DNA of 64,000 nt, taken from a virus. The notes under the pieces were generated by a model. It did not search any database. It had not been told where the DNA came from and worked only from the letters and a program-made list of their open reading frames with translations. How positions within the stretch are numbered: position 1 is the first letter of the stretch; each line of letters starts with the position of its first letter. Where the stretch lies: IMG/VR virus record IMGVR_UViG_3300025141_000016, positions 1 through 64,000 of that record; one strand, written 5' to 3'. This document shows positions 1 through 64,000 of this stretch, in pieces. The position numbers were made by a program, and so were the translations under genes.

Positions 1-2
1 GG

Positions 3-125
3 ACAGCCTATCAAGATGGTCGCCCGGAGCATGAGATCGGGCAAGCCGCCCGTGTTTTGCGTAAGGGACTCGTAGAGGCTTCCGCCGATGTTCGTGTGGC
101 TCGCCACAGGGGCCGGACGAGATGA
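3..125 (+). CDS. C-terminal fragment of an upstream protein
   Basis: An open frame enters from the left edge and ends at the TGA that overlaps the ATG of the terminase gene (ATGA), so about 40 C-terminal residues are visible. The tail is basic (RVARHRGRTR) and contains the RVA-type peptide found in other head proteins here. Its position directly before the large terminase would suit a small terminase subunit or another head protein, but too little is present to identify it. Confidence 0.6.
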   Translation, partial: TAYQDGRPEHEIGQAARVLRKGLVEASADVRVARHRGRTR

Positions 126-2050
126 GCCTTGCTGACCTCGCTGCCGCCGTAGGACGGCGCTCTGTTGACGAAGCGGTTGATGAGAGCGTGGACATAATCA
201 CCTTCATCGAGTCCCAATGGGGACTCGGACTACGGTTGTTTCCCGTCCAGCGTGTGATCTTGAAGGCGCATTATGGGATGCCCCTCGATGACAATGCCGA
301 GGGTTTCCCCCTTGATGGGCCTGTTCCTACGGACCACCCATCTTTTCCTACGGCCTCTTTGGATGAAGACGGGTGCTACCTCTACCGTATCGTTGTTGCC
401 GACTTTCGCCGCGATAACCCACAATACATGACGGAGGCTGGGTATCTCCGGCACTTGTTTGACGAGGGGCGCTGCAACATCCGTGAAGTGGTTGCGGGGG
501 AGCAACGACGGGAGATGGTGCTCTCCGTGGGCCGCCGCTCGGGCAAGACTCTGATCACGTCGTGCATCGTGGCCTACGAGAACTACCGGTTGCTTCTGAA
601 AGGCAACCCCCAGCGGTACTACGGCTCGTCACAGTCGAACGTGATCCAGTTGATCTCGGTTGCAACGGACAAGGACCAAGCGGGGCTCCTTTACCAAGAG
701 GCTGCGGGACACTTCACCAAGTGCGATTTCTTCCGACCTTACATGGCGAACGCCACCCAGTCGTTTGCCACGTTTCAAACGCCCTTTGACATTGACCGGT
801 ATGGTTCCTATGCGGACAACCCCAAAGCCCGGTACAGCCTCAAGGTGACCTTCCGGTCTTGCGTGGCCAAGGGGCTCCGAGGTGGGGCCAACATTCTTGT
901 GGCATTGGATGAGGTGGCTCACTTCGGGGAGAAAGGTCAGGCCAGTGCCGATGAGGTCTACCAAGCCGTTGAGCCGAGCACCCGTACTTTCAGTCCCAAA
1001 GACCCCGCCAACCTCACCCGTCCTACCGGGGAGAACGAGGGTCGAATCATCTTGATCTCATCCCCTCTCGGGAAGCAGGGGCTTTTCTACAAGCAGTTCC
1101 GGCTTGGCTTTGGGAACAACAAGGCTGCCGACAACCTGCTGTGTATCCAAGCGCCGACATGGGAGGTCAACCCGACAGTGCCCGCCGAGACGTTTGTTGC
1201 CTCTTACCTCAAAGATCCCAACGTCTTTTTCACGGAATACGGAGCAGAGTTCACGGACAGGACGCGGGGGTGGATTCCAGATGCGGCGGATCTGCTGGCA
1301 TGTGTGGACCCTACTGCTCGCCCCAGGCTGCGAGGGCCGACCCGTGCTCCTCACTTCATGGGGCTCGACGTGGCTCTGGTGGGTGACTACACCGCTGTAG
1401 CCATTGGCCACAACGAGCCATCGGGTGAGGTGGTCCTCGATCACATTGAGCGGATCCGGGCCGGAGAGGGTGACTTCGTAGGCCAGGAACGTCTGGAGTT
1501 TGATGACGTGGCGGATTGGGTCTACGACTTGTCCCGGCGCTACTACATCACGGATGGGATCTTTGACCAGTGGGCCGGGATCCCGATGGAACAGGCGTTG
1601 AGGAAGCGGGGGCTCTCGACGCTGAAATCGGTTCACCACACTCGGCAGTTATCGAGCCAAATGTTCCAGAACTTCAAGGACATGATGTTTGACAAGAGAC
1701 TGGTCCTCTACAACTGGCCTTTGCCGGAGGGGGAGGACCACTGTGCCTACCTCGCGGAACTGCTTGAACTCCAGGCAGACCACATCAGCAAGTACATCGT
1801 GAAGGTCGAGGCCCCCAACATCGAGGGCAAACACGATGACTTTTCGGATGCCCTTGTTCGGATGGTGTGGAGTGCCACGACCAACTCGACCAAGGTGGTG
1901 AGGATGGTGGGGTCCAAACGGTATAGTGGAGAATCTGTTGCGGTTTCTCGTTTTGGTCGGAAGGCCACGGCACTCAAAGGTCGGAGTGGTTCTCATCCTT
2001 CACGCATGATCCCCAAGGGGGGCCGGGGTTCCGGGGGCACTGGTCGGTAG
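122..2050 (+). CDS. terL: Terminase large subunit (TerL), DNA-packaging ATPase/nuclease
   Basis: The 642-residue product is the motor that pumps phage DNA into the prohead through the portal and cuts it. Seen directly: a Walker A loop (GRRSGKT, about residues 137-143), a Walker B strand ending in acidic residues (LVALDE, about 259-264), and a C-terminal RNase H-like nuclease with GLDVALVGDYTA (Asp near 416) and DDFSDAL (Asp near 575). Length and domain order are normal for TerL. Its stop codon TAG is part of a promoter-like motif (2045-2059). The portal gene follows after two small genes, the usual packaging arrangement. Confidence 0.95.
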   Translation: MSLADLAAAVGRRSVDEAVDESVDIITFIESQWGLGLRLFPVQRVILKAHYGMPLDDNAEGFPLDGPVPTDHPSFPTASLDEDGCYLYRIVVADFRRDNPQYMTEAGYLRHLFDEGRCNIREVVAGEQRREMVLSVGRRSGKTLITSCIVAYENYRLLLKGNPQRYYGSSQSNVIQLISVATDKDQAGLLYQEAAGHFTKCDFFRPYMANATQSFATFQTPFDIDRYGSYADNPKARYSLKVTFRSCVAKGLRGGANILVALDEVAHFGEKGQASADEVYQAVEPSTRTFSPKDPANLTRPTGENEGRIILISSPLGKQGLFYKQFRLGFGNNKAADNLLCIQAPTWEVNPTVPAETFVASYLKDPNVFFTEYGAEFTDRTRGWIPDAADLLACVDPTARPRLRGPTRAPHFMGLDVALVGDYTAVAIGHNEPSGEVVLDHIERIRAGEGDFVGQERLEFDDVADWVYDLSRRYYITDGIFDQWAGIPMEQALRKRGLSTLKSVHHTRQLSSQMFQNFKDMMFDKRLVLYNWPLPEGEDHCAYLAELLELQADHISKYIVKVEAPNIEGKHDDFSDALVRMVWSATTNSTKVVRMVGSKRYSGESVAVSRFGRKATALKGRSGSHPSRMIPKGGRGSGGTGR

Positions 2051-2059
2051 CCCCCCTAT
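2045..2059 (+). promoter_or_regulatory. Putative late promoter motif CGGTAG-N5-CTAT
   Basis: Exact match to the bipartite motif shared by many intergenic regions of this window; 27 bases before the ATG at 2087. The TAG is the terL stop codon. Function is inferred from recurrence and position. Confidence 0.55.
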
Positions 2060-2086
2060 GGGCCAACCCTCGGTAGGAGACTTCAC

Positions 2087-2662
2087 ATGGCTACCTTCGT
2101 TCAAAACTCCTCGCTCCCTGATGCGGGGGATGTAGAGTTGATGTTCCCAGGAGATCGCTTTCCGGTGATCGCTGGTCCCCTATTGCGTGCGTCTGGTTGG
2201 CGCGGTGGTCAGTTCGTCATGTACGCGACGGCGAATGATGACTTCACTGTCGAAGCGAGTGATGGTACGGGAGCGGCAGGGTTTCTACTGTTCCAGTCCG
2301 AGAACTACCAGACGACCCCTCCCACTGGGGCAGGTCCGGGCAGCCCAGAGAACTGGACCTCCCAACAGTTTTTGAACCCACAGGGTGGAAACAACGTCGC
2401 CACGATGGTCAATGGGGGAACACGGGCTTACTTCCGTGTTTTTGAGACGACTGCTCTCGTGGGAGCAGGCACCCGAACGGGTGGGGCTATCACCTATGTC
2501 CTCAATGAAGACCTCAAAATCTCCGAGAACGGGCTTCTGTGCAACGATTCCGACGCGAATCTTATCGCAGCCGGGATCGCCACCCCCATTGTCGTCGGTA
2601 TTGTGTCAGCGATACCTGCTGCTGCCAACGCCAACCGCCTGTGCATGGACATGAAATACTGA
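2087..2662 (+). CDS. Small structural protein, unknown function
   Basis: A 191-residue protein, not recognised. The start is set by a strong ribosome binding site (GGTAGGAGA) placed just before the ATG. Composition is rich in Gly, Ala, Thr and Asn, with no membrane segment or charged repeats, which fits a beta-rich virion protein such as a head decoration or fibre-like protein. It lies between the terminase and portal genes and is preceded by a promoter-like motif, so it is probably expressed late with the packaging genes. A structural role is inferred from composition and neighbourhood only. Confidence 0.7.
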   Translation: MATFVQNSSLPDAGDVELMFPGDRFPVIAGPLLRASGWRGGQFVMYATANDDFTVEASDGTGAAGFLLFQSENYQTTPPTGAGPGSPENWTSQQFLNPQGGNNVATMVNGGTRAYFRVFETTALVGAGTRTGGAITYVLNEDLKISENGLLCNDSDANLIAAGIATPIVVGIVSAIPAAANANRLCMDMKY

Positions 2663-2672
2663 TGAGGATGCT

Positions 2673-2996
2673 TTGAGTCGATACCGCTCCAGTAATGCCC
2701 CCACGGATACTGACCGTCAGATCCAGGCTCTCCTCGACCGCGCCTCCCGCTCGGTAGGGGAGGCGATCCGTCTGGCTTCTTCGGCTCCTGTGGCGGCTGG
2801 TCGTGGGAAACGTCGGGTGTCAGGGGACTTGGAGCGGGCGATGGCAGCCCTCCAGACGGTTCGATATATCGGAGCATCCCCCACAGGCCGCGATGAAATG
2901 AGCGAAGTCGAACTCAATCGCCTCCATCGGGAGCGCCTGTCGAATGAAAGGGCCGAGCGTCGTGCAGCGGTGAAGGAGCAGATCGATGTCGGATAA
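2673..2996 (+). CDS. Small basic protein upstream of the portal, unknown function
   Basis: A 107-residue, Arg- and Ala-rich, probably helical protein (many RxxR and ExxxR patterns). The start is TTG at 2673, five bases after GAGG; no better ATG exists. Its 3' end overlaps the portal start by 11 bases, so the two are likely translationally coupled. A head-joining or portal-accessory role would fit the position, but there is no motif to support this. Confidence 0.65.
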   Translation: MSRYRSSNAPTDTDRQIQALLDRASRSVGEAIRLASSAPVAAGRGKRRVSGDLERAMAALQTVRYIGASPTGRDEMSEVELNRLHRERLSNERAERRAAVKEQIDVG

Positions 2997-4707
2997 AACG
3001 ACCTCCGGTGACGGTGTTCCTGTTCGCAAGGTCAAGTCTGGCGACGGGAAGCGGAAAGCGAAGACGGGCAAGCCCCGTCGCGTCACTTCCTCCATGATGA
3101 GAGCCCACAATCGCACAGCCAGCTTCTCGTCAAGCATGGGGAACTCCGAGGCTGTTGAAGGGTTTGGCGGCAACTTCTACTCCCCAGAACTATCTACGGA
3201 CTTCTTGGAGTTGCCGCAGAGTCTCCATGAGCAGTGGAACTACTACCGGTTTTTCTACCGGAATGAGCCTTTCGTTGGTCAGGCGGTGGACCTCCACACG
3301 GAACTGCCGATCAGCAAGGTCAGGATCGGGATGGCTCACGCCAAGAATCGTGAGATCGCGACTGCCGCTACCCGTTTTTGCGAGCGTTGGGCGAAGCGCA
3401 TCCATCTCCTCGACAGGCTGTTGGCTATCACCCATGACCGCAACCTCATCGGAGAGGTCTTCGTCTGGTGTGAGGATGCCAATGGGGAGATGCCCCGAGA
3501 GATCCGTGAAGAGGAGCGCCGGACACTGACCGAAGACGGGGAAGTCAATGAGGAGTGGGTTGAGTACGATGACGCAGATGAACGCGCCGTCAAGTGGCTC
3601 AAAAAGAACTACAAGGGGTGGACGAACATGCGTGTTCTGCCCCCCGAACAAGTCCAGATGCAGAGTTTCAACTTCACTGATGAGCGCATCTTTGAACTGA
3701 TCCCTGACAGCAAGACGAAGGACATTGTTGAGAAAGCCCGGATGGGGGACAAAGAAGCTAAACGCATCGTGGAGTCGATGCCTCCCGAGGTCGTCCAGGC
3801 GGTCACGGCGGGAGAGAACATCCCTCTCAACACTGACCCCATGGCAGGGTCATTCATTCATTACGTCGCCAACCGCAAGTCAGACTACGACCCCCGAGGC
3901 CGTTCCATTTTGGAACGCTGTATGCGTGCTCTGGTCTACCGGGACAAGCTGCGGCAGGCGCAGACCAGCATCGCTTCCCGGCACATGACCCCGATTCGGA
4001 TCGTGTCTGGGGATGACCTTGACATAGCGGATGTGGAAGCCTTGCGGGAGCAGGTAGACAACGCTCTGCAAGACCCCGACTACTCGATCATCGCGAACTT
4101 TGAGGTCAGGTGGGAAGAGATGGGTGCTGATCAGCGTCTACTCGATCTCTCGTCCGAATATGACCTCACTGACCGTCAGTTGTACGCTGGGCTCGGTGTG
4201 ACCGAGGGGCTTCTCTCTGGTGAGAGTGCCTACGCCGGGGACCGGATCAACCTTGAAGTCATCAACACGCGGTACATGCTGCTCCGTGAACAACTCCAAG
4301 ACCTCGTTGAAAACTACTTTTTCAAGCCGATGTGTGCTCGCATGGGTTTCGTGGAGGAGGACGAGGACGGAGAGGAGCGCGTGATTGTTCCCACCTTGTC
4401 GTTCACTCGACTGGCCCTGCGGGACAATCGGGACACGTTCGATGCCCTCTACAATCTCTACACCAAGGGCAGCTTGGACGTGGACACCATCTTGGAACTG
4501 CTCAACCTTGACCCCATCGCGGTCAGGGAGCGCATCGAGCGTGACCTGTTCACCGTCAATGACCCCACGTTCAATGAAGTGCTCCGAGGTGTCTACGGAG
4601 ATGCAGGTCGGGCTATCGCGGAGAACTCCAATGCAGCCGAGAAGATTGCCAAGGTGCTTGGCTTGAAGTTTGAGAAGCCCGCCGAGGAAGAGGGCGGCAG
4701 GTTCTAA
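2986..4707 (+). CDS. Portal protein
   Basis: The 573-residue protein forms the ring through which DNA enters the head and to which the tail attaches. Evidence is overall pattern rather than a single motif: position just after TerL, normal portal length, an N-terminal stretch with repeated aromatic residues (WNYYRFFYRNEP) as in contractile-tail phage portals, a central region with predicted long helices, and a C-terminal helical wing and tail. The first 40 residues are strongly basic and probably disordered. Translation starts inside the end of the preceding small gene. The following gene is separated by a promoter-like motif at 4711. Confidence 0.8.
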   Translation: MSDKTTSGDGVPVRKVKSGDGKRKAKTGKPRRVTSSMMRAHNRTASFSSSMGNSEAVEGFGGNFYSPELSTDFLELPQSLHEQWNYYRFFYRNEPFVGQAVDLHTELPISKVRIGMAHAKNREIATAATRFCERWAKRIHLLDRLLAITHDRNLIGEVFVWCEDANGEMPREIREEERRTLTEDGEVNEEWVEYDDADERAVKWLKKNYKGWTNMRVLPPEQVQMQSFNFTDERIFELIPDSKTKDIVEKARMGDKEAKRIVESMPPEVVQAVTAGENIPLNTDPMAGSFIHYVANRKSDYDPRGRSILERCMRALVYRDKLRQAQTSIASRHMTPIRIVSGDDLDIADVEALREQVDNALQDPDYSIIANFEVRWEEMGADQRLLDLSSEYDLTDRQLYAGLGVTEGLLSGESAYAGDRINLEVINTRYMLLREQLQDLVENYFFKPMCARMGFVEEDEDGEERVIVPTLSFTRLALRDNRDTFDALYNLYTKGSLDVDTILELLNLDPIAVRERIERDLFTVNDPTFNEVLRGVYGDAGRAIAENSNAAEKIAKVLGLKFEKPAEEEGGRF

Positions 4708-4710
4708 CCT

Positions 4711-4725
4711 CGGTAGGAGTCCTAT
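4711..4725 (+). promoter_or_regulatory. Putative late promoter motif CGGTAG-N5-CTAT
   Basis: Exact motif, four bases after the portal stop. It would give an unusually long leader (about 90 bases) containing the hexamer repeat at 4755 before the ATG at 4818. Confidence 0.5.
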
Positions 4726-4754
4726 TCCCGTGGTTGGGTGTGCCAAGACCAAAA

Positions 4755-4796
4755 AGGTCGAGGTCGAGGTCGAGGTCGAGGTCGAGGTCGAGGTCG
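4755..4796 (+). repeat. Tandem hexamer repeat (AGGTCG)x7 in a leader
   Basis: Seven perfect copies of AGGTCG lie between the promoter-like motif and the ATG at 4818. The frame through the repeat is open into the gene (Arg-Ser repeats) from a TTG at 4734, so changes in copy number would not shift the frame. Confidence 0.9.
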
Positions 4797-4817
4797 AGTA
4801 AGCAAGGAGATCCCACC

Positions 4818-5834
4818 ATGTCCAAAACCATTACCGCAACTGATCGCTCCCGCTTGATCCGGCTCGCATCCTCGATGCCTGCTGGATCTCCCAAGCGGAA
4901 GGCAATCCTCAATGCAATCGCAAGTACGGATCAAACGGATTTCCTCGACACGAGACTCGACCGGGCCTGGAAAAAGGCCCTGAAGTCGTATTTCGCATGG
5001 AAGCAGGATGGGGAAAAGACCGATTCCCGCCTCTACCAGCAGCTACGCCAAGACCCCACAAACGAGCGTGCCAACTCCACGATGCTGGAACTGCTTGCCC
5101 AATACCGAAAAGAGGGTGGGAAGCTGCTCAAAACTGTGAAAGCGATCTACGCTGCCGCAGAGGGCCACCCCATCAGCAAGCAGTCTGACTTCCGTCAGGG
5201 GAAGGGGAACTTGGACCATGCAGAGCATGGTCTCAAGTCCTTCACCCCCTCCAAGTACGACAACCCCGTGGACATGATGTACCACGGCTCGTATGGCTAC
5301 CAGATGTTGATGAGCGCAATCGAACACTTGGCCTACGCACGCCACAGTGAGGGCCTGAAGACTGCTTCTACGCGGACCCGAACTGCAAAGTACAACACGA
5401 AGCTGCGGGCGACGGACACGTTGTCAGAGGCCGCCATGTTGGGTGTGGCTGCCCCCATCCCCCGGAGGGGGTTGAAGACTGCTTCGACTGGTTGGGTCAC
5501 GGATTTGTTCACCGCGTGGCAGGACAAACGCATTGACAAGCACGACTTCTATACTGCTCTTTGGCCTTTCTGGAAAGACGGTCAGATCCGGCCTGCCGAG
5601 GTAGCTGCCCTTACCCTCGCTGCTGACTCCACCTTTGGTAAAGGAGTTCCTGCTGGCGTGGTCAAAATGCGGTTGGGGGACATTGAAAAGGGTTTTGATC
5701 TCGGTGAGGATGTGGATGCCATTATCCGACCCATAAGCCGCAACATCCTACGTCGTCTTGGGTTGAAGACTGCTTCTACGCGGACCCGAACTGCAAAGTA
5801 CAACACGAAGCTGCGGGCGACGGACAGGTTCTAA
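4818..5834 (+). CDS. Head-region protein with internal LKTAS repeats
   Basis: The ATG at 4818 is chosen because AAGGAGA sits eight bases upstream; an in-frame extension back to a TTG at 4734 would add an Arg-Ser repeat. The 338-residue protein is not recognised. Residues up to about 175 are helical and charged. It holds three copies of GLKTAS, two of them inside a duplicated 21-residue segment (LKTASTRTRTAKYN and onward), the second almost at the C-terminus. The same [KR]-x-A-S peptide recurs in neighbouring proteins, so these may be processing or targeting sites. Probably an internal or scaffold-associated head protein (inference). Confidence 0.75.
   Translation: MSKTITATDRSRLIRLASSMPAGSPKRKAILNAIASTDQTDFLDTRLDRAWKKALKSYFAWKQDGEKTDSRLYQQLRQDPTNERANSTMLELLAQYRKEGGKLLKTVKAIYAAAEGHPISKQSDFRQGKGNLDHAEHGLKSFTPSKYDNPVDMMYHGSYGYQMLMSAIEHLAYARHSEGLKTASTRTRTAKYNTKLRATDTLSEAAMLGVAAPIPRRGLKTASTGWVTDLFTAWQDKRIDKHDFYTALWPFWKDGQIRPAEVAALTLAADSTFGKGVPAGVVKMRLGDIEKGFDLGEDVDAIIRPISRNILRRLGLKTASTRTRTAKYNTKLRATDRF
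5356..5418 (+). repeat. 63-bp direct repeat, copy 1
   Basis: Identical to 5764-5826; encodes the LKTASTRTRTAKYN segment. A shorter third match (about 15 bases around GAAGACTGCTTC) lies near 5471. Confidence 0.9.
5764..5826 (+). repeat. 63-bp direct repeat, copy 2
   Basis: Identical to 5356-5418 and located at the very end of the gene, a few codons before the stop. Perfect identity suggests a recent duplication or ongoing recombination. Confidence 0.9.
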
Positions 5835-6096
5835 CTCCCCACCCCTCGGGCTTCGGCTCCAGCCCGTACATGAGATTGGTACACACCTCGCCAGTGCCCT
5901 CTTTGGTCCCAGAGATGGTGGCCGAGGAAGATGAGCCCGGTGGGCGTGGTCCACACGCCGAACCAGACCAGAGGAGATGGGTAGGAGGGAGGAGTCATAG
6001 CACAAGCCCGGTATAGAGAGAGTAGAGAGAGTAGGGGGTGTCGGTAGTCCTGCTATACCCCTCCTCCGGGTAGACACAGATCGGAGTGCCCTACCG
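5835..6096. other. Intergenic region of 262 bp
   Basis: Holds a short hairpin (CGGGCTTCGGCTCCAGCCCG region, 5856-5875), a purine-rich direct repeat (GAGAGAGTA, about 6016-6032) and an exact promoter-like motif at 6042-6056. A 55-codon antisense frame (5831-5998) lacks a ribosome binding site. Confidence 0.6.
6042..6056 (+). promoter_or_regulatory. Putative late promoter motif CGGTAG-N5-CTAT
   Basis: Exact motif followed by ACCC, 40 bases upstream of the ATG at 6097. Confidence 0.55.
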
Positions 6097-7656
6097 ATGG
6101 CCCAACCACCTTATCTTCTCGACGTACTACAGATCGAACCCGGCAGTGGGGATACCCTCACCATCGCTCGGGATTCGACAGCAGGTGCGATGGAGTTCGT
6201 GGACGCTGTGGTCACTGGCGGCGTTCTGCTCCCGGCTCTCGTTGGCTTACGCAACGTCACCGGAATCTTTGTCGTGGGTCGAGCGGGCGACGGAGCCCCT
6301 TACACCACGATCCAATCAGCGATAGACGCTATCCCTGTGTCTTCCAGTGCGGCTGCACCCTCGGTGGTGCTGATTCTCTCTGGGGTCTACACCGAGAACC
6401 TGACCATCCAGCGCGATGGGGTCTGTCTCGTGGGGCTCGGTGGGGTCACCATCGCGAACAGCGGTGCCTCGGACACGATCACTGTCAGCGCGGCTACCGA
6501 CTCGACTCCCCAGGACGCGCTGTTCCGGGGGCTCACGGTTACGAATGACCAAGCGGCCCAGTCCTGTATCAACATCCTCGGTGCGGATACCTTTGCGACC
6601 GCAACGGCTACTGTGGTCAACGCCCCCCTCGCTACGGGGGACACTCTTACCATTGGGGGAGTGGTGCTCACCGGCACCGCAGCCGCCCGCACCAGCGGAA
6701 GTGATGACTTCTGGGCTGGGGGTGGAACGGTGGATGCCATCGCTGCGGAGATCGTGGATGCGATCAACGACCCAGCCAATGGGTTTACCGCTACGGCTAC
6801 CGCTACCTCCGCACTCGGCGTGGTCACTTTGACCGCCGTTACGGCGGGGTCTGGCGGAAACGCCATCACCTTGGCCTCAAGCACCACACCTGCGGCTGGG
6901 ATCACCCTTTCTGGTGCCACCTTCGCAGGCGGGACTTCAGCAGGGTCCATGGTCGGGGATGGCCTCATCACTATTGAAGATTGCGTCCTCGTCGCCTCTG
7001 GCGCTGGGGGTTTTCAGGTCAACGCTGACACCGTGGGCCATATCCGTGTGCGTGGAGGCACCTTCCGAGGCTCCGCTTCTAACTCTCTTTCCCAAGCCGC
7101 CAACTGCGCGGCTTTCCGGCTGTCGGGGATTGAGTGGATCAATGACATTCAAGTTGCCTACGACACCACTCTTGACCGGCCCAGTGACACCGCCTGCGCC
7201 TATGAACTGACCTCGTTGGGTCGGGTTCACGCTGTTCTGTCGAATCTATCTGGGGCTGGGACGCTTACGCTCCGCGCCTGTGCCGAAGTATCCACGATTT
7301 CCCAGGATGGGGACCAGACTCTCGATGTGCTCCACTCGACGCTCGGGACGCTCACCCTCGACACCACTACCGCTGCGACCCTACGGCAGAGCACCCGAAC
7401 CACATTGACGGTTGCCGGGGGAACCCCAACCCTCCAAGAGCCCGTCTTCGTCGGCACCCAGGCATTTCTTGGGACACTGACCCAGACGATCACGTTGCCT
7501 ATCACACAGCCAGATGCCCTTTACACCGTGCTCTTGGAGAGTCCCGTTACCACTTCCGTATTGGCGGTGACGAACAAGACAACCACTACTTTTGACATTG
7601 AAGCGGCACCTGCTCTAACGGGTACCGTGACCTATTCCGTGGTCCGCGCCCTTTAG
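6097..7656 (+). CDS. Beta-helix (pectin-lyase-like) fibre or spike protein with inserted small domain
   Basis: The 519-residue protein contains a right-handed beta-helix pattern: DGAPYTTIQSAIDAIP then a run of short strands (LILSGVYTENLTI, DGVCLVGLG), as in phage tail spikes and carbohydrate-acting proteins. Around residues 165-280 a separate module is inserted (GDTLTIGGVVLTG ... IAAEIVDAIND ... GNAITLA). The same module type is found in the fibre proteins at 41.7, 52.8 and 60.5 kb. No catalytic residues can be assigned. It stands alone among head genes, so it may be a head fibre or a displaced adsorption protein. Cleanly separated from its upstream neighbour by a promoter-like motif. Confidence 0.75.
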   Translation: MAQPPYLLDVLQIEPGSGDTLTIARDSTAGAMEFVDAVVTGGVLLPALVGLRNVTGIFVVGRAGDGAPYTTIQSAIDAIPVSSSAAAPSVVLILSGVYTENLTIQRDGVCLVGLGGVTIANSGASDTITVSAATDSTPQDALFRGLTVTNDQAAQSCINILGADTFATATATVVNAPLATGDTLTIGGVVLTGTAAARTSGSDDFWAGGGTVDAIAAEIVDAINDPANGFTATATATSALGVVTLTAVTAGSGGNAITLASSTTPAAGITLSGATFAGGTSAGSMVGDGLITIEDCVLVASGAGGFQVNADTVGHIRVRGGTFRGSASNSLSQAANCAAFRLSGIEWINDIQVAYDTTLDRPSDTACAYELTSLGRVHAVLSNLSGAGTLTLRACAEVSTISQDGDQTLDVLHSTLGTLTLDTTTAATLRQSTRTTLTVAGGTPTLQEPVFVGTQAFLGTLTQTITLPITQPDALYTVLLESPVTTSVLAVTNKTTTTFDIEAAPALTGTVTYSVVRAL

Positions 7657-7664
7657 GAGTTTTG

Positions 7665-9014
7665 GTGGCTATAACATTCCCTACAACAGTCCAGTACAAG
7701 CGAAGACAACGACCCGCTCTGGAGGTTGGCACGCTTGGGCGCAGTCGCGTTTATCTTGTGCAGATGCCCCCTTCCCTGCTGCGGCTTGTCTACAAGGAGG
7801 GCAGGCGCATAGAGGGCTTGGGTGGGTCCAGCTATGACAAGGTGAAGTGGGATTCCGGCCCCAACGAGGGCAAAAAGGTAGCCATCAGGACATTGGAGGC
7901 TTGGGCTCAAAACGCGGAATCGGGTGGCCACGCGGGAAGCCAGGATGCCGCTCGCTACAGGGACCAGATTACGAACATTACAGGGAAGACCGCTATGAGC
8001 AACCCCGACGATTTTTGGACCAAACTGGCTACCGGACACACAAACACCGTGCTCGCTCACGGGATGGACCGCCATCTGGGTGCCCCCCTGGGTGACTCTT
8101 TTGAGGGAGTCCGTGTGTTGAGTGACGTGGGCCGTGCTGCTCATGCTCTTTCGCTTCCTGTGGCCGCTGGGGTCAAGGTGTCCTTTGCTGGAACCCTGGG
8201 TGCTCTCATGGCCCACGATGACTCGCCTGCCGATGGTGCCATCGGAGAGGTGGTCACGGTCAAGTCAGCTACGGGGGAGATCACCCACCATGATGGCAAG
8301 GTCTTCGTGAAGTGGGACGACGGTAAGTTCCGCCCCATCCACTCCGAGCACCTGCGTCTGGCTGGGTCCACGAGCAAGACTGCTTCCAAAGTCGTGAAGA
8401 TTCGCAAGGACGACAAGGGCAACGGCCTTTGGATTGAGGCGCGGGGGAAGCTGGAGGGACCGCTCACAGCGGCACAGGTGCTATCAAAGGTTGATAGCTA
8501 CCTTGATGACTCCGACGTGGTTGTCATGGGGCGTGATCATTCGCTGGGTCGGAACCAGACAGCGGTTCCCTACAGCAAAGCCCTCTATGTGATCCGCAAC
8601 AAGCGTGGGGATGTGATTGATGAGGGCTACTCCCTCAAAAACCTGTGGAATAAGTGGTTCGACCGGTTCCTTGGATGGAGGATGGCTTCCCAGGACAAGG
8701 AAGTCGCTGAACTGTTGAAGGCCAAGCCTGATAATGAGTTCCTACAGTCCGTGGAGGAGCAACTGGATGACGACCGCTCCCTGTCGGACAAGCAAGAGGA
8801 AGTTCTCGATGAGATTCAGGATGAGGTCAAGTCTGACAAGGCAGCTTCGTTCCGCGTGGGCACCCTTGGTGACCTCACGAACTTTTTGAAGGTTGCCGAG
8901 GGCAAGCTGATTCACACCAGTACCGCAGACCTGTGGTCCTATACGAAGGATGCGGATGGGGCTTTCCTCGTCTCACGCCTGTTTGACGATATGGGCGAGC
9001 CCTTGAAGGGGTAG
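7665..9014 (+). CDS. Head-region protein of unknown function
   Basis: A GTG at 7665 is preferred because TAGGAG (overlapping the previous stop) lies five bases upstream; a TTG one codon earlier is too close. The 449-residue product is unrecognised. The N-terminal half is mixed; around residues 180-230 an SH3-like stretch is suggested (GEVVTVKSATGEITHHDGKV); the C-terminal third is acidic and helical. It carries SKTASK, RMASQ and KAASF, variants of the peptide shared by head proteins here, near the borders of these segments. Likely a virion-internal or prohead protein (inference). Confidence 0.7.
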   Translation: MAITFPTTVQYKRRQRPALEVGTLGRSRVYLVQMPPSLLRLVYKEGRRIEGLGGSSYDKVKWDSGPNEGKKVAIRTLEAWAQNAESGGHAGSQDAARYRDQITNITGKTAMSNPDDFWTKLATGHTNTVLAHGMDRHLGAPLGDSFEGVRVLSDVGRAAHALSLPVAAGVKVSFAGTLGALMAHDDSPADGAIGEVVTVKSATGEITHHDGKVFVKWDDGKFRPIHSEHLRLAGSTSKTASKVVKIRKDDKGNGLWIEARGKLEGPLTAAQVLSKVDSYLDDSDVVVMGRDHSLGRNQTAVPYSKALYVIRNKRGDVIDEGYSLKNLWNKWFDRFLGWRMASQDKEVAELLKAKPDNEFLQSVEEQLDDDRSLSDKQEEVLDEIQDEVKSDKAASFRVGTLGDLTNFLKVAEGKLIHTSTADLWSYTKDADGAFLVSRLFDDMGEPLKG

Positions 9015-9024
9015 GACGGCTGCT

Positions 9025-9039
9025 CGGTAGTCGGCCTAT
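9025..9039 (+). promoter_or_regulatory. Putative late promoter motif CGGTAG-N5-CTAT
   Basis: Exact motif, 28 bases upstream of the ATG at 9068. Confidence 0.55.
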
Positions 9040-9067
9040 CGCATCGCCCTCGATAGGAGAAACGTCC

Positions 9068-9748
9068 ATGAGTGCAGATCCAACCCGCGTTGCTTCGGCC
9101 TTCGCCAAGAAAGCGGCCATGAGCCGTGTCGCGGGGGAGGTCCGTTTCATCAAGGACCGGTCTGGCGATAAGTCAGAGTGGGGTTGGGGTCCGACTGGAC
9201 CCAGCGAGCGCCACATCCAAGAAGATTTTGTGTTCAATGCACGGGAACTCAAACCGCTGGCCAAGACCCTACGATCCGCTTTGATGGCCCTCGGCCATGC
9301 CACGTCAGCCCACAACCGGCTGGTGAAGGTCAAGTCGCGCAACGTGAGCCCGGATGGGAGTCTCGGCGGCAAGGGCTACATCCAGACGATCCCAGACATG
9401 CGGCGGCAGTTGATGAACTGCGTAGAGGCTTTGTCGGCCTTCACCGATACCATCTATGACGAGATGAACGCTCCCCACTGGAACCCCAGCGAGGACACTC
9501 TCAATGCTCGTGACCGCGATGAGGTCAAGGAGATCATTGAAGATGCGGAGGAGATCAAAGAAGATCCCGAAGGCTGGGCCGAGGAACAGGAAGAGGACAT
9601 GGATGATGAGGATGAGGACGAGGACGACCTCGACCCATCAGGAACCAAGATGGCCCGCAGGACGAAGGTAGCGGCTTCCCGTCGTGTTTCCGAAGGCACA
9701 GTATCTTCTCACCGGGTTCTCGCCCGGTACACTGGGAGGCTCCCATGA
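9068..9748 (+). CDS. Head-region protein with acidic C-terminal stretch
   Basis: The 226-residue protein starts after GATAGGAGAAACGTCC. It opens with PTRVASAFAKKAAMSRVAG and, after a helical middle (LKPLAKTLRSALMAL), runs into a stretch made almost only of Glu and Asp (about residues 160-190). It then ends with a basic tail containing TKVAASRR. The two [KR]VA[AS] peptides thus bracket the body of the protein. The acidic stretch resembles those of scaffold-like core proteins. The ATG of the next gene overlaps its end. Confidence 0.7.
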   Translation: MSADPTRVASAFAKKAAMSRVAGEVRFIKDRSGDKSEWGWGPTGPSERHIQEDFVFNARELKPLAKTLRSALMALGHATSAHNRLVKVKSRNVSPDGSLGGKGYIQTIPDMRRQLMNCVEALSAFTDTIYDEMNAPHWNPSEDTLNARDRDEVKEIIEDAEEIKEDPEGWAEEQEEDMDDEDEDEDDLDPSGTKMARRTKVAASRRVSEGTVSSHRVLARYTGRLP

Positions 9749-11553
9749 GCAGTAACAAGAATGATCTCGATTTTGCAGGGACACACCTCCCGTCTGACCT
9801 GTTGACCCCGAGCCTGGGTTCCAACTACGGAATGGATGGCTTTGAGGACATGCAGTACGGCTTGGGTGTTTTGGAAGGGGTACTTGACCCCGCTCTCCAT
9901 CGTGCCCCCGCACTCCCCGACGGGGTGACACAAACTGCCGCCGCCGAGATGAACCTCACCGCCATGATGGAAACTGAACTGGCCGACTTGAAGTGGCTTG
10001 ACCCCTCCCAGGAACAGGATGAGGAGAGGCTTCCCCAGACCCCCGAGATGATCCCAGAGTTGGTGAACGCCTGGGGAGTGGACCGTCGCACCGACGGCGT
10101 GTCTGTTGAGGCTCATCAAAAGGAACTTTCCCGAGCGAGGTACGAACAGTCCCTCGCTGATAAGGGGACACCCAAACGAGCCAACGAACGGACCATGACG
10201 CGGGTTGTGACCCATGCCATGCGACGTTCTGTCGAAGGCCAGCACATTGACCGTATCGTTCGTGAGGCGTGTGAGAGCATGGGAGCCGAGTTCTCCCGCA
10301 TCGTTCCCCACCTTCGCATGGTCAAGGCAGAGCATGGTCTTGTGGGCAACGTCTTCGTTCGTGCCGCTGCCTACCCTGGATGGAGTAACGGCAAGGGGAA
10401 GAAGCACGTCAAGAAACACGCTCCGTCAGCCAAGTACATCATCGTCACCGCTGGCGATCTGGAGCAGGCCACTTGGATTCAGGATGGTCGTTGCGCCTAC
10501 ACAGGCAAGAAAGCCGTGGTCGAGATCCCGTGGAAGGAAGCCTACGCCCACTACGCCCCGCGTCTTCGTGCGACGGGACGTAAGGTAGCGTCGGGTGACC
10601 CGAGGGCGGCTCTCCAAGCCTCCTTCCTGTCACTCCCCGAAACCAAGACCGCCGAGAGCCATAAGCCTCGCGAGATTCGTGCGGGAGAGGTGTCTTTTGG
10701 ACATGAGTTCCGCCAACAGTTCGATGTAGACCCCGAAGCGGTGGGCATCAATCATGTCGCCACCGTAGATGGATTCCTCTGGGATGGTGACCCCACGGGT
10801 TCTCGGGTGAAGGCAGCGGACGACCTGCGAACCGCACTTGAAGGGGTGGCTGCACTCCGTGAAAGCGGGACATACAGCGGTGATGTGCTTGGGATTGCTC
10901 CCATGACGCGCACCGAGGTCACTCTGTCTGATGAGAACGCCGCTATCGCGAAGGCTGCTTCCGAGGGTGGTGTGTCTGGCAACGAGATCAGGAACACACT
11001 CCGCGCTGCTCGTCGTGCCATGTCCGAGGGACTGGCCGGGAAGGATCTCACTTCCTACATCACGCATCGGTTCGCTTCCAGCGTCCTCTCTGCGTCCAAG
11101 GGTCTTCTGGCGGGGCTTCGCTCACGCCATGAGGGTGCTTCGGGATTCCTCTATGTGGATGCCCAAGCCTATGCCTCGGCATCGGGGGCCGGAGGATGTG
11201 AAAAGGCTGCGTCCAAGCACCGCGCCAATCAGATCCCTTCCGTTGCCGCGATGCCTCGCTGTGCTTCCTGCACTCTGGCCCGTCCGTTGGAGGACGGGAC
11301 TCGCAAGTGTGGGGTCTACAACAAGTTGCTCCTGACAGACACCACGGGCAACGAGATCGAGCAGATCAAGGCCAAGAACATCAAGCAGGCTGAAATGTCA
11401 GACGCGGAGACGGTGGCTTCCTATTTTGCTCCCTCGTATGATCCCGCCGAGTTTGGGCTCCACAACGCCAACCTCGACAACATCGAACAGGCTCCTCTTA
11501 CCGAGACGGAAAAGCTGGGTGAGATCCTGTTTGATGGGTGGACCATCTCGTAG
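9745..11553 (+). CDS. Large head-region protein with a four-cysteine motif
   Basis: The 602-residue protein begins in an ATGA overlap with the previous gene. Function is not recognised. Near residues 490-530 is a cysteine cluster (GCEKAAS, then PRCASC, then KCGVYNK) that could bind a metal. Peptides RKVASG and EKAASK match the recurring head motif. The rest is soluble, helical and mixed, with no membrane segments. Its place in a continuous head operon suggests a virion or prohead component (inference). Confidence 0.7.
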   Translation: MSSNKNDLDFAGTHLPSDLLTPSLGSNYGMDGFEDMQYGLGVLEGVLDPALHRAPALPDGVTQTAAAEMNLTAMMETELADLKWLDPSQEQDEERLPQTPEMIPELVNAWGVDRRTDGVSVEAHQKELSRARYEQSLADKGTPKRANERTMTRVVTHAMRRSVEGQHIDRIVREACESMGAEFSRIVPHLRMVKAEHGLVGNVFVRAAAYPGWSNGKGKKHVKKHAPSAKYIIVTAGDLEQATWIQDGRCAYTGKKAVVEIPWKEAYAHYAPRLRATGRKVASGDPRAALQASFLSLPETKTAESHKPREIRAGEVSFGHEFRQQFDVDPEAVGINHVATVDGFLWDGDPTGSRVKAADDLRTALEGVAALRESGTYSGDVLGIAPMTRTEVTLSDENAAIAKAASEGGVSGNEIRNTLRAARRAMSEGLAGKDLTSYITHRFASSVLSASKGLLAGLRSRHEGASGFLYVDAQAYASASGAGGCEKAASKHRANQIPSVAAMPRCASCTLARPLEDGTRKCGVYNKLLLTDTTGNEIEQIKAKNIKQAEMSDAETVASYFAPSYDPAEFGLHNANLDNIEQAPLTETEKLGEILFDGWTIS

Positions 11554-11562
11554 GGGGTTCCC

Positions 11563-14280
11563 ATGCGGGGATCCCCGTCCCAAGTAGCGCGTCGATGGAT
11601 GCAGGCTCGTGTCGAGCCTCTGAACCCCGAGCAGGCCAAGAAGTTCCGTAAGGAAGTGCTCATGCTTGCGAAGGCGGCGGAACGTGCGTCTTCTTACGCT
11701 GATGTGGAGCAGATTGTCCCTGCGGTGGCGAAGTGGAGACAGGCGTTTGACTATTACAACGCCGCTATCCGCAAAGAGTTGGAGGCTCGTGTCCGAGAGG
11801 GTGAGAATCGGAACATCCCTGTCCCCGAGGGTGCGACCCGACCGGATGCAGGGTGGGCAAAATACTACATCGAAAATGCCAAGCCGGTCTGGGATCTCTC
11901 TTACGAGGTAGGTTCGTTGCCGAGCGTCCCCAAAGTCACGAATCGACACGGTGGCGCTTTTGAGGAGCCCGAGGTGGCTCGTGCTCGGATGGTTGAGTTC
12001 TGGCTGGGCCGGGGGGATTCTCAACAGGAGGCAGAGCGGAAAGTAGAGGATTACCTGTTGGGGTCGCCCTCGTGGACCCGAGAGGAAGCCGAACAGAAAG
12101 CGGTGGATCGGTGGAAGGGGGAATCCCGTAAGTGGGCCAACCGTGTGCGTCGGAAGGCCAGGAAGACTTGGGCTTTCTACGCGGATCTGGCCGCATGGGC
12201 ACAACGGTCTATGGGAGGGGCGCGGGAGATAGCGATTGCGGTCCCCGACGAGGAAGTCGTCTCCCTGGAAGGGTTCCGTGTCATCTTCCGGGGCTTTGCG
12301 GAGTCCCCCTACCAAGACAAACTCCCCGCTGTGAAGCACGGGTTGAAGATGTACCGGCAGTTGGCCCAGAAGCGAGCCCCCATCCTGCTGAAACGGCAGA
12401 CACCGATCTTCATCGAGTGGACGTTTGAGCCGACCACCTCATCCAGTGCGGGAGCCTACTACCTGGGGAGTAAGATATTCGTGACCCCATGGAAGATCGG
12501 CAAGGACATTGGTGACTTCGTGAAGACGATGGCTCACGAGATGGGCCACCACATTTTCAGGACTTACCTGTCGGGGGCTGCAAAAAAGGCGTGGACTGCG
12601 TTCATTCGGGGTGACTACAAGGAACTCGACCTCCGCGAAGCACTTGCCATCATGCAACGGGTGGGGGCAAGAACCATCGTTGGTGATGAGTTGGCCGAGG
12701 AAGACCCCATCCTCTACCTCCAGATGAACACCCTGATGCACGACTCCAGATTCAAGTACATGGACCTTTTCAGTGTTGAGGACATTCAAGAATACCTCAA
12801 TGCAGGGAAAGACCCTATGGTCGCCGTTCCCATCAATCCCATCACAGGGTACGCGGGGAAAAACCCCGAGGAGGCGTTCTGTGAGGCTTTGGGCCTGTTA
12901 GTGGCCTATGGGAAAAAGGCGGTCCTGGGTCCGGTTCGGATGATGCTCCGGGGTGTTCTGCCGGAAGTCCGCATAGCGTCCGAGAAGACCATGACCGAGC
13001 GGGTAGCCCAGCGTAAGCACGCTGAAATGACGGGTGAGGCTTCCGTCGCCTTGATGAAATGGCTCTCCAAGGTCACCCAACGGATAGGGGTGGCGCGACA
13101 CGTCTACGTCGTCGGGGGAGCCGTCAGGAACTTTCTGATCGACAAGCCCATCAAGGACATTGACATGGTGGTGGACTCCCTCTCCTTACGAGGGAACCGG
13201 GACGCTGCTTGGGTGGCAAAGGAGATTGCCCGCGCCATCCCTACCAGCACGGACATTGTGACTGACGCTCTGATGGTGTCCAAGGTGTTCATCCAGGGGG
13301 AGTGGGACTTGGATGGCCACCAGATGAAGGATGAGGTCATCGAGATCGTCAACGCCCGAGCCGAGATTTACGAGCAGGACGAGGAGGGCAACTACCTGGG
13401 ACACAAGCCCGTCCGAGTTGACCCCACGACCTTGGAAATCGACGCAACTCGACGGGAGTTCACTTTCAACACCCTCATGTGGTCGTTGCTCTCGTTGGCC
13501 GATGGCCCGGAAAAGGCTGAAATCATTGACCTTACAGGGTGTGGAGTGCGGGATTTGGAGGCTCGCGAGATGCGTTGCCCCCAGGATCCCGACAAGACCT
13601 TCACGGAAGACCCCACACGGATCATCCGCACCATCAAGTTTGCGTTCAAGTACGGCTTCAAGCTGCCCCCGGACGTGAAGGCAGCGGCTACCCGGCAGGC
13701 TCGGGGACTGAAGCGAATCCCCTCAAAGGCGTGGGGAGCCCTTCGCGACATTGTGCTGGAGAACCCCCAGTACAAAAAGGCTCTGGGAGTCATGGATGAC
13801 CTCGGGGTCATTGACGTGCTCGCTGACATGGTGCGCGACGACCAGCAGTTCGCCACCACCCTGCTCAACTACTCCCAGAAGCGGGGAGTGGCGTTCATGT
13901 TTGACCTCATGGACCTTGGGATTCCTGTGGGTGCGCCCATGGGATTCATGGACTCTGCCCAACAACGCCAGTTCCGAGCGTTGTCTGTGGACATGGACCG
14001 AGATGAGGCCCTCCACTACCTTGAAGCCATCAAGAACCCAGGGGTGGCGTACAAAGATAAGAAGTTCGTGCCTTCCCTGGCCAGGGAGTACGGGGTGGAC
14101 CCGAAGAAGATGCGGGATTTCATGCCCGTGGTCACCCAGATTGGCAGGGATCTTCTTCTCGATGACCCCGAACTTCTGCACGATGCCCCTCGGCTGAAGC
14201 GAATGGTGAGGCGAGATTTGGGGTCCGCAAACGTGAGGGTGGCCTCGGAGTGGTTGCCGACTACTCGGGGAGGGTTTTGA
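11563..14280 (+). CDS. Fusion: zinc metallopeptidase-like domain plus CCA-adding/poly(A)-polymerase-type nucleotidyltransferase
   Basis: The 905-residue protein joins two enzyme modules. First, after a helical N-terminus, a zinc metallopeptidase signature: MAHEMGHH (His325, Glu326, His329), with acidic residues in NPEEAFCEA (436-441) that could provide the third ligand. Second, from about residue 505, a class II nucleotidyltransferase head as in tRNA CCA-adding enzymes: YVVGGAVRN (Gly518-Gly519, Arg522) followed by KDIDMVV (Asp532, Asp534). RREFTFN and EDPTRIIRTIKFAFKYGF follow, matching the conserved motifs of the family. The modules are separated by VRIASEK ... ERVAQRK, and another VRVASEW stands at the C-terminus. 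Substrates are unknown; the combination is unusual. Confidence 0.85.
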   Translation: MRGSPSQVARRWMQARVEPLNPEQAKKFRKEVLMLAKAAERASSYADVEQIVPAVAKWRQAFDYYNAAIRKELEARVREGENRNIPVPEGATRPDAGWAKYYIENAKPVWDLSYEVGSLPSVPKVTNRHGGAFEEPEVARARMVEFWLGRGDSQQEAERKVEDYLLGSPSWTREEAEQKAVDRWKGESRKWANRVRRKARKTWAFYADLAAWAQRSMGGAREIAIAVPDEEVVSLEGFRVIFRGFAESPYQDKLPAVKHGLKMYRQLAQKRAPILLKRQTPIFIEWTFEPTTSSSAGAYYLGSKIFVTPWKIGKDIGDFVKTMAHEMGHHIFRTYLSGAAKKAWTAFIRGDYKELDLREALAIMQRVGARTIVGDELAEEDPILYLQMNTLMHDSRFKYMDLFSVEDIQEYLNAGKDPMVAVPINPITGYAGKNPEEAFCEALGLLVAYGKKAVLGPVRMMLRGVLPEVRIASEKTMTERVAQRKHAEMTGEASVALMKWLSKVTQRIGVARHVYVVGGAVRNFLIDKPIKDIDMVVDSLSLRGNRDAAWVAKEIARAIPTSTDIVTDALMVSKVFIQGEWDLDGHQMKDEVIEIVNARAEIYEQDEEGNYLGHKPVRVDPTTLEIDATRREFTFNTLMWSLLSLADGPEKAEIIDLTGCGVRDLEAREMRCPQDPDKTFTEDPTRIIRTIKFAFKYGFKLPPDVKAAATRQARGLKRIPSKAWGALRDIVLENPQYKKALGVMDDLGVIDVLADMVRDDQQFATTLLNYSQKRGVAFMFDLMDLGIPVGAPMGFMDSAQQRQFRALSVDMDRDEALHYLEAIKNPGVAYKDKKFVPSLAREYGVDPKKMRDFMPVVTQIGRDLLLDDPELLHDAPRLKRMVRRDLGSANVRVASEWLPTTRGGF

Positions 14281-14780
14281 TGCTGACCCCATCCGCCGTG
14301 CGGGTAGCTGCGAGGGCAGCCTCCTATGAACGAGTGTTTTACAGCCCGACCCCGTTCACGCGATTCCGGGCCGTTTCCCAGAAAGCCCCCACCCTTATGG
14401 GGAAGCCCCAGGGGCTTTGGTACTCGTGTGGTAGTTCGTGGGAGGACTTCACTCGGAATGAGATGGGGGGTTCCCGATTGGGTGCCTACGCCTACCGGAT
14501 CGAGATCAACCCCTCTGTGATGCTCATCATCAAGGACAAGGCTTCCTTCCTGTGGTTTGAGGAGAAATACGGGGTTCCCGCCAAGTTCGGGGGGGAGGCT
14601 ATTGATTGGGGGAGGGTGGCTCAACACTACCCCGGCATCGAAATCTGTCCGTACCGGTCGAAGCAACGAATGGACCACGATTGGTACTATCCATGGGATG
14701 TGGCAAGTGGTTGCATCTGGTCTGGGGTCGCGATCAAGTCGGTGGAAGAAATGTCTTCCCTTGAACGTGGGTCGCGGTAG
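14280..14780 (+). CDS. Small protein with a WDVASGCIW motif, unknown enzyme-like family
   Basis: The ATG at 14280 shares its A with the TGA of the previous gene (TGATG), so the two are coupled. The 166-residue protein starts PSAVRVAARAAS, the head-region peptide, followed by one compact domain: GLWYSCGSSWEDF (about residues 51-63), a YRIEINPS strand, an IDWGRVA helix, and WYYPWDVASGCIWSG near the C-terminus. This pattern looks like a conserved family rather than a random ORF. An ADP-ribosyltransferase-like fold is possible but not demonstrated. Its TAG stop is part of the next promoter-like motif. Confidence 0.7.
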   Translation: MLTPSAVRVAARAASYERVFYSPTPFTRFRAVSQKAPTLMGKPQGLWYSCGSSWEDFTRNEMGGSRLGAYAYRIEINPSVMLIIKDKASFLWFEEKYGVPAKFGGEAIDWGRVAQHYPGIEICPYRSKQRMDHDWYYPWDVASGCIWSGVAIKSVEEMSSLERGSR

Positions 14781-14789
14781 CGAGACTAT
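14775..14789 (+). promoter_or_regulatory. Putative late promoter motif CGGTAG-N5-CTAT
   Basis: Exact motif, 26 bases upstream of the ATG at 14816; TAG is the stop codon of the previous gene. Confidence 0.55.
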
Positions 14790-14815
14790 CAAACCCTCCG
14801 GGTGAGGAGTGTTTC

Positions 14816-17800
14816 ATGCGCCCGAAGGTGGCCAAATCCTACAACCGCATAGCGATGTACGACTTCGACGGAACCTTGTTCCGAAGTTGGGAGGCTACAC
14901 CTGAATGGTGGGCCGGGTCATCCCTCGATACTGGTCCCTACTCGTTTTTCGTGCGCCACGAGTCTCTGGGTGAGCCCTGTGTTCCTGATTCCCCGGAATC
15001 CGATTACTGGATCACCAAGACGGTGGCAGCAGCCAAGAAGGACTCCTCCGACCGAAATGTCTTTGTGGTCGTAGTGACTGGGAGGGTTCGGACACACAAA
15101 CGGCGAGTATTGGAACTTCTCAAAAGCAAAGGGATCAATCCCGAGGCTTCCTACTTCAATCCAGGCATGTCGGCTGCCAAGTTCAAGGTGGCGGTCCTCC
15201 GCAACTTGTTGGCGGGCCACCGAATGGTCAGTGCGGTGGATGTGTGGGAGAACGAGAATCAGACGTACTACGAGAACGCCCTACGCCAAGCGGCAAAGAA
15301 ACTGGACCGTGAGATCACGGTGACGATCCACAGCATCCATGTGCCGCCCAAGCCTCTCGTGTGTGGTCCCCGCGATTTTGGGTTGTCGAAAGATGCCTCC
15401 GTCGGTCGGGTGGTGGCCAAGTATCAGGGGAAGAAAGAAGTCCCCACGGCTGATGGGAAGGGTACGTCTACGGTCTACGAGTACGGCCCCCGTCAAGTGG
15501 CCAAACGCCACAAGGAAAAGGCCAAGCGGATCGAATCCCTCCGGCAGAAGATGGCGGAACTGCGGCAACAGGCTCGGGGTGACCTCACGAGCAAAGACCC
15601 TCAAACGCGCCTCACGGCGTTGGCAGTCTGTCTCATGGATGAGACTTACGAGCGCGTGGGCAACGAGAAGTCTGCCGAGGAAGGTCACCATGGGGTCACC
15701 AACTGGACGGCAGGTCATGTCTCTCTCGGGGACAAGAGTGCCACCGTCAAGTACACCGGGAAGTCTGGGGTCAAGCAAGAGAAGACGGTCACCAACGCTC
15801 GGGTGTTGAAGGCCCTGCGGGAAGCCATGAAAGGCAAGGGTAAGGGCGACAAGATCCTGTGCGATGGGGATGAGTGCGACATTCTCGCCAAGGATGTGAA
15901 CGCCTACCTCAAACCATTCGGGGTCACCGCGAAGGACATTCGGGGGCTCCATGCCAACGAGGAGATGCGTCGTCGTCTTCAAGAGGTACGAAAGGGTGGT
16001 CCCGATCTCCCGGTCGCCCGGAAAGAAAAGGACAAGATCCTGAAGGCCGAGTTCCAGCAAGCCTTGAACGATGCTGCCAAAGCTGTTGGCCACGAAGCCA
16101 GCACCCTACGGAGGCAGTACCTTGTACCGACCATGGAGGAGACATTTATCCACGACGGCACCGTGATTGACCAGTTGGCCAAGAAAGCTGGGGGCAGCCG
16201 CATCCTCTACTACATCGGTAAGAACAAGGCACAGCCCAAGCCCAAGCGGGTCAACCACTGGAAGGACCGGGGGCAGCCCGAACCGGCTTGGGTGCGTCCG
16301 TGGCTCGATGCTCCGGTTCAAAATGCCGTGTTTCTCACCACCAATCCCTTCGGTGTGGCAACGAACCACGGGGTGGTGGGGCATGTCTATGCCTATGACG
16401 TTCCCCAGTGGGTGCTCAAAGAGGCCAAAGGGCTCCACCGCTATGATTGGGCTACCGAGGTCATCATCCCCGATGTGCTGTGGAAGCACGTCAAGTTTCG
16501 GGGCAAGTCGATGGACCGGCAGGAGTTCGACCAGATGATCAGGGAGGGCCAGAACGAGCGGTCCTTTGCCCAGTGGAATCGGAACATGGGATTGCGAGAG
16601 AAGCGCAAGCCAGAGTTGGTAGGACAGCCTGTTTGGGTCACCGCCACCAAGTCGGATGCGGAGAAAGAGGAGGAAGAAGACCAGAGGTTGATCCGGCAGA
16701 GCCCCAAGAAGAAGCCCCCTCGTCGGGATCTGGAACGGGGTCGTGTTGAGGACACACACGAGACGGATGCCGATGAGGACCAAGACCGGAAGGACCGCTC
16801 CCGCAACTTCAAGGACGCGGCTGCTTGGGTCGCCCTCCGGTATGCCGCTGGGGCTGCCGCAGCCGAGGCCGATGACGAAGGTAGTTCAGGCGGTGGGGTC
16901 AGCGGTAAGTTCCTCATGTTCTTGGAGGAAAAGGGTGGCGATCAGGTCACCAACCCGGACACCGGGAACAAGGTCAAACTCAAAAGTCTCAAAGGCCCGA
17001 AGGGGAAGGAGTTACAGAAGCGGGAGTTCCAGAAGTGGCTGGACTCCGAGAGCGACGGAGATGCCGGTGCCGAGCCCTCGGGACCGAAGCCGAAACCGAA
17101 GCCGAAACCGAAGCCGACAGGCCCCTCTGCCGATGCGAAACATGCAGAGTCCCTGGATAAAGTAGTGGGTGCCCAACAGAAGCGTGAAGATTTGGTCGCG
17201 GAGGGAGAGCCCTTTGATGTGGAGGCCATCAAGGCAACCATACGTGAGGAGTTCTCCGCGATCCCTGGGGTAGATCCCACCACGATCAAAAACACCCTGG
17301 GGTCTATGACGTTGGTCCCCCCCAAGGGATCCCACGACACTCCCGAGATGCTACTGGAGGCAGCGGTGGCGAGCCTCACCAAAGCCAACGGTGGGGCGGT
17401 CAAGGCTTTCGGCAAGAAGACCAAGATTGTCGAGAAGAAAGCATTGGAACAGGTCACGGAACTTGCGGGGGAAGCCGCCAAGGGGTTGAGCAAGTCCCTG
17501 ATGCCACATGACTTGCTCGCCGTCGCGGCTCACATGGAAGCGGCTAAAGACGAAGCGGTGGCAGAGATTCTGGATGGACGTGCCCGTAAGGATGCTCGGT
17601 CCAAGGCGCAGTTCGCGGATCGGGTGCTGGAAAGGATCGATGGTGACAACCCGCCCTCTCCCGAGGAGATCGCGGAAGCCCTGGTGGCGAAGCGGGCAGT
17701 CGGGGTGCTTGATGATCCCACGATGCTTTACCCCCACAAGCCCCTGACGAGTTTGAGCACCGAACCGTTGTCGTTCGATAACCCTGGGGCCGAGGCGGCC

Positions 17801-18583
17801 TACCGGGAGAAAATGACCGAGGTGGCTGTTGATGCCATGGACGCTTACCGAACCTTCACCCCGGAGGACCGTGAGACGCATCGCAAGGGGCTGGAAAAGC
17901 ACATCAAGAAAATGACGGAGGGAGGGGACACCGAGTCGGAACAGTACGCCCAAGCCATCTCCCAGATGCGGGGCATGGCGCTTGCGTCAGCCTTGGAAGA
18001 CGGGGACAAGGCCAAGGGGGTCAATCCCACGTTCCAAGCGTTGCTGGTAGGGGCTGACAATGCGGGACGAGTGGAGGAGTTTGCCAGGGTCAACCTTTCC
18101 GGTGCTGCGGAAGGGGATAGTAGTGCCCAGCAAGTATTCCGTGACGTGATGGAAGATACCTCCCATGAAGACATGGCGAAGATGCTTCCAGACGATCATC
18201 CGGCCCAATCTGCCTTGAAGTTGTTGACCGGCTGCCCGTCTGGCGCAGACCCCAACAGTCAGGGGTGCCGGGAACTGGCGAACCTCCCCCAAGATTCCAT
18301 CGACATGCTGAACACGATGGTCAACGATGCGGTGATGGGAGAGGTGCTGTTCACGGATCAAGCCCTGGTATCGGCAGACCCTAACGCCTCGGTCGGGTCC
18401 ATCAAGCAGAAGAAGAAGCAGACCAAGCAGACGGGCAAGGGGAAGTCTTTTGCGGACATGATGGCGGCTTTTCTTGCAAGCCTCAAAGCAGGTAAGAGTG
18501 CCGCGCAGTTGCCCACGGGGATATACGACTTTGATCCTTGGAGGGCATCTATTTCCGGGCAAAGGGATGAGTTCAGCCGGTAG
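14816..18583 (+). CDS. Polyprotein: HAD phosphatase (SAK-like) plus type IB topoisomerase plus long C-terminal region
   Basis: A 1255-residue protein. Residues 9-180 are a HAD phosphatase of the Swiss-army-knife RNA-repair type: YDFDGTLF (Asp16, Asp18), then EWW and VVVVTGR. Residues about 225-450 carry the full type IB topoisomerase active site: Arg280 (YERVGN), Lys316 (TGKSG), Arg376 (KDIRGL), His426 (VGHEAS) and Tyr435 (RRQYLVP). Residues about 460-600 form a separate compact domain, unassigned. Then come a charged linker (HETDADEDQDRKDR), an AAAWVALRYAAG peptide, a (PK)n stretch near residue 760 and a helical, charged C-terminal half. RPKVAKSY and GRVVAKY at domain borders resemble the head-region motif. 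The first two assignments are well supported; processing is inferred. Confidence 0.88.
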   Translation: MRPKVAKSYNRIAMYDFDGTLFRSWEATPEWWAGSSLDTGPYSFFVRHESLGEPCVPDSPESDYWITKTVAAAKKDSSDRNVFVVVVTGRVRTHKRRVLELLKSKGINPEASYFNPGMSAAKFKVAVLRNLLAGHRMVSAVDVWENENQTYYENALRQAAKKLDREITVTIHSIHVPPKPLVCGPRDFGLSKDASVGRVVAKYQGKKEVPTADGKGTSTVYEYGPRQVAKRHKEKAKRIESLRQKMAELRQQARGDLTSKDPQTRLTALAVCLMDETYERVGNEKSAEEGHHGVTNWTAGHVSLGDKSATVKYTGKSGVKQEKTVTNARVLKALREAMKGKGKGDKILCDGDECDILAKDVNAYLKPFGVTAKDIRGLHANEEMRRRLQEVRKGGPDLPVARKEKDKILKAEFQQALNDAAKAVGHEASTLRRQYLVPTMEETFIHDGTVIDQLAKKAGGSRILYYIGKNKAQPKPKRVNHWKDRGQPEPAWVRPWLDAPVQNAVFLTTNPFGVATNHGVVGHVYAYDVPQWVLKEAKGLHRYDWATEVIIPDVLWKHVKFRGKSMDRQEFDQMIREGQNERSFAQWNRNMGLREKRKPELVGQPVWVTATKSDAEKEEEEDQRLIRQSPKKKPPRRDLERGRVEDTHETDADEDQDRKDRSRNFKDAAAWVALRYAAGAAAAEADDEGSSGGGVSGKFLMFLEEKGGDQVTNPDTGNKVKLKSLKGPKGKELQKREFQKWLDSESDGDAGAEPSGPKPKPKPKPKPTGPSADAKHAESLDKVVGAQQKREDLVAEGEPFDVEAIKATIREEFSAIPGVDPTTIKNTLGSMTLVPPKGSHDTPEMLLEAAVASLTKANGGAVKAFGKKTKIVEKKALEQVTELAGEAAKGLSKSLMPHDLLAVAAHMEAAKDEAVAEILDGRARKDARSKAQFADRVLERIDGDNPPSPEEIAEALVAKRAVGVLDDPTMLYPHKPLTSLSTEPLSFDNPGAEAAYREKMTEVAVDAMDAYRTFTPEDRETHRKGLEKHIKKMTEGGDTESEQYAQAISQMRGMALASALEDGDKAKGVNPTFQALLVGADNAGRVEEFARVNLSGAAEGDSSAQQVFRDVMEDTSHEDMAKMLPDDHPAQSALKLLTGCPSGADPNSQGCRELANLPQDSIDMLNTMVNDAVMGEVLFTDQALVSADPNASVGSIKQKKKQTKQTGKGKSFADMMAAFLASLKAGKSAAQLPTGIYDFDPWRASISGQRDEFSR

Positions 18584-18592
18584 CCCGTCTAT
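18578..18592 (+). promoter_or_regulatory. Putative late promoter motif CGGTAG-N5-CTAT
   Basis: Exact motif ending CTATAT, 66 bases upstream of the ATG at 18659; TAG is the stop codon of the polyprotein gene. Confidence 0.55.
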
Positions 18593-18658
18593 ATGGCATG
18601 TCTATGGGTAAGACTTGTCATACTCCCTTTTGGGATTCCTACGTCGGAGAAAAACAAC

Positions 18659-19060
18659 ATGAGCACGCTCACTCGCCACGGTGCCCGCAATCTAACTGCG
18701 GCTATCGACCGGATCGCTTCCGCAGTTCAAGACAACCCCACGATGTTGGGCATTGATCCCAAGATCGCCAAGGATTTCGCCTATCGCTGCGATCTGATTT
18801 CGGATGCGGTTGAGACAAAGGCTGTCTCCAACTTCCCCAAGCAGGGTGAGGCGGCAGTACAGGAAATCGGAGCCGAGACAACCGGTCCCGTCTATGAGGA
18901 GGATGCGAGCCCTGACCTGAAGGGTCAGTTCACGCAGGAATCCTTTACCGAGTTGACCGACATCGCGGAGAAACTGGAAAAGGCGGCTTCCGCCATCGCT
19001 TCTTCTCTCTCGTCGGCCCCGTCGCAGGTTGCTGACCACGGGTTCAATCTCACCAAGTGA
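18659..19060 (+). CDS. Small head-region helical protein
   Basis: The ATG at 18659 is preferred over an upstream in-frame start because CGGAGA lies upstream and the promoter-like motif overlaps the extension. The 133-residue product is helical and contains DRIASAVQ and EKAASAIASS, two peptides of the recurring head type. It stands four genes before the capsid gene, so a prohead core or head role is likely; no known domain is recognised. Confidence 0.65.
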   Translation: MSTLTRHGARNLTAAIDRIASAVQDNPTMLGIDPKIAKDFAYRCDLISDAVETKAVSNFPKQGEAAVQEIGAETTGPVYEEDASPDLKGQFTQESFTELTDIAEKLEKAASAIASSLSSAPSQVADHGFNLTK

Positions 19061-19075
19061 CCCGAGGGGTGTCCT

Positions 19076-19609
19076 TTGCGCCGTAACGCCGTAAATAATG
19101 TCAACTGGCAGCAGCGAGCCCTCGCCTTTCAGGTTGGGGACGTTGTGGGGCCGTTTGGCCTATTCGATGCACAGTCGGGCCGCGTCACAGCGGTTTGGCC
19201 TGCCATCGGTATGGTTGATGTGGAGATGGCCTCGGGCAACAAGCGGTATCCAGTCGAAGACCTCCAGCGATTTGACAGTGAGGGTGATTCAGAACCCCCC
19301 TACACTGACTCTGCCCCAGGTGGGCAGCCCACAGTACAGGTGCCCGGTGGCCCCGTTGACAAGTCGGCGGCTCGGGTGGCATATGCCTATCGCAAGGCAA
19401 TCTACTGGGCTGACAAGGACCGACAGTACAGGGCCAACCGAGATGAAATGGCCTCGGGCCAGCCTGGATGCCCTCGTTGTGAAGAACAGCCCCATCTCCG
19501 ACGGGCAGTCTACAAGCGACGTGATGGCAGCAGTGAACGTCTCCTGGGATGCCCAGGTTGCATGTTCCTCATCAAGAGATCCGACATTATGAACCTTGGC
19601 GGCGAGTAA
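19076..19609 (+). CDS. Small protein with SH3-like N-terminus and zinc-ribbon-like C-terminus
   Basis: Starts at TTG 19076, eight bases after GAGG; no suitable ATG exists. The N-terminal half (VGDVVGPFGLF ... GRVTAVWP) has the look of a small beta barrel. A linker with ARVAYAYRKA follows, and the C-terminal part holds two CxxC pairs (CPRCEEQ and CPGCMF) spaced as in a zinc ribbon. Its TAA overlaps the ATG of the protease gene. Unknown role, possibly structural or nucleic-acid binding. Confidence 0.65.
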   Translation: MRRNAVNNVNWQQRALAFQVGDVVGPFGLFDAQSGRVTAVWPAIGMVDVEMASGNKRYPVEDLQRFDSEGDSEPPYTDSAPGGQPTVQVPGGPVDKSAARVAYAYRKAIYWADKDRQYRANRDEMASGQPGCPRCEEQPHLRRAVYKRRDGSSERLLGCPGCMFLIKRSDIMNLGGE

Positions 19610-21045
19610 TGGCGTTCTTGAAGCAGGCGAAGGCAGTTGTCGTCCATCCTCGCATTAGCGGGCGTGTGTGGGGAGGTATCCGTAAGGCTGCTTCTGGTCC
19701 CACGCGGGATCTGACAGCCCAGGCTCGGGAGATTCTGGGTGAGGGCCTTCATTCGGACGACTATCTGGTCACCCACTGCACCATCGTTGCCTCGGTGGAT
19801 GTGGATGCGGTGCCTGGAGTTCGCCTGGGCAACGTCAAGATCGGTAGCGCCACGGTCAACAGGAAGTGGGACGACTACTACATCAAGCCCCAATGCTCCC
19901 AGTTCGTAAACAACAACGGTGACGCTTGGTCCCGGTCGGTGTTGCGGATGGCGTACCCCACGTTTATCGGGGGGCACAACTTCCAAGAGCACGTCCAGAT
20001 TGAGGAACAGAGCAAGGGTCGGATCATCGACGCTGTTGCTCGTGACATAGGGGATTCCCTCTATGTGGACATTCTGGTCGCCACCAGCCGCAAGCACGCC
20101 GCTCTGGTCCAAGACATTCAGTCTGGAAAGATGGCTACCCTGTCGATGGGTTGCACCACTGACTTCACCGTCTGTACCAAGTGCGGCCACTATGCCGTCG
20201 ATGAGACGCAGTTGTGTGAGCACGTTCGCTACGCCAAACTCAATACCTTCATGGATGAGGCTGGGCAGAAGCGGGTCATCGCGGAGTTGTGTGGACACCA
20301 GACCTACGACGAGAACCCTGATGCGCCCGGTGGGGTCAGATTCATTGAAGCCTCATGGGTTGCGGTGCCAGCGTTTGCTGGGGCAGTGATGCGGAACATC
20401 CTCGCTCCTGGCGAGGTGGTTGAAGCCGAAGTCCGTAAGGTCATGGCTTCACCTCCTACCGAGTGGTCTTCACAAGCTGTGGTCAAAGCCGCCAACCTTC
20501 GTGGTGTCCAAGCCTTTGAGTTTGGGGACGAGGAGGGTGAAGGAGAGGGTGAAGGAGGGGGAGAGCCCGCTGCCGATGACGCTGCTCCTTTCCAAGCGGC
20601 TGAAGACACCCTCTACAATGCTTTGAAAAGTCGGGTGGTTGAGCGTCTACAGCGAGAGATCGCACAAGAGAACGTGGAAGACGAGATGGGGTCCGAGGCC
20701 CCAATGGACCCCAACGACAACATCATCAAGGAAGGAGCAGCGCAGAACTATGCCGCATCCCTCCAGATGATGACCCGTGTCGCATCCAGCCCTATTGCCC
20801 TCATTGATGGGGTCGCCACGATCAACTCTTCCTACGGGATTCGGGTAGGTCGTGACGTATATCGAACCGCTTTGCGGGTAGGGGCTCATAGCCAATACCC
20901 TTCCCTTACCCATTTCCGACGAGCGTGCCGCAAGGTTGCTGGTCGCGATTTGTCCTCTGCCGAGATCCGGGTTGTTGTCCGGCTTGGCTCGCTGCTCTCA
21001 CGGTGGGAGCAACACAACAACCCTCCAACCACCCAATCTGAATAG
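19609..21045 (+). CDS. Prohead core protein / head maturation protease
   Basis: The ATG at 19609 overlaps the previous stop (TAATG); an extension to 19549 is unlikely. The 478-residue protein resembles the protease-type prohead core proteins of large phages. It has GGHNFQEHVQ (His123) followed by a strand with YVDILVA, then LSMGC (Ser179), plus cysteines in CTKCGHY and LCEHVRY and an FIEASWVAVPAF segment. His and Ser are candidate catalytic residues of the assemblin-like fold. The C-terminal part has an acidic Gly-Glu stretch and the peptides TRVASSP and RKVAGRD, possibly its own cleavage sites. Position just upstream of the scaffold candidate and capsid genes supports the role. Confidence 0.75.
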   Translation: MAFLKQAKAVVVHPRISGRVWGGIRKAASGPTRDLTAQAREILGEGLHSDDYLVTHCTIVASVDVDAVPGVRLGNVKIGSATVNRKWDDYYIKPQCSQFVNNNGDAWSRSVLRMAYPTFIGGHNFQEHVQIEEQSKGRIIDAVARDIGDSLYVDILVATSRKHAALVQDIQSGKMATLSMGCTTDFTVCTKCGHYAVDETQLCEHVRYAKLNTFMDEAGQKRVIAELCGHQTYDENPDAPGGVRFIEASWVAVPAFAGAVMRNILAPGEVVEAEVRKVMASPPTEWSSQAVVKAANLRGVQAFEFGDEEGEGEGEGGGEPAADDAAPFQAAEDTLYNALKSRVVERLQREIAQENVEDEMGSEAPMDPNDNIIKEGAAQNYAASLQMMTRVASSPIALIDGVATINSSYGIRVGRDVYRTALRVGAHSQYPSLTHFRRACRKVAGRDLSSAEIRVVVRLGSLLSRWEQHNNPPTTQSE

Positions 21046-21054
21046 GAGACTGCC

Positions 21055-22431
21055 ATGCGCCGTCGTATGACTTGGAATGACACAGGGGATGCTCGGCAGC
21101 GTCGGGCCTCCAGTACCGAAACCCCCAACACGAAGAACGCCGAATGGGGCGAAGACCCCCATCCTGGCCCTTACGAGAACGGAGAGCACCCGGCCACCCC
21201 CGACGAGGAATCGTCTCACCCGGCAGCCAAGGCAGCAGCCCTGGAGCGCAAGGCGGCGAAGTGCATTCGCATCGCCACTGCTATGCTTGGTGAAGGCGCG
21301 ACCGTGGCCGCCATCGAAGATCAGGCTCTCGTGCTCATGGACCTCCCTGACCGCTCCATCAAGGCCAGCCTTTCCCGTATCGCCGGAGACGACGATATGG
21401 ACGAGGATCTGGACGACGATGATGCCGCCGCTGCGGAAGGTGTCGAGGAGGCCAAGGGCAAGAAAGCCTACGTTCGGATGCTGGAGCAGCGCGTTGCTCG
21501 GATGGAGCGTATCCTCACTCGTCTCGCAGACAGCGAAGACCCCGAGGGCGATGACGACGACGACGGCAGCGAAGATCCCGGTGAGGAGGCCAAGGGCAAG
21601 AAGGCCCGCGCTCTCCGCGCCAAGGCCCTCCGTATGCTCCGACTCGCTGACGAGGAAGAAGCATCTGACGAGGAAGAAGCATCCGACGAGGAGGAGGCCA
21701 AGGGCAAGAAAGCCCGCCGCCGCCGACTCGCTGATGACGAGGAGGCTTCCGACGAGGAGGCTTCCGACGAGGAGGCATCCGACGAGGAGGAGGCCAAGGG
21801 CAAGAAGGCCCGCGCTCTCCGCGCCAAGGCCCTCCGTATGCTCCGACTCGCTGACGAGGAGGAGGCTTCCGACGAGGAGGCTTCCGACGAGGAGGAGGCC
21901 AAGGGCAAGAAGTCGGCTGGATACATGGACGAGGAATCCATGCTGGACGAGATGTTGCTGGAGGAGATGCTTGCCGAGGAGTCCATGCACGAGGAAGGTC
22001 ACATCGTTGAGACTGCCGACGAGTCCATGGGCGACGAGATGGTCGAGGTCAGCATTGATCCCGTTGGTGACCCCATGGGACTCATGGAAGGCGACCTCAT
22101 GGCCGAGGACGAGATGATGGTTCTTGCCAAGCTGTTCGGAAAGGAAGGCGGCGAGGCTGACGAGGACAAGGCTGAAAAGGAAGACCACGACAAGGGTGCC
22201 ATCAAGGATGATGAGGACCACATCGCGGATCTGGAGGAAGACAAGGATGAGGACAAGGAGGACTTGGCAAAGGAAGAGTCCAAGGGCAAGAAAGCTGCCC
22301 GTCGTCCCCAGCCCAAGCGAGCCAGCGCAGGCGCGACCCGTCTGGGCGGTGTCTCCAAGGAAGCCGCTTCCGAGATCAGTGACCTCTCCCAGCTTTGGGA
22401 GTCTGCCCCTGACGTGAGCAAGTTCTTCTAA
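21055..22431 (+). CDS. Highly charged repeat protein, candidate scaffold/prohead core
   Basis: Starts at ATG 21055 after AATAGGAGA. The 458-residue protein is dominated from about residue 115 by tandem units of acidic DEEEASDEEEA blocks and basic EEAKGKKARALRAKA blocks, repeated about five times. Another acid-rich stretch with ESMLDEMLLEEML repeats follows. Such a charged, helical, low-complexity protein between protease and capsid genes is the usual place and composition of a scaffold, though no homologous domain is recognised. The end (ASEISDLSQLW) is less charged, as expected for a capsid-binding tail. A terminator follows. Confidence 0.75.
   Translation: MRRRMTWNDTGDARQRRASSTETPNTKNAEWGEDPHPGPYENGEHPATPDEESSHPAAKAAALERKAAKCIRIATAMLGEGATVAAIEDQALVLMDLPDRSIKASLSRIAGDDDMDEDLDDDDAAAAEGVEEAKGKKAYVRMLEQRVARMERILTRLADSEDPEGDDDDDGSEDPGEEAKGKKARALRAKALRMLRLADEEEASDEEEASDEEEAKGKKARRRRLADDEEASDEEASDEEASDEEEAKGKKARALRAKALRMLRLADEEEASDEEASDEEEAKGKKSAGYMDEESMLDEMLLEEMLAEESMHEEGHIVETADESMGDEMVEVSIDPVGDPMGLMEGDLMAEDEMMVLAKLFGKEGGEADEDKAEKEDHDKGAIKDDEDHIADLEEDKDEDKEDLAKEESKGKKAARRPQPKRASAGATRLGGVSKEAASEISDLSQLWESAPDVSKFF
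21592..21913 (+). repeat. Imperfect tandem repeats within the scaffold candidate
   Basis: Repeated copies of GAGGAGGCCAAGGGCAAGAA with GACGAGGAGGCTTCC-type units; the stretch coding ARALRAKALRMLRLAD occurs twice (about 21605 and 21809). Confidence 0.8.
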
Positions 22432-22457
22432 ATCGACCCTCCGGGCCGACGATCTAT

Positions 22458-22496
22458 GAAGACCCCCCCTCGGACTTGTCCGGGTGGGGGTCTTTC
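22458..22496 (+). terminator. Intrinsic-type terminator after the scaffold candidate
   Basis: AAGACCCCC (22459-22467) pairs with GGGGGTCTT (22486-22494), with an inner CGGAC/GTCCG extension, followed by TTTC. Confidence 0.75.
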
Positions 22497-22548
22497 ACGT
22501 CGGGGGGGAGGACTTTCCCTCTTTCCGGGTCGATTTACCCTGGGGGTT

Positions 22549-22563
22549 CAATAGGCCGCCTAT
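22549..22563 (+). promoter_or_regulatory. Degenerate late promoter motif CAATAG-N5-CTAT
   Basis: Matches four of six bases of the first box with the same five-base spacer, followed by ACCC; about 120 bases upstream of the decoration candidate. The gap 22432-22684 also holds an IR CCCTGT-AA-ACAGGG near 22637. Confidence 0.35.
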
Positions 22564-22684
22564 ACCCACCCCCTATGTGTAGGCGGAAACGTCTTTCATG
22601 GTCGTAGCGGTAATCGTTGCGGCTTTTACAAACCCTCGCCCCTGTAAACAGGGAGCACAAGCCCCCCCTCATTAGGAGATCATC

Positions 22685-23323
22685 ATGGCTTTGCTTGGAC
22701 AGGCATCGGGTGGTTGGACCGAGAGTTCTTCGGCGCTTCGTATTCTGCATGTCGGAATCCGAAACACCGTCGGTATCCTCACGGCTGACGCATTCACCCA
22801 GACAAACCCCGTTGGCATCAGCAGCAGCGGTTCTTTCTCAACCTCCAACGGTATGAACACGGCCACCCTTGGTGTGCTCGGTGGTTCTGTTGCCTACGCT
22901 CGCCCGGATGGCGGCTCCAACGAAATCGGTGGGCCTTCCAATACTGGCGCTGCGGCCAGCATCGCCACTCCCCCCGTCGGAGTCAATGACGTTCGTCCAC
23001 TCGGCGTGTTCCTGAACACGGCAGTCGGCCTCGCCTACGAGAACACCCCTGGTGTTGCTTCTGGCAAGGGACCGTATGTCTCGGGTCAGGGAACCTACGC
23101 CAACAGTCTCTTTGAGTCACAGACTCTTGCGGCTGGCTTCGCGGCTCTCACCTACACGACCGGTGAGCATCTGTACAGTTCGATGAACGGCTATCTCACG
23201 AATGTCGTCACCGACCGCTACGGCCTTTTCCTTCCTGCTGGTGCTGAAACCACCGTCATCGGTATCTTGAAGATGCCTGCCGACGCGGTTCAGGCTGAAA
23301 TGGTCTACGACCAGCGCATCTGA
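22685..23323 (+). CDS. Candidate capsid decoration/stabilisation protein
   Basis: The 212-residue protein starts after ATTAGGAGATCATC. It is rich in Gly, Ala, Ser and Thr with few charges, consistent with a beta-rich surface protein, and immediately precedes the major capsid gene, where head decoration proteins are often coded. No specific motif is visible. The strong ribosome binding site suggests high expression. Confidence 0.65.
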   Translation: MALLGQASGGWTESSSALRILHVGIRNTVGILTADAFTQTNPVGISSSGSFSTSNGMNTATLGVLGGSVAYARPDGGSNEIGGPSNTGAAASIATPPVGVNDVRPLGVFLNTAVGLAYENTPGVASGKGPYVSGQGTYANSLFESQTLAAGFAALTYTTGEHLYSSMNGYLTNVVTDRYGLFLPAGAETTVIGILKMPADAVQAEMVYDQRI

Positions 23324-23353
23324 TCAACCACCTTCCCACATTTGGAGACAATC

Positions 23354-24226
23354 ATGTCCGTATCGAACTCTGTGAAGGCCAAGCTGATCAGCGACTACAT
23401 TAGTACCGCCGCTGGTCGGGCCAAGTTGGCCGCCTCAATGACTCAACCCCTCCGGCTTCGCCGGGACTACCATAGTGTAGGTAGAAAGACCTTTTTGGTC
23501 GAGCAGTTGCCAGATGGCGCTCTGCCTATCTACGATAAAGACCCCGATGTTACGGCATTCGTGGTCGGTGAGGAAGGTGAGAACATCATCGCCGTCACCA
23601 AGCCCCGTCGTGTCATCTTCCCTCTCTTTGAGATCGCCTCCAACCCGGAGATCCCACTGACGCAGGTGAAGGAACGTCGCTTCGATCTCATCGAGCGGTC
23701 GCAGGACCTCGCTCGTGCCCAGATCCAGGCTGCTGAAGACGAGCGTGTCTTCGCCACCCTCGATGCTGTCGCTGCCAACGGCTTCGACTCGGTTGGTGCG
23801 GTCAACGCCGACACCGCCGTCGTCGCACCGATCAGTGGTGACGTGCTCGCGGATGCTTTCTCGCTCATCGAACGCCACGATCTGCGTGTTGCTCGCGTCT
23901 TTATGAACGCTCGCGACTACGCCGATCTGCGGAAGTTTGGCCGGGACATTCTCGACATCGAAACCCAGCGCGACCTGTTGAAGACTGGTCTGATGGCAAC
24001 CCTTTGGGGAGCCCAGATCATCGTCAGCCGCCTCGTGCCGGTCGGCACCGTGTACGTCTGCTGTGAGCCCGAGATGTTCGGTCGGATGCCTGTCCGTACC
24101 GAGTTGACGGTCCTCTCGGCTGACGATCCCAAGGCGCGGACCATCGGGTTCAGTTGCTTTGAGAACCTGGGCATCGGTTGTTTCAACCCGCGTGGCCTCG
24201 CTCGTCTGACTGTCACCCGTCCGTAG
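23354..24226 (+). CDS. Major capsid protein, HK97-like fold
   Basis: The ATG at 23354 follows TTGGAGACAATC. The 290-residue protein has the features of a compact HK97-type capsid protein: a helical N-terminal arm, a long spine-helix region (RFDLIERSQDLARAQIQAAEDERVF), a peripheral domain with FMNARDYADLRKFGRDI and a central beta region (LWGAQIIVSRLVPVGTVYV). Near residue 30 the sequence AKLAASMTQ resembles the [KR]-x-A-[AS] peptide of other head proteins and may mark removal of an N-terminal propeptide (inference). Position after protease and scaffold and before a strong terminator supports the assignment. Confidence 0.82.
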   Translation: MSVSNSVKAKLISDYISTAAGRAKLAASMTQPLRLRRDYHSVGRKTFLVEQLPDGALPIYDKDPDVTAFVVGEEGENIIAVTKPRRVIFPLFEIASNPEIPLTQVKERRFDLIERSQDLARAQIQAAEDERVFATLDAVAANGFDSVGAVNADTAVVAPISGDVLADAFSLIERHDLRVARVFMNARDYADLRKFGRDILDIETQRDLLKTGLMATLWGAQIIVSRLVPVGTVYVCCEPEMFGRMPVRTELTVLSADDPKARTIGFSCFENLGIGCFNPRGLARLTVTRP

Positions 24227-24256
24227 TCCCTGACTACTCGGTCGTTTTGACCCTGG

Positions 24257-24287
24257 AACCCCTACCGGACTTGCTCCGGTAGGGGTT
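24257..24287. terminator. Strong bidirectional terminator after the capsid gene
   Basis: AACCCCTACCGGA (24257-24269) pairs perfectly with TCCGGTAGGGGTT (24275-24287); T runs follow on the plus strand. It lies between convergent genes and could serve both. Confidence 0.85.
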
Positions 24288-24299
24288 TCCTCGTCTTGG

Positions 24300-25043
24300 T
24301 TACCGTAGAGAGGGCGGGAGCCGTAGGTCTTCGGTGGCCATCAGGAGTTCGCGGGCAGGCCCGTAGGGCTCTGTGAACCCGAACGTCTCGATGAGGGGGG
24401 CATCCGCCTTCGCAACCCATCCCAGCATTTCCTCGTCGTACAGCTTGGCTGCATCGGGGATGTGGTGTTGGGGTCGGTGGGAAGCGCAGTTCTGGGATTG
24501 GATGGCTTCAATCATCTCGCGGGGCCTGTTGAGTAAGAGGGCCATTCCCTCTTTCAGCCTGGAGGAGTCGAGGAACATGGCTGGGCGGGGAGGTCTGCCG
24601 TAAACGTACCGGAAGGTCCAACTACACAACCCAAGCCCTGACCCCAAGTAGTTGTTGAGGGCACCCTCGTAGTGGTCCTGCATCACATCCCAGACCACAG
24701 TGAAGTTGTCGGGCATCTCTTCCACGTCGAGGGGGTGGGTGAGCCCGAACAACACGTCGCGGAACTCGTTGCTCCCGTTGCCAAACTTGATCAGGTCGTC
24801 CTTCATCCCCCATAGACAGTGCTGATAGAACGACAGATACCATGACCATGGGTCGCGGACGGTTCCGAACAACATCCGATTCTGCAACGCGCTGACCGGG
24901 ATCTCACTCGGGGGTCCGTGTTTCTTCGGCCCTTGGACACAGATGCCGCCCACATCAGGGATGCGGACCATAATCCTCCCGACGGTGGTCCCTCCTGTCT
25001 TTGGCATGTGCCAGTAGGCGAGGTTGTCGGTGACGTAAATCAT
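24300..25043 (-). CDS. Sulfotransferase-like protein
   Basis: The 247-residue antisense protein has both PAPS-binding signatures of sulfotransferases. The 5'-phosphosulfate loop is HMPKTGGTT (residues 12-20), and the 3'-phosphate motif is GTVRDPWSWYLSFY, with Arg63 and Ser71 at the expected R-x7-S spacing. Such enzymes move sulfate from PAPS to a hydroxyl or amine on sugars or proteins. The target is unknown; host surface glycans or a virion glycan are possibilities. It is a single gene facing against the head operon, with its own ribosome binding site (AAGAGAACC). This suggests an independently acquired, separately controlled accessory function. Fold assignment is confident, substrate is not. 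Confidence 0.85.
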   Translation of the reverse strand: MIYVTDNLAYWHMPKTGGTTVGRIMVRIPDVGGICVQGPKKHGPPSEIPVSALQNRMLFGTVRDPWSWYLSFYQHCLWGMKDDLIKFGNGSNEFRDVLFGLTHPLDVEEMPDNFTVVWDVMQDHYEGALNNYLGSGLGLCSWTFRYVYGRPPRPAMFLDSSRLKEGMALLLNRPREMIEAIQSQNCASHRPQHHIPDAAKLYDEEMLGWVAKADAPLIETFGFTEPYGPARELLMATEDLRLPPSLR

Positions 25044-25163
25044 AAGGTTCTCTTGGTGGGTGCGTACTGCTAAATGTTACCCGCCGTGTGAAGGTATGAG
25101 CCGACACCCTCTCGTGGCGGGTACAAGTATAGGTGAGCGTGTAGGTACAGAGATGGAGGCATC

Positions 25164-25328
25164 ATGGCGTTCCGAAAAACAAGCGTTGCCGTGGAACCCC
25201 CCACGCCAGTTGACCTTCCGGCCCCCGCCGTCGGGGAAATCCGTGATGACGGGAAGGTCTGGGATGGGGGGAAGTGGATCCCACAGGATGAGTGGAAAGC
25301 ACGAGAAATGGACCAAGGCGCAACCTAA
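25164..25328 (+). CDS. Small protein, 54 residues
   Basis: ATG at 25164 is preceded by GATGGAGGCATC, a good ribosome binding site. The product is Pro-rich at the N-terminus and has a WDGGKWIPQDEW motif near the C-terminus, typical of small virion-associated phage proteins. Its TAA is directly followed by the ATG of the next gene. Function unknown. Confidence 0.65.
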   Translation: MAFRKTSVAVEPPTPVDLPAPAVGEIRDDGKVWDGGKWIPQDEWKAREMDQGAT

Positions 25329-25640
25329 ATGACGCTTATGAGCCTGCTTGCGGCCTACGGCCTCTGCTTTGGCCTGATGAATGACAAGGCCAAGTGGATC
25401 ACCGATAGGCTGATCGCCCTCCCACTACGCAAGGACGGGGAGGGGGCGACCCTCTTTGGCCGGATGTTCGCGTGCCCGTATTGCACGGGGTTTCACGCAG
25501 GATGGGTTGTGTGGGTAGGGGTGTCACCTGAAGTGGTTGGGAGTTTGGTCTGGGCCATTGGCATCCTGACGTTTGCCTTTGCCTCGGCTGCTTTCTGCTA
25601 CGCCTTGGACACCGCCTTGCGGTGGATAGAGGAAAGATGA
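25329..25640 (+). CDS. Small membrane protein, DUF1360-like
   Basis: The 103-residue protein has a hydrophobic N-terminus, a cytosolic loop with FACPYCTGFHAGW (a CxxC motif characteristic of the DUF1360 phage/bacterial family), and two further hydrophobic segments (WVGVSPEVVGSLVWAIGILTFAFASAAFCYAL). ATG at 25329 directly abuts the previous stop; a second ATG lies three codons in. It is coupled to the next gene by an ATGA overlap. Role unknown, probably in the host inner membrane. Confidence 0.7.
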   Translation: MTLMSLLAAYGLCFGLMNDKAKWITDRLIALPLRKDGEGATLFGRMFACPYCTGFHAGWVVWVGVSPEVVGSLVWAIGILTFAFASAAFCYALDTALRWIEER

Positions 25641-25912
25641 TGGACAACATTTTATGTCCCGTTGAACTGGGAGGCTCCTCTTTTGGGGAGTACGCCAATG
25701 CCTTTCGTGTCATGCAGGATGGCCAAGACATTCTGCTTGATTTCTGCGTCTACTCCGAAGAGGGGAACAAGGCGCGGCTTGTGTCAAGGGTAAGGGTAAG
25801 CCATGCGTTTCTTGGGGTGATCTTGGATCGTCTGAAACAGGACACAACCCCAGTGGAGGACGATCAGGGCAAGACTCTCTTCATCCTCCCACCGGTAACA
25901 GGCGAGAACTGA
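25637..25912 (+). CDS. DUF3467-like small protein
   Basis: Starts at ATG 25637 inside the ATGA overlap with the membrane protein gene, after GAGGAAAG. The 91-residue protein has the DUF3467 pattern: YANAFRVMQDGQDILLDF, then a strand with ARLVSRVRVSHAFLGVILDRL. This family is widespread and functionally uncharacterised. Confidence 0.65.
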   Translation: MMDNILCPVELGGSSFGEYANAFRVMQDGQDILLDFCVYSEEGNKARLVSRVRVSHAFLGVILDRLKQDTTPVEDDQGKTLFILPPVTGEN

Positions 25913-25967
25913 ATCTACTACCGCAACTTCGCGGGTATCTATGAAGGTAAGGGACAAGGAGACCTCC

Positions 25968-26855
25968 ATGAACTACACCAAGGGCGAGTTTCAACATTTC
26001 CGGGCCATCACCAAGATTCACCTGGGGGCTATCAGCGATAACCTCTATGAAGGTGAGGAGGTCGCCTATGACGGCTACACCATGAAGCGTGGGGAGGATG
26101 ATCATGCTCTCCACACTCTGCGTGCTGCGGTCAAGGTAGGCTGGCTCGTTCCCGTTGAAGCCCCCGAGACGCAATATGTTCCGCAACCGGCTGGGGTCAA
26201 GGTCCATCGCGCTGATGGGCTCTCAACGGAGGAGATTGGAATCCCCACCATCACACAAGAAGACGTGTATGTGGGTGATCTGCGCGAGGTGCGTCCCGAT
26301 AACGCCCTGCCCATGCACAAAGCCTCCAAGGCTGGGGAGTTGCGTAGCGAGGGGAAGCCGGACAAGCCCAAGAACCCTGATGAGGGGGTGGTTGTGTCTA
26401 CCTTCAAGACGGCAGCGAAGGCGGCGACCGTCGAGGTAGGGAAGGATGATCGGCGTATCGTGCAAGAGTTGGACAACAAGACCAGCGTGGACGCGGAACG
26501 GACGGCCATCGCTACAGGTGACGTGGATGAACCCATTGGGGGACATGACCTCACGGAACTTCTCCCTGATGCTGCTTCCTCTGGAACTCCCGAGGCTGGT
26601 GTTGCTGGTGAGGGGAGGGGAGATGAGGCAGACTCCCGAGCAGCCCAGATCAACACGTCCTCGGAAAGCCCTCTCGCTCACATCCGCCAGTTCATCCCTG
26701 GTTTTGAGTGGGACATGGACATTCAATGGGCCAAGCGGGCCAAGATTGCCTGTGAGAAGTACGGCCACATCCCGCCTGTGCTCGCGTACATCAAGTCCGT
26801 CGAGACGGACACGGTGAAAAAGCACATTGAAAGCCGCATGGCTGGGAACAAGTAG
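25968..26855 (+). CDS. Structural-region protein of unknown function
   Basis: ATG at 25968 is chosen for AAGGAGA seven bases upstream, rather than the ATG at 25941. The 295-residue protein has an N-terminal domain (MNYTKGEFQHFRAITKIHLG ..., to about residue 85) that seems globular. A low-complexity Ala/Glu/Asp/Gly linker with KTAAKAATVEV follows, then a helical C-terminus (FEWDMDIQWAKRAKIACEKYG). No family recognised. Confidence 0.65.
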   Translation: MNYTKGEFQHFRAITKIHLGAISDNLYEGEEVAYDGYTMKRGEDDHALHTLRAAVKVGWLVPVEAPETQYVPQPAGVKVHRADGLSTEEIGIPTITQEDVYVGDLREVRPDNALPMHKASKAGELRSEGKPDKPKNPDEGVVVSTFKTAAKAATVEVGKDDRRIVQELDNKTSVDAERTAIATGDVDEPIGGHDLTELLPDAASSGTPEAGVAGEGRGDEADSRAAQINTSSESPLAHIRQFIPGFEWDMDIQWAKRAKIACEKYGHIPPVLAYIKSVETDTVKKHIESRMAGNK

Positions 26856-26861
26856 GGCTAA

Positions 26862-26876
26862 CGGTAGATTCCCTAT
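26862..26876 (+). promoter_or_regulatory. Putative late promoter motif CGGTAG-N5-CTAT
   Basis: Exact motif, 30 bases upstream of the ATG at 26907. Confidence 0.55.
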
Positions 26877-26906
26877 CATCCGCCCCAGGGCAAGTAAGGA
26901 GGCACC

Positions 26907-27446
26907 ATGCGACACACCTTGTTCGCTCTGATCTTATTCGTTTCTGCTCTCTCTGCTCCTGTGGCCTACGCCCAGGAAGGGGCACCCCCCGATGCGGTGG
27001 AGGTTTCTGACGAGGCCAAGGTCGAGGCCGAGGAAGCAGCCGCAGAGAACCAACCCGCTATTGAGGCTTCGGATGAGGCTTCGGATGAGGCTCCCACGGA
27101 AGGTGAGGCACCATCCGAGGAAGACCTTGAAGCTACGGCAGATAGCACCAGTATGCTGGTCCAGGCTCTCCAGAACAAACAGTGGGGCCTTGCCATCGGC
27201 ATGATGCTCTGTCTCCTCGTTGCTTTTGCCAATAAGTTTGGCATGAAGGACAAGGTGGGGTCCAAGGCTGTGCCCTGGGTCACCTCCGGTATCGCGGTTG
27301 CAGGCGCAATCGGCGCGGCTCTGATGAGTGGCGTGGCGATCACCGAGGCTCTGACGCAGGGGCTTGTAGCCGGTATGACGGCTATTGGTGGATGGGAGAT
27401 GGTGCTGAAACACATCTTCAAGAAGAACGAATCGGCCTCCAGTTAG
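26907..27446 (+). CDS. Membrane protein with signal peptide, holin-like candidate
   Basis: The 179-residue protein begins with a clear Sec signal peptide (MRHTLFALILFVSALSAPVAYAQ, cleavage expected after AYA). An acidic, Ala-rich stretch (to about residue 80) follows, then two hydrophobic segments (IGMMLCLLVAFANKFG and TSGIAVAGAIGAALMSGVAI) and a short basic end (HIFKKNE). Small size, two membrane spans and a charged tail fit a holin-type lysis protein, and the exported acidic part is unusual. No endolysin is seen beside it, so the role stays open. Preceded by an exact promoter-like motif and a strong ribosome binding site (AAGGAGG). Confidence 0.7.
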   Translation: MRHTLFALILFVSALSAPVAYAQEGAPPDAVEVSDEAKVEAEEAAAENQPAIEASDEASDEAPTEGEAPSEEDLEATADSTSMLVQALQNKQWGLAIGMMLCLLVAFANKFGMKDKVGSKAVPWVTSGIAVAGAIGAALMSGVAITEALTQGLVAGMTAIGGWEMVLKHIFKKNESASS

Positions 27447-27462
27447 GGGCCAGGAGAGTCCC

Positions 27463-28101
27463 ATGAGTGTTGCCCATCGTGATCGTTTCCAGCGCCCTGG
27501 AGAGGAGGCCCATATTGGTCTTGCCCTCACCCATGCTGCTGACCTTGCCCCCGTGAAGGGAGAGGTGTTCATCAAGGTGGTGGACGCTCCTACGGGGGAG
27601 GTGCTGCATGAGGAGCACATCCAGAACGTGATCACGCTTGATGCGGGTATCCTCGCGGCTATCCTGCTTCGCGACCCCGAGTCCCGAACCCATGGGTTCA
27701 ACATGTTGGCGGTGGGAACGGGGGCCACAGGAGCAATCCTGTCTCCCGATGCTGCCGACCCCAAGCAGCGGAAGTTGAACGCCGAGATTGAGCGTAAGGC
27801 TTGGTCCAGCACCACTTTCCGAGATGCGAGCGGGGCGGCTGTGGCGATCCCTACCAATGTCGTGGACTACACAGTCACGTTCGATGAGGGGGAAGCGGTG
27901 GGTCCGTTGAACGAGATGGGCATTGTGAGCACCATCTCTTCCAACGTGGCGATCACCAACCCCAACCCGGACACCTTTCCGACGCGGGATCTCGCTCGGG
28001 ACTTGACCCTCTACGACATTCTGGGCAACTACCTGACTTTCAGCGTGATCAGCAAGCCGAACACCGCTCGGCTCACCATCACTTGGCGCATCACGCACTA
28101 A
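27463..28101 (+). CDS. Virion (probably tail) protein, unknown
   Basis: The 212-residue protein starts after GCCAGGAGAGTCCC. It appears beta-rich with patterns such as GEVFIKVVDAPTGEVLHEEHIQNVIT, common in phage tail or adaptor proteins that carry a bacterial-Ig-like or collar fold. No membrane or signal segment. A terminator follows, so it closes the transcription unit that begins at 26862. Confidence 0.65.
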   Translation: MSVAHRDRFQRPGEEAHIGLALTHAADLAPVKGEVFIKVVDAPTGEVLHEEHIQNVITLDAGILAAILLRDPESRTHGFNMLAVGTGATGAILSPDAADPKQRKLNAEIERKAWSSTTFRDASGAAVAIPTNVVDYTVTFDEGEAVGPLNEMGIVSTISSNVAITNPNPDTFPTRDLARDLTLYDILGNYLTFSVISKPNTARLTITWRITH

Positions 28102-28180
28102 CCAAGTAAGACGCGCCTACTGTCCGAAATCGGACAAACCACCGGCAGTGGTTTCTCTGGCCGCCGTCAGTGGTGAGATG

Positions 28181-28206
28181 AAAGCCCAGGTTCTTCCTGG
28201 GCTTTT
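28181..28206 (+). terminator. Intrinsic terminator
   Basis: AAAGCCCAGG and CCTGGGCTTT pair perfectly around TTCTTC, followed by TTT. Upstream small inverted repeats (GTCCGA-AA-TCGGAC near 28121) and a 10-base direct repeat CGCTGAAGCT (about 28232-28252) lie in the same gap. Confidence 0.8.
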
Positions 28207-28280
28207 CGCTGTGCAGGGGCGACGAGAACTTCTCGCTGAAGCTCGCTGAAGCTCAGAGGTGCCTCCCAAGAAACCTTGTT

Positions 28281-28302
28281 GTGGGGTCATCGCTGACCCC
28301 AC
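28281..28302. repeat. Perfect 9-bp inverted repeat
   Basis: GTGGGGTCA - TCGC - TGACCCCAC. Located between two terminators; may add to termination or transcript stability. Confidence 0.7.
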
Positions 28303-28309
28303 ACGCGAA

Positions 28310-28345
28310 GAACCCCCGTCGGGCAGAAGCGCCTAACGGGGGTTC
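28310..28345 (-). terminator. Terminator for the antisense lipoprotein gene
   Basis: GAACCCCCGT and ACGGGGGTTC form a stem around a GC-rich loop; on the minus strand the hairpin follows the lipoprotein stop. Confidence 0.6.
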
Positions 28346-28374
28346 CTGTCTCTGTCTGGGCTCAATGCCCTCAC

Positions 28375-28575
28375 TTACTGGCTGGCGGTATCGCCCGTAT
28401 CGGTGTCCGTATCGGTATCCGTATCGGTATCCGTATCGGTGTCCGTATCGGTATCCGTATCGGTATCCGTATCGGTGTCGGACTCGGCGGTGTCAGAGGG
28501 TTCGGTTCCGGTGTCGGAATCCTTGTCTCCACACGCTGCCAAGAGAACCGCCGTAAGGAACAGGTACTTGTACAT
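28375..28575 (-). CDS. Small lipoprotein with Asp-Thr repeat
   Basis: The 66-residue antisense product starts at the ATG at 28575, preceded by GGAGATGCACC on the minus strand; an extension to 28608 lacks a site. MYKYLFLTAVLLAAC is a lipoprotein signal with lipobox LAAC, so the mature protein would begin at Cys15 and be lipidated. The mature part is CGDKDSDTGTEPSDTAESDT followed by about ten DT repeats (coded by GTATCG/GTATCC-type hexamers). Surface lipoproteins ending in DT repeats are common in Myxococcota, which suggests host origin. Possible roles are superinfection exclusion or an outer-membrane lysis function. Both are inferences. Confidence 0.8.
   Translation of the reverse strand: MYKYLFLTAVLLAACGDKDSDTGTEPSDTAESDTDTDTDTDTDTDTDTDTDTDTDTDTDTGDTASQ
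28403..28477. repeat. Hexamer repeat GTATCG/GTATCC/GTGTCC
   Basis: About a dozen near-identical hexamers coding the Asp-Thr tail of the lipoprotein on the minus strand; prone to length change. Confidence 0.85.
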
Positions 28576-28623
28576 GGTGCATCTCCAATGTGAGCCGGGG
28601 TGGCTCACAGGTATGGGGACGGT

Positions 28624-28638
28624 ATCGGCAGTCTACCG
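28624..28638 (-). promoter_or_regulatory. Degenerate promoter motif for the lipoprotein gene
   Basis: On the minus strand CGGTAG-N5-CGAT, one mismatch to the motif. It overlaps the opposing plus-strand motif at 28637, forming a GTATCGG ... CCGATAC palindrome (28622-28642). Confidence 0.3.
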
Positions 28639-28651
28639 ATACTCCCTCTAT
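28637..28651 (+). promoter_or_regulatory. Degenerate late promoter motif CGATAC-N5-CTAT
   Basis: Same spacing as the consensus, second box exact; 37 bases upstream of the GTG at 28689. Confidence 0.35.
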
Positions 28652-28688
28652 CGACGCACACCCGGTAGATTCCCTGGAGTGAGCCCGC

Positions 28689-30617
28689 GTGTCTGTTGTT
28701 GACCCTGTTCAAATCGTGGCCCGCTACCTCAAAGTGGCCGACCTCGCACCCCCTTTGGGGTATCCGGGTGGGTCATGCCACCTGATGGAGCGGATACGCG
28801 AGGAGGTGCGGAACCCCTCACTCCGAGAGGTGATGGTTGACAACCACCAGAACCAAGAGGATGGGTACGCTCGTGGGGAGGAGAGGGCGATCTATGATGA
28901 GTTCGATGAAGGGCCGATTCGTGGAACGTCCTTCAAGAAAGTCCTCATCACCCCTCACACCCAATACCGCATGGACCTGCGAGGGGTCACGCTAAAGGAT
29001 CTTGCACGCTTCTTCCAGGCGCTCCAACAGGAGTGGAACAAGGATCGGTCAAAGGGGAACACCTACTGGACACGCAAGCTGGAAATGCGCGGAAAGCAAC
29101 AGAAGGCCACCCTCAACAACCTCACCGTCGCCTTCCGGGTGCTGAACTTTGAGCCTCCCAGCGGGTCGGGGCGCACCAAAACCAAGGCCAGGATCGAGGT
29201 GATGGTCCACACCGCGTTCTGGAAGGGGCGCAAGAACCCGTCTCCTGTTCCCGAGAGTTCCTGTCAAGGTTGGGAGGGGTGGTCAAAGGAGTACCCGAGT
29301 GGTCAAGGGCTTGACCGGCTGTTCCCGAAGCGGGTAGCGGCTCGGTATGCGGATCGCATAGCCTCTCCCTCTGGGTTCATGTCCGAATACAAGGGGAAGA
29401 CCTGGGATAACCCCCTGGACCCCAGGATGCGTGTGTGGTCCTTCCAGAGAGACGGGGAGGATATGCCCCTCATCACCACCGAAATAGAAGCCAGCCGCTT
29501 TGATGGGGAGCCCGCGATCTGGTTGAAGGCTCTCATCTCTCCCCAAAAGAGGGGGACTGGAATGGCCTCTTCCATCTTGAAGATGATTACAGCGATGGCA
29601 GACAAGCATGACACCCTCGTCTACCTCACCGCGAAGCCCATGCCTGTTTGGGGGGCTGATAACCTCCTTTCCACATCCCAACTAAAGTCTTGGTACAAGA
29701 GGAACGGTTGGGTCCAGGCGCAGGAATACGGGGACATGATGGTGCGCTACCCCAAGGGTAAGACCGCCGATCTATCGCCCCCTCTCGGCTTCCCAGGCGG
29801 TCCCTGTCAGGTCATCGAGCGGATTGATGAGGAGATCCATGACCCAGGGTTGCGTGACCGTCTGGTGGACCAAGTAGAGGACGGCACTTCCCTGTCGAAC
29901 TCCAACGCTGCCAAGGTTTATGAACTGGAGGCAGAGCCAGGAGTTCCACGCTCCAAGTTCAAGAAGATCCTCATCACCCCCCACGCGCAGTACCGCATGG
30001 ACCAACGTGGAATCACGGTAGGTGATCTTCGGGTTGCCCTCATGGGGTTCGCGAAGGCGTGGAACGACGCACGTTCCACACAGAGCGTACAGGCTCGCAT
30101 GTGGGAAGACGACATGGCCTGGGGCGAGAAGATCGAGTGGGTTGACCCTCGTATCGGTTTGCAGATCGTCTTCACAGCCAGCAAGGGCACCGTTCGCCTC
30201 GTGACTGCTTTCTGGAAAGGTCAGTCTGACCCCCGACCGGTGGACGAGGAGTCGTGTGGGGTCCACCGCCATGCGGGAGGGGCTGGGGATTGCTACGAGG
30301 CCAACGGGCGGTATTTTATGAACCAAGCGGTCTTTCCCGGTTCGGATAAGGGGATGCGGCTGGTTCACGGTGAGGTCACAGGACAGGGCTCCCTGTCGGG
30401 GGTCAACTATGGCCACGCCTGGATTGAGGACGGGAACACTGTGATCGACAAGTCCAATGGCCGGAACGTCAGGATGCCCAAAGACGTGTACTACGCCTTG
30501 GGGCAGATTGACCGGAACGACAACATCCATGTCTACAAGCCAGAGGAGTTCCGCCGCAAGGTGATGCAGCATGAACATTGGGGTCCGTGGGATCTCCGCA
30601 CCTCGACGGGGCTTTGA
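28689..30617 (+). CDS. Polyprotein: duplicated DUF4258-like modules flanking a GNAT domain, plus C-terminal HAWxE domain
   Basis: Starts at GTG 28689 after CTGGAG. The 642-residue protein has a module present twice (about residues 18-200 and 361-525): PPLGYPGGSC/PPLGFPGGPC, then ITPHTQYRMDLRGVT/ITPHAQYRMDQRGIT. It resembles DUF4258/toxin-like RNase folds (His-...-Arg-Met-x-x-RG). Between them, around 230-355, lies a GNAT acetyltransferase-like domain with the acetyl-CoA loop SPQKRGTGMASSI (about 283-295) and LKSWYKRNGW. The C-terminus has GHAWIEDG and HWGPWDL, a separate domain often found in phage head proteins, role unknown. QIVARY, KRVAARYADRIAS and GKTADLS mark the borders. The next gene's ATG overlaps the stop region. 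Confidence 0.8.
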   Translation: MSVVDPVQIVARYLKVADLAPPLGYPGGSCHLMERIREEVRNPSLREVMVDNHQNQEDGYARGEERAIYDEFDEGPIRGTSFKKVLITPHTQYRMDLRGVTLKDLARFFQALQQEWNKDRSKGNTYWTRKLEMRGKQQKATLNNLTVAFRVLNFEPPSGSGRTKTKARIEVMVHTAFWKGRKNPSPVPESSCQGWEGWSKEYPSGQGLDRLFPKRVAARYADRIASPSGFMSEYKGKTWDNPLDPRMRVWSFQRDGEDMPLITTEIEASRFDGEPAIWLKALISPQKRGTGMASSILKMITAMADKHDTLVYLTAKPMPVWGADNLLSTSQLKSWYKRNGWVQAQEYGDMMVRYPKGKTADLSPPLGFPGGPCQVIERIDEEIHDPGLRDRLVDQVEDGTSLSNSNAAKVYELEAEPGVPRSKFKKILITPHAQYRMDQRGITVGDLRVALMGFAKAWNDARSTQSVQARMWEDDMAWGEKIEWVDPRIGLQIVFTASKGTVRLVTAFWKGQSDPRPVDEESCGVHRHAGGAGDCYEANGRYFMNQAVFPGSDKGMRLVHGEVTGQGSLSGVNYGHAWIEDGNTVIDKSNGRNVRMPKDVYYALGQIDRNDNIHVYKPEEFRRKVMQHEHWGPWDLRTSTGL

Positions 30618-30618
30618 C

Positions 30619-32925
30619 ATGCCAAAGGAACTTTTTGACCAACTACAGAAGAAGCGCGTCCGAGTAGACCGGGACACCATGGAGATGCTGGAAGACTCGT
30701 CGGCCCGCAACCTCCGTGCCTCCACCGTTGCTGCTGCGCGGATGCAGGACAGCTTGGTTGCCATGGTTGCCGAGGTGGACAAGTGGCGCGGCAAGAAAGG
30801 GACTGTTCCTGGCCCTGGGGTCTTGTATTTCCGCCGTGACCCTTGGGATCTCCAGAAAGTCGGCAACGAGTTCTACCGGAGCAGCCGCGTCTGGATGGAT
30901 TACGTCATTGACCATCTCGCCATCCCGGCCTCCAAGGCCAAGTCCGTCGAGATGCTGGCGCGGTTGTTCAATCGGGTCAAGGCACCCAAAGACTATGTGA
31001 AGTGGTTTGACAAGAACGCCAAGCGGTGGACCTTGATGCGGCAGACCGTCAACTGGGAACCCCGAGGTGAGGGAGAGGAAGGGACGTTTTCAATCGGCCC
31101 CTTCACCGTCCACAACACCATCGGAGCGAGCGGGAAGACTCTGGAGCGGATCGTTCGTATCGTGGAAAAGGCAGTCAAGAACGCCCGTAAGGGAACGGGG
31201 CTTCCCGGCTTTGCCCGCACCCTTGGGGGCAATCTCTACATCGTAGGGAAGATCGGTCGTCCCAAATGGGCCGCGTGGTACATGGCTGGGAAGGATGCCA
31301 TCTACCTCCGAACTGTGCGTGGAATGTCCGAGAACGAGTCTGCCCAGCACCTCATACATGAACTGGGTCATCGCTATAAGAGCAAGATGATGGACCGGGG
31401 AATGTGGGACCGCTGGGTCCGTCACCATCGCCAGATGAAATCCAACCCGACCTCGACAGGCTTTCCTGATGTTGGGGTCAAACTCCCCCTGAAAGTGAAC
31501 AACAAGGATGCCGAGGTTGGCGAGTACATCGAAGGTGGGGCCAAGATCGTAGAGGTGGGGTCAGGCAGGGAGATCGGGACTGTCACCAAGAGTAAACTCT
31601 TGAAGTGGGTGATGAATGCAGAGGCCCAACTCGCTTTTCCGTCTATCTATGCGAGTAGTGATGCGGAGGAACATTTCGCGGAGGCATTGGCCATGAAAGC
31701 CATGGGAACCTTGGGAGCCGACCACGAGAGGGCGTTCGACGCAGTAGTGGCAGACGAGTCTGCTGCTCGTGTGGCGGCCCGTTACGCACTGAAGATCGCC
31801 CCCACCCCTGGCATGACCACCTATGTCACGGACAAGTCGAAGGAGAACCTGCCCACGGACATTGATCGTGAGGAGCAGGTGAATCTCCCATTACCGGGGT
31901 CAGCCACTCCGGGGGGAGAGGGCAGAGACATTCCGCAGTTCGTCTTCAACACACCTGACGTGGGGGACAAGATTCTACCGCGTACCTTGGGGATCCCAGG
32001 TGAGCAGTACGGTGACCCCACGAAGTTCGACTACAACACTCCGACACGCCGGTCGTTGACAGGCGCAGACGAGGAAGAAGAATCAGGTCAGAGCCGGTCC
32101 AACTCCTACGTCACTGATGTAGTCCGTCAACTGGTGGACGATGATGATGACGATGACGAGGGGATGGACAAGGAAGCCTACCGGCAACGCTGGACGAAGG
32201 GCAAACGGCAGCGCAAGTCACGGGGGCGCAAGAAGGAGAAGCGGAGGATGTACAACCGCCGCAACAAACAGACACGGAAGACGTACTCCAAGAACTGGCG
32301 CAAGAGGAACAAGAACAACAGTGCCTTCAAGCGCAGCAACAAGCGGCGTAGGAAGTCGAACCGCAAACGGCGTACTGCAAGTGCCCTGTTGGTAGCCCAC
32401 GCTCACCGCACAGCGGGAGTCTTGACGGTGCCGGACATCGCCTTTGCTATCGGCCCCGAGCAGATGCTTGGGTACGTTCGGTCTGTCTCCCCCATGTCGG
32501 GGATGGTCACCATCGAGTTGGACGAGGCTAATGCGGTCCCCTTGGACTCCCTGCCCGTCGATGTGTTCCTGCGGATGGCGGTCTTCCTGACAGACGAGGA
32601 CATTGATGCGTTCTATGACCTCGTGGACGTGGAGATCGGTCCCGAAGCCTACGACGACATTGATGAGGAAGGGGTACGGGAGTGTGCTCGGCTCTATGAC
32701 CGTGATCCCGACTCCAGCGAGTTTCAGAACGACTGCTTTGAACTGACAGGGGAGCATGAACTCGGTGCGATGGAGGCCCATCAACTGGAGTCTGTTTCCC
32801 AGTCGGTGATCACCGGAGCCATGGAATCGGGCCATGCCCGTAGCCTGGAAGATGCGGCCAACGAAGACATTTCCGAGGAATATGACCCCAGGTTGTACTA
32901 CGGCGAGGTCGAAGTTGAGCGGTGA
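30619..32925 (+). CDS. Second metallopeptidase-like polyprotein with an extremely basic stretch
   Basis: The ATG at 30619 lies right after the previous TGA. The 768-residue protein has an N-terminal helical part, then a zincin signature LIHELGHRYK (His247, Glu248, His251) with an acidic AEEHFAEALAMK downstream as possible third ligand. After ARVAARYALKIAP comes a linker, a run of seven Asp, then about 65 residues of almost only Arg, Lys, Asn and Gln (around 525-590). That stretch ends with RKRRTASALLVAHAHRTAG. A final acidic domain follows. The basic stretch could bind packaged DNA or RNA. Peptidase assignment is good; substrate unknown. Confidence 0.8.
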   Translation: MPKELFDQLQKKRVRVDRDTMEMLEDSSARNLRASTVAAARMQDSLVAMVAEVDKWRGKKGTVPGPGVLYFRRDPWDLQKVGNEFYRSSRVWMDYVIDHLAIPASKAKSVEMLARLFNRVKAPKDYVKWFDKNAKRWTLMRQTVNWEPRGEGEEGTFSIGPFTVHNTIGASGKTLERIVRIVEKAVKNARKGTGLPGFARTLGGNLYIVGKIGRPKWAAWYMAGKDAIYLRTVRGMSENESAQHLIHELGHRYKSKMMDRGMWDRWVRHHRQMKSNPTSTGFPDVGVKLPLKVNNKDAEVGEYIEGGAKIVEVGSGREIGTVTKSKLLKWVMNAEAQLAFPSIYASSDAEEHFAEALAMKAMGTLGADHERAFDAVVADESAARVAARYALKIAPTPGMTTYVTDKSKENLPTDIDREEQVNLPLPGSATPGGEGRDIPQFVFNTPDVGDKILPRTLGIPGEQYGDPTKFDYNTPTRRSLTGADEEEESGQSRSNSYVTDVVRQLVDDDDDDDEGMDKEAYRQRWTKGKRQRKSRGRKKEKRRMYNRRNKQTRKTYSKNWRKRNKNNSAFKRSNKRRRKSNRKRRTASALLVAHAHRTAGVLTVPDIAFAIGPEQMLGYVRSVSPMSGMVTIELDEANAVPLDSLPVDVFLRMAVFLTDEDIDAFYDLVDVEIGPEAYDDIDEEGVRECARLYDRDPDSSEFQNDCFELTGEHELGAMEAHQLESVSQSVITGAMESGHARSLEDAANEDISEEYDPRLYYGEVEVER

Positions 32926-33997
32926 TGTGCCATCGGCAGTGCGTGTAGCCAGCCGCTTCGCCTACGAGAAAGGGGACATTGGTGCCCCTACTCGTCCGGG
33001 GGGGCAGGACAACAAACGCCAGCACAAGCAAGAGCGGGGCGAGGCACGGAAACGCCGTATGAGGTATCGGAAGACTCGGATGCGTGACAAGCGGAACGTC
33101 CTCATCAACTGGCACACGAGATTGAAGCGTAAGCCCAAAGTCCGAGAGCGTCGTGAGCGGTACAAGGAAGATCCAGAGCGGTATAAACGCCGTGCTCCGA
33201 AGGAGTATGAGCGTCCCGATCCCGATAAAGTGGCCGCTCGGTTTGTAGAGCGTCTGGCGGGGGATGTGATCCTCTATGACCAGTGGAATCCGGCCAATGG
33301 CCAAATCAACCAGCCGGGGCTCGATGTGAACTACCGGGCAACGAGCCCCACCACTTACGAGATGGCACCGGATGAGGAGATGGGTGTCCCGGCAGGGGTT
33401 CGGGCTCCCAGCAACCAGACCGAGAACGTCCCTCCCGCTTCTTCTCGGGTCATCCCCGATGCCATGAAGGAGACGCTACGGGAGCAGTTGACCTATGTGC
33501 CCGCCCAGCGGCAAGCCGCAGCCACCATTCCCCAGATCCAGCAGAACTGTGGCCCCCTCGTTCACACACGTTCCCAAGGGCTGAAATACCGGCGTAAGCG
33601 TCTCTCACCGAGTGGCATGTCCACATGGACCGTCACAGGCTCCACGGGGAACTCCTACACGGTGAGGATCAAACCCATCCAAAAGGACAAGCGGGTCAAG
33701 CTGGTGAAAAAGATGCCCGTCAAGGTGTCCTGCACCTGCGAGTTTTTCCGCTGGCAGGGACCGGAGCACTGGGCCAAGGTCAATGATTTCCTGTACGGCA
33801 AGCCCCGTGGTACGGCATCGTTCCCCATCATCCGCGACCCCAAGAGCAAGCATTGGGTTTGTAAGCATGTGTTGGCGGTACTTCGGTTGGCCGTGAAGTG
33901 GCGGCGTGCTTCGGAAGGGGAGTATTCCTACGAGGGTCCGTTGGAGCCCATGGCTGACCCCACGCAGGTAGCCGTCCGCTTTGCCCTCGGTTGGTGA
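32915..33997 (+). CDS. Basic protein with SWIM-type zinc finger
   Basis: The start is uncertain. TTG at 32915 has GAGG six bases upstream and gives MSGDVPSAVRVASRF; GTG 32927 is the alternative. The roughly 360-residue protein has a very basic N-terminal third (RKRRMRYRKTRMRDKR, then RRERYKEDPERYKRR) followed by DKVAARFVERLAGD. Its C-terminal third carries VSCTCEFF ... HWVCKHVLAVL, the CxC ... CxH signature of a SWIM zinc finger. It ends PTQVAVRFALGW. The basic region and VAARF borders parallel the preceding protein. A virion-internal nucleic-acid-binding role is likely but inferred. Last gene of the plus-strand head-type series. Confidence 0.75.
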   Translation: MSGDVPSAVRVASRFAYEKGDIGAPTRPGGQDNKRQHKQERGEARKRRMRYRKTRMRDKRNVLINWHTRLKRKPKVRERRERYKEDPERYKRRAPKEYERPDPDKVAARFVERLAGDVILYDQWNPANGQINQPGLDVNYRATSPTTYEMAPDEEMGVPAGVRAPSNQTENVPPASSRVIPDAMKETLREQLTYVPAQRQAAATIPQIQQNCGPLVHTRSQGLKYRRKRLSPSGMSTWTVTGSTGNSYTVRIKPIQKDKRVKLVKKMPVKVSCTCEFFRWQGPEHWAKVNDFLYGKPRGTASFPIIRDPKSKHWVCKHVLAVLRLAVKWRRASEGEYSYEGPLEPMADPTQVAVRFALGW

Positions 33998-34001
33998 TCG
34001 T

Positions 34002-34352
34002 CTACTTCTTGGACTTCTTGGGTGGTTCGGGATCTGCCGCTGCCAACATCTTGCGGGCTGACCCCTCGGGGGGGAGGCGAGGAACGGCAGCATCCAGAAG
34101 ACTCGCATCCAGAGCAGACTTGATCTCGTTGAAGGCTCGCTTGTAGTCAGGCTCAAAGCGGAGTTCGGTCTTGCCACTATGTCCATGGATGGCCTGGACT
34201 TCCCCTACACTGTCGTAGACAGTCACGCTGGGATGTTCAGACAGCCAGAACAAGGCGGCTCGCCCGTTGTCTGCGACGAATCCTTGTGCCACACGCCCTG
34301 TTCCCGAGATGCCACTCTCGTCTTCAGCGCGGTAGAGGTAAAACACTTTCAC
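34002..34352 (-). CDS. Small antisense protein, unknown
   Basis: Starts at GTG 34352 with GGGGAGCCCGA directly before it on the minus strand; a longer reading frame to 34727 lacks support. The 116-residue protein opens VKVFYLYRAEDESG and ends with PPKKSKK. No family recognised. It has its own promoter-like motif (34391-34405, minus), so it is probably transcribed apart from the genes upstream. Confidence 0.6.
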   Translation of the reverse strand: MKVFYLYRAEDESGISGTGRVAQGFVADNGRAALFWLSEHPSVTVYDSVGEVQAIHGHSGKTELRFEPDYKRAFNEIKSALDASLLDAAVPRLPPEGSARKMLAAADPEPPKKSKK

Positions 34353-34390
34353 TCGGGCTCCCCGTTGGGTGGTCCTGCCCAGAGGAAGGT

Positions 34391-34405
34391 ATAGGCTTCC
34401 TACCT
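34391..34405 (-). promoter_or_regulatory. Putative promoter motif AGGTAG-N5-CTAT (minus strand)
   Basis: One mismatch to CGGTAG-N5-CTAT, followed by ACC; 38 bases before the GTG at 34352. Shows the motif also works on the antisense strand. Confidence 0.5.
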
Positions 34406-34828
34406 TCGGGTCGTGCGACTTCGGAGGGGGTACGCCCGGACTTCGGCCTCCCCCCACGGGGCTTCGGAGAGCAATCTGTACCCCTGCTTTCGGAGCATGG
34501 CTTCTGCTTGGTGCTTGGCAGCGGCGAGAGAGTCGAACGGCCCGATCTCTGACAGGTCGTTCTGGACGATGAACCACCCCTCCGATCCTTGGAAGAGATC
34601 CAAGAGGGGGGTCACTTCCTCTTTCTTGGCGGTGAGGGCTGGGTGGCGTTGGAACTCCCGCATCGTAACGAACGAAAGCCCCCCATCCGACTTGCGGATG
34701 GGGGGCGGTATGAATCCCTTGGGCCACGTTGGTCCCACGCGACGTGCCAGTTCCCGCTCAACGCACACTCGGTTGAGTGGGTCGTCAAGCATGGCAACGA
34801 TGGTGGTGTAGCGGGGATCAAGCGGCAT
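34400..34828 (-). CDS. Small antisense protein, unknown
   Basis: The 142-residue protein starts after AAGTAGGCACTC. The N-terminal half is basic with Pro-rich FIPPPIRKSDGG. The C-terminal half (WFIVQNDLSEIGPFDSLAAAKHQAEAML) has the shape of a small alpha-beta domain. No assignment. It belongs to a row of closely spaced antisense genes (34.0-38.7 kb). Confidence 0.65.
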   Translation of the reverse strand: MPLDPRYTTIVAMLDDPLNRVCVERELARRVGPTWPKGFIPPPIRKSDGGLSFVTMREFQRHPALTAKKEEVTPLLDLFQGSEGWFIVQNDLSEIGPFDSLAAAKHQAEAMLRKQGYRLLSEAPWGEAEVRAYPLRSRTTRR

Positions 34829-34834
34829 GAGTGC

Positions 34835-35080
34835 CTACTTGCTATGGGACACGAACTCGTTGAGGCGCTGGGCCGTCGAGATCACTTCTTCTGTGGTGTA
34901 GAAGGTCTGGTGGGGGTTTTCTGTATCCTTGTCCTTGTCCTCCCGCGCCATGTGTGCGTTGGTTTCAAGGATGGACTGGGCCAGATGCAGCAGGTCGAAC
35001 CTCATCTCGTAAGGGTTCCGGCGACCACCGACGTTAGGATTTTCATTGGCGTGAACGGGCGTAGGGATCTGGGAAGGCAT
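34835..35080 (-). CDS. Small antisense protein, unknown
   Basis: The 81-residue protein starts after CGGAGTAAGCT and ends six bases before the next antisense gene starts. It is helical and acidic in the second half (TEEVISTAQRLNEFV). A GT dinucleotide run of nine units lies just upstream of its start (35093-35110). Confidence 0.6.
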   Translation of the reverse strand: MPSQIPTPVHANENPNVGGRRNPYEMRFDLLHLAQSILETNAHMAREDKDKDTENPHQTFYTTEEVISTAQRLNEFVSHSK

Positions 35081-35130
35081 AGCTTACTCCGCGTGTGTGT
35101 GTGTGTGTGTGCCCCCGGAGGGGCACACCA

Positions 35131-36297
35131 CTATACCCCGGCAGCACTCCCCCACACCCCGGCGTAGTCCTCGGGAACCTCTTTCTGGACACGGACTCCG
35201 CGCATTATGGGTCCGGCATAGGATCCCCGTGAGTCGTGGGCCACGATGGGAGGAATGGAGGAGGCTTTGATGCCGAACATCTCGGCCACCTTTGCGTGGT
35301 CCATGACCCGAGCGAAGGATGCAATCGTGGGTTTCAGACCCTCCAGACCTTCCTGTAGGGTCAAGGCTCGGTAGGGGAGGGGGACGTTCTGCATCGCCCA
35401 ATAGACTTGGGGCCATTGGGAGGTCCGGTACACGATGTAGATTCCCGTCACGAAGGGGGTGCCTCCCCCTTCCTTGGTGCCCGAGTGGTAAGCCAGGGTT
35501 CCGACTTGCTGGATGCACAGTTGCTCGTGCGGGGGGAGTCCGATCTTCCGGTCGATTCCTTGGGCGGTCCACACAAGTTCGATGGCGTGGTGCATCGTGG
35601 AAACTCGGAGCAGGGCAGTCCCGAGGGGGCCTAACTTCCCCTTGTGGGTCATCATCCTGACCTCGGAGAGTTCGTCAGCCGAGAACATCTCTGGGGACAG
35701 CGTGCGGAACCTCGTCTCCTCCGAGGCCAGCAAGAGGCGAGGGTCCAGCTTCTTGTTGGAGTAGATGTGCTGGCCGAAAGCGTCCCCTTTCTTCCTGGCG
35801 GCAAGGAACAGCCGTCTCCGAACACTACGGGACACTCCTGCCATGAGCCCGGTGGAGCCGAGGTATTCACGACCTTTCAGCATCGTGACGGCGAACACCG
35901 CTGGGTGCGTGTAGGCGTTGCCCATGATGTTGGCGGCGGTGAGGATGTTGTCTACGGAGATCCCCCCGCAGAAGTCGATGTGGGCGGTGTTGTAGGGGAT
36001 GCTCATGGAGGCCACGTCTGCCAGATCCCCCGTGATTCCATTGATGGTGGGATAGCCGTCCTTGCACCAGTCGATGAGGAAGGGGTCACGGTCTACAGCG
36101 GTGACCGTGCTCATGTCGAATCCGAGTCCGTTGAGGACGGCGAGATCCCCTCCTTCCCCGGCCAGGACCAAAGTCCCTCGGTAGGGGAGACGGGATGCTT
36201 CCGCGAACTCGCGGAGGGCGACCCAAGCACGGAACCGAATCAGTTTCTTGCCGGGGCTGTCCCCTTTGTAGGTGGTTTCTTTGGCGGCAGCGGACAT
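35131..36297 (-). CDS. SAM-dependent methyltransferase-like protein
   Basis: The 388-residue protein has a Rossmann-type nucleotide-binding start: TLVLAGEGGDLAVLN (residues 42-56), then VTAVDRDPFLIDWC, where an acidic residue ends the second strand as expected for S-adenosylmethionine binding. Next comes a HIDFCGG segment in the place of motif IV. The remainder does not match a specific DNA methyltransferase family by eye, so the substrate (DNA, RNA or protein) is unknown. The start follows GAGTAGGAGTTCCT. A methyltransferase in an antisense accessory block would fit host-defence evasion (inference). Confidence 0.6.
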   Translation of the reverse strand: MSAAAKETTYKGDSPGKKLIRFRAWVALREFAEASRLPYRGTLVLAGEGGDLAVLNGLGFDMSTVTAVDRDPFLIDWCKDGYPTINGITGDLADVASMSIPYNTAHIDFCGGISVDNILTAANIMGNAYTHPAVFAVTMLKGREYLGSTGLMAGVSRSVRRRLFLAARKKGDAFGQHIYSNKKLDPRLLLASEETRFRTLSPEMFSADELSEVRMMTHKGKLGPLGTALLRVSTMHHAIELVWTAQGIDRKIGLPPHEQLCIQQVGTLAYHSGTKEGGGTPFVTGIYIVYRTSQWPQVYWAMQNVPLPYRALTLQEGLEGLKPTIASFARVMDHAKVAEMFGIKASSIPPIVAHDSRGSYAGPIMRGVRVQKEVPEDYAGVWGSAAGV

Positions 36298-36305
36298 AGG
36301 AACTC

Positions 36306-36848
36306 CTACTCGGATGGAGAGGTGGAGGGATGGTGGGCTCCCTGATGGAGCAGTCGCTCTCCGTCAGGGGAGACGAGATAGGAGTCTTCGTCCATGTGAA
36401 GGTGGCCCTTCCAGAACGGTTCCTTCAACTGGATGACGTTTGTGGGCTTCCCATTGGACGCATCGCTGTAGATGCCGTTCCCGTGGCGGGTCACCTCTCG
36501 GAACTCCCCCGGCAACGTCTTGGAGGGGTCAATGAAGTGAGGGGCGACCGACGGAAGGGTAGACCAGAAAGAGGTGAGGTCTTTGGCCGACATACCGGTC
36601 CACCAGACCCAATGGCGATAGCCATACTCTTCCACCAAGAACAGGACTGCTTGGTCTTTAGTGCTGACCACCGATAGAGGGAAGTCTGCACTGTCGAAGC
36701 CGTGGGGTGCTTCCGTGGAGGCGTTTTCTTGCCATCCGTGGGGTTCCACTTGTTCTGCGGCCCAATCGCAGGCTGCGTCAAACGCATAGCGACGGGTGCC
36801 TCCGTTCATCCACCAAAAGCGGTGGAGGGTAATGGTTTGGGGTTTCAT
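36306..36848 (-). CDS. Antisense protein of unknown function
   Basis: The ATG at 36848 is chosen for CTGGAGCACCCC just upstream; the frame stays open to 37175 but overlaps two real genes there. The 180-residue protein is Trp-rich (FWWMNGG, YRHWVWWTGM) and has the look of a compact enzyme-like or binding domain, but no family is recognised. Confidence 0.65.
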   Translation of the reverse strand: MKPQTITLHRFWWMNGGTRRYAFDAACDWAAEQVEPHGWQENASTEAPHGFDSADFPLSVVSTKDQAVLFLVEEYGYRHWVWWTGMSAKDLTSFWSTLPSVAPHFIDPSKTLPGEFREVTRHGNGIYSDASNGKPTNVIQLKEPFWKGHLHMDEDSYLVSPDGERLLHQGAHHPSTSPSE

Positions 36849-36862
36849 GGGGTGCTCCAGAT

Positions 36863-37009
36863 TCATGCTGCCGGGAGGGCGATTGCCTTCCCGTCGATGG
36901 TGATGTTGGTGATGGTGTGGCCTGCTTCGCGGAGTACCGCGATGGCTTGCTCCAAGGCCCACCCCTTTGGGAGAGGGGCCTTGCCTTTGTCGGTGTGAAT
37001 GATGGTCAT
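36863..37009 (-). CDS. Very small antisense protein, 48 residues
   Basis: MTIIHTDKGKAPLPKGW... starts at 37009, preceded by CAGGAGCAGCCCC, and its ATG overlaps the stop of the gene upstream (ATGA). The ending ITIDGKAIALPAA suggests a small folded strand-helix-strand protein. Function unknown. Confidence 0.65.
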   Translation of the reverse strand: MTIIHTDKGKAPLPKGWALEQAIAVLREAGHTITNITIDGKAIALPAA

Positions 37010-37650
37010 GGGGCTGCTCCTGGCTGGAAGGACACCGACCACACTTGGGATTGGGGGGAAGTCCCCCGACCTGCAAGCAACTCACGGTAGGCTCCGATGA
37101 GGGCTTCCAAGTGCTCGGTGTTTCGTTTGGCCACCCACTCCATCTCGGGGGGGCAGAACAGGGAACGGGGGTCATCCTCGACAGATTCAGCCAGCGCCCT
37201 CTGCACCCGGAAGAACATCGCCGTCAAGATGGGGGGCGGGATGTAGAGGATCTCTTCTTCTTCTGTGTATTCGTCGGGGTCGTGGAGTTTCCGGCCTTCC
37301 GCGATTCGCCCTATGACAAGGGCTTGAACCTCATAGGCACGCTTACCCCACACCTCACCCATCTTTGGGATGATGCCATCGTCGTGGAGGTCCAGGGCGT
37401 GGAAGACTGCTCCGATAAGTTCGGTGTACACCATGTTCCGCCCTTCCCAGAGGCGTTCAATCCGGCGAAGCAACAGAGGCCACTCGTATTTGATGATGGC
37501 CTCATGGGTCCACCGGCTCCCCCTGGTCTTGTCCGAATCGAACGCCATCAGGTGCAGAATGTCTTGCACCTCCGGTACGGAGAGCAGGACCGTTCCTCGG
37601 TAATCGTGGCGAGGAAGACTGGAAGCGAGGTTTGTGGGGTCGGTTTTCAA
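37006..37650 (-). CDS. Antisense protein of unknown function
   Basis: Starts at TTG 37650 with CGGAGA nearby; no ATG is placed as well. The 214-residue protein is mainly helical, with an acidic TEEEEILYIPPP segment in the middle. It begins about 40 bases after a perfect 14-bp inverted repeat. No family recognised. Confidence 0.6.
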   Translation of the reverse strand: MKTDPTNLASSLPRHDYRGTVLLSVPEVQDILHLMAFDSDKTRGSRWTHEAIIKYEWPLLLRRIERLWEGRNMVYTELIGAVFHALDLHDDGIIPKMGEVWGKRAYEVQALVIGRIAEGRKLHDPDEYTEEEEILYIPPPILTAMFFRVQRALAESVEDDPRSLFCPPEMEWVAKRNTEHLEALIGAYRELLAGRGTSPQSQVWSVSFQPGAAP

Positions 37651-37688
37651 TGAAGTCTCCGATGGCCTCTCAATGAGGCGCGGGTAAA

Positions 37689-37723
37689 CGTATGGGAGGC
37701 ACAGGGTATGTGCCTCCCATACG
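37689..37723. repeat. Perfect 14-bp inverted repeat with 7-base loop
   Basis: CGTATGGGAGGCAC - AGGGTAT - GTGCCTCCCATACG. It lies between two antisense genes and overlaps the end of a 50-bp element. A terminator or attenuator for the antisense transcript is the likely role. Confidence 0.85.
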
Positions 37724-37768
37724 GAGATAGGTGGGGGGTTTGAACCCCCTTGTGGTTCAAGAGTTGAA
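37719..37768 (-). repeat. 50-bp tRNA-3'-like element, copy 1
   Basis: Minus strand: TTCAACT, 12 bases, GGGGG-TTCAAAC-CCCCC (a perfect T-arm), 7 bases, then TCTCCGTAT. Same layout and length as copies at 38695 and 60235. Its upstream end includes the end of the 37757 gene. Confidence 0.6.
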
Positions 37769-38164
37769 CTTTGTCTTGGGCATCTTCCCGCCCTGTGCTT
37801 TCAGGCCGTTCCTGACCTGATCAACGGTGAACTTGTAGCGCCCACCTCTCGGGCCGATTCCGACGAGGGGGTACTTGGGGCGGCTCGTCTTGATCCCCGA
37901 AACCGTGTAGATGGTTCCGTTCCCGCATCGGAAGGGTGCTCCCCAGCAATCGGGGGGGATCCCCAGGCGTGTGGCTGTGGCAGCGAAGTCAGCAGGAGCC
38001 CCGTCCGTGGCGACGGTGACGAACTCCCACTTCATAGTTAGTCGATCCCCACTCCAGCGGTAGGGGCCTTGGGTGAGCATCAGACCATACTTGGACGCGA
38101 CCTCTTCAAGCGCGTCCTTGGCTTCGGCGGAAAGAATCTTGGCGGTTTCTCGGTCAAAGGACAT
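37757..38164 (-). CDS. Small antisense protein, unknown
   Basis: The ATG at 38164 is chosen for CACGGAGAAGCCC; it overlaps the end of the preceding antisense gene by 11 bases. The 135-residue protein has an N-terminal helix (AKILSAEAKDALEEVASKYG) and a basic beta-type end (RGGRYKFTVDQV). No family recognised. Confidence 0.65.
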   Translation of the reverse strand: MSFDRETAKILSAEAKDALEEVASKYGLMLTQGPYRWSGDRLTMKWEFVTVATDGAPADFAATATRLGIPPDCWGAPFRCGNGTIYTVSGIKTSRPKYPLVGIGPRGGRYKFTVDQVRNGLKAQGGKMPKTKFNS

Positions 38165-38660
38165 GGGCTTCTCCGTGGGTGTGGCTGTGGATGTGGTGGA
38201 TAGAGGTAGGGTCAAAAACAACGACCTCCCCCTCGTCGTGGGGAGTCTCGATTCCGGCGTGTCCGTGTGCGAGAAAGACCGCCCGTACCTTCCGGGCAGC
38301 GTGTTCTCGTTCCTCTGCCGTCCCTTTGACGGTGGTCATCCTCCACCACTGATCGTCGGCCAAGGTGAAAACCGTCTTGTGGAATAGCCGTTCGGCCTCG
38401 GTGGAGGGCTCAACGGGGGTAAGTGACCCCCGTTTGAGGAAGTAGGGGTATGGGAGGTAGGCGAAGGTGCTGGTGTCCACTACGACTTCCAGCACCACTT
38501 CCCCGCAAGCCCGCGCCCGAGAAATACTGGCGGTGAGGTAGAAACCCCAGCCAAAATCGCCCGGATCTCGGGTTCTCGGGGCCTCCAAGTCCACGCCCCC
38601 TGCCAAGATCGAGGCGGCTCGTTCCCGGCTTGTGCCGTGGTAAAGGGTGCGGAATCCCAT
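38154..38660 (-). CDS. ADP-ribosyltransferase-like protein
   Basis: The ATG at 38660 follows CAGGAGATTTC; a frame extension to 38696 has no site. The 168-residue protein opens TLYHGTS (residues 5-11), the NAD-binding His motif of the H-Y-E type of ART fold. DFGWGFYLTAS (35-45) follows, with the aromatic motif as in DUF3990-like proteins, and FDPTSIHHI near the end. Such enzymes transfer ADP-ribose to host proteins or nucleic acids. Catalytic activity is not certain because the third acidic residue cannot be fixed by eye. It is the first gene of the antisense block. Confidence 0.7.
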   Translation of the reverse strand: MGFRTLYHGTSRERAASILAGGVDLEAPRTRDPGDFGWGFYLTASISRARACGEVVLEVVVDTSTFAYLPYPYFLKRGSLTPVEPSTEAERLFHKTVFTLADDQWWRMTTVKGTAEEREHAARKVRAVFLAHGHAGIETPHDEGEVVVFDPTSIHHIHSHTHGEAHVL

Positions 38661-38694
38661 GAAATCTCCTGATGGCGGGGGGTGCTTACCCTCC

Positions 38695-38744
38695 ATACGG
38701 AGATACCGGGGCGAGTTGAACCCCCCTACGGCAAATCAGTTGAA
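38695..38744 (-). repeat. 50-bp tRNA-3'-like element, copy 2
   Basis: Minus strand: TTCAACT, 12 bases, GGGGG-TTCAACT-CGCCC, 7 bases, TCTCCGTAT, ending 34 bases before the ART-like gene. Same 50-bp layout as copies 1 and 3. Confidence 0.6.
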
Positions 38745-38761
38745 ATCAGTCGGGGTGTTGT

Positions 38762-38776
38762 CGGTGGCCCGTCTAT
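38762..38776 (+). promoter_or_regulatory. Putative late promoter motif CGGTGG-N5-CTAT
   Basis: One mismatch in the first box, followed by ACCC; about 40 bases upstream of the ATG at 38817. It lies back to back with the antisense block. Confidence 0.5.
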
Positions 38777-38816
38777 ACCCCTCCGGGGGTAGGGTTCGTC
38801 TTGGAGGCCCGATTCG

Positions 38817-40493
38817 ATGGCAGCCGAAATACGAAGTAGTATCCCTGCTAAACCAACGCTTGATAGCGTTAGCCGGGACGATCTTGCGCTCGCGGAAGTA
38901 GTTACCGTTGAGCAAAAGCCTCCCGTGGTGGGGACAACTTGGGCGTGGACCTTGGTCTACGTCCCCGAGGGCAGCGCGGCTGTTCTCACTCCTCCAGCGG
39001 CGGTAACCACTTCTGGACCCATGGATTTCACCGTGGACCGCGTGGGGTCGTACCTCGTTCGCCTTGTCGTGGACGCAGGACTTCCGACGGAGAGCACCCA
39101 GTATGTGCGTCTCCGGGCGCTGACCGCTTCTCTGGGCCTCAAACTGGTGGCTGCGGGGGAACGACGGGACGCGACGGGAGTGATTCCCGTTGACGTGGAC
39201 ACCGAGGGGTGGGCCAACGAGCAGAACTTCAATCTCTTGGCCTTGGAAACGGCTGCGGCAACTGACCCCCTTGCAGATGTTCTCGTTGTCGGGAACATCA
39301 CGGGCGGGACCGACATTCTGATGACGACCGGCGACAGGATCGTTGGTCAAACGCATGTGGTGGTCGCCTCTACCGGGGCAGGCACCAACATCGTGCTGAA
39401 CCCCGATGCCACAGGGTCGGTTGTCGTCAACGGTAAACTCACCGTCACCGGACTCATCGATCCCACTGGGGTCATCTTCGATGAAGCGGCAAGCCCTACT
39501 GTGGTGGGAACCAAGGGCGGCCTCTTTGTCTCGGACGGCAGCGGAGCCCTGACCCAGAACCACCTTTACTACCAGCCCACGGGCGCGGGTGTTCCGGTAG
39601 ACCTTTCCCACGCTCATGCAGCGGAGAGTCTGGCGGATACCCTGGTAGCCGGAAACACCACGGGTGCCACTGACCTCGTTGTTTCGGCAGGCCAGCAGAT
39701 CCAAGGTCAGACCAAGATTATCTTGGACGAAGGCCCCGATGTAGCAGGGGCGGCGAACAAGGGTGCCCTCTTTGTCTCTGATGGGTCGGGTGCGTATGTC
39801 GCCAACGAACTTTACTTCCAGCCCACTGTTGGCGTGGCGGTCAACCTCTCTCATGCCCACGCTGCGAACACCCTGTCTGCCGTCCTGGCAGCCGGAAACA
39901 CCACGGGTGGGACCAACATCCAGATCACCGCTGGCGATTCGATTATCGACCAGACGCGGATCGTGCTCAACGAAGCAGCCTCTCCCACAGTCGTCGCCAC
40001 CGAGGGTGGCCTCTTTGTCTCCGACGGGACGGGGGGTTTGGAACAAAACGAGCCCTACTACAAGAATGATGCTGGGAACGACAGGCGCATCCTCCACGTC
40101 CCCGCTGGTGACCCTGCCTACCTGATCCCCTACAACATCAACATGCCCGATGTGCCCAACGACACGGTGCAGTACCAAGGGTGGGTTCCTACCGCCTGTG
40201 TTCTCCAAGCAGTGCGGGCCATGATGGTGACCCTCAACACCCAAGGGAACTACACGCTCGCTGTGACCAACGTGGCTTCCGGTAACACCTGCCTCTCCAC
40301 AGCGACCTTCGACATGAACGGCCTCGTTGCGGGTGGGGTGACTGATGTGGCTCTCACGGGGACGCCAGCGGATCTTGCCTTTAGTGCGCCGGGTGGGGCA
40401 ACGGCGGGCCGATGGAATGTTTCTCTTGTTTCCGATGATGCCGCCTTCGATGGGTCGGACATATACATCGAACTCGTCTTTGGAGTGCCCTAA
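38817..40493 (+). CDS. Fibre/appendage protein with internal repeats
   Basis: The 558-residue protein starts after CTTGGAGGCCCG. After an N-terminal domain (to about residue 150) come three repeats of about 90 residues, each built around GNTTGGT and GGLFVSDGSG (Gly-Gly-Leu-Phe-Val-Ser-Asp), typical of trimeric fibre shafts. A C-terminal domain starts near IPYNINMPDVPNDTVQY. N- and C-terminal domains are paralogous to those of the 1726-residue protein at 41.7 kb, so both may attach at the same site and bind similar ligands. Its last base overlaps the next start (TAATG). Confidence 0.75.
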   Translation: MAAEIRSSIPAKPTLDSVSRDDLALAEVVTVEQKPPVVGTTWAWTLVYVPEGSAAVLTPPAAVTTSGPMDFTVDRVGSYLVRLVVDAGLPTESTQYVRLRALTASLGLKLVAAGERRDATGVIPVDVDTEGWANEQNFNLLALETAAATDPLADVLVVGNITGGTDILMTTGDRIVGQTHVVVASTGAGTNIVLNPDATGSVVVNGKLTVTGLIDPTGVIFDEAASPTVVGTKGGLFVSDGSGALTQNHLYYQPTGAGVPVDLSHAHAAESLADTLVAGNTTGATDLVVSAGQQIQGQTKIILDEGPDVAGAANKGALFVSDGSGAYVANELYFQPTVGVAVNLSHAHAANTLSAVLAAGNTTGGTNIQITAGDSIIDQTRIVLNEAASPTVVATEGGLFVSDGTGGLEQNEPYYKNDAGNDRRILHVPAGDPAYLIPYNINMPDVPNDTVQYQGWVPTACVLQAVRAMMVTLNTQGNYTLAVTNVASGNTCLSTATFDMNGLVAGGVTDVALTGTPADLAFSAPGGATAGRWNVSLVSDDAAFDGSDIYIELVFGVP

Positions 40494-41689
40494 TGCCTGC
40501 ATCACCATGGTCTGCCGCTGTTCGCGCTAACGTCTTCCTGGCCCCCGGAGCCCAACGGGACGCTGCGTTCCGTCTACGGACGAGTCAACCCACCGATGTC
40601 TTTGCTGGTGACTGTGACCAGAGCCTCAACCTCCTCGTATTTGAGGATGTGCTCACAGGCGGTGGCACCACCTCTTACATCAGTGCCCAAGCTGGGGTCA
40701 GGATGCAGACGGCGGCTGCGGCGGGGGACAGGGTGGTTCGCCAATCCAGAGAGTATGTGCGCTATCTCCCCGGAAAGAGCCAGATGGTGATGGTTTCCGT
40801 TGACTTCCAGGGAAGCACGGCAAACGTGATCAAGAGGGCGGGCTACTTCGATGACAACTCCACTGGATACGGCGCGGGGATGTACTTCTATGTCGATGCA
40901 GGTGGGATCAAGACAGGCCACCGCGTAGGTGCATCGGACACCCTGGTAGATCAGGTCAACTGGAATGTGGACAAGTTGAACGGCGGTGGACCGTCTGGGG
41001 TCACGTTGGACACCACGAAACCACAAACGATGGTCTTCGTCTTCGGGGGGATGGTTCCCTCGGTGATGCGATGGGGTTTCATCCTCGATGGGAACATCGT
41101 TATTTGTCACGAGGAGTTCCAGACCAACACAGCCGCAGGCCCCCAGATGCCTCACCCCTCTCTCCCTGTCCGTTGGGAACTGGAGAGCACCGGGGGTGTT
41201 GGGGAGATGTTCGCTTTCTCGGCCTCGGTCCAATCCGAGGGGGGCTTTGACGACAAGGGACGCGCTTCGGGGCTGCCTCGCAACGCTCCTCTCTCATTGA
41301 CGGCGGTTGGGGTGAAGCCTCTCCTGTCAATCCGGCTGAAGACCTCGTTCAAGCGGGGACAAGTCCATCCTACTTCCCTCTCGGTCCTGGCCGATGGAAG
41401 CGAGAACTACTACTACCTGCTTCTCCTTCGGCCTACTCTGACGGGTGCCACTTTCGCGACTGGGGTGGACCATGTAGAGGGGGACATAGCGGCTACCGCT
41501 TATGGTGGCGGCCATATCGTTGGTAGTGGGTGGGGAGAGGCCGGGAAGGTTCTCAACGTGCCCCTCGACGGCATCCTACTGGGGGCTGATTATGCGGGAA
41601 CGACGGACATTCTGACCTTGGCGGTCAGCCCCGTTGGCACTTCCCCGACTGACTTCTATGCCGCGATCAACTGGCGGGAGTTCATCTGA
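40493..41689 (+). CDS. Tail/adsorption protein
   Basis: The 398-residue protein is coupled by TAATG to the gene before and by TGATG to the one after. It has a beta-rich pattern of alternating hydrophobic residues with RYLPGKSQMVMVSVDFQ (about residues 89-105) and GMYFYVDAGG, recurring in phage tail and adsorption proteins, and a C-terminal NWREFI. It likely sits between the two paralogous fibres in the particle. Precise role unknown. Confidence 0.7.
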   Translation: MPASPWSAAVRANVFLAPGAQRDAAFRLRTSQPTDVFAGDCDQSLNLLVFEDVLTGGGTTSYISAQAGVRMQTAAAAGDRVVRQSREYVRYLPGKSQMVMVSVDFQGSTANVIKRAGYFDDNSTGYGAGMYFYVDAGGIKTGHRVGASDTLVDQVNWNVDKLNGGGPSGVTLDTTKPQTMVFVFGGMVPSVMRWGFILDGNIVICHEEFQTNTAAGPQMPHPSLPVRWELESTGGVGEMFAFSASVQSEGGFDDKGRASGLPRNAPLSLTAVGVKPLLSIRLKTSFKRGQVHPTSLSVLADGSENYYYLLLLRPTLTGATFATGVDHVEGDIAATAYGGGHIVGSGWGEAGKVLNVPLDGILLGADYAGTTDILTLAVSPVGTSPTDFYAAINWREFI

Positions 41690-44600
41690 TGGCTGTTGCG
41701 AGTATCCATAGCCTCCGAAACGGCGCTGACCCGTATACTGGTACGAGTCGGGACGACCTCGCCCTTACGGATGTGGTCACGGTCAATGCTGTTCAGATTG
41801 GCACCGCCTATCAGTGGAGTCTTGCCTACATCCCAGAGGGTTCCGCTGCGGCGTTTTCAGGGAGTGTGGTTGCTCGGAGTCCCGGCACCTTTACCGTAGA
41901 CAGGGAAGGACCGTATCTGGTCCGGCTTGCCCTCACGGCTCCCCAGATCACTGTGAACGCAGTCCTCACGGCGGGGTCAAAGTTCACCATCAATGGCGTA
42001 GACCTAACGGCGGTTGCCGGAGCGTCTACCCCTGGAAGCAACGACTTCTCCGTGGGGAGTGGCACCGTTGCTGGGATCACCGCTGAAATCGAGGCCGCCA
42101 TCAATGATGGTGCCAACTCCTTCACAGGCATCGTCACCGCTTCGGATGCCTCACCGGATGTGGTGTTCTCTCCCGTCGTGGACGGGGTTCCGATCACCAT
42201 CACCCACACTTGGCCTGCCGCAGACGTGACGGTAGGCAACTTGGAGACGGAGCAGTACGTCCGTCTCCGTGCTCTCACAGCCTACGGCGCATTGAAGCTG
42301 GTGGCGGCGGGAGAGAGGTACGACACTCTCCGCGTCCCTGTGGACACCACCTTTGACGGGTGGGCCGACGAGCAGAACTTCAACCTGCTCGCTCTCCTCG
42401 GCCTCGCCAGCGTGACTGCCGCATCCACCCGTGTCCTCTATGTGGACCCGGTGAATGGGGACTACCAGACCATCCAGGCGGCTATCGACTACGCCGATTC
42501 CCAGACACCCTCTATCGCGACCCAGTGGGTTGTTCTGGTTCGTCCTGGGGTCTACGTCGAAGACCTGACCTTTTACCCGTGGGTCAACCTTTTCGGGTGG
42601 CCGGGAGGGGAACAATCCCCCCTTGTCACGGTGCGGAACGCCACGGCGGGGCTCCCTCATCTTATCCACCTGCCGAACCCCACCCACTCCATCAATGTCG
42701 TCAACATCTCTTTTGAGCGTCTTGTCGCAAGTGCCGTCTCTACGTTGCGCCAGACGGGGAGTGGAAGGGCTACCTTTATTCGGTGCTCCTTGCGGGCACA
42801 GGGTACAGGCGTGGCGTATCAGGAGTTCGCGGGCGTTGCCCAGTTCTTTGAGTCCCAGATTTATGGGGGCACCAGCACTCCTGCCGACTACGCCATCCAT
42901 GTCCAGAACGGGGCCAACATCCTTGCCATGCACCGTTGCTCGGTCGAGGGGCGGTCAGGGTTGTTGCTCGGGACGCAGGTCCAAGCTGAAATCCGAGACT
43001 GCTCCATCACAGGTAGCGGTGACTTCGGCATCAACACGAACGCCGACAGCTTGGAAGTCGAATACTGCACCATCCAGAACTCCACCACTTCGGTCGCGTT
43101 CAACCCGGCACCTTTTTCTGGGGCTGCGGGTAGCACCGACACTACTATCCGGTGGTCACGGGTAGGAAACCTCACCGCAGACGGAACCAATGTCTTTGGT
43201 GTGGGTCGCCTCGACCTCGGCTCCACTGAACATGGCACCATCACGCGCACGAATGGTGCAGTCGGTGTGGCCACTGTCCCTGCCGACACCATCTTCTATG
43301 ACAACGCTCTGGTGGCTCATAGCCGCATCGTGAACGCGGTGGAGATCGGGGGCGACCTCACCGCCACGAACGTCCAAGATGCCCTCGATGAGATTTACAC
43401 CTACGCCATCGGGGTGCGGACCCTGGACGATGCCTATGATGGTGGGGTCACCGCTACCGGCGTGGGCCGGACCATCGTTGCTGACCAGGGAGCCGTCCAG
43501 ATCGTGGATGCGGTTGCCCCCTCCGATCCCATCCCACCTGACAACCCCAACGGGAGCCTTGAAGTGGTGGGGGCCATCAAGGTTGGAGGCATCAACAAAC
43601 CGGAAATCACAGTTGACCCCAACCCTTTTGGGAACGGTCCTGCGGTTCATCTGGGACGCGAAATCTGGGCCAATGATGCCCCAAGCGGAAGCACCGCGCT
43701 GATTCTCGGAGATGCCACAGGCTCCCCGATGTTTCACAACTACAACCTCCGAGTGGGAACTCAACACGCTGATGGCGGGGCTCCCCATGGGGTTGGGGAA
43801 CTTTTCCTCCGAGCAGGAGACTCCCACGCCGCAATCAACGCGGGTTCCCTATACATCCAGGCAGGCACGGCAACCCAAGCGGGCGGCGAGGGTGGAGACA
43901 TTTACGTTGTGCCCGGAGGCAGCACCCTGGGGGCTACCGAAGGGTCCATCATCCTCGGAAGACCCCGCACCGCTACTTCTGCAACCCTCACAGCGAACGC
44001 CGCGATGGGTGCGGGGACGGCGACGGCGGGGATTATCCAGTTCGGCATCGACTCGGGGTCTTTCAAGATCACCCTGGCGGGCGGCGAGAACTTGGCAGCC
44101 GTACACGCGCTGTTCAACGCCACGGGAGTTGTGACCACCAATCCAGCCGATGATCCCATCATCCTGACGACGGTGGCCGCAGGCCCAACAGCGGAAGTCT
44201 TCTTCCTCAACGCGGGCGCTGGGGTGGATGCCTCAATCGGCACCTTTTCGGGTCAGCCGATGGTGGCAGGTACTTGGCCTGACACCGTGAAGGTGGATGC
44301 TACTGCTCTGAACGAGATCACCATTGGTGCTGGTGGCACAACCGGTCCTCTGGTCTACAACGCCGAAACCGGGAAGTTGACCGTACCAGGGATGATTGAC
44401 CCCACGGGGATGATCTTCTCCGAGTCCACCTTGGCAGCTACGACAGCCGCAGTGGCCGGGTGGACGGCTGGTAACCAGGGTGCCCTCTTTGTCTCCGATG
44501 GCACAGGGGGTTTGATCGACAACCACCTCTACTACGTCTTCGACACCGGGGCTGCCCTCGACATATCCGGGGGAGGCACTGGGGATGTGGTCGGACCAGC

Positions 44601-46869
44601 GGGTGTGGCCGCCGATAATGCCGTGGTTCGGTGGGATGGGCTGACGGGGAAACTCGTCCAAGATTCCAATGCCATCTTGGACGACACAGGGAACCTTTCC
44701 TTGGTGGGGTCCGTCACGGCAGGCACAGAAGTCATCATCACCGAGACAAGCGTTCCTCCCTCCGCTTCCCTTACTACAGGAAGGCTTTGGGTTTCTCCGG
44801 GGCAGAACCCAAACGGTTTGGGGTTCGTCTCGGATAACGGCACTCTCCAAGCCCTTCCGGGGGCGTGGCAGATAGCTGTCATGCACTCCAGCCAACTGGC
44901 TATCAAGTCCTCACAAGGGGTGATCCTTCAGGCGACCGCTTTCTTTATGACGGCCCAGCCAAACAACGGTGACCTCTTTACCATCACGGATGGAGCGACG
45001 ACCCGTGTCTATGGGGCCGTTGCGGGCGGGGATGTTCAGTACACTCTCGGAGCCACTGTCTCCCTCACCCTGGACAACCTTGTCGCCGCCATCGTTGCTG
45101 ATGGTGGGGCAGGGCAACCGTGGACAGCCCTTCATGTCGGCTCGATCAACTTCGCGCCTGCCACCACAGATGGTGTGGTCATCATCCATCGGGTCAGCCA
45201 AACCGCCGCCAGTTTTCCTGACCGGATCTTTGGGGACGCCAACTTCGTCACCAACACGGTGGCTCGCTACATGCGGTTCGATGAGGCCCCTGACTACCGG
45301 AGGATTGGGGACGATTCGTTCAATGACGAGGTTTTGCCCAACGCTGACCCCGGAGCCAAGCGGTTCGGTGTGGGCCGGAATCAAGCGGCCCTGTTCAGTG
45401 GCGACGTGTGCATAAGCATCTTCGACCAGACGGTGCAGATTCTCGACAAGGCTGTCCACCCTGACACATGGTCGAGTATCGGTGGCGGTGGCGGGGCCAG
45501 CCTTGCTACCACTCTGGGGATCGGGAACACGTCAGGTGGGACCGACATTCAACTGACCACAGGGGATGAAATCACTGGTCAGACGGATGTGATCATCAGG
45601 TCCGGTGGTGCTGGAGACATTGAGTTCCACCCAACCAACAATGTGCTCCTTCAGAACAATAAGGGTCTTGCGTTTGGCACGAACGCAGGCAACCTTTCGT
45701 CCGGCCTGGGCGCTGGCATCGTGTACGACGCTGGAACGAACCTACTCCTTGTTGGCGTTTCAGCAGTCCCACCGGTCGCCTACAGCGGAGGAGCGACCGC
45801 CGCTGGACTTGCGCTTATGTCAGATGCGACAAACACAGTTACGGCTGGCGCGGGCGTAAACTCTGGAAGTGTCGCTCTTTCCAGTGGCGCTACTCTGTTC
45901 ACGGGTCCAGGCACTACCGCAGGCAATACCGGCGATGCTCGGCTGTTCTCCGGGCCTACCCTTATGGATGGGAATACCGGGATGGCTTTGGTTTTCTCCG
46001 GCGATGCTGCCGGAGGGGACTCGGGACAGGCTCAACTCCGCAGCGGGTCCGCCTCTGGAGTCTCCGGGCTTGCCTTGGTGGTCACCGGCGATGCCGCCAC
46101 GGGAGCCAGCGGTGGTGCCTATCTCAATACCGGTTCTTCCCCGACTCTTTCGGGCTCAGTAAATGTATATAGCGGGAACGCACTCACAGGAGCCAGTGGT
46201 GGTGTGAGCATTACAACGGGTCTTGGTCAGAGTACCAATGCAGTTTCTCTTACGACTGGAGCGGCATCCGCTGGAAATAGTGGGGATGTCCTGATTACCA
46301 CAGGCACCGCAACGGGAACTCGGGGCACCCTTCACATCAACACACGGGGGATGGAGGTCAGAGAGTCCAAGCCTGCCTCGGAAGGTGTGGGCAAGGCGGG
46401 ACTGTTCGTCTCTGATGGGACAGGAACACTACCGGGTGGTGTCACCCCGATCCAGAACGCCCTCTACTACTTGGGGCAGCCAGCGGGTCGCGACATTCGC
46501 CTCGATCTGCCTTCCCTGGACCGGCACCACATCAACATGCCCGAGAGTGGCGGCAACACTGTCCAGTACCTCGGGTGGGCAGTCCTTCCATGTCGGCTCA
46601 CCAAGATCAAGGTGCTCATGTCCACCGTCAACACGGTCGGGAACTACACCCTGGCGATCACCAATCAAGCGGGGAACACCGTTCTCAATGCGGCCACCTT
46701 CGATATGAACTCGTTGGGGGCGGGGGCAGTAACAACCCTCACCTTGACAGGTGCGTTGGCTGATCTGGACTTCGCCGTGGATGACAAGTGGACCATCGCC
46801 TTGGCGAGTTCTAACCCCGGCTTCAACGGTCAAGGGATCTACATCGACCTCACCTTTGAGTTGACCTGA
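41689..46869 (+). CDS. Large fibre protein, beta-helix with shuffled small domains
   Basis: The 1726-residue protein shares its N-terminal domain (DPYTGTSRDDLAL ... YVRLRALTAYGALKLVAAGER) and C-terminal domain (HHINMPESGGNTVQYLGW) with the 558-residue protein upstream. Within the N-domain a small module (SKFTINGVDLTAVAG ... ITAEIEAAIND) is inserted. Residues 250-490 show a right-handed beta-helix pattern (NGDYQTIQAAIDYADSQ, VVLVRPGVYVEDL). Long repeats follow, including GALFVSDGTGG shafts and a Ser/Gly/Ala-rich stretch (about 1350-1540) with many GNSGD, SGGVS and TGAS turns. No catalytic motif is evident. Probable long tail fibre. Confidence 0.75.
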   Translation: MAVASIHSLRNGADPYTGTSRDDLALTDVVTVNAVQIGTAYQWSLAYIPEGSAAAFSGSVVARSPGTFTVDREGPYLVRLALTAPQITVNAVLTAGSKFTINGVDLTAVAGASTPGSNDFSVGSGTVAGITAEIEAAINDGANSFTGIVTASDASPDVVFSPVVDGVPITITHTWPAADVTVGNLETEQYVRLRALTAYGALKLVAAGERYDTLRVPVDTTFDGWADEQNFNLLALLGLASVTAASTRVLYVDPVNGDYQTIQAAIDYADSQTPSIATQWVVLVRPGVYVEDLTFYPWVNLFGWPGGEQSPLVTVRNATAGLPHLIHLPNPTHSINVVNISFERLVASAVSTLRQTGSGRATFIRCSLRAQGTGVAYQEFAGVAQFFESQIYGGTSTPADYAIHVQNGANILAMHRCSVEGRSGLLLGTQVQAEIRDCSITGSGDFGINTNADSLEVEYCTIQNSTTSVAFNPAPFSGAAGSTDTTIRWSRVGNLTADGTNVFGVGRLDLGSTEHGTITRTNGAVGVATVPADTIFYDNALVAHSRIVNAVEIGGDLTATNVQDALDEIYTYAIGVRTLDDAYDGGVTATGVGRTIVADQGAVQIVDAVAPSDPIPPDNPNGSLEVVGAIKVGGINKPEITVDPNPFGNGPAVHLGREIWANDAPSGSTALILGDATGSPMFHNYNLRVGTQHADGGAPHGVGELFLRAGDSHAAINAGSLYIQAGTATQAGGEGGDIYVVPGGSTLGATEGSIILGRPRTATSATLTANAAMGAGTATAGIIQFGIDSGSFKITLAGGENLAAVHALFNATGVVTTNPADDPIILTTVAAGPTAEVFFLNAGAGVDASIGTFSGQPMVAGTWPDTVKVDATALNEITIGAGGTTGPLVYNAETGKLTVPGMIDPTGMIFSESTLAATTAAVAGWTAGNQGALFVSDGTGGLIDNHLYYVFDTGAALDISGGGTGDVVGPAGVAADNAVVRWDGLTGKLVQDSNAILDDTGNLSLVGSVTAGTEVIITETSVPPSASLTTGRLWVSPGQNPNGLGFVSDNGTLQALPGAWQIAVMHSSQLAIKSSQGVILQATAFFMTAQPNNGDLFTITDGATTRVYGAVAGGDVQYTLGATVSLTLDNLVAAIVADGGAGQPWTALHVGSINFAPATTDGVVIIHRVSQTAASFPDRIFGDANFVTNTVARYMRFDEAPDYRRIGDDSFNDEVLPNADPGAKRFGVGRNQAALFSGDVCISIFDQTVQILDKAVHPDTWSSIGGGGGASLATTLGIGNTSGGTDIQLTTGDEITGQTDVIIRSGGAGDIEFHPTNNVLLQNNKGLAFGTNAGNLSSGLGAGIVYDAGTNLLLVGVSAVPPVAYSGGATAAGLALMSDATNTVTAGAGVNSGSVALSSGATLFTGPGTTAGNTGDARLFSGPTLMDGNTGMALVFSGDAAGGDSGQAQLRSGSASGVSGLALVVTGDAATGASGGAYLNTGSSPTLSGSVNVYSGNALTGASGGVSITTGLGQSTNAVSLTTGAASAGNSGDVLITTGTATGTRGTLHINTRGMEVRESKPASEGVGKAGLFVSDGTGTLPGGVTPIQNALYYLGQPAGRDIRLDLPSLDRHHINMPESGGNTVQYLGWAVLPCRLTKIKVLMSTVNTVGNYTLAITNQAGNTVLNAATFDMNSLGAGAVTTLTLTGALADLDFAVDDKWTIALASSNPGFNGQGIYIDLTFELT

Positions 46870-46914
46870 TGCCCCCGCACGTCCCGGTGATCTGTCGATA
46901 CGCAGAGGTAAGTG

Positions 46915-47364
46915 ATGCCTGACTATAGCCGCCCATATTTTTCCGCCTCACCCCCAACGGCACCTGCCGACGTTCTGGGATCGTCGGGGGCACCCGTGAC
47001 CCTCGGGGCCACCATAGTTCCCGCCAACATATCGACAGCGGTGGATGTGGATGGGCACAAGTACGTCGTCTTCTTTGTCCATCTCCTGGCACTTGGGGGA
47101 GCAACCAAGGTCATGGCTGAAGTCTTCTTTAGCCCAACAGGGGGCGCGGCTCCGACAGAGTGGTCCTCCGTGAAAACCGAGGATGTGACTGCGGGTGTAG
47201 CTGTCCAGAGCAAATACGAGATTGAGCAAGGGGTTGGTGGACCTGGGCTGGTGATCGTGGCCCCGATACCCACCCGAGGGGTACAGTATTACAGCATCGG
47301 GTTGAGGTCCGACGGGACTCCCGACGTATACGTTCAGTACCGAGGGTCAGGAGGACCGATCTAA
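46915..47364 (+). CDS. Small adsorption-region protein
   Basis: The 149-residue protein starts at ATG 46915 (a GTG lies one codon upstream) after AGAGG. It is beta-rich with no recognised motif (KYVVFFVHLLALGGATKVMAEVFF in the middle). The last base overlaps the next ATG. A 17-codon frame from 46868 precedes it and is not considered a gene. Confidence 0.65.
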   Translation: MPDYSRPYFSASPPTAPADVLGSSGAPVTLGATIVPANISTAVDVDGHKYVVFFVHLLALGGATKVMAEVFFSPTGGAAPTEWSSVKTEDVTAGVAVQSKYEIEQGVGGPGLVIVAPIPTRGVQYYSIGLRSDGTPDVYVQYRGSGGPI

Positions 47365-47627
47365 TGGCGCTCTACTACTACACCCCTGTTTTCATCGTCC
47401 CTCCATCAGAGGGTAACCCTTACGGAAGCATCGAACCGGGAGAACTGGATAGCGATGATGTGACCATCATCGACTCACAACCACCATTGGGAACCTCGGC
47501 TCCGAAGTACGACGACGTGGCAGAGCGGTTTGTGCTTGTGTGCCCTGATGGAACGACCCCCCCGAATGGTTGGGTCGAGAAGACCAAGGCCGAAGTGAAC
47601 AGTGATTATCCGGGCTTGATCCCGTAG
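47364..47627 (+). CDS. Small adsorption-region protein, 87 residues
   Basis: Begins at the TAATG junction with the previous gene. Pro- and Asp-rich; the C-terminal part (VCPDGTTPPNGWVEKTKAEV) resembles short chaperone- or collar-type proteins of fibre operons. Function not known. Confidence 0.6.
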   Translation: MALYYYTPVFIVPPSEGNPYGSIEPGELDSDDVTIIDSQPPLGTSAPKYDDVAERFVLVCPDGTTPPNGWVEKTKAEVNSDYPGLIP

Positions 47628-47636
47628 GAGGCCGCG

Positions 47637-48698
47637 ATGGCATTGATTTGGTCCTGGGGAGTAGGCGAAGAATCCCCAACTTTGTTGGAGTCTATGGGCT
47701 TCGACTGTAGCAGCACGAGCACGAACAGTATTGAGCCGAGGCAGACCTATCAGTACAGGCCGTCTGGCGGTGCTGCTCGGTGGTCTTGGGCACTTGACCA
47801 CAACGCCTGGGTCACCCCTCCCGTTGGCGCGAAGCCTACCAATGCGATGGGGTGCCTAACCACTGCTTTTTTCGCGGAGCCGGGAACTGGTCCTTGGAAC
47901 AACACCACCTTATTGAACATATACGGGGGAAACAGCGGTAGGAACATCTATGTTCAGGTCACATCGGGAGGGGCGCTGAAGCTGTTTGTGGACAACACCT
48001 ACAAAGCTACTTCGACTTCGACGTGGCAGTGGAGTGGGCAGTGGCACCAAGTCACCCTGAAGTACGATATGAGTGCGGACCCGTGGAAGGGAAGCGTCTG
48101 GGTCGATGGCGTACAGGCCATCGCAGAGCAAACTGATGCGCGTGTTGCGGAACCCAGCGGGGCCACCATCTCCTTCACCATGGGCCAGGGTTTCGTCAAC
48201 GCGGACAGGGCAACCTACATCGGCCAGTGCATCATTTATGACAACTACACGGACCCGGCTGAAAATGTGCGCTTCGTGAGCCGCATCGCACCAGACACCG
48301 ACAGCAGCACGACCGGTACATGGGCCTCCACTGGTCCCAACAACCATTCGGTGCTGGGGTCAGACCCCTTTGACGCGGCTACCTACACCGAGAACTCGGG
48401 GCCTCCCTCTGCGGGAGATGATGTGATCACCACTTTCGCGGGAAACCTGGGAGTCGCCTTGGGCGGGGTGCCGCCATCGGTGGATGGGGTCACGGTTCAT
48501 TCGTTCAGCACAGGACTTGCCAACACGGCGAGAGCCGAGGTCGGAGATCAAGCAGGGGCCACAACGACTCCAGGGGTTACCAGCACCATGTCGAACACGA
48601 CCACCTACGCCACGGCCACGGCACCGACGAAGCCCAGCGGAGGGGCGTGGACCGCTACAGACACCCCGAAAGCGAAATATGAGATCATAAGTGTCTGA
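47637..48698 (+). CDS. LamG/concanavalin-like fibre protein
   Basis: Starts after GTAGGAGGCCGCG. In the 353-residue protein residues about 50-220 form a jelly-roll pattern (YVQVTSGGALKLFVDNTYK, WHQVTLKYD, GSVWVDGVQAIAEQ) as in LamG-like carbohydrate-binding domains. The C-terminal 120 residues are Thr/Ser/Ala-rich and probably a linker or attachment region. Likely binds a surface glycan (family inference). Ends in a TGATG overlap with the next gene. Confidence 0.7.
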   Translation: MALIWSWGVGEESPTLLESMGFDCSSTSTNSIEPRQTYQYRPSGGAARWSWALDHNAWVTPPVGAKPTNAMGCLTTAFFAEPGTGPWNNTTLLNIYGGNSGRNIYVQVTSGGALKLFVDNTYKATSTSTWQWSGQWHQVTLKYDMSADPWKGSVWVDGVQAIAEQTDARVAEPSGATISFTMGQGFVNADRATYIGQCIIYDNYTDPAENVRFVSRIAPDTDSSTTGTWASTGPNNHSVLGSDPFDAATYTENSGPPSAGDDVITTFAGNLGVALGGVPPSVDGVTVHSFSTGLANTARAEVGDQAGATTTPGVTSTMSNTTTYATATAPTKPSGGAWTATDTPKAKYEIISV

Positions 48699-51600
48699 TG
48701 GCTACAGCCCAACTACAAGGGCTGTTTGCAACAGTCGTACATGAAGCACCCCCTGACCCAGCCCAACTACAAGGGCTGTTCACTACGGTCGTGCATGAAT
48801 CGCCGCCTGATCCAGCCCAACTCCAAGGGTTGTTCACGACGGTCGTTCATGCAAACTGGGGGAGTGATGCCCAACTCCAAGGGCTGTTTACGACGGTTGT
48901 TCACGAGTCCCCGCCTGACCCCACACGTCTGGAAGGGCTGTTCACAACGGTTGTGGCGGGTGACCCCCTTGCAGCGACAGTTTCCAACATCTCGGGGAAC
49001 GTCGGAGTTCTCGCTACCTTTGACGGGTCGGCTTCCGTAGCGGATACCCTTCGGTGGGCATGGCAGTCCGTCCCTGGCGGGAGTGCCATCGCGAACCAGA
49101 TCCTACCGTTCCCCGACAATGGGGCGCAGTTCCCGGTTGATATGACTGGGAACAAAGGGCTTTGGCACTTTGAGGTGGATTCTGGAGCCACGCCGGTTCC
49201 CTTCCCCGACAACGGGGCTGCCACTCCTTTAGACATGACGTGGAACACGTCGCTTTTCCACTTTGAGGCAGCATCCGGGGCCTCCCCGATCCCGTACCCT
49301 GACAACGGAGCAACGACCCCGGTTGACATGACCGACAACCTGGGCCTGTACCACTTTGAGACAACCTCGGGGCTTACCCAGGTTCCTTTCCCCGATAACG
49401 GGGTGGCGACCCCCATTGACATGACCGCCAACGAAGGGCTTTGGCACTTTGAGGGGAACGCCAACGACACTTCGGGCAACGCTCGGAACGGCACGGTCAC
49501 CGGGGCCACCCAGGTCGCGGGCAAGGTGGGTTCCTTTGCCTACTATTTCAATGGCACCAGCGATTACATCGACTATGGGGCGATCCTCGCTTTCACGACG
49601 GGTGACTTCACGTTTTCGTTTTGGATGAATCCCAACGCCTCCCAGGTCAGTTGGGCCAAGGTTTTCGGTTGCCAGGGGGCTGGAGCGGGGGACGGATACG
49701 CCTTTGAGAACCACTCTGCCAACCACTACCGATTCCAGAGCGGAGACGGCTCCAGTTGGTTCGCTAACGGCAATACGATGTACATCCCACCGGGTAGGTG
49801 GTCGCACATCACTCTTGTCCGAGTCGGGCAGGTGATCACCGGCTACCTCGATGGGGTAGCAGTGTATACCGACGTGGCCCCTACGACGATTGCTGACCTC
49901 GCGGACTTTGAGATGGGGCGACAGACTGGAGCGTCGGCGTACTGGGAAGGGATACTGGACGAGTTCGCCGTTTGGTCCCGTGCTCTCTCCCCCGTAGAGA
50001 TCGCTGACATTTACACCAAGCAGTTGGCACCGCAGATCAACGACACCTCGGGTCAGTCTGCTTGGCTCCAAGACGTAGGAACCACCCAGACAGCCGGGGT
50101 GGTCGGTTCCTTCGCTCGGGCCTTCAATGGCACCGACCAGTACATCCAGGGGAACATCCCCAATGCCCCCACGACGGAGGGGAGTTGGGCGGGCTGGTTC
50201 AAGATCAACGCAGGGGTCGCTGCCTACGATATGATTGCGGGCTTCGCGCCGTGGTCCACTTCTCCCAACGGCACGGCCCGAGGGTTGCTCTACCACAACA
50301 GCGGCTACCTCTACTGGTGGGGCTACAATGCTGATCAATCCCTGAACAACGCCAAGATTGTCCTGGGTCAGTGGCATCACCTCGCGGTGAGTTGGGAAAA
50401 CACTGACAATGTGAAGGTGTACCTCGACGGGACGATGTACTACAGCATGACCCACGCGGGCCTCAACACCCCTTCAAATCAGTTCTGGATCGGGGCACGT
50501 CCCGACACCACTGACTACACCCCGATGGAGTGTGACGAGATCGCCATTTGGGATCGCGTGATTTCCGAAGCCGAGGTCGCTGCCATCTACAGCAAGCAGT
50601 CAGCGGGACAGATCAGGGACTCCTCCGGGTCGGCAGGAAACCTCGTAGACCACAGCACCACCCAGGTCACAGGCAAGGTCGGGTCTTTCGCCCGTGCCTT
50701 CAACGGGACGGACCAGTACATCAACGGCCCGATTTTGAGCCCGGACTCCCCAGTGGTCCCCTTCCCCGATAACGGGGCTGTGACCCCGATTGACATGACG
50801 GACAACAAACTCCTGTTCCACTTTGAGGGGAACGCCAACGACACCTCGGGTGAAGGCCACAACATGGCGGTCGTGGGATCGCCCGCAGTTGTACCGGGCA
50901 AGGTCGGGTCTTTCTGCTATGACTTCCCAGGGACGAACACAGATTATCTCTCGACCCCCTACCCTCCTGGGGCTCCCAAGTCCTTCCAGATCACGGGAGA
51001 TGCTACTGCCTCTTTCTGGTTGAACGCCGATTCTATTGGTCCTCACAACACCGAATCCATGATTCTCCTTGGGAATCCGGCATACGCGGATGAAGCCGAT
51101 AATGTCCTGTTCTTTGTGCGCTGGGCGACTACGGCAGGTGATTTAGAGTACACCCACCAGTCTGGGCCGGGTAGCGGCTTCACGAGGACTCAATCCCACG
51201 TCTTCAACACCAACCTGTCAGCAGGTGTCTGGTATCATTTGGTGTTCGTGCGAGACACCACCGCAAAGACGATCACGCTCTACATTGATGGGGTGTTGAG
51301 CGGGGTTGGCACTTACTTATTGAACCCCACCGGAGGATCAAACGGGAGCTTTGCCTCCGGCTACATGATCGATGGGAGAATGGATGAGATGGCGCTCTGG
51401 TCCCGCGCCCTCCCCGCGTCCGAAGTTGCTGACATTTACAGGAAACAGCAGGGATCCCATGTCAGCCTCCACAGTGGCTCCCTCTCATGCTGGTTCAAGC
51501 GCGTTTCGGGTACGGCCAGTCGCATCATCGTCGGATTGGCCGACAATCGCGTCACCAAGAACGGGACGTGGAGGACGATCAGCGTCAACAACAACCTCCT

Positions 51601-52714
51601 CCAGTTCTGGGGCTACAGCGACGACATCAATAACATCCACCCCATCACCTTGGGCCAGTGGTACCACGCCGTGGTCACCTGGGAGAACACCAATGATGTA
51701 AAGGTGTATTTGGACGGGGTGTTGCAGGCTTCACACACCCTCACCCTCCTCCCCCCTCCCGCCGAGTTGTGGATGGGGGCCGAACCCCACAACAGCAACT
51801 ACACCGATATGGAACTCGATGAGGTCGCCGTTTGGGGTCGGGCTATCTCGGAAACCGAAGTCGTAGACATTTATGTGGAGCAGGCAGCGGGGATCCTCGG
51901 GGACACTTCGGGGCAGGGCGTGAACCTCGTGAACTACGGGACCACCCAGGTCGCAGGTCGGGTGGGGGCGTATGCTCGGGCTTTCAACGGGACCGACCAG
52001 TGGGTGCAAGGCGTTGTACCGAACGCCCCCACCACCGACGGGACGATCTCGGCTTGGGTCAAGCTGGGGGCGAACACCCAATACCGCATCATCTGTGGCT
52101 TCGGAGATGACCGTCAGGCCAGTGTCTCCTCCATGAACGGCACATGGCGGTTCCTCGTCGTTGGGAACACTGCCGGTCAGTTGGGCTTCTATGGGTACAA
52201 CAACGACACGACCAATCTCGGGACGCTGAATGTGGGCACTTGGCACCATGTGGCCTGCGTCTGGTCCAGCACTACCTACCTTGAAGTCTATCTGGACGGC
52301 GTGAGGGTAGCGAACCAGACCATCGCTGGTCTGGTGGTCCCATCTTCGCAGTTCTGGATGGGAGCCCGACCCGACAACACCAACCGCACGAACATGGAAC
52401 TCGATGAGGTGGCGGTGTGGAATCGTGCCCTTTCCCAAACCGAAATCCAGACGATCTACGACTTTCAGAACACCGCGTCCTACGCGGGTGGCGGCCCCAC
52501 TTTCCCCTTCACCCCCGACGTGATTGGGACGTACACGGTCCAGCTTCAAGCCAGGGGGTCAGTCGGCAATCAAGTAAACGCGAGCGCGGATGCTTTGATT
52601 ACAGCAGCCGGTGGCAAGAGGCACCTGTTCACAGGTATGGTCCTTCACCATCGCTTTGGGGGCATGGGCCAGTTCACTGCCGAGCAACTGCCCGGAAGCG
52701 AGGACGATGATTAG
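48698..52714 (+). CDS. Multi-LamG adhesin-like fibre protein with N-terminal 18-residue repeats
   Basis: A 1338-residue protein. Residues 4-93 are five tandem copies of AQLQGLFTTVVHESPPDP, an unusual tail- or hub-binding repeat. Four copies of about 29 residues follow, built on PFPDNGA ... PIDMT ... LWHFE; one further copy occurs near residue 690. Most of the rest is LamG-type jelly-roll domains, each opening with GSFARAFNGTDQYI and ending with ELDEVAVWGRAISETEV. About four are complete and two are partial. Such domains bind glycans or proteins, so this is a strong receptor-binding candidate. The high similarity between copies points to recent duplication. Confidence 0.82.
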   Translation: MATAQLQGLFATVVHEAPPDPAQLQGLFTTVVHESPPDPAQLQGLFTTVVHANWGSDAQLQGLFTTVVHESPPDPTRLEGLFTTVVAGDPLAATVSNISGNVGVLATFDGSASVADTLRWAWQSVPGGSAIANQILPFPDNGAQFPVDMTGNKGLWHFEVDSGATPVPFPDNGAATPLDMTWNTSLFHFEAASGASPIPYPDNGATTPVDMTDNLGLYHFETTSGLTQVPFPDNGVATPIDMTANEGLWHFEGNANDTSGNARNGTVTGATQVAGKVGSFAYYFNGTSDYIDYGAILAFTTGDFTFSFWMNPNASQVSWAKVFGCQGAGAGDGYAFENHSANHYRFQSGDGSSWFANGNTMYIPPGRWSHITLVRVGQVITGYLDGVAVYTDVAPTTIADLADFEMGRQTGASAYWEGILDEFAVWSRALSPVEIADIYTKQLAPQINDTSGQSAWLQDVGTTQTAGVVGSFARAFNGTDQYIQGNIPNAPTTEGSWAGWFKINAGVAAYDMIAGFAPWSTSPNGTARGLLYHNSGYLYWWGYNADQSLNNAKIVLGQWHHLAVSWENTDNVKVYLDGTMYYSMTHAGLNTPSNQFWIGARPDTTDYTPMECDEIAIWDRVISEAEVAAIYSKQSAGQIRDSSGSAGNLVDHSTTQVTGKVGSFARAFNGTDQYINGPILSPDSPVVPFPDNGAVTPIDMTDNKLLFHFEGNANDTSGEGHNMAVVGSPAVVPGKVGSFCYDFPGTNTDYLSTPYPPGAPKSFQITGDATASFWLNADSIGPHNTESMILLGNPAYADEADNVLFFVRWATTAGDLEYTHQSGPGSGFTRTQSHVFNTNLSAGVWYHLVFVRDTTAKTITLYIDGVLSGVGTYLLNPTGGSNGSFASGYMIDGRMDEMALWSRALPASEVADIYRKQQGSHVSLHSGSLSCWFKRVSGTASRIIVGLADNRVTKNGTWRTISVNNNLLQFWGYSDDINNIHPITLGQWYHAVVTWENTNDVKVYLDGVLQASHTLTLLPPPAELWMGAEPHNSNYTDMELDEVAVWGRAISETEVVDIYVEQAAGILGDTSGQGVNLVNYGTTQVAGRVGAYARAFNGTDQWVQGVVPNAPTTDGTISAWVKLGANTQYRIICGFGDDRQASVSSMNGTWRFLVVGNTAGQLGFYGYNNDTTNLGTLNVGTWHHVACVWSSTTYLEVYLDGVRVANQTIAGLVVPSSQFWMGARPDNTNRTNMELDEVAVWNRALSQTEIQTIYDFQNTASYAGGGPTFPFTPDVIGTYTVQLQARGSVGNQVNASADALITAAGGKRHLFTGMVLHHRFGGMGQFTAEQLPGSEDDD
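48707..48976 (+). repeat. Five tandem 54-bp repeats
   Basis: Each unit contains CCAACTACAAGGGCTGTT or a close variant and codes one AQLQGLFTTVVHESPPDP-type copy; the fifth unit has diverged (TRLEGLFTTVV). Confidence 0.85.
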
Positions 52715-52715
52715 G

Positions 52716-52730
52716 CGGTGGGTATCCTAT
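52716..52730 (+). promoter_or_regulatory. Putative late promoter motif CGGTGG-N5-CTAT
   Basis: One mismatch in the first box; 48 bases upstream of the TTG at 52779. Confidence 0.5.
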
Positions 52731-52778
52731 CGGGGGCCTCTGTCGAGGCTCCTTTGGTGCCTCTGACAAGGAGTTCCT

Positions 52779-55700
52779 TTGCCCGTCTACCTCCCAGGAC
52801 TTACCTTCGGTGGCCTCGGCTATGGCGGGGCCTCTTACGGGTATTCCCCTTATGGGTCTGGGGTACATCCTCGACTTCCCGTCCCTACCACTGGGGGATA
52901 TGGCGGGGCACCCTACGGATTTTCGTCCTACGGCTCGGTAGACATTACCCCTCCTCGGGTCACGGGAGTCCAAGCCCTCGACGGCTACCGGGCAGAGGTG
53001 TTTTTCTCGGAGGAGATGGCCAATAACGCTGCTCTCGTAGCGGCAGGCTCCTATACTTTTGTGGCTGCCCATGGTGTAGCCATCACCGCTGTATCGGTGG
53101 CCAAGGGCACCAGTGGCTCCCATGGGGGGTACACATCAGTCATCGTGACCCACACAGGATCTACCCTGGGGGGTCAGTACACACTGACGGTGGCTGGGCC
53201 GACGGATATAGCGGGCAACCCTGTTGGACCGCCTCCCACAGACTCCGCTGCTTTCTATGCCTTTGGGGACACCGCAACGGTAGCCGCCTCTCTCCCATCG
53301 CCAGATGATGGTCGCACTGTCCGGTTGGACTTCACGAACTCTCTGGGTGCCGCCCAAGCGTTGCTGACAGAAGCCGAGTTCACCCCCGGTGTGGATGCCA
53401 CGGCTTCGTATGGGATCTCTACTTCGTATCCAGTGGCCCCCTTCATCGGGTCGGCCACACAGGATCCCGCAACTCTTTCGCGGGTGGACCTTGATGTTCA
53501 CCCCATGACTTCGACCACTTACACCGTTACCGCAGGTCCGAGTCTCGCGTACAAGTACCAGGGACTTCTCCTTCCCGACGATGACCCCACGTTCACTGGG
53601 GTCGAGATCGGTACGGGAACCAGTGTTGCCACCACCACTCATGGACTCTTGCTCACCAAGGGAGCAGCGGTTCAATACGGTTGGGGGTTCGGGGACACGA
53701 CTGGGCGGATGATCACAGGGACGACGTTCCAGGCAGGGTTCACTTTCGACCCTACGTCGGCAACGATCACCCCGGCTGTCCTCAACTCCACCTTGGCGAC
53801 CCTTTCCGTCTCGGACGGCGTGGTGCAGATCAACCTGACCCTATCGGATTCCGGTGGGGTCAAGGTGATTGGCATCTCTTCCGGGGCCTATACCGCTTCG
53901 GTTGCAGCGGCCTGGGACACGGGTGAGCACTCGGTCGTTCTGATCCGCAACCAGAGGGGCACTTTCTATACCGTCCTATTTGACGGTGAACCTCTCCATA
54001 CTTTTTCTTCCACCACGCCGGGGCTTGGACCTGCCGCCGACCCAGCGGGGACAGCGTTTGTCCTCTCCCCTGCCCATTCGGTGTCCCTGTTCAAGTTGAA
54101 GAGAGTGGGGCTGACAGCCACCACCACCTTGTTTACGAGTGCGTGGAACTTCATCCATGGGCTTCCTGTTTCCTTCACCGGGTCAGACGTTCTGACCGGA
54201 GATCGGATCAAGACTCACTACGGTCCTCTCGTCCGAGGCTGGGGTGACGCGACCCCAGCCACGAAGGAGGATGTGGAAGTCCGCTTGGATGGCGGGACCA
54301 TCGAGATCGCTGGGGTCAACCCCTACGTCGGAGAGATTTACCCGGTGCCCCCCATCCCCCTGGCTGCGGGGCCGATGGCTGCATCGGGGACCATCGAGAT
54401 CGGGCCGGGGCAGCCGGTTGCAGGTGCCGCCCAGATCACCGTGAACAGCGTGACCCTACAGGAAGGCGTTGGGGTGGGGTGGGCGAACGGAGTCAGCATC
54501 ACGGCCACGGCTACTGCCATCGCAGCGGCGGTCGTTGCTCATTGTGGGTGCCAAGCAGTCGGTGTGGGGAACGTGGTGGAGATCACCGCTCTCTCTACCG
54601 GGGTGGCTGGGAATCTTATCGGTCTGGCCAACACCAGCGGTGACCCCAACGTCGTGGTATCAGGGGTGTTCCTCGCGGGTGGGGTGGATGGGTTCGCCGT
54701 AGAGGTGGACTACATCTGGTTCGTCAACCCAGCGATGGAAATGTCGGGGTTGAACACGAGGGGTCTGACGCTCAACACCTGGGATCGTGCCGTGGGGCAC
54801 ACGGCAGGCGATGTGTCTCCGCTACCAGATGGAAGCACAGGCACTACCAAGACCAATCGGTTCCCCATGGGGGTCGCTCTCGGCCCTTATGAGCGCAAGT
54901 CCCCCAAGAGGATCGCCCACAAGTACATCGGTTGGCAGATGGACTACTCGGCGCTCACCAACCAGCCGACGACCCTCCTGCTCAACCAGAACCCCCATGC
55001 GATCTCCGTGGGTGCTCTTTCTGTTGATGCTTTGAGCGACATAGGAATCTATGACGGGCAAGTCTCTCCCCCCAATGCCCCGACCCCCTGGCAACTGGAC
55101 GGGGTTGACACGGGGCACTCCATGGGGGATGGCACCTATTCCTTGGTGGACGCTTCTACCGGCCCTTATGGCATTGGAACCGCCGCTTTCTACAAGCGAG
55201 AGGCAGACCTCTCGATCACCACATCAGTCACAGACACCGCTCGTTTCCGTGTTGTGTCTTACGTCGCGGACGGGGTGTTCACAGGCGTTGCCTTGGGCCT
55301 CCATGATGGGGCGCATCTTGTCCTCGTTGGAGCCTTGGTCATTGATGGTGTGTCTCATGTGGGTGTCCTGCTTGATGCCACGAAGGCGCACTTGGAGGAG
55401 GGGTGGGAAGTTGGGCCGTCCGTCACAGGTACAGGCACATCCCAGACCACCTTTACGGTGCCTTATGCGGATCTGCCGTCAGGAATCGAGTCAGGGGACC
55501 GTTTCCGTATTGCGTCTGGGACGCAGGCGGGGGTTTACACCATCGCAGAGTGCGGGCTTGATCTGGACTCCGACACTCTCGACGTTGAAGTCACGATAAC
55601 AACTTCCTTCCCCGCCAACGTCACGGAATACGGCTCGGGCTCCTTCAAGGTGTACTTTGAGACTCCTTGGGCCACCGACCTCATCTCTTTCCGCCTCTAC

Positions 55701-58700
55701 TGTGATTTTCCCACTGGGTCGGCACAGGCACACCTGGGAGGAGGTATTGCGGGGCTCATCGCGGATGTGGCCGAGGTCGCTCCTTTCCCAGCCCAAAGCG
55801 CCCTCCTCCTCCCCGCAACCGAGAAAGGGGTTCTCTTTTGGGGAAGTGTGTCCCGTCGGGCCACGTCCACTTCGATCTGGGATCTGACCCAATACTCCGT
55901 CACCCCTGCCCTACAGAAGTATACGGCACAGGGCATCACGGCTCTCACCGAGATGGGAACGCTGCCCCAGGATGACCCGAACGATCCTTGGTACATCATA
56001 GGAGACTTCGGCTACGCAGAGGTGGATGCCAGTGGTGACCATGTGCTTCTCAAAAGCACTTCCGGGGACACCTCCATCCCCTTGCAGTTTGCCTACGAGC
56101 GAGTTGAGCCCTTCCTGACCTCCAAGGTCAGGACTGATTCGGAGGCTACCTTCAGGGTGGAGTCCGGCATTCTGGGGGCTGGAGATGCCACCTTCCGCCT
56201 CCGAGATGGGCAACGAGAAGTCCTCGTCAACACGCTGATTTATCTCCAGACAGGGGGGAACCCCAACGAGTTGCTTCCTGTGCGGCCCAACGTCTCTCTG
56301 TCGGGGCTCCAGGCACCCGCGAGTGCGGGATGGTTGGCATCGAACATCAACTCGGTTCCCAACCCCTTTGTGCGTGGGCAAACCCTCCAGTTCACCAAAG
56401 CCACGGGGCAGGTGGCCGAGTGGACCAACACAGGAGTTGATCCACTCCCCTATGTGGATGAGGGGGCGATCATCGAGGGAAGGTTCTCGGTCGAGAGCCA
56501 TACCGTTGGGAGCTACGGGATCGGTATCGCTTTGGGGGGTAGCTTCCGTCTTCCAGCCAGCGTAGTAGAGCGCAAAGTAGTTCTGACCCTGGGCACAGGC
56601 ACCGTTGATCTACGGGACCGCGACGGTGTGTTGGTACAGTCCTTTGCTTATGCCTGGGACGACAAAGCAGCCCACACTTATCGGGTGCTGTGTGATCCTG
56701 TCGCAGACCTCGTGGTCCTTGTCATTGATGATGTGGTGGTTGGCTCAACCCCGATGGTGGGGTTCTCCCAGCTTGCCGTGGAAGCCCCCAACATTTACCT
56801 CACGGGCTTCCTGGGCTTCCTGGGGACGGGTGCGTGTGCGGTCACCCTTGGTTCCTTCCATGTGGTGCCTCTCCGGGCCGTAGCCCCAACAGGGACGAAG
56901 CTGGTTCGCACTTTCGGCGTGCTCCTCCGTGGAGGGGACGACACTGACCTTGACTCGTACCGCATCCCGCGTACAGACGGGACGACTCTCCCGAACTCCA
57001 ACCCCGCCGTCACGGTGGAGGAGATGGACTGGCGCGATCACTGTCGGGTTCGGGCTTTCCTTGACCCCACATGGGGCGTGTCGGTCTATCGACCGGATCT
57101 TCCGTTGCCCCCAGGGGCCTCCGAGGACTTCATCACAGAGACGACAGATCCATCGGCGGCTTGGATCAATGTCGAGTATCGCGATCTCCCGTCCTATGAG
57201 GCAGCCCGTGGATCAGTAACCTTTGGGGCACTCAACCGTAAAGCCATCACCCAGCAAAGATGGGCTTCGGTTCGTTACCGGATTCGGGGAGCCGCAGATG
57301 GCTTCGGGGTCGCCCCGCAAGGGATGGTCCTCAACCAAGCCGTCACGCTGACCTCCGGCGAGTACAACCTCGATGCCACCCCAGAGACAAGGGTGATCAC
57401 ATCGAGGTCACCGTACTCTGTCTACATCCCAGACAGTGCCATCTACGCTGATCGGGTGTTCGTCGTCCAAGTGGATGGGAGCATCGTTGCACCGGCAGAT
57501 TGGGACTTCGACAGTGATACGCAGTATCTAAAGTTTCAGTCCACGAGCCCTCTCCCTTCCGATGAGCACGCCGTCACCGTCACCTTTGTCGTCGGGAAGC
57601 CTGTCACCAAGACCTATCTCTGCTCCCAGCCCATTGATGAGTCGGTCACGGTGCTCAACGAGGGAACTCCCCCCATCCCGACGGGTCGGGATGAGGCTGT
57701 TACTCGTGCGGTGGAGGCAGGCAGCGAGATCAATGACCCAGCGGATGTGCTGGACTCTGCGGAGTCAATGGTCCTCAATGACCCGTACCGCGTTGTCACC
57801 TTCACCGAAACGGAAGAGTCCCTTTACGCGGACCTCCAGTTTTGTGAGACGGAAGACGGGGAGAGTGTCCATCTCTCCACCATCTGCGATGGTCCGGGTC
57901 CGGGTGCAGGGCTCTCCCACATCGGGATAGACGGCCATTTCACTGTCGATGACTTCACCGTCCCCGAAGGCCCAGCCGGTCCTTGGGGTGGGTCTTCCCC
58001 CGTCTTCAAGGGATCGTCCACGCACTTCGACCCTGCTACGGTTCTCGTCGCGTCAGGCGGGTTCGTCCTGGGAGGGAACCTCGGGCCGGGTACGGCGATT
58101 TTGTACCCCAACCAGCGCGGTCCTTCCGGGCTGCCGCCCGAGGGGGGGATGGGGATCAATCAAGATTTCGTCCTGCGTCTGGAGGATGTGACTCCCCGCG
58201 AGGAAGACCTCGCCATCCAGACTCTCCTCGGGGACAACGTACCTCCCACCTACGCTGACCCCACGATAGATCCGAACCCCGATGGAGTCCCTACGGGGAA
58301 CGGCCACGGGGCTTGCGCCTATACGATGGTGGACCGCGCTACCGTGAATGTCTCGCGTCTGGGACCATGGGGTGCCAACACATGGTTCGGGGTGGTCACT
58401 GTTCTCAACAATGCTGCCATCGTGGCAGGGGACACCATCACCTTCTCGGGCCTTCCCCTTACTGCTTCTGCGGCCCCTGGAACAGACGAGTTTCTGATTG
58501 GGGCCGATGCTGCGGAGACGGTGGCAAACATCCGAGATGCGGTCAACGACACCTCAAACAGTTTTGTGGGCCTGTGCCATGCCCAAGTAGATGCACCCCC
58601 TACGACCAATCAAGTGAGTATTTCATCGGCACGAGAGCTTACCTTCGCCCTAAGCAACGGGGTTGCTTTCCAACCCAACCCTGCGACCGGGTTTTTCAGC

Positions 58701-58820
58701 AAACGGTCCCTCCTGGGAGGGGGCGCACAACTGGACGGGTTCCAGTTCATTCTCGTTGGCGGCAGCCAACTTCCCACCACTACCGTTGTGACCAGCGGGT
58801 ACATCAGATCCGCCAACTGA
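52779..58820 (+). CDS. Very large tail/adsorption protein (2013 residues)
   Basis: Starts at TTG 52779, five bases after AAGGAG. The N-terminus is Gly/Tyr/Pro-rich (GGLGYGGASYGYSPYGSG), then a small Ig-like domain (TPPRVTGVQALDGYRAEVFFSE ...) resembling SbsA/Ig-like domains. The middle is a series of beta-rich domains (several jelly-roll-like stretches, about residues 380-460 and 1240-1370). Two copies of the small shuffled module occur: near residue 545 (AAQITVNSVTL) and near residue 1870 (AGDTITFSGLPLTA ... NIRDAVND). No catalytic motif. Its size and place before a small coupled gene suggest a baseplate- or fibre-attached appendage. Confidence 0.75.
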   Translation: MPVYLPGLTFGGLGYGGASYGYSPYGSGVHPRLPVPTTGGYGGAPYGFSSYGSVDITPPRVTGVQALDGYRAEVFFSEEMANNAALVAAGSYTFVAAHGVAITAVSVAKGTSGSHGGYTSVIVTHTGSTLGGQYTLTVAGPTDIAGNPVGPPPTDSAAFYAFGDTATVAASLPSPDDGRTVRLDFTNSLGAAQALLTEAEFTPGVDATASYGISTSYPVAPFIGSATQDPATLSRVDLDVHPMTSTTYTVTAGPSLAYKYQGLLLPDDDPTFTGVEIGTGTSVATTTHGLLLTKGAAVQYGWGFGDTTGRMITGTTFQAGFTFDPTSATITPAVLNSTLATLSVSDGVVQINLTLSDSGGVKVIGISSGAYTASVAAAWDTGEHSVVLIRNQRGTFYTVLFDGEPLHTFSSTTPGLGPAADPAGTAFVLSPAHSVSLFKLKRVGLTATTTLFTSAWNFIHGLPVSFTGSDVLTGDRIKTHYGPLVRGWGDATPATKEDVEVRLDGGTIEIAGVNPYVGEIYPVPPIPLAAGPMAASGTIEIGPGQPVAGAAQITVNSVTLQEGVGVGWANGVSITATATAIAAAVVAHCGCQAVGVGNVVEITALSTGVAGNLIGLANTSGDPNVVVSGVFLAGGVDGFAVEVDYIWFVNPAMEMSGLNTRGLTLNTWDRAVGHTAGDVSPLPDGSTGTTKTNRFPMGVALGPYERKSPKRIAHKYIGWQMDYSALTNQPTTLLLNQNPHAISVGALSVDALSDIGIYDGQVSPPNAPTPWQLDGVDTGHSMGDGTYSLVDASTGPYGIGTAAFYKREADLSITTSVTDTARFRVVSYVADGVFTGVALGLHDGAHLVLVGALVIDGVSHVGVLLDATKAHLEEGWEVGPSVTGTGTSQTTFTVPYADLPSGIESGDRFRIASGTQAGVYTIAECGLDLDSDTLDVEVTITTSFPANVTEYGSGSFKVYFETPWATDLISFRLYCDFPTGSAQAHLGGGIAGLIADVAEVAPFPAQSALLLPATEKGVLFWGSVSRRATSTSIWDLTQYSVTPALQKYTAQGITALTEMGTLPQDDPNDPWYIIGDFGYAEVDASGDHVLLKSTSGDTSIPLQFAYERVEPFLTSKVRTDSEATFRVESGILGAGDATFRLRDGQREVLVNTLIYLQTGGNPNELLPVRPNVSLSGLQAPASAGWLASNINSVPNPFVRGQTLQFTKATGQVAEWTNTGVDPLPYVDEGAIIEGRFSVESHTVGSYGIGIALGGSFRLPASVVERKVVLTLGTGTVDLRDRDGVLVQSFAYAWDDKAAHTYRVLCDPVADLVVLVIDDVVVGSTPMVGFSQLAVEAPNIYLTGFLGFLGTGACAVTLGSFHVVPLRAVAPTGTKLVRTFGVLLRGGDDTDLDSYRIPRTDGTTLPNSNPAVTVEEMDWRDHCRVRAFLDPTWGVSVYRPDLPLPPGASEDFITETTDPSAAWINVEYRDLPSYEAARGSVTFGALNRKAITQQRWASVRYRIRGAADGFGVAPQGMVLNQAVTLTSGEYNLDATPETRVITSRSPYSVYIPDSAIYADRVFVVQVDGSIVAPADWDFDSDTQYLKFQSTSPLPSDEHAVTVTFVVGKPVTKTYLCSQPIDESVTVLNEGTPPIPTGRDEAVTRAVEAGSEINDPADVLDSAESMVLNDPYRVVTFTETEESLYADLQFCETEDGESVHLSTICDGPGPGAGLSHIGIDGHFTVDDFTVPEGPAGPWGGSSPVFKGSSTHFDPATVLVASGGFVLGGNLGPGTAILYPNQRGPSGLPPEGGMGINQDFVLRLEDVTPREEDLAIQTLLGDNVPPTYADPTIDPNPDGVPTGNGHGACAYTMVDRATVNVSRLGPWGANTWFGVVTVLNNAAIVAGDTITFSGLPLTASAAPGTDEFLIGADAAETVANIRDAVNDTSNSFVGLCHAQVDAPPTTNQVSISSARELTFALSNGVAFQPNPATGFFSKRSLLGGGAQLDGFQFILVGGSQLPTTTVVTSGYIRSAN

Positions 58821-58832
58821 TGAGGAGGCCCC

Positions 58833-58967
58833 ATGGACTTTGATTTCTCAACTGACTCCCCCGATCTCGGTACGATCTTCGCCTACGTCTTGGGGCTTCC
58901 CCCCAAAGAGGGGGGCGCGTCCCCCCATGGGTTCGTCGTGGTTGAGCCCTTTCCTTTTGAGGGCTGA
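58833..58967 (+). CDS. Small protein, 44 residues
   Basis: Begins at ATG 58833 with a strong GAGGAGG site, 12 bases after the large gene's stop. Product MDFDFSTDSPDLGTIFAYVLG, then a Gly/Pro-rich end (PHGFVVVEPFPFEG). Short, without motif, but good initiation signals and a terminator right after it make it a likely gene, perhaps an assembly partner of the large upstream protein. Confidence 0.6.
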   Translation: MDFDFSTDSPDLGTIFAYVLGLPPKEGGASPHGFVVVEPFPFEG

Positions 58968-58971
58968 ACGC

Positions 58972-59010
58972 AAAAAACCCCCACCCGGCGTGAGCCAGAT
59001 GGGGGTTTAG
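58972..59010 (+). terminator. Intrinsic terminator closing the fibre operon
   Basis: AAACCCCCA (58975-58983) pairs with TGGGGGTTT (59000-59008), followed by AGGGTT. Confidence 0.75.
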
Positions 59011-59065
59011 GGTTGGGGTTAGGAAATAACCGCTCTACTTCAGATGTGGTCGGCCACCCACTCCA

Positions 59066-59404
59066 TCACCCAGCCCCGCGCAAGAGGTGGTTGCGGAGAG
59101 ATTCGGCTACCAGATTGGGGAGGAGTGCAACCAGGGTTCCATCACCAGCTAACCCGTGATGCTCCCCCCCAACCCACTTCACGGATCGGATTTCGCAGAA
59201 GGGTGGGGGGAGGTGTGCGAGGGGATTCTCCCCGCCCCTTATTTCTCGGTGGCCGCATACGTTGGGGGTTGTGGCTTGTGTGACCACGGGGGGCGTGGGG
59301 GGCGCTGTGTTGGCAAACAGGGCCAGGAACCCCATCATCTCTTTGTGCTCTTGGGGGGATAGGTCAGAACAACCGGCTCCGACGGCGGGGACTCCTTTTG
59401 ACAT
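59066..59404 (-). CDS. Small antisense protein, unknown
   Basis: The 112-residue protein starts at 59404 with only a weak site (GGAAC). It has a helical start (SPQEHKEMMGFLALFANT) and otherwise low similarity to anything recognised. It lies 26 bases after the next antisense gene, in the same direction, which supports it modestly. Confidence 0.45.
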   Translation of the reverse strand: MSKGVPAVGAGCSDLSPQEHKEMMGFLALFANTAPPTPPVVTQATTPNVCGHREIRGGENPLAHLPPPFCEIRSVKWVGGEHHGLAGDGTLVALLPNLVAESLRNHLLRGAG

Positions 59405-59430
59405 GATGGGTTCCGTGGTGGTGGGGAGGT

Positions 59431-59637
59431 TTAGCGGCCCGTTTCATCGACCCCGGACTCAACCAGGGAGTGCGCTAACGCTTCCTCTGCTTCGGTCAGG
59501 ATGATCTCATTTCCATATTCATCGAGGATGTGGGTGATGGCCCACCTTCCTTCAAGGACGAAGGCTACGGTAATGTCCATATCGCTCTTGTCAGGTAGAG
59601 AGCGATGGATGCTCACAGTTCGGATTTCGGGGTCCAT
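59431..59637 (-). CDS. Small antisense protein, 68 residues
   Basis: Starts at 59637 after AGGAAGGAACATCC, a good ribosome binding site. Acidic, with a beta hairpin (TVSIHRSL ... VAFVLEGRWAI) and a C-terminal helix (LTEAEEALAHSLVESG). Function unknown. Confidence 0.65.
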   Translation of the reverse strand: MDPEIRTVSIHRSLPDKSDMDITVAFVLEGRWAITHILDEYGNEIILTEAEEALAHSLVESGVDETGR

Positions 59638-59699
59638 GGATGTTCCTTCCTTTTACTTTATCGGTTCCTGGCTTTCTTCCGGGCTTTCCGGCGTTGGGA

Positions 59700-60203
59700 T
59701 CAGTTGCCTTTGCTGGGGAGGGGCCTTTGTTGAGCCCCTTCGCTGTGGGGGGTGGAAACCACATCTCTGCCGTAGAAGTATCCGATAGGGATCATCGCGG
59801 TTTCCCACGATGCACTGTCGGGGTATCTCGGATCGAAGTCATCAGGGACGAAGGTGAAGAGGTGGTACTGGTTGCAGGAGTCCACAAGCCTGGATTCAGC
59901 GGGGAAAATCTGGATGGACTCGGCCTCGGGATGCACAAGTTCATTCTTGATGCGCTGGAAGTCGCGGAAATCCGTGATAGCGAGGTTGGAAACATGGCGG
60001 ATGGACAGATGAATGATGCGGGGGAACCCCGGACTCTGTTTCCTGGGGGGGTAGACATGGACGATATATCGACTGTTGCGGAAGACCGGAGCCCTCATCT
60101 CATCGGTACTTCTCCCGCCTGGAACCCATGGGGTCCACTCGTCTTCTTTGAGACGAACTTCAAGCCCGTCTTGGACGGATACGGTGGCGGTAGGCTTTCC
60201 CAT
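59700..60203 (-). CDS. DUF7694-like protein
   Basis: The 167-residue protein starts after TTTAGGAGAATC. Its core, DFRDFQRIKNELVHPEAESIQIFPAESRLVD followed by NQYHLFTFVP (about residues 77-120), matches a conserved family of uncharacterised phage proteins in which a helix, PAESRL and NQYHL occur in this order. Function unknown. First gene of an antisense group headed by a 50-bp tRNA-3'-like element. Confidence 0.7.
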   Translation of the reverse strand: MGKPTATVSVQDGLEVRLKEDEWTPWVPGGRSTDEMRAPVFRNSRYIVHVYPPRKQSPGFPRIIHLSIRHVSNLAITDFRDFQRIKNELVHPEAESIQIFPAESRLVDSCNQYHLFTFVPDDFDPRYPDSASWETAMIPIGYFYGRDVVSTPHSEGAQQRPLPSKGN

Positions 60204-60234
60204 GATTCTCCTAAAGGGTCGGGGTGTAGCCCTA

Positions 60235-60284
60235 TACGGAGAAGCACGGGGGAGTTGAACCCCCCTGGGAGCAAAAAGTTGAGG
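60235..60284 (-). repeat. 50-bp tRNA-3'-like element, copy 3
   Basis: Minus strand: TCAACT, 12 bases, GGGGG-TTCAACT-CCCCC (perfect 5-bp stem with a consensus T-loop), 7 bases, TCTCCGTAT; 30 bases before the antisense gene at 60203. Confidence 0.65.
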
Positions 60285-60303
60285 GGGGGTGGACTCTCCC
60301 CGT

Positions 60304-60318
60304 CGGTAGCCCCTCTAT
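60304..60318 (+). promoter_or_regulatory. Putative late promoter motif CGGTAG-N5-CTAT
   Basis: Exact motif, 25 bases upstream of the ATG at 60344. Confidence 0.55.
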
Positions 60319-60343
60319 CGCCACTCCGTAGCTGGAGGCTCCT

Positions 60344-60490
60344 ATGGGATGCGGCTGCCGCAAGAACAAGAACGCGACCAAGAAAGCAAACGCTGGCAAC
60401 ACGTCTGCTCCGCGTATCAGGGTTGCGCGAACAACTCCTCGGGTGCCGGTCACTAAACGACTCCCCCGTGGAACGCGGGTGCGTCAATGA
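60344..60490 (+). CDS. Small basic protein, 48 residues
   Basis: Starts at ATG 60344 after CTGGAGG with an exact promoter-like motif upstream. The product is very basic (MGCGCRKNKNATKKANAG ... RVARTTPRVPVTKRLPRGTRVRQ), with Cys3 and Cys5. It could be a nucleic-acid- or structure-associated peptide; many phages carry such CGCRK-type small genes. Function unknown. Confidence 0.6.
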   Translation: MGCGCRKNKNATKKANAGNTSAPRIRVARTTPRVPVTKRLPRGTRVRQ

Positions 60491-60534
60491 TGTACCCACA
60501 CTTCCGGGTAGGGTAGCCCTTGATGGAGAGTTGA

Positions 60535-63500
60535 ATGGCCATCCGAGATAAATACTTTACTGGATCGACGGTTTCCCGGTATCTCTCACCAGGGGAGCAC
60601 TCCTGGGATGAGGCGGTGTACCAGAGCGGGAAGCCCGTGCTGGATGCCGAACTCAATCTTTCCCAGGAGATCAACCGAGAACTTCGCCGTCTGGTTCAGG
60701 ATCGAGAAACCCCCTCGGGTTTTCTACGGGGACCAGTGCCATTTGCCGAGGAGGGAGATTTCGACTTCCCTGCCCCGGTGGATGCCGACTTCGTGACCAA
60801 CGCCTTTTACATGAGTAAGCGGACGGCTCTTGTCGCCAACATGCCCATCACCGTTGAGTACACGGGCACGACAACCAAGGGACTCAACCTCATCCAGTTG
60901 GATTCAGCGCCGGTCAATGGGGGTGCTCCCCCCGATGTGAAGCGCACGGATTTCGTTTTTTTAGAGGTATTCCAGGCGCTTGTGAGCCATTCCCCTCACG
61001 CCTCTGGGACCATCTTGGTGATCCAGAACACCGTGACGGGCACCATCAACATCGGAGGGGTGAACCTCACCGATGCTGCTGGACCCCGCACCTCGGGGGC
61101 CAACGACTACAACGGTACGGGTCCAAATGCAGCCGCCATCGCGGCTGACATTCGTGATGCGATCAACGATGTGGCCAACGGGTTCGCGGCGACTGTGACC
61201 GCAGAGATCGATGTGACGACTGCGGAACAAGTCAACTTGCGGGCGACCGATGCTTTTGCTGGGGCTGCGGGCAACGCCGTCGTATTCAGCACAGCGGCAC
61301 CCGCAGACTTCACCCTCAACCCTCTGGGTGGGTTCCTCACGGGCGGTGTCGATACTCCCAACAAGCCAAGCCAGAGCACCATCTACCGGAACGGTAATGT
61401 GGATGCTCCGGCGGGTGTGAACTTGCTGGGAGCGATTGCTGACCCCACCATCGGAACCGAGTCCACCAAGCGTGTTCAGATCCAGTATCGGGTCCGAGCC
61501 ACTGGACAGGCCGAGGCAGTCAACTTCAAGACCGAAAACGGTTTCAGCAACCCGGAACTGGAAGCCCAGGGCACCCAGGCTATTCCTGTGAACCGATACC
61601 GGTTCATCCCGGCTGACGGGACAACAGTTCTGGCCTACGTTGAGATCAGCGGGGCCATGACAGCGGGCGACACCATCACCGTGAATGGCACCGTGCTGAC
61701 CGCTGTGAACGGCGCACCTGCCGCTGGTGAGTTCGACATTTCCTCTGGGGTTCCGGCCACCATGGCCACCAACCTCACAGCTACCATCACGGCATCGGTG
61801 GCAACCGTGGCAGCTTCGTCGGCCTCGGGGATCGTCACCATCGTTCCCGCTGTGGCTGGGACCAACGTCACCCTATCTCATGTGACGGTCGCTAATGTGG
61901 ACACCGCAGTCAACTCGGCTGTGTCCTATGACACCGTGGACAATGGGCTGTTCATCGCAGGAGATGGGACGGCACAGGCCGCCGCCGCCCTTGGAACGGT
62001 CACGGGCTACGTTTACGCCATCCCGATCTGCTTCATCTTCCGACGCAACGACGCGACTACTACCGGTGGCTTTGCGCCGGTAAACAACACCAATGGGGCT
62101 CTCGCAGCCACCCATGCGCTCTACACCAACACCAACGGCATCGGGTCCATCCCGGTGGATACGTCCGACCGGCCTGACCGCAACTTCCATGACGCTATCG
62201 TCAGGGGGGATCTTCTCGACCTACGGAGGCATGTCTCTCCCGGTGGTGTAGACCTCAAAGCCGAACTGGAATCCCAGATGACGGCGCTGCTTGACGGCAC
62301 TACTCGTACCTGGGCCATCGACACCCAAGGGGTCACCGAACTTGGCGGGGGTTCCGGGGATGTGTCCTCGGTTTACCTCGTCTGCAACGAGATCGGAGAC
62401 ACAGACACGGTGCGTGGGGAGACGATTGGGACTTGGGACCATATCCGTCGCCGCTTCGGTGACCAGTCAGTCGTGGAACGACGAATCTTCCCGATTATCC
62501 CTACCGCTGCCTCTGCTGCCAATCCGGGCCTCTTTATGAACCCCAGTGCAGCGGGGTGGGCACAAGGGTCGGTAATCAACATCGACTTGGACAATCTCGA
62601 TGCGACAGGTCTGGGGAACTGGGTTCCTACCGGGGCACCCGATTTCGTGACTAACCTGTGGCCTGTGGGAACCAAGATCACTAACGTCCTGGCGGTCACC
62701 CACGATGACGGGAACTATGGGGCTCCCATTTCACAGGACGTAGAGATTGACCTCATTCAAGGGATGGGGACACCCCACATCCAGATCACTTTGGCCGAGA
62801 ACATCCTCCAGGCCAACGGTGGGGTCAGTGGGGCAGCCAACTACGACCTATGCCCTCTTGCTGTGGGCACGTCCGCTCGACGCATCTATGTGGAGTTGGA
62901 GATCACCTATCCCGTTGGTTCCGGCTCCTCCGCAACCCCCGATGAGGTCATTTCGGCAGACCCGACCGTGACGATCTACCATGGCGCAGGCTTGGAGAAC
63001 GACACTTCCAAGCGACCTACCGATTGGGAAGACCTCATGGACCCGCAGTTCCGTACAGGGAAGCGGGAACTGGGGATGGAGTATGTGGCCAATGATGGGT
63101 TGACTGTTCCAGCTTCGGGGGATCCAATCTCTGACTCGGTGGTGAGCCAGACCGCTCTCCTATTGGAACTCCCTCGACGTTTGAACGGCAACAAGAGTGC
63201 CCTTACGACGGTCACCGAGGTCGGTAATCCTGGCCCTGCCATCAACCATCTGGTGGACGTAACCAGCACTTACTGGGGATCATCTTCCCGGCTCTTGCAA
63301 GTCCAGGCTGGCCTCACGGCAGCCCAGAGCCTCTGCAACATCGAATACTTTGCCCAAGATCCGGTCCCGAACTTCAGTAGCCCTGGCCCGCGCTATCAGG
63401 TCAGTGTTTATTACCGCTCCAATGCCCCCCAGACGGTAGGCGTGCAGGCGGGCGCTCCGGCGAGTATCCCACTTCCTGACCCGCTGACCCTACGTCCCCT

Positions 63501-64000
63501 GGTCATGTCTCGTGACCTGTGGACCGATACCGTTTCGGTGGGGTCCGTTGACCTGCCGTACCCCTACAACAACCCGTCCGACCAGATCGCGGTAAACGCA
63601 GACCTGACGACGGGGGGCTCTCCCGCCTTTCCGGGGGAATGGGCCTTGATGAGTCTCGCCAAGATCAGCGTCGGTGACTTCGACGCGGAGACAGGGCTTC
63701 TCAACCTTCACCAGATGGTTCCCGTTGACCCCAACACTGATTTGGCCTTCTCCAACTTGGACTGGGATACGGATTTCCGAGCCCACTACAAGTCTGGGGA
63801 TCCCACCGCTTACCGACCGACTGCTATGGCACAGCCCTTGTCAGGGGTGGCTACCCACAAGGTTTGGTTCCCCTTCCTCGCGCAAGCCACCGTGGACACG
63901 GTGTACTTCCGCAAGGGAGAGGTTCTTCTCGTGGTAGTCAGTCGATACGCCCTATTAGATGGAGACAACGTGGTTCGGTTTACCAGCACCGACAACGAGA
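60535..64000 (+). CDS. Large tail/baseplate protein, truncated by the window edge
   Basis: The frame opens at ATG 60535 (GGAGAGTTGA before it) and remains open to the end of the window (about 1155 residues visible). The N-terminus (YLSPGEHSWDEAVYQSGKPVLDAELN) recalls structural proteins that join a tail or baseplate hub. The small shuffled module occurs twice, near residue 160 (GTINIGGVNLTD ... IAADIRDAIND) and near residue 365 (AGDTITVNGTVLTA). Most of the rest is beta-rich without known catalytic motifs. It is probably the largest remaining structural component on this strand. Confidence 0.8.
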   Translation, partial: MAIRDKYFTGSTVSRYLSPGEHSWDEAVYQSGKPVLDAELNLSQEINRELRRLVQDRETPSGFLRGPVPFAEEGDFDFPAPVDADFVTNAFYMSKRTALVANMPITVEYTGTTTKGLNLIQLDSAPVNGGAPPDVKRTDFVFLEVFQALVSHSPHASGTILVIQNTVTGTINIGGVNLTDAAGPRTSGANDYNGTGPNAAAIAADIRDAINDVANGFAATVTAEIDVTTAEQVNLRATDAFAGAAGNAVVFSTAAPADFTLNPLGGFLTGGVDTPNKPSQSTIYRNGNVDAPAGVNLLGAIADPTIGTESTKRVQIQYRVRATGQAEAVNFKTENGFSNPELEAQGTQAIPVNRYRFIPADGTTVLAYVEISGAMTAGDTITVNGTVLTAVNGAPAAGEFDISSGVPATMATNLTATITASVATVAASSASGIVTIVPAVAGTNVTLSHVTVANVDTAVNSAVSYDTVDNGLFIAGDGTAQAAAALGTVTGYVYAIPICFIFRRNDATTTGGFAPVNNTNGALAATHALYTNTNGIGSIPVDTSDRPDRNFHDAIVRGDLLDLRRHVSPGGVDLKAELESQMTALLDGTTRTWAIDTQGVTELGGGSGDVSSVYLVCNEIGDTDTVRGETIGTWDHIRRRFGDQSVVERRIFPIIPTAASAANPGLFMNPSAAGWAQGSVINIDLDNLDATGLGNWVPTGAPDFVTNLWPVGTKITNVLAVTHDDGNYGAPISQDVEIDLIQGMGTPHIQITLAENILQANGGVSGAANYDLCPLAVGTSARRIYVELEITYPVGSGSSATPDEVISADPTVTIYHGAGLENDTSKRPTDWEDLMDPQFRTGKRELGMEYVANDGLTVPASGDPISDSVVSQTALLLELPRRLNGNKSALTTVTEVGNPGPAINHLVDVTSTYWGSSSRLLQVQAGLTAAQSLCNIEYFAQDPVPNFSSPGPRYQVSVYYRSNAPQTVGVQAGAPASIPLPDPLTLRPLVMSRDLWTDTVSVGSVDLPYPYNNPSDQIAVNADLTTGGSPAFPGEWALMSLAKISVGDFDAETGLLNLHQMVPVDPNTDLAFSNLDWDTDFRAHYKSGDPTAYRPTAMAQPLSGVATHKVWFPFLAQATVDTVYFRKGEVLLVVVSRYALLDGDNVVRFTSTDNE

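Follow-up and report, generated by a model that had tools for sequence, protein, structure and literature searches.

Zincins are a hub domain of polyvalent proteins and have been unified with the lethal-factor fold, according to Iyer et al. 2017 (PMC5512222). The same paper lists 12 metallopeptidase clades, some of which may have no model in Pfam, and describes Pol-beta nucleotidyltransferases (NTases) that occur in polyvalent proteins as minimal domains, mostly in Firmicute conjugative elements, and that are thought to modify proteins. In phage P1, DarB bears an N-terminal capsid-targeting sequence, and the internal proteins of T4 likewise have capsid-targeting sequences (PMC9024508), while the propeptides of SPN3US contain multiple prohead-protease sites (PMC10052503). 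Free-standing CCA enzymes of jumbo phages have been interpreted as serving tRNA repair (PMC7824862), and antiphage toxSAS are described as modifying the tRNA 3' CCA end (PMC11559606).

In this study we focus on a protein of 905 residues encoded in a window of 64,000 nucleotides (the whole stretch of DNA that was analysed), which is the start of a 297,104-bp virus record, hereafter G000. The source is a giant tailed phage, whose major head protein (MCP) shares 83% identity with that of the uncultured huge phage LR745208, 50% with that of Tunturiibacter phage Tunturi_5 and 41% with that of Bacillus phage G, its closest named phages by this protein. Our preferred reading, which we hold with about as much belief as doubt, is that the protein is a two-module cargo of the polyvalent type that enters the head and reaches the host together with the DNA, and that its CCA-type nucleotidyltransferase (NT) would act on host tRNA.

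Results

A two-module protein in the head operon

The open reading frame encodes a single chain that starts at an ATG, upstream of which lies the purine-rich GTAGGGGG (Table 1). An earlier note, made from the sequence alone, had pointed to a metallopeptidase motif (HEMGHH) and a nucleotidyltransferase motif (GGAVRN..DID) in the same protein; both are present as described, cannot be put down to chance, and are kept in 17 and 26 relatives, respectively. The central place of the gene among the head genes is likewise borne out, with TerL and the portal protein encoded upstream, and the head maturation protease and the MCP downstream. Genes were called on stretches with a greedy longest-ORF rule, and some of the small ones are certainly wrong.

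The fusion of a metallopeptidase to a CCA-type NT is upheld by Pfam and PHROG matches, by structural models and by the conserved motifs of both halves. A second metallopeptidase-NT fusion, found at the loci L059, L060 and L061 (metallopeptidase+...+NT, 1510 aa, of an architecture unlike that of the window's fusion), indicates that we are not dealing with an assembly accident limited to one contig. Elsewhere in the record, relatives' homologues of the proteins encoded at window positions 6097-7656, 41689-46869 and 60535-64000 and at G000 121797-123896 share a segment of ~80-120 residues, possibly a common virion domain.

Table 1 The 905-residue protein, its modules and motifs, and the surrounding genes, with positions in the window.
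Feature	Position	Strand	Evidence or remark
TerL	122-2050		Upstream of the 905-residue protein gene; PHROG profile
Portal protein	2986..4707	+	Upstream flank; PHROG profile
905-residue fusion, predicted zincin metallopeptidase and class II CCA-type NT	11563..14280	+	Pfam, PHROG, models, relatives
N-terminal border peptide SPSQVARRWMQAR, residues 4-16	11572..11610	+	Degenerate RVAxRYL copy; 6.8 bits, alone not significant
Predicted metallopeptidase module, residues 20-470; zincin core ~224-466	11620..12972	+	Relatives, model, BFVD match
HEMGHH zinc motif, residues 325-330	12535..12552	+	Invariant or nearly so, 17 relatives
EEAFCE region, probable third zinc ligand E437/E441	12871..12885	+	Both Glu invariant, 17 relatives
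Inter-module linker RIASEKTMTERVAQRKHAEM, residues 470-490	12970..13032	+	Internal ATG 12991 at the NT gene start position of relatives
NT module, residues 494-890, predicted head/neck/body/tail	13042..14232	+	Pfam, relatives, profile, model, fold matches
NT motif A GGAVRN...KDID, residues 518-534, catalytic Asp pair D532/D534	13114..13164	+	26 relatives
NT motif B RREFTFN, residues 630-636	13450..13470	+	Intein insertion site in L075, L081, L082
NT motif D EDPTRIIR, residues 682-689	13606..13629	+	26 relatives
C-terminal border peptide NVRVASEWLPTTR, residues 890-902	14230..14268	+	Degenerate; alignment to relatives
176-aa protein, phrog_8582 (unknown function)	14250..14780	+	Border peptide PSAVRVAARAASYE close to the N-end
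1255-aa protein: HAD phosphatase ~9-185, border peptide ASVGRVVAKYQGKK 194-207, topoisomerase IB ~198-458, further C-terminal regions	14816..18583	+
Head maturation protease	19549..21045	+	Downstream flank; phrog_18299, E 1.3e-12
MCP	23342..24226	+	Downstream; PHROG profile

The nucleotidyltransferase module

The C-terminal half matches the Pfam PolyA_pol head over residues 514-671 (E 7e-14, 52.7 bits, cut-off 23), and the 905-residue protein matches the PHROG annotation 'tRNA nucleotidyltransferase' with an E-value of 1.6e-23. Relatives of this half are encoded at 42 viral loci. Motifs A, B and D vary little or not at all across 26 aligned relatives (38-63% identity): no variation is seen at G, G, R, N, D532 and D534 of motif A, nor at D, P, R and R of motif D, the nucleotide-selection motif of class II enzymes.

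A profile built from the 26 sequences has the Thermotoga maritima CCA-adding enzyme as its top match in the PDB (E 3e-25). The model (pLDDT 89.6, pTM 0.81) displays a head followed by a confident all-helical stretch (model residues ~205-417), and the fold search against the PDB returned 46 matches at E<=1e-3, every one of them a class II CCA-adding enzyme or poly(A) polymerase, the best being the CCA-adding enzyme 3h38 (E 5e-13). The global TM-scores by query length are modest (~0.42-0.50), a level to be anticipated if body and tail diverge in their details. The earlier note had held that a half without neck and body would speak against its reading; the model is instead confident along the whole length, and the PDB alignments span 390-460 columns. 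Judged from sequence and model, this half is an intact-looking, full-length class II nucleotidyltransferase of the CCA type.

Inteins of ~450 aa sit exactly in motif B at three loci (L075 4462-6774, L081 2428-10848 and L082 4174-12591), with the junctions RREFTFN/C...HN/TLMW, the +1 residue varying in L075. At L081 and L082 the intein-bearing NT gene adjoins the portal gene. Inteins typically occupy active-site motifs of functional enzymes. Together, the invariant motifs A, B and D and the motif-B inteins may be taken as a sign of selection for NT catalysis.

The named NCBIfam equivalogs, CCA and pcnB included, are matched far below their cut-offs (pcnB best by E-value, 1e-19), so the matches do not fix whether the specificity is for CCA, for A only or for poly(A). 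We consider it unlikely that the NT is packaged and serves another substrate, either tailing other RNAs in the manner of a poly(A) polymerase, thereby marking host mRNA, or over-extending tRNAs like the MenT toxins. The class II superfamily does include poly(A) polymerase, in line with the pcnB match, and polyvalent proteins often target host functions (PMC5512222) and MenT toxins lengthen tRNA acceptor ends (PMC10435456). However, CCA-adding enzymes are ranked first and poly(A) polymerases lower in both the profile and the fold searches, and the profile alignments to solved enzymes reveal, upstream of motif B, an R-x-E-x-Y element common to CCA enzymes.

The metallopeptidase module

Relatives of the N-terminal half are encoded at 22 viral loci, and HEMGHH and EEAFCE are common to the 17 aligned sequences. 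The model (pLDDT 82) has the layout of a zincin, with H325-E326-x-x-H329 in helix 316-335 and E437/E441 in helix 435-449. No match at E<=1e-3 was obtained in the fold search against the PDB; the best matches beyond this threshold are zincins, namely lethal-factor chains (E 0.04) and M1 aminopeptidases. In the BFVD viral library the module finds phage peptidases (E 6e-7 to 3e-6), one of them annotated 'putative endopeptidase family M34' (E 2e-6). Sequence comparison with solved structures gave no credible match, and the Pfam PolyVal metallopeptidase models are matched by none of the 17 relatives. The HExxH helix, followed further along the chain by a helix that bears a Glu ligand, marks the N-terminal half as a zincin metallopeptidase, gluzincin or M34-like, as far as motifs and model can tell. 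A paralogue is encoded in G000 at 124830-127847 (hhalign 98.6%).

From its location between portal and protease, the protein could be thought of as a morphogenesis factor, whose metallopeptidase helps head maturation and whose NT domain is carried along in a structural capacity; a stand-alone peptidase relative encoded shortly after the MCP gene at L004/L005 would agree with this. Such a role is nevertheless very improbable in our view: a separate head maturation protease exists, the metallopeptidase, usually a separate gene in relatives, is absent from many of their head operons and located elsewhere in LR745208, and the catalytic residues of the NT are invariant.

A constant nucleotidyltransferase with changing partners

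In most relatives the NT comes soon after the portal or a few genes on, with topoisomerase IB and the head maturation protease downstream of it. Proximity to the portal on its upstream side, to topoisomerase IB and the protease on its downstream side, or to both, is seen at L025-L027, L030, L031, L038, L039, L049, L054, L058, L059, L062, L066, L070, L081, L082 and L107. The form of the gene changes from locus to locus: it is separate at L026, L038, L058 and L062, fused to the topoisomerase at L025, L027 and L070, part of an X+NT+topoisomerase chain at L107, and joined to both metallopeptidase and topoisomerase in one 2493-aa chain at L031. At L033-L035 a tandem NT-NT arrangement stands outside any visible head operon; in this 948-aa ORF the second copy is without part of the region preceding motif B. 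Several records have the NT without the metallopeptidase, or the metallopeptidase without the NT.

In the NT tree the window's sequence clusters with the NT+topoisomerase and separate-NT forms, and the L059-L061 fusion falls in another clade. The partner being interchangeable, the link between metallopeptidase and NT is less meaningful than the conserved neighbourhood of NT and topoisomerase IB. Moreover, the stretches L036, L051-L053, L055 and L068 contain the NT but show no head genes, and the large relatives G016 and G017 lack it, so that it is accessory. Among 84,980 prokaryotic species genomes a pattern scan yielded a single occurrence of the NT family, on a MAG contig with TerL and portal genes of its own.

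Two loci have NT genes of unusual form. At L072 (5935-9517, the same as L085) an insertion of ~1 kb, which resembles a homing-endonuclease or intron element, splits the gene in two. At L011 (5694-9395, from the 735-kb phage LR756501) a 1233-aa protein has a deaminase-like N-part and repeated DPYGEEDWE linkers, a different border sequence, followed by an NT whose C-terminal part is longer.

The linker between the two modules bears on the origin of the window's fusion. Its segment TMTERVAQRKHAEM can be aligned to MSFGPSARRVARRKQAD, with which the free-standing NT of L026 begins, and from this alignment and the ATG at 12991, which would be a relic, the metallopeptidase appears to have been inserted in frame ahead of a formerly separate NT gene. 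No ribosome-binding site of the TAGGAG type, which several neighbours use, precedes this internal ATG, and separate translation of the NT from it was discarded for want of a strong ribosome-binding site.

Phage tRNAs and the neighbouring HAD-topoisomerase gene

No tRNA gene was found in G000. Several relatives carry dozens of tRNA genes, many of them without an encoded CCA in G006 and G013. Of the 44 tRNAs read in G005, a genome with the NT, 41 already encode CCA; of the 9 read in G016, a genome without it, 7 lack CCA. Since G000 has no tRNA, and since the NT does not track CCA-less tRNAs among the relatives, maturation of phage tRNAs explains the gene poorly and is an unlikely reason for its presence; we set that candidate aside, and infer that host tRNA fits better as the target.

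The same counts bear on the possibility that the protein is an ordinary late enzyme, never packaged, which maintains or matures host or phage tRNAs and owes its place in the head operon to operon history. Free-standing CCA enzymes are indeed common in jumbo phages (PMC7824862), and the tRNA-rich relatives with their many CCA-less genes would give such an enzyme work. Yet the phage studied here has no tRNA gene at all, G005 has the NT though its tRNAs mostly encode CCA, G016 does without it though most of its tRNAs do not, and neither the constant place beside the portal nor the fusions are expected of a housekeeping enzyme. We find this rather unlikely, and retain the packaged cargo acting on host tRNA as our preferred reading.

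The earlier note had also seen, in an RNA-repair-type HAD domain encoded next door, a sign of a package for repairing or modifying host RNA. The HAD domain is real (HAD_SAK_1, 31.1 bits, cut-off 25.6), but it belongs to a topoisomerase IB protein (Topoisom_I, E 2.9e-24), and the 297-kb record, which may be incomplete, yielded neither an RNA ligase nor RtcB; a complete RNA-repair package is thus not supported. A package with a ligase was rejected as well, the sole weak RNA-ligase match (G000 114478-116526) reading by inspection as an NAD+-type DNA ligase. Repair of the tRNA 3' end needs no ligase, however, so CCA repair may take place without one. The HAD/topoisomerase IB gene shares the neighbourhood seen around the NT in relatives, and a short form of the HAD phosphatase-topoisomerase IB pair occurs in LR745208 (L040 14202-15728).

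A recurrent peptide at module borders

Module borders carry a recurrent basic peptide with the consensus SASRVAARYL. A PSSM was built from 20 copies of G000, the 905-residue protein being left out. At 14 bits or more it gives 32 matches in G000 (0.3 expected from shuffles) and 22 in the relatives' loci (against 0). The copies are located near N-termini (often at position 7-9), at C-termini and between modules. Known domain cores, which make up about half of the residues, contain none of the 40 matches of at least 12 bits (p ~3e-12, a value that is indicative only, as the cores were hand-trimmed and the sequences are mutually related). Furthermore, the peptide is present in 0 of 55 TerL, portal, protease and MCP proteins versus 42 of 118 module proteins, and other G000 proteins that have it bear ART-PolyVal domains. 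A search for the motif string in the open-access literature found none.

In the 905-residue protein the copies are degenerate: the best one reaches 6.8 bits and those of the linker and the C-end score below zero. Significance is not attained from this protein alone, and the copies are recognised solely by alignment with relatives. At the N-end of the peptidase module SPSQVARRWMQAR aligns with SRRVAQRFLRA (L004), AHRVLARFLIA (L007), LRVAGRYLSA (L010) and VNRVVARYATE (L009), and NVRVASEWLPTTR corresponds to TRVAMRWAS (L026/L044) and IRVASRYMEAR (L034/L035/L064). By analogy with described phage signals, the border peptide is most likely a packaging (capsid-targeting) signal, a processing site, or both.

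SASRVAARYL-type copies occur, for example, at window 28689-30617 and 30571-32925 and at G000 124830-127847, 190585-195144 and 231505-235248, and the peptide-bearing multi-domain proteins of G000 comprise ART, GNAT-like, metallopeptidase and other domains. At L009 (4294-10048) three metallopeptidase-domain genes are consecutive, and the middle one reads NUDIX-topoisomerase IB-metallopeptidase, its modules being separated by border peptides. The N-terminus of the MCP (window 23342-24226 and its homologues at L039/L040; RIISEYIKT at L039) is similar to the border peptide.

Discussion

We infer that the 905-residue protein would be made late, together with the head proteins, that it is probably loaded into the head, and that it would then enter the host with the DNA. 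Once inside, the NT would most likely work on host tRNA 3' ends in the opening minutes of the infection and rebuild CCA ends harmed by host tRNA-targeting defences. By analogy with other polyvalent proteins, the metallopeptidase may cut the cargo chain or act on a host protein, and the border peptide would guide packaging, processing, or both. Delivery with the particle, which the earlier note had suggested, is plausible from the conserved position between portal and protease, the polyvalent architecture and the recurrent border peptide.

What the earlier note observed is thus confirmed, and its reading is supported in part. We regard the protein as a variant of polyvalent cargo in which a full CCA-type enzyme is the constant part, with the border peptide as a candidate sorting signal of wider interest. 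A wider proposal, which we put forward tentatively and with more doubt than belief, is that this phage group sorts into its head, and perhaps cleaves, a large set of mix-and-match enzymes by means of the SASRVAARYL-like peptide, one constant member being a virion-delivered CCA-adding enzyme that would rescue the ends of host tRNAs from tRNA-attacking defences at entry. If this is true, a ready-made tRNA-end repair enzyme arrives with the phage genome and would account for the survival of giant phages under tRNA-directed defences that act before phage gene expression. The border peptide would then offer a simple sequence rule to predict the head-bound proteins of a large group of uncultured jumbo phages, and might serve to tag proteins that are to be loaded into phage particles.

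The likeness to polyvalent proteins lies in a chain with at least two unrelated catalytic domains, in the zincin partner and in the virion-gene context between portal and protease; ART-PolyVal proteins are also encoded in G000. Unlike the minimal Pol-beta NTases of polyvalent proteins in the available sections of PMC5512222, the 905-residue protein has a full-length class II NT with predicted neck, body and tail, and those sections contain no CCA-type NT and no border peptide. Its metallopeptidase, moreover, matches no Pfam PolyVal model. With class II tRNA nucleotidyltransferases such as the T. maritima enzyme (3h38) it shares motifs A, B and D and the head-neck-body-tail order, and no HD domain was detected; it differs from the known ones in its identity of ~20%, its scores below the named-subfamily cut-offs, its fusion to a peptidase and its location in a phage head operon. 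The predicted peptidase fold is like that of the M34-like zincins of PaBG, Erwinia phage pEa_SNUABM_5 and Achromobacter phage Motura (the BFVD matches above), but those jumbo-phage proteins stand alone, at ~320-360 aa, without an NT. Finally, the border peptide may be compared, by analogy of role, with the short signals of P1 DarB and the T4 internal proteins, which direct enzymes into the head; unlike these N-terminal signals, it is placed at N-termini, at C-termini and between modules.

Follow-up and report, generated by a model that had tools for sequence, protein, structure and literature searches.

Several described systems bear on the locus analysed here. Polyvalent proteins are large multi-domain proteins that are encoded among late virion genes and have been proposed to be packaged and injected, and the sections of their description considered here name a mixed set of enzymes, i.e. 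zincin, ART, GNAT, 2H, PRTase and LPD (Iyer et al. 2017, PMC5512222). Pfam describes its family ART-PolyVal as 'ADP-ribosyltransferase in polyvalent proteins'. In the working model of head-protein processing in SPN3US and phiKZ, proteins are targeted to the prohead by their propeptides and matured by a protease, and the phage ejects its internal head proteins (PMC10052503). Both topoisomerase IB (TopIB) and HAD phosphatases of the Swiss-Army-Knife (SAK) family have been reported in jumbo phages, the latter in RNA repair, in the passages of Iyer et al. 2021 (PMC7824862) drawn on here.

We analysed a window of 64,000 nucleotides, the first 64 kb of a 297,104-bp huge-phage record that is possibly incomplete; the ORFs are mechanical predictions and the relatives are metagenomic contigs. 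Features lie on the plus strand unless stated otherwise. The ORF at 14816..18583 (+) starts with ATG, runs uninterrupted for 1255 aa with zero internal stops, and encodes a modular (polyvalent) protein with the order HAD - tag - TopIB - X - PPR block/tag - tail. The location among capsid genes given in the sequence-only reading holds, since the ORF lies between the portal and the protease and capsid genes. Upstream are the terminase large subunit (122..2050, PHROG E 4e-24), the portal protein (2986..4707, PHROG E 3e-34) and an ORF at 11563..14280, and downstream are the head maturation protease (19549..21045, PHROG 18299, E 1.3e-12) and the major head protein (23342..24226, PHROG 2522, E 9e-55). 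The ORF at 11563..14280 has tag-like ends and carries a HExxH metallopeptidase-like region, recognized by eye, and a poly(A) polymerase / tRNA nucleotidyltransferase head (PF01743, E 6.8e-14; the PHROG match is to tRNA nucleotidyltransferase). We also observed in the window a sulfotransferase-like gene on the opposite strand right after the major capsid gene (24300-25043, minus strand; PF03567, E 0.002, below cut-off), a small ART/PARP-like ORF with weak Pfam matches to DUF3990 and PARP (38154-38696, minus strand), and an ORF (4734-5834) in which the peptide GLKTAST is repeated, with RTRTAKYNTKLRATD coming after it in two cases.

The earlier proposal that a HAD phosphatase and a TopIB share one reading frame is borne out by per-domain HMM searches, in which HAD_SAK_1 (PF10307) matches aa 30-179 with E 2.6e-7 and Topoisom_I (PF01028) matches aa 230-430 with E 2.9e-24, both above the curated cut-offs. 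Pfam, motif residues and the structural model together place the HAD domain at aa 10-178 (14843..15349). Its two aspartates, Asp16 and Asp18, had been singled out before, and they are conserved together with T88, R90, K124 and E/D145 in 19/19 HAD rows of our alignment. The domain has the DxDGT motif, the T of motif II, the K of motif III and the acidic residue of motif IV that characterize the SAK family (D16, D18, T88, K124 and E145 here).

The TopIB core spans aa 204-452 (15425..16171) according to Pfam, a profile search against PDB, the model, Foldseek and conservation. Its five catalytic residues are present as claimed and are invariant in 24/24 complete TopIB rows, i.e. Arg280 (15653-15655), Lys316 (15761-15763), Arg376 (15941-15943), His426 (16091-16093) and Tyr435 (16118-16120). 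In the profile alignments they fall on the R-K-R-H-Y positions of the variola topoisomerase, and only the first three correspond in human Top1. The AlphaFold2 model of aa 1-455 has a mean pLDDT of 89.7 and a pTM of 0.59, and shows two domains of high confidence with a low-confidence linker between them (aa 194-200, pLDDT below 50). Its best PDB matches by Foldseek are variola topoisomerase-DNA complexes (E 2e-12), and the HAD domains of Lem4 and Pnkp are weaker matches of the HAD half. An active-site geometry like that of the known enzymes is thus probable from the fold and alignment matches. The structure prediction suggested in the earlier reading turned out well for the two enzymes, and poorly for the unassigned domain X, which has too few relatives and an unreliable model (pLDDT 46). 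The word "complete" that was applied to the topoisomerase went too far: the variola and Deinococcus enzymes are matched only from about residue 70 onwards, the N-terminal DNA-clamp lobe is absent as it is in the relatives examined, and the stand-alone TopIBs L030-L032 likewise start at the core. We therefore class this part of the protein as the catalytic core of a TopIB and not as a full-length enzyme. The Pfam search of the phage record did not detect a type II topoisomerase (PF00521), which is a weak argument because the record may be incomplete.

Domain X (aa 458-605; 16187..16630) has no Pfam match, and the alignment and the loci show it as a mobile unit, being N-terminal to TopIB in L001, L008 and L011. 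In L002 this position is occupied by another stretch, judged ART-like by eye alone; an ART-like identity of domain X was likewise a by-eye impression and was dropped. A conserved linker block follows (aa 610-670; 16643..16825), with the pattern ATKxxxEKEDExxxLVKPxPKxKPPRxDL, an acidic stretch and NFK. This PPR block was found in 17 TopIB polyproteins, usually right before a tag, and is missing from the stand-alone TopIBs examined. The charged tail (aa 690-1255; 16883..18580) is conserved only in the closest relatives L001, L002 and L008 among those tested (phmmer E 1e-53 to 1e-63).

We found TopIB domains of this kind in about 25 distinct viral contigs of huge phages, mostly in the head module, with about 15-20 loci near TerL, portal, head protease or capsid genes. 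The search for HAD relatives gave 92 stretches, of which 80 were kept, and duplicates were counted once (L003 = L019/L020/L084/L085; L011 = L012; L015 = L016; L014 = L053, apparently the same phage). The HAD domain lies directly before TopIB in one ORF in four phages, namely the window, L003 (LR745208, 485 kb), L057 and L069. One domain is inserted between the two in L033 (2H) and L034 (a metallopeptidase-like stretch), the order is reversed in L014, and in L055, L064 and L073 HAD is a separate ORF, with a tag or a tag-like stretch at its end, right ahead of the TopIB ORF. The arrangement had been thought not to be standard for phages, which was overstated, as several huge phages share the fusion, and reversed, split and inserted versions of it occur as well. 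Its novelty is also reduced by the fact that multi-enzyme proteins among phage head genes form a described class, the polyvalent proteins (PMC5512222).

The partners of TopIB vary. The TopIBs nearest to that of the window (75-78% identity) include two fused to PAP2 instead of HAD, and other phages have PAP2, 2H, LPD1 or a second TopIB in place of HAD. On the TopIB tree the HAD linkage needs four changes, at least two of them forced by well-supported branches, indicating that partners come and go. These data bear on the idea that the two domains form one DNA-repair machine, in which HAD would be a 3'-phosphatase cleaning the ends left by abortive TopIB cleavage. That HAD sits directly beside TopIB in at least four phages and adjoins it in others, and that Pnkp is among the weaker fold matches, would suit such a machine; yet a linked HAD is missing from 24 of the 34 TopIB rows of the tree, HAD can also be found by itself, together with 2H or a nucleotidyltransferase, or after TopIB in reversed order, and the linker between the two domains is of low confidence and tagged. 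We consider a joint repair machine quite unlikely.

The partners of HAD point to RNA. One relative (L035) has HAD, a tRNA nucleotidyltransferase and 2H within one ORF, while the window has its nucleotidyltransferase in the metallopeptidase-like ORF (11563-14280); the fusion in L035 suggests an RNA-repair kit. HAD probably serves as a phosphatase in RNA end repair, judging from this linkage and from what is described for the SAK family (PMC7824862). The phage's own genome encodes two HAD_SAK domains and one TopIB. The second SAK-HAD (L007, 234068-237538, at about 235 kb) precedes a weak 2H / tRNA_lig_CPD match, has the border peptide at its C-terminus, and adjoins an ORF that looks GNAT-like by eye and also bears the peptide; this region is possibly a second virion-cargo cluster distant from the head genes. 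The 2H family PF13563 had no Pfam match in the own genome, and the tRNA_lig_CPD match beside the second HAD is its sole trace. An RNA ligase partner was also considered and rejected, since the weak PF09414 match at 114.8 kb falls in an ORF that by eye resembles an NAD-dependent DNA ligase.

Some relatives have unusual features of their own. The 2257-aa protein of L013 (6407-13177) contains two TopIB domains along with a stretch that by eye resembles a phosphoribosyltransferase, and tags lie between these parts. The head maturation protease gene of L001 (14439-17234) is apparently broken by an intein-like insert, which starts with CFLPGTMVSLADG and ends with VHN, and inserts likewise divide the terminase and portal matches of L028. 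In L003, two ORFs that look TnpB/OrfB-like by eye (4540-5841 and 8009-9292) lie next to the terminase and portal.

A short peptide, P/A-S-x-R-V-A-x-R-Y/F/W-L, borders the units of the protein. Tag 1, RVVAKY (aa 198-203; 15407..15424; matrix score 16.6), lies between HAD and TopIB and overlaps the low-confidence linker of the model, and tag 2, WVALRY (aa 671-676; 16826..16843; matrix score 12.6), lies ahead of the tail, at a position where relatives carry tags as well. Border peptides had been noticed in the sequence alone, and we found them strongly enriched over expectation. The pattern [RKQ][VIL]Ax[RK][YFW] occurs 41 times in the TopIB loci versus 3.05 expected. A matrix trained on the TopIB-locus sites of other phages and then applied to the HAD contigs, a test set including a few phages also in the training loci, gave 56 sites versus 2.0 expected, and 31 of these lie no more than 45 aa from an ORF end versus 13.9 under uniform placement. 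A loose regular expression, with 10 occurrences versus 3.1 expected, was too weak, and the trained matrix was used instead. We scanned the window and three 20-kb stretches of the own genome with the matrix, and found 6 tags versus 0.47 expected in the head-region cargo ORFs, 5 versus 0.2 at 24-34 kb, 7 versus 0.2 at 228-248 kb, and two at ORF starts at 106-107 kb. The same scan gave 0 tags in the tail module, 0 at 150-170 kb, and none in the major head protein or the portal. One of the tagged proteins (ORF 3505-7248 of L116, own genome 228001-248000, i.e. 231-235 kb) has 1247 aa, an ART-PolyVal match (E 9.5e-12), and tags at aa 295 and 580.

We considered what such a peptide could be. It is not simply a general capsid maturation cleavage site, because the capsid protein and the portal have no tag, and we ruled that candidate out. 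It could be a mere linker or a recombination footprint of domain shuffling, as it sits at domain borders, where shuffling happens. The codons of the tag copies vary, however, being 35% identical versus 28% expected, and this synonymous variation indicates that selection acts on the peptide and not on the DNA; it rules out a DNA-level recombination site, and the peptide is also found at the free ORF termini of single-domain proteins. The linker or footprint explanation seems to us highly improbable. We infer that the border peptide is a virion-targeting or processing tag.

The head-module location could also be explained without injection. TopIB could be a head-assembly enzyme that stays in the producing cell and, with the terminase and portal, clears supercoils or tangles during packaging, its fused domains being recruited there. 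TopIB indeed comes directly after TerL and ahead of the portal in L015, L029, L030, L031 and L032, and in L030-L032 it is an untagged stand-alone ORF. These untagged enzymes fit an assembly role equally well and count against the reading that we favour, as does the missing long tail of L003. On the other hand, a role in packaging is not evident for HAD, PAP2, 2H, the tRNA nucleotidyltransferase or ART-PolyVal, and tagged proteins also occur at 106-107 kb and 228-248 kb, a long way from the packaging genes. We regard a role restricted to head assembly as rather unlikely.

The explanation that we prefer, and hold to be somewhat better than evenly probable, is that this huge tailed phage encodes here a polyvalent protein whose tag-bounded enzyme units are loaded or released through the peptide and injected with the DNA. 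The border peptide would dock or target each unit into the prohead, as the T4 capsid-targeting sequence does, and/or be cut during head maturation, freeing the units, which would then be injected together with the DNA. In the cell TopIB would relax the large incoming genome, and HAD would remove terminal phosphates in the end repair of nucleic acids, most likely RNA, alongside the co-located tRNA nucleotidyltransferase; the two would be co-packaged and not parts of one catalytic machine. The analysis establishes the ORF, its domains and catalytic residues and its place in the head module, and shows that relatives swap partners and that the peptide is enriched where units meet and where ORFs end. 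Packaging and injection of the enzyme units are likely, and the units may be cleaved apart and are predicted to be enzymatically active. The sequence-only interpretation is partly supported: the head-region location kept by relatives and the enriched border peptide speak indirectly for enzymes that travel in the virion, which may act on entering nucleic acid. A broader and more tentative proposal, to which we give somewhat less than an even chance, is that R-V-A-x-R-Y/F/W serves a widespread group of huge phages as a transferable signal for loading proteins into virions and possibly for cleaving them, so that enzymes gaining it at an end or border, TopIB and RNA-repair enzymes among them, are packaged and injected as interchangeable kits. 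Should the peptide indeed act in the loading or release of virion cargo, there would be a sequence rule predicting head-carried proteins among the many unknowns of huge phages, and an explanation for the swapping of injected enzymes by these phages. TopIB and HAD would join the enzyme types that phages may inject. The poxvirus TopIB, which is packaged in virions, offers a functional parallel.

In comparison with known systems, the TopIB has the same catalytic core fold and R-K-R-H-Y site as the poxvirus and bacterial enzymes (variola 2h7f and 3igc; Deinococcus 2f4q), but lacks their N-terminal lobe and forms part of a polyprotein; in size it comes closest to the vaccinia catalytic fragment 1a41. 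The border peptide has no known likeness to the T4 capsid-targeting sequence, and the comparison concerns the way of working only, as between an analogue and not a homologue. The T4 signal is an N-terminal peptide removed by the prohead protease, while the tags here are also internal and C-terminal. The peptide is similarly an analogue and not a homologue of the signals in giant-phage head-protein processing, since the SPN3US propeptides are N-terminal except for the protease's own (PMC10052503) and the tags here lie between domains and at C-termini. We found no such border peptide in the open-licence literature searched, nor in the portion of PMC5512222 covered. The jumbo-phage SAK-HAD 'tends to occur as a standalone domain' (PMC7824862), whereas here it is fused to TopIB; no such fusion was found in the covered part of that paper or in the open-licence literature searched. 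The build is that of the polyvalent proteins, with unrelated enzymes in one head-region polypeptide. HAD, TopIB, X and the tail are joined here and PAP2, 2H and LPD1 occur in relatives, and the genes lie near late virion genes, from portal to protease and major capsid protein here and among head genes in about 15-20 relatives. The 1255-aa ORF itself has none of the domains of the described class. These occur elsewhere, as LPD1 in L017 and L023, 2H in L033 and L035, and ART-PolyVal in the tagged own-genome ORF, with zincin, GNAT and PRTase in relatives recognized by eye only. A text search of PMC5512222 did not find HAD or PAP2 as domains and gave one word-start match to 'topoisomerase', and the pol-beta NTase is listed there only for conjugative elements. 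From its domain content and location the 1255-aa protein is best filed under the polyvalent proteins, and HAD and TopIB are additions to what we found described for the class in PMC5512222.

Follow-up and report, generated by a model that had tools for sequence, protein, structure and literature searches.

A predicted phage sulfotransferase family that recurs in head modules whose capsid protein is unrelated

A predicted sulfotransferase is encoded antisense to, and downstream of, the major capsid gene of a large phage, and sequence comparison places members of its family in the terminase-capsid module of other phages whose capsid protein is unrelated, a recurrence that is new here. The DNA analysed (the window) comprises bases 1-64000 of a 297,104-base IMG/VR virus record. 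Its sulfotransferase-family ORF (24300-25043, minus strand; 247 amino acids, ATG start, stop codon counted in) contains no internal stops and aligns end to end with its relatives, conserved PPSL C-terminus included. The protein falls in a family of its own, made up mostly of phage members and marked by the signature H...RDPWSW, for which we found no earlier name. We put forward, tentatively, that in two or more unrelated lineages of tailed phages the virions are sulfated by a dedicated phage enzyme whose gene adjoins that of the capsid protein; no report of virion sulfation was found.

Sulfotransferase genes in phages are usually classed among the auxiliary metabolic genes, with unclear function, and a search of the open-access literature for phage-encoded sulfotransferases by name yielded no paper. 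OM43 phage genomes are reported to encode PF13469 sulfotransferase proteins, with their function stated to be unclear (PMC10580990). These proteins and PHROG 3347 ('Galactose-3-O-sulfotransferase') resemble the present case in being sulfotransferases borne by phages. They differ in sequence: PF13469 (Sulfotransfer_3) gives no match in the whole record that holds the window, both control genomes being positive, and PHROG 3347 matches the window protein weakly, over 46 residues (E=0.0024). A phage family recurring beside capsid genes offers a specific, testable target.

Sequence motifs and predicted fold

Relatives were gathered stepwise, from the neighbours of capsid genes, then by sulfotransferase-profile scans of viral and genome contigs, and then from whole records. 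The 14-row family alignment reveals invariant H42, R63-W68, S71, and G138, with K15 near-invariant. The predicted 5'-phosphosulfate-binding loop, MPKTGGTT (residues 13-20, including K15; 24984..25007, minus strand), pairs with FLHIQKTGGTTFGRHL of the heparan sulfate 6-O-sulfotransferase HS6ST3 when the profile is compared with PDB sequences, and the predicted 3'-phosphate-binding motif, R63-D-P-W-S-W-Y-L-S71 (24831..24857, minus strand), pairs with RDPVSRYLSEW. His42 (codon 24918..24920, minus strand), conserved in 14 of 14 members, is the candidate catalytic base, a role filled by His or Glu in sulfotransferases (PMC11625862). The Pfam family PF03567 (Sulfotransfer_2) matches residues 5-76 of the window protein (E=0.002), at 18.8 bits against a gathering cut-off of 22, and just 2 of the 14 family members. 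The phosphate-binding consensus given for PF03567 is PXXRXXS (PMC11625862), from which the window segment PWSWYLS departs as PXXWXXS, with W for R.

The AF2 model built from the 14-row alignment (pLDDT 85.4, pTM 0.87) arranges the 5' PAPS element as a strand (E8-11), a loop with K15, and a helix (H18-27), and the 3'-phosphate element as a strand (E57-62), R63, and a helix (H65-79) carrying S71. A Foldseek search of the PDB returned PAPS-dependent sulfotransferases or the same-fold retinol dehydratase for 50 of the 50 matches listed, none below E=0.001, with HS6ST3 as the top match among those listed (E 0.04, prob 0.84). HS6ST3 is also the best PDB sequence match of the 14-row profile (5t03, E=0.0019), the two PAPS motifs aligning in order and each being weak alone. 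The two proteins differ in that identity is ~18% and the TM-score weak (5t03/5t05), the window protein has RDPWSW where HS6ST3 has RDPVSR, and the window enzyme is phage-encoded, without a known glycosaminoglycan substrate. Searches with the single window sequence gave chance matches alone in the PDB (adiponectin, Dicer) and no relative among viral sequences; alignments were required. A model from an 8-row alignment was discarded in favour of the 14-row model, as its pLDDT was 48 and its fold search meaningless. With a confident 14-row model and sulfotransferase-fold proteins in all listed matches, each individually weak, we take the predicted fold class as well supported, and we consider sulfotransferase activity highly probable. 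The first-pass annotation, which had called a sulfotransferase with intact PAPS motifs from the window alone, is thus backed by profile, fold, and conservation, with K15, R63, and S71 placed as it had claimed.

Positions in phage head modules

The major capsid (major head) protein gene of the window (23342..24226, plus strand; PHROG 2522, E=9.1e-55) encodes a protein that shares 83% identity with its counterpart in an uncultured 485-kb phage (LR745208), 50% with that in Tunturiibacter phage Tunturi_5, and 41% with that in Bacillus phage G. These matches assign the source, a large phage, to the phage-G capsid lineage. The same assignment confirms that the sulfotransferase gene faces against the head operon, as first proposed.

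Of the 47 capsid loci that extend 3 kb or more downstream, six carry a sulfotransferase in this slot (L011, L013, L014-L017), on the minus strand every time. These copies are of two sequence types (L011 equals L013; L014-L016 are identical and L017 is close to L014), and they are ~50% identical to the window protein, likewise antisense and downstream of the capsid gene. The slot can instead hold an ORF containing a homing-endonuclease domain (17 loci; LAGLIDADG_2, E=2.6e-19), a deoxynucleoside kinase (15), a small zinc-ribbon-like protein (8), or fibre-like proteins. The zinc-ribbon-like gene and the sulfotransferase co-occur in none of the 47 loci, and each is found after the kinase gene, on the strand opposite to it. 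The two therefore seem to replace each other, although the numbers are small. The window slot is a reduced version consisting of the capsid gene, the sulfotransferase, an inverted 54-amino-acid ORF, and the ORF n1. The sulfotransferase gene had been described as isolated, which holds within the window and fails in L011, where it follows other minus-strand genes, fibre-like ones included.

In three loci, the capsid gene is directly followed by a long ORF with a LAGLIDADG_2 domain (L003:11038-13032, L007:7276-9348, and L009:8302-10296), the C-terminal stretch of which resembles a DNA methyltransferase by eye (TSPPY motif). This ORF has homologues behind the capsid gene in 17 of the 47 loci.

Searched as whole records, 3 of the 21 records reached via capsid loci hold a sulfotransferase. 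The gene is dispensable, since most large related records are without it, some of them up to 376 kb (records may be incomplete).

A second contig set, retrieved by sulfotransferase sequence alone, revealed the gene in a different head module. The sulfotransferase lies shortly after a putative capsid gene in four contigs (L115, L117, L119, and L121) and shortly before one in a fifth (L118), in each case within a run of the terminase-portal-scaffold-capsid type; short IMG/VR contigs with hallmark genes may be over-represented, which would inflate this capsid linkage. A terminase was identified in L115 and L118, the latter also giving a weak major-head match, and the capsid proteins of L115, L117, and L118 are mutually homologous. 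Gene order and sequence resemblance are the basis for the portal and scaffold labels, as they are for the capsid assignments in L119 and L121. A tblastn search of these sulfotransferase-found contigs with the window capsid protein gave no match. The five contigs probably represent one lineage and are counted as one independent case.

A diverged copy directly follows a large terminase gene (L100). Counterexamples also exist: another copy sits in a glycan-like, sugar-modification-like locus on a viral contig and is not capsid-linked (L089). In L088, no window-type capsid gene was seen within the 16 kb examined; its sulfotransferase relative (7962-8630) adjoins a deoxynucleoside kinase gene and a homologue of the 54-amino-acid gene, and its 5' PAPS loop reads MFETEE, a copy possibly inactive or repurposed. 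The window gene, like those of some relatives, is encoded among virion genes, which does not hold for every member: the related 288-kb phage record G009 carries two diverged copies far from its capsid gene (L103 and L104; C1:22302-23009 and 199456-199980), one adjoining a transglycosylase-like gene and the other near a holin-like gene.

Candidate acceptors

The window ORF would encode a PAPS-dependent O-sulfotransferase in which K15 and the 5' loop would hold the sulfate-side phosphate of PAPS, R63 and S71 would hold its 3'-phosphate, and H42 would deprotonate the acceptor hydroxyl for in-line sulfate transfer. No APS kinase was found in the 297-kb record, the control being positive in 11 of 14 genomes, so the enzyme probably uses host-supplied PAPS. 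Its placement in the head module suggests late expression and a virion acceptor; the enzyme would probably act late in infection and most likely add sulfate to a capsid or fibre protein, or to a glycan thereon, altering the surface charge or recognition of the virion. That the gene turns up again in the head module of a second, unrelated group of phages lends further support to this target. We judge the virion the leading candidate for the main acceptor, at somewhat less than an even chance, and a more likely target than the host envelope.

Glycosyltransferases modify the capsid and tail tube of mycobacteriophages (PMC11600133; PMC12619734). If the acceptor is the virion, the two systems would be alike in that a phage enzyme modifies capsid or tail proteins, and unlike in that sugar is added there (PMC11600133) and a predicted sulfate here, by a different protein family. 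Phage particles are known to be glycosylated; virion sulfation would be a further modification, one that changes their charge, and could influence how the particles adsorb, how stable they are, or how they are recognised.

The closest competitor, a plausible reading that we rank below a virion acceptor, is that host surface polysaccharide (O-antigen or capsule) is sulfated during infection, which would change receptor properties and limit superinfection or keep progeny from readsorbing to debris. A glycan acceptor is suggested by the closest relatives in bacteria, whose genes are located in polysaccharide loci next to those for glycosyltransferases, ManC, an ABC-2 exporter, and a further sulfotransferase, and the sugar-modification-like locus of L089 on a viral contig is in keeping with this. 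Neither of two glycosyltransferase families (PF00535, PF00534) was found in the record, which would make a host glycan the ready acceptor. Against this stand the deep split of the bacterial rows from the phage rows and the placement in the head modules of two groups of phages whose capsid proteins are unrelated, which points to late expression with virion proteins.

It is unlikely that the protein has no surface-modification role and instead binds PAPS or PAP, or sulfates a small molecule or nucleotide. The sequence is compatible with small-molecule acceptors, and the 5' loop is altered in some relatives (MFETEE in L088, PHTGAS in L100, and PRTGS in L104, versus PKTGG in the window), but the window copy keeps every motif residue. 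Its close relatives are also under purifying selection: NG86 dN/dS is ~0.17 between L014 and L017, a close pair, and 0.10 between L011 and L014, for which synonymous sites approach saturation.

Origin and surroundings of the gene

The sulfotransferase gene matches its genome in composition, with a GC content of 0.591 versus 0.592 for the window and a codon usage typical of the phage (z +0.65). The tree separates the phage rows from three bacterial rows with 100/99 support, amid long branches and many unresolved forks. The bacterial relatives found are distant ones alone; many further bacterial matches were partial, covering a single motif region, and were left out. Among 50,697 phage records, tblastn with the window protein (E<=10) gave five chance-level matches and no relative, and three other family members (E<=0.01) gave none. 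Composition, synteny, and tree together argue against the recent import proposed in the first-pass annotation, and the gene reads as an old, established phage gene, long resident in a variable slot. That the gene came from a bacterium recently and is perhaps non-functional, as its antisense orientation and patchy presence among related phages might suggest, is largely refuted and very improbable given phage-like GC and codon usage, ~50%-identical relatives sharing slot and strand, and the distance of all bacterial relatives found.

Between the convergent capsid and sulfotransferase genes lies a GC-rich hairpin (24255..24289) of -28 to -29 kcal/mol, with z-scores of -4.6 and -5.5 on the two strands and a poor T-tract on the sulfotransferase side. 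A hairpin occupies the equivalent capsid-gene site in 13 of the 13 relatives inspected, most of them without a sulfotransferase there, and it therefore belongs to the capsid gene. This rules out a dedicated bidirectional terminator bounding the sulfotransferase gene, as had been read from this strong hairpin.

On its other side, a divergent intergenic region of 120 bp (25044..25163) is the expected site of the sulfotransferase promoter; no sigma-70-type promoter site was found in it. Beyond this lies the 54-amino-acid ORF (25164..25328, plus strand), a homologue of a small minus-strand gene of the relatives (tblastn, 52%, E=5.6e-13) whose orientation is inverted in the window. The far edge of the slot is formed by n1 (25329..25640, plus strand), a 103-amino-acid ORF conserved in the relatives.

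Upstream of the capsid gene, the protein encoded at 22685-23323 was tested as a homologue of the phage G gp26 'capsid decoration' protein, which was not supported (E 0.05). Two genes upstream of the capsid gene, a 458-amino-acid ORF (21055-22431) contains acidic repeats of the DEEASDEEA type and several tandem repeats of 12-18 bases. Further downstream, a 642-amino-acid ORF (28689-30617) without a Pfam match comprises two copies of a ~180-amino-acid domain that are 37% identical (E=1e-34). A 36-base tandem repeat at 28395-28479, present in 2.4 perfect copies, encodes a TDTDTD run on the minus strand within a small ORF that has a lipoprotein-like start.
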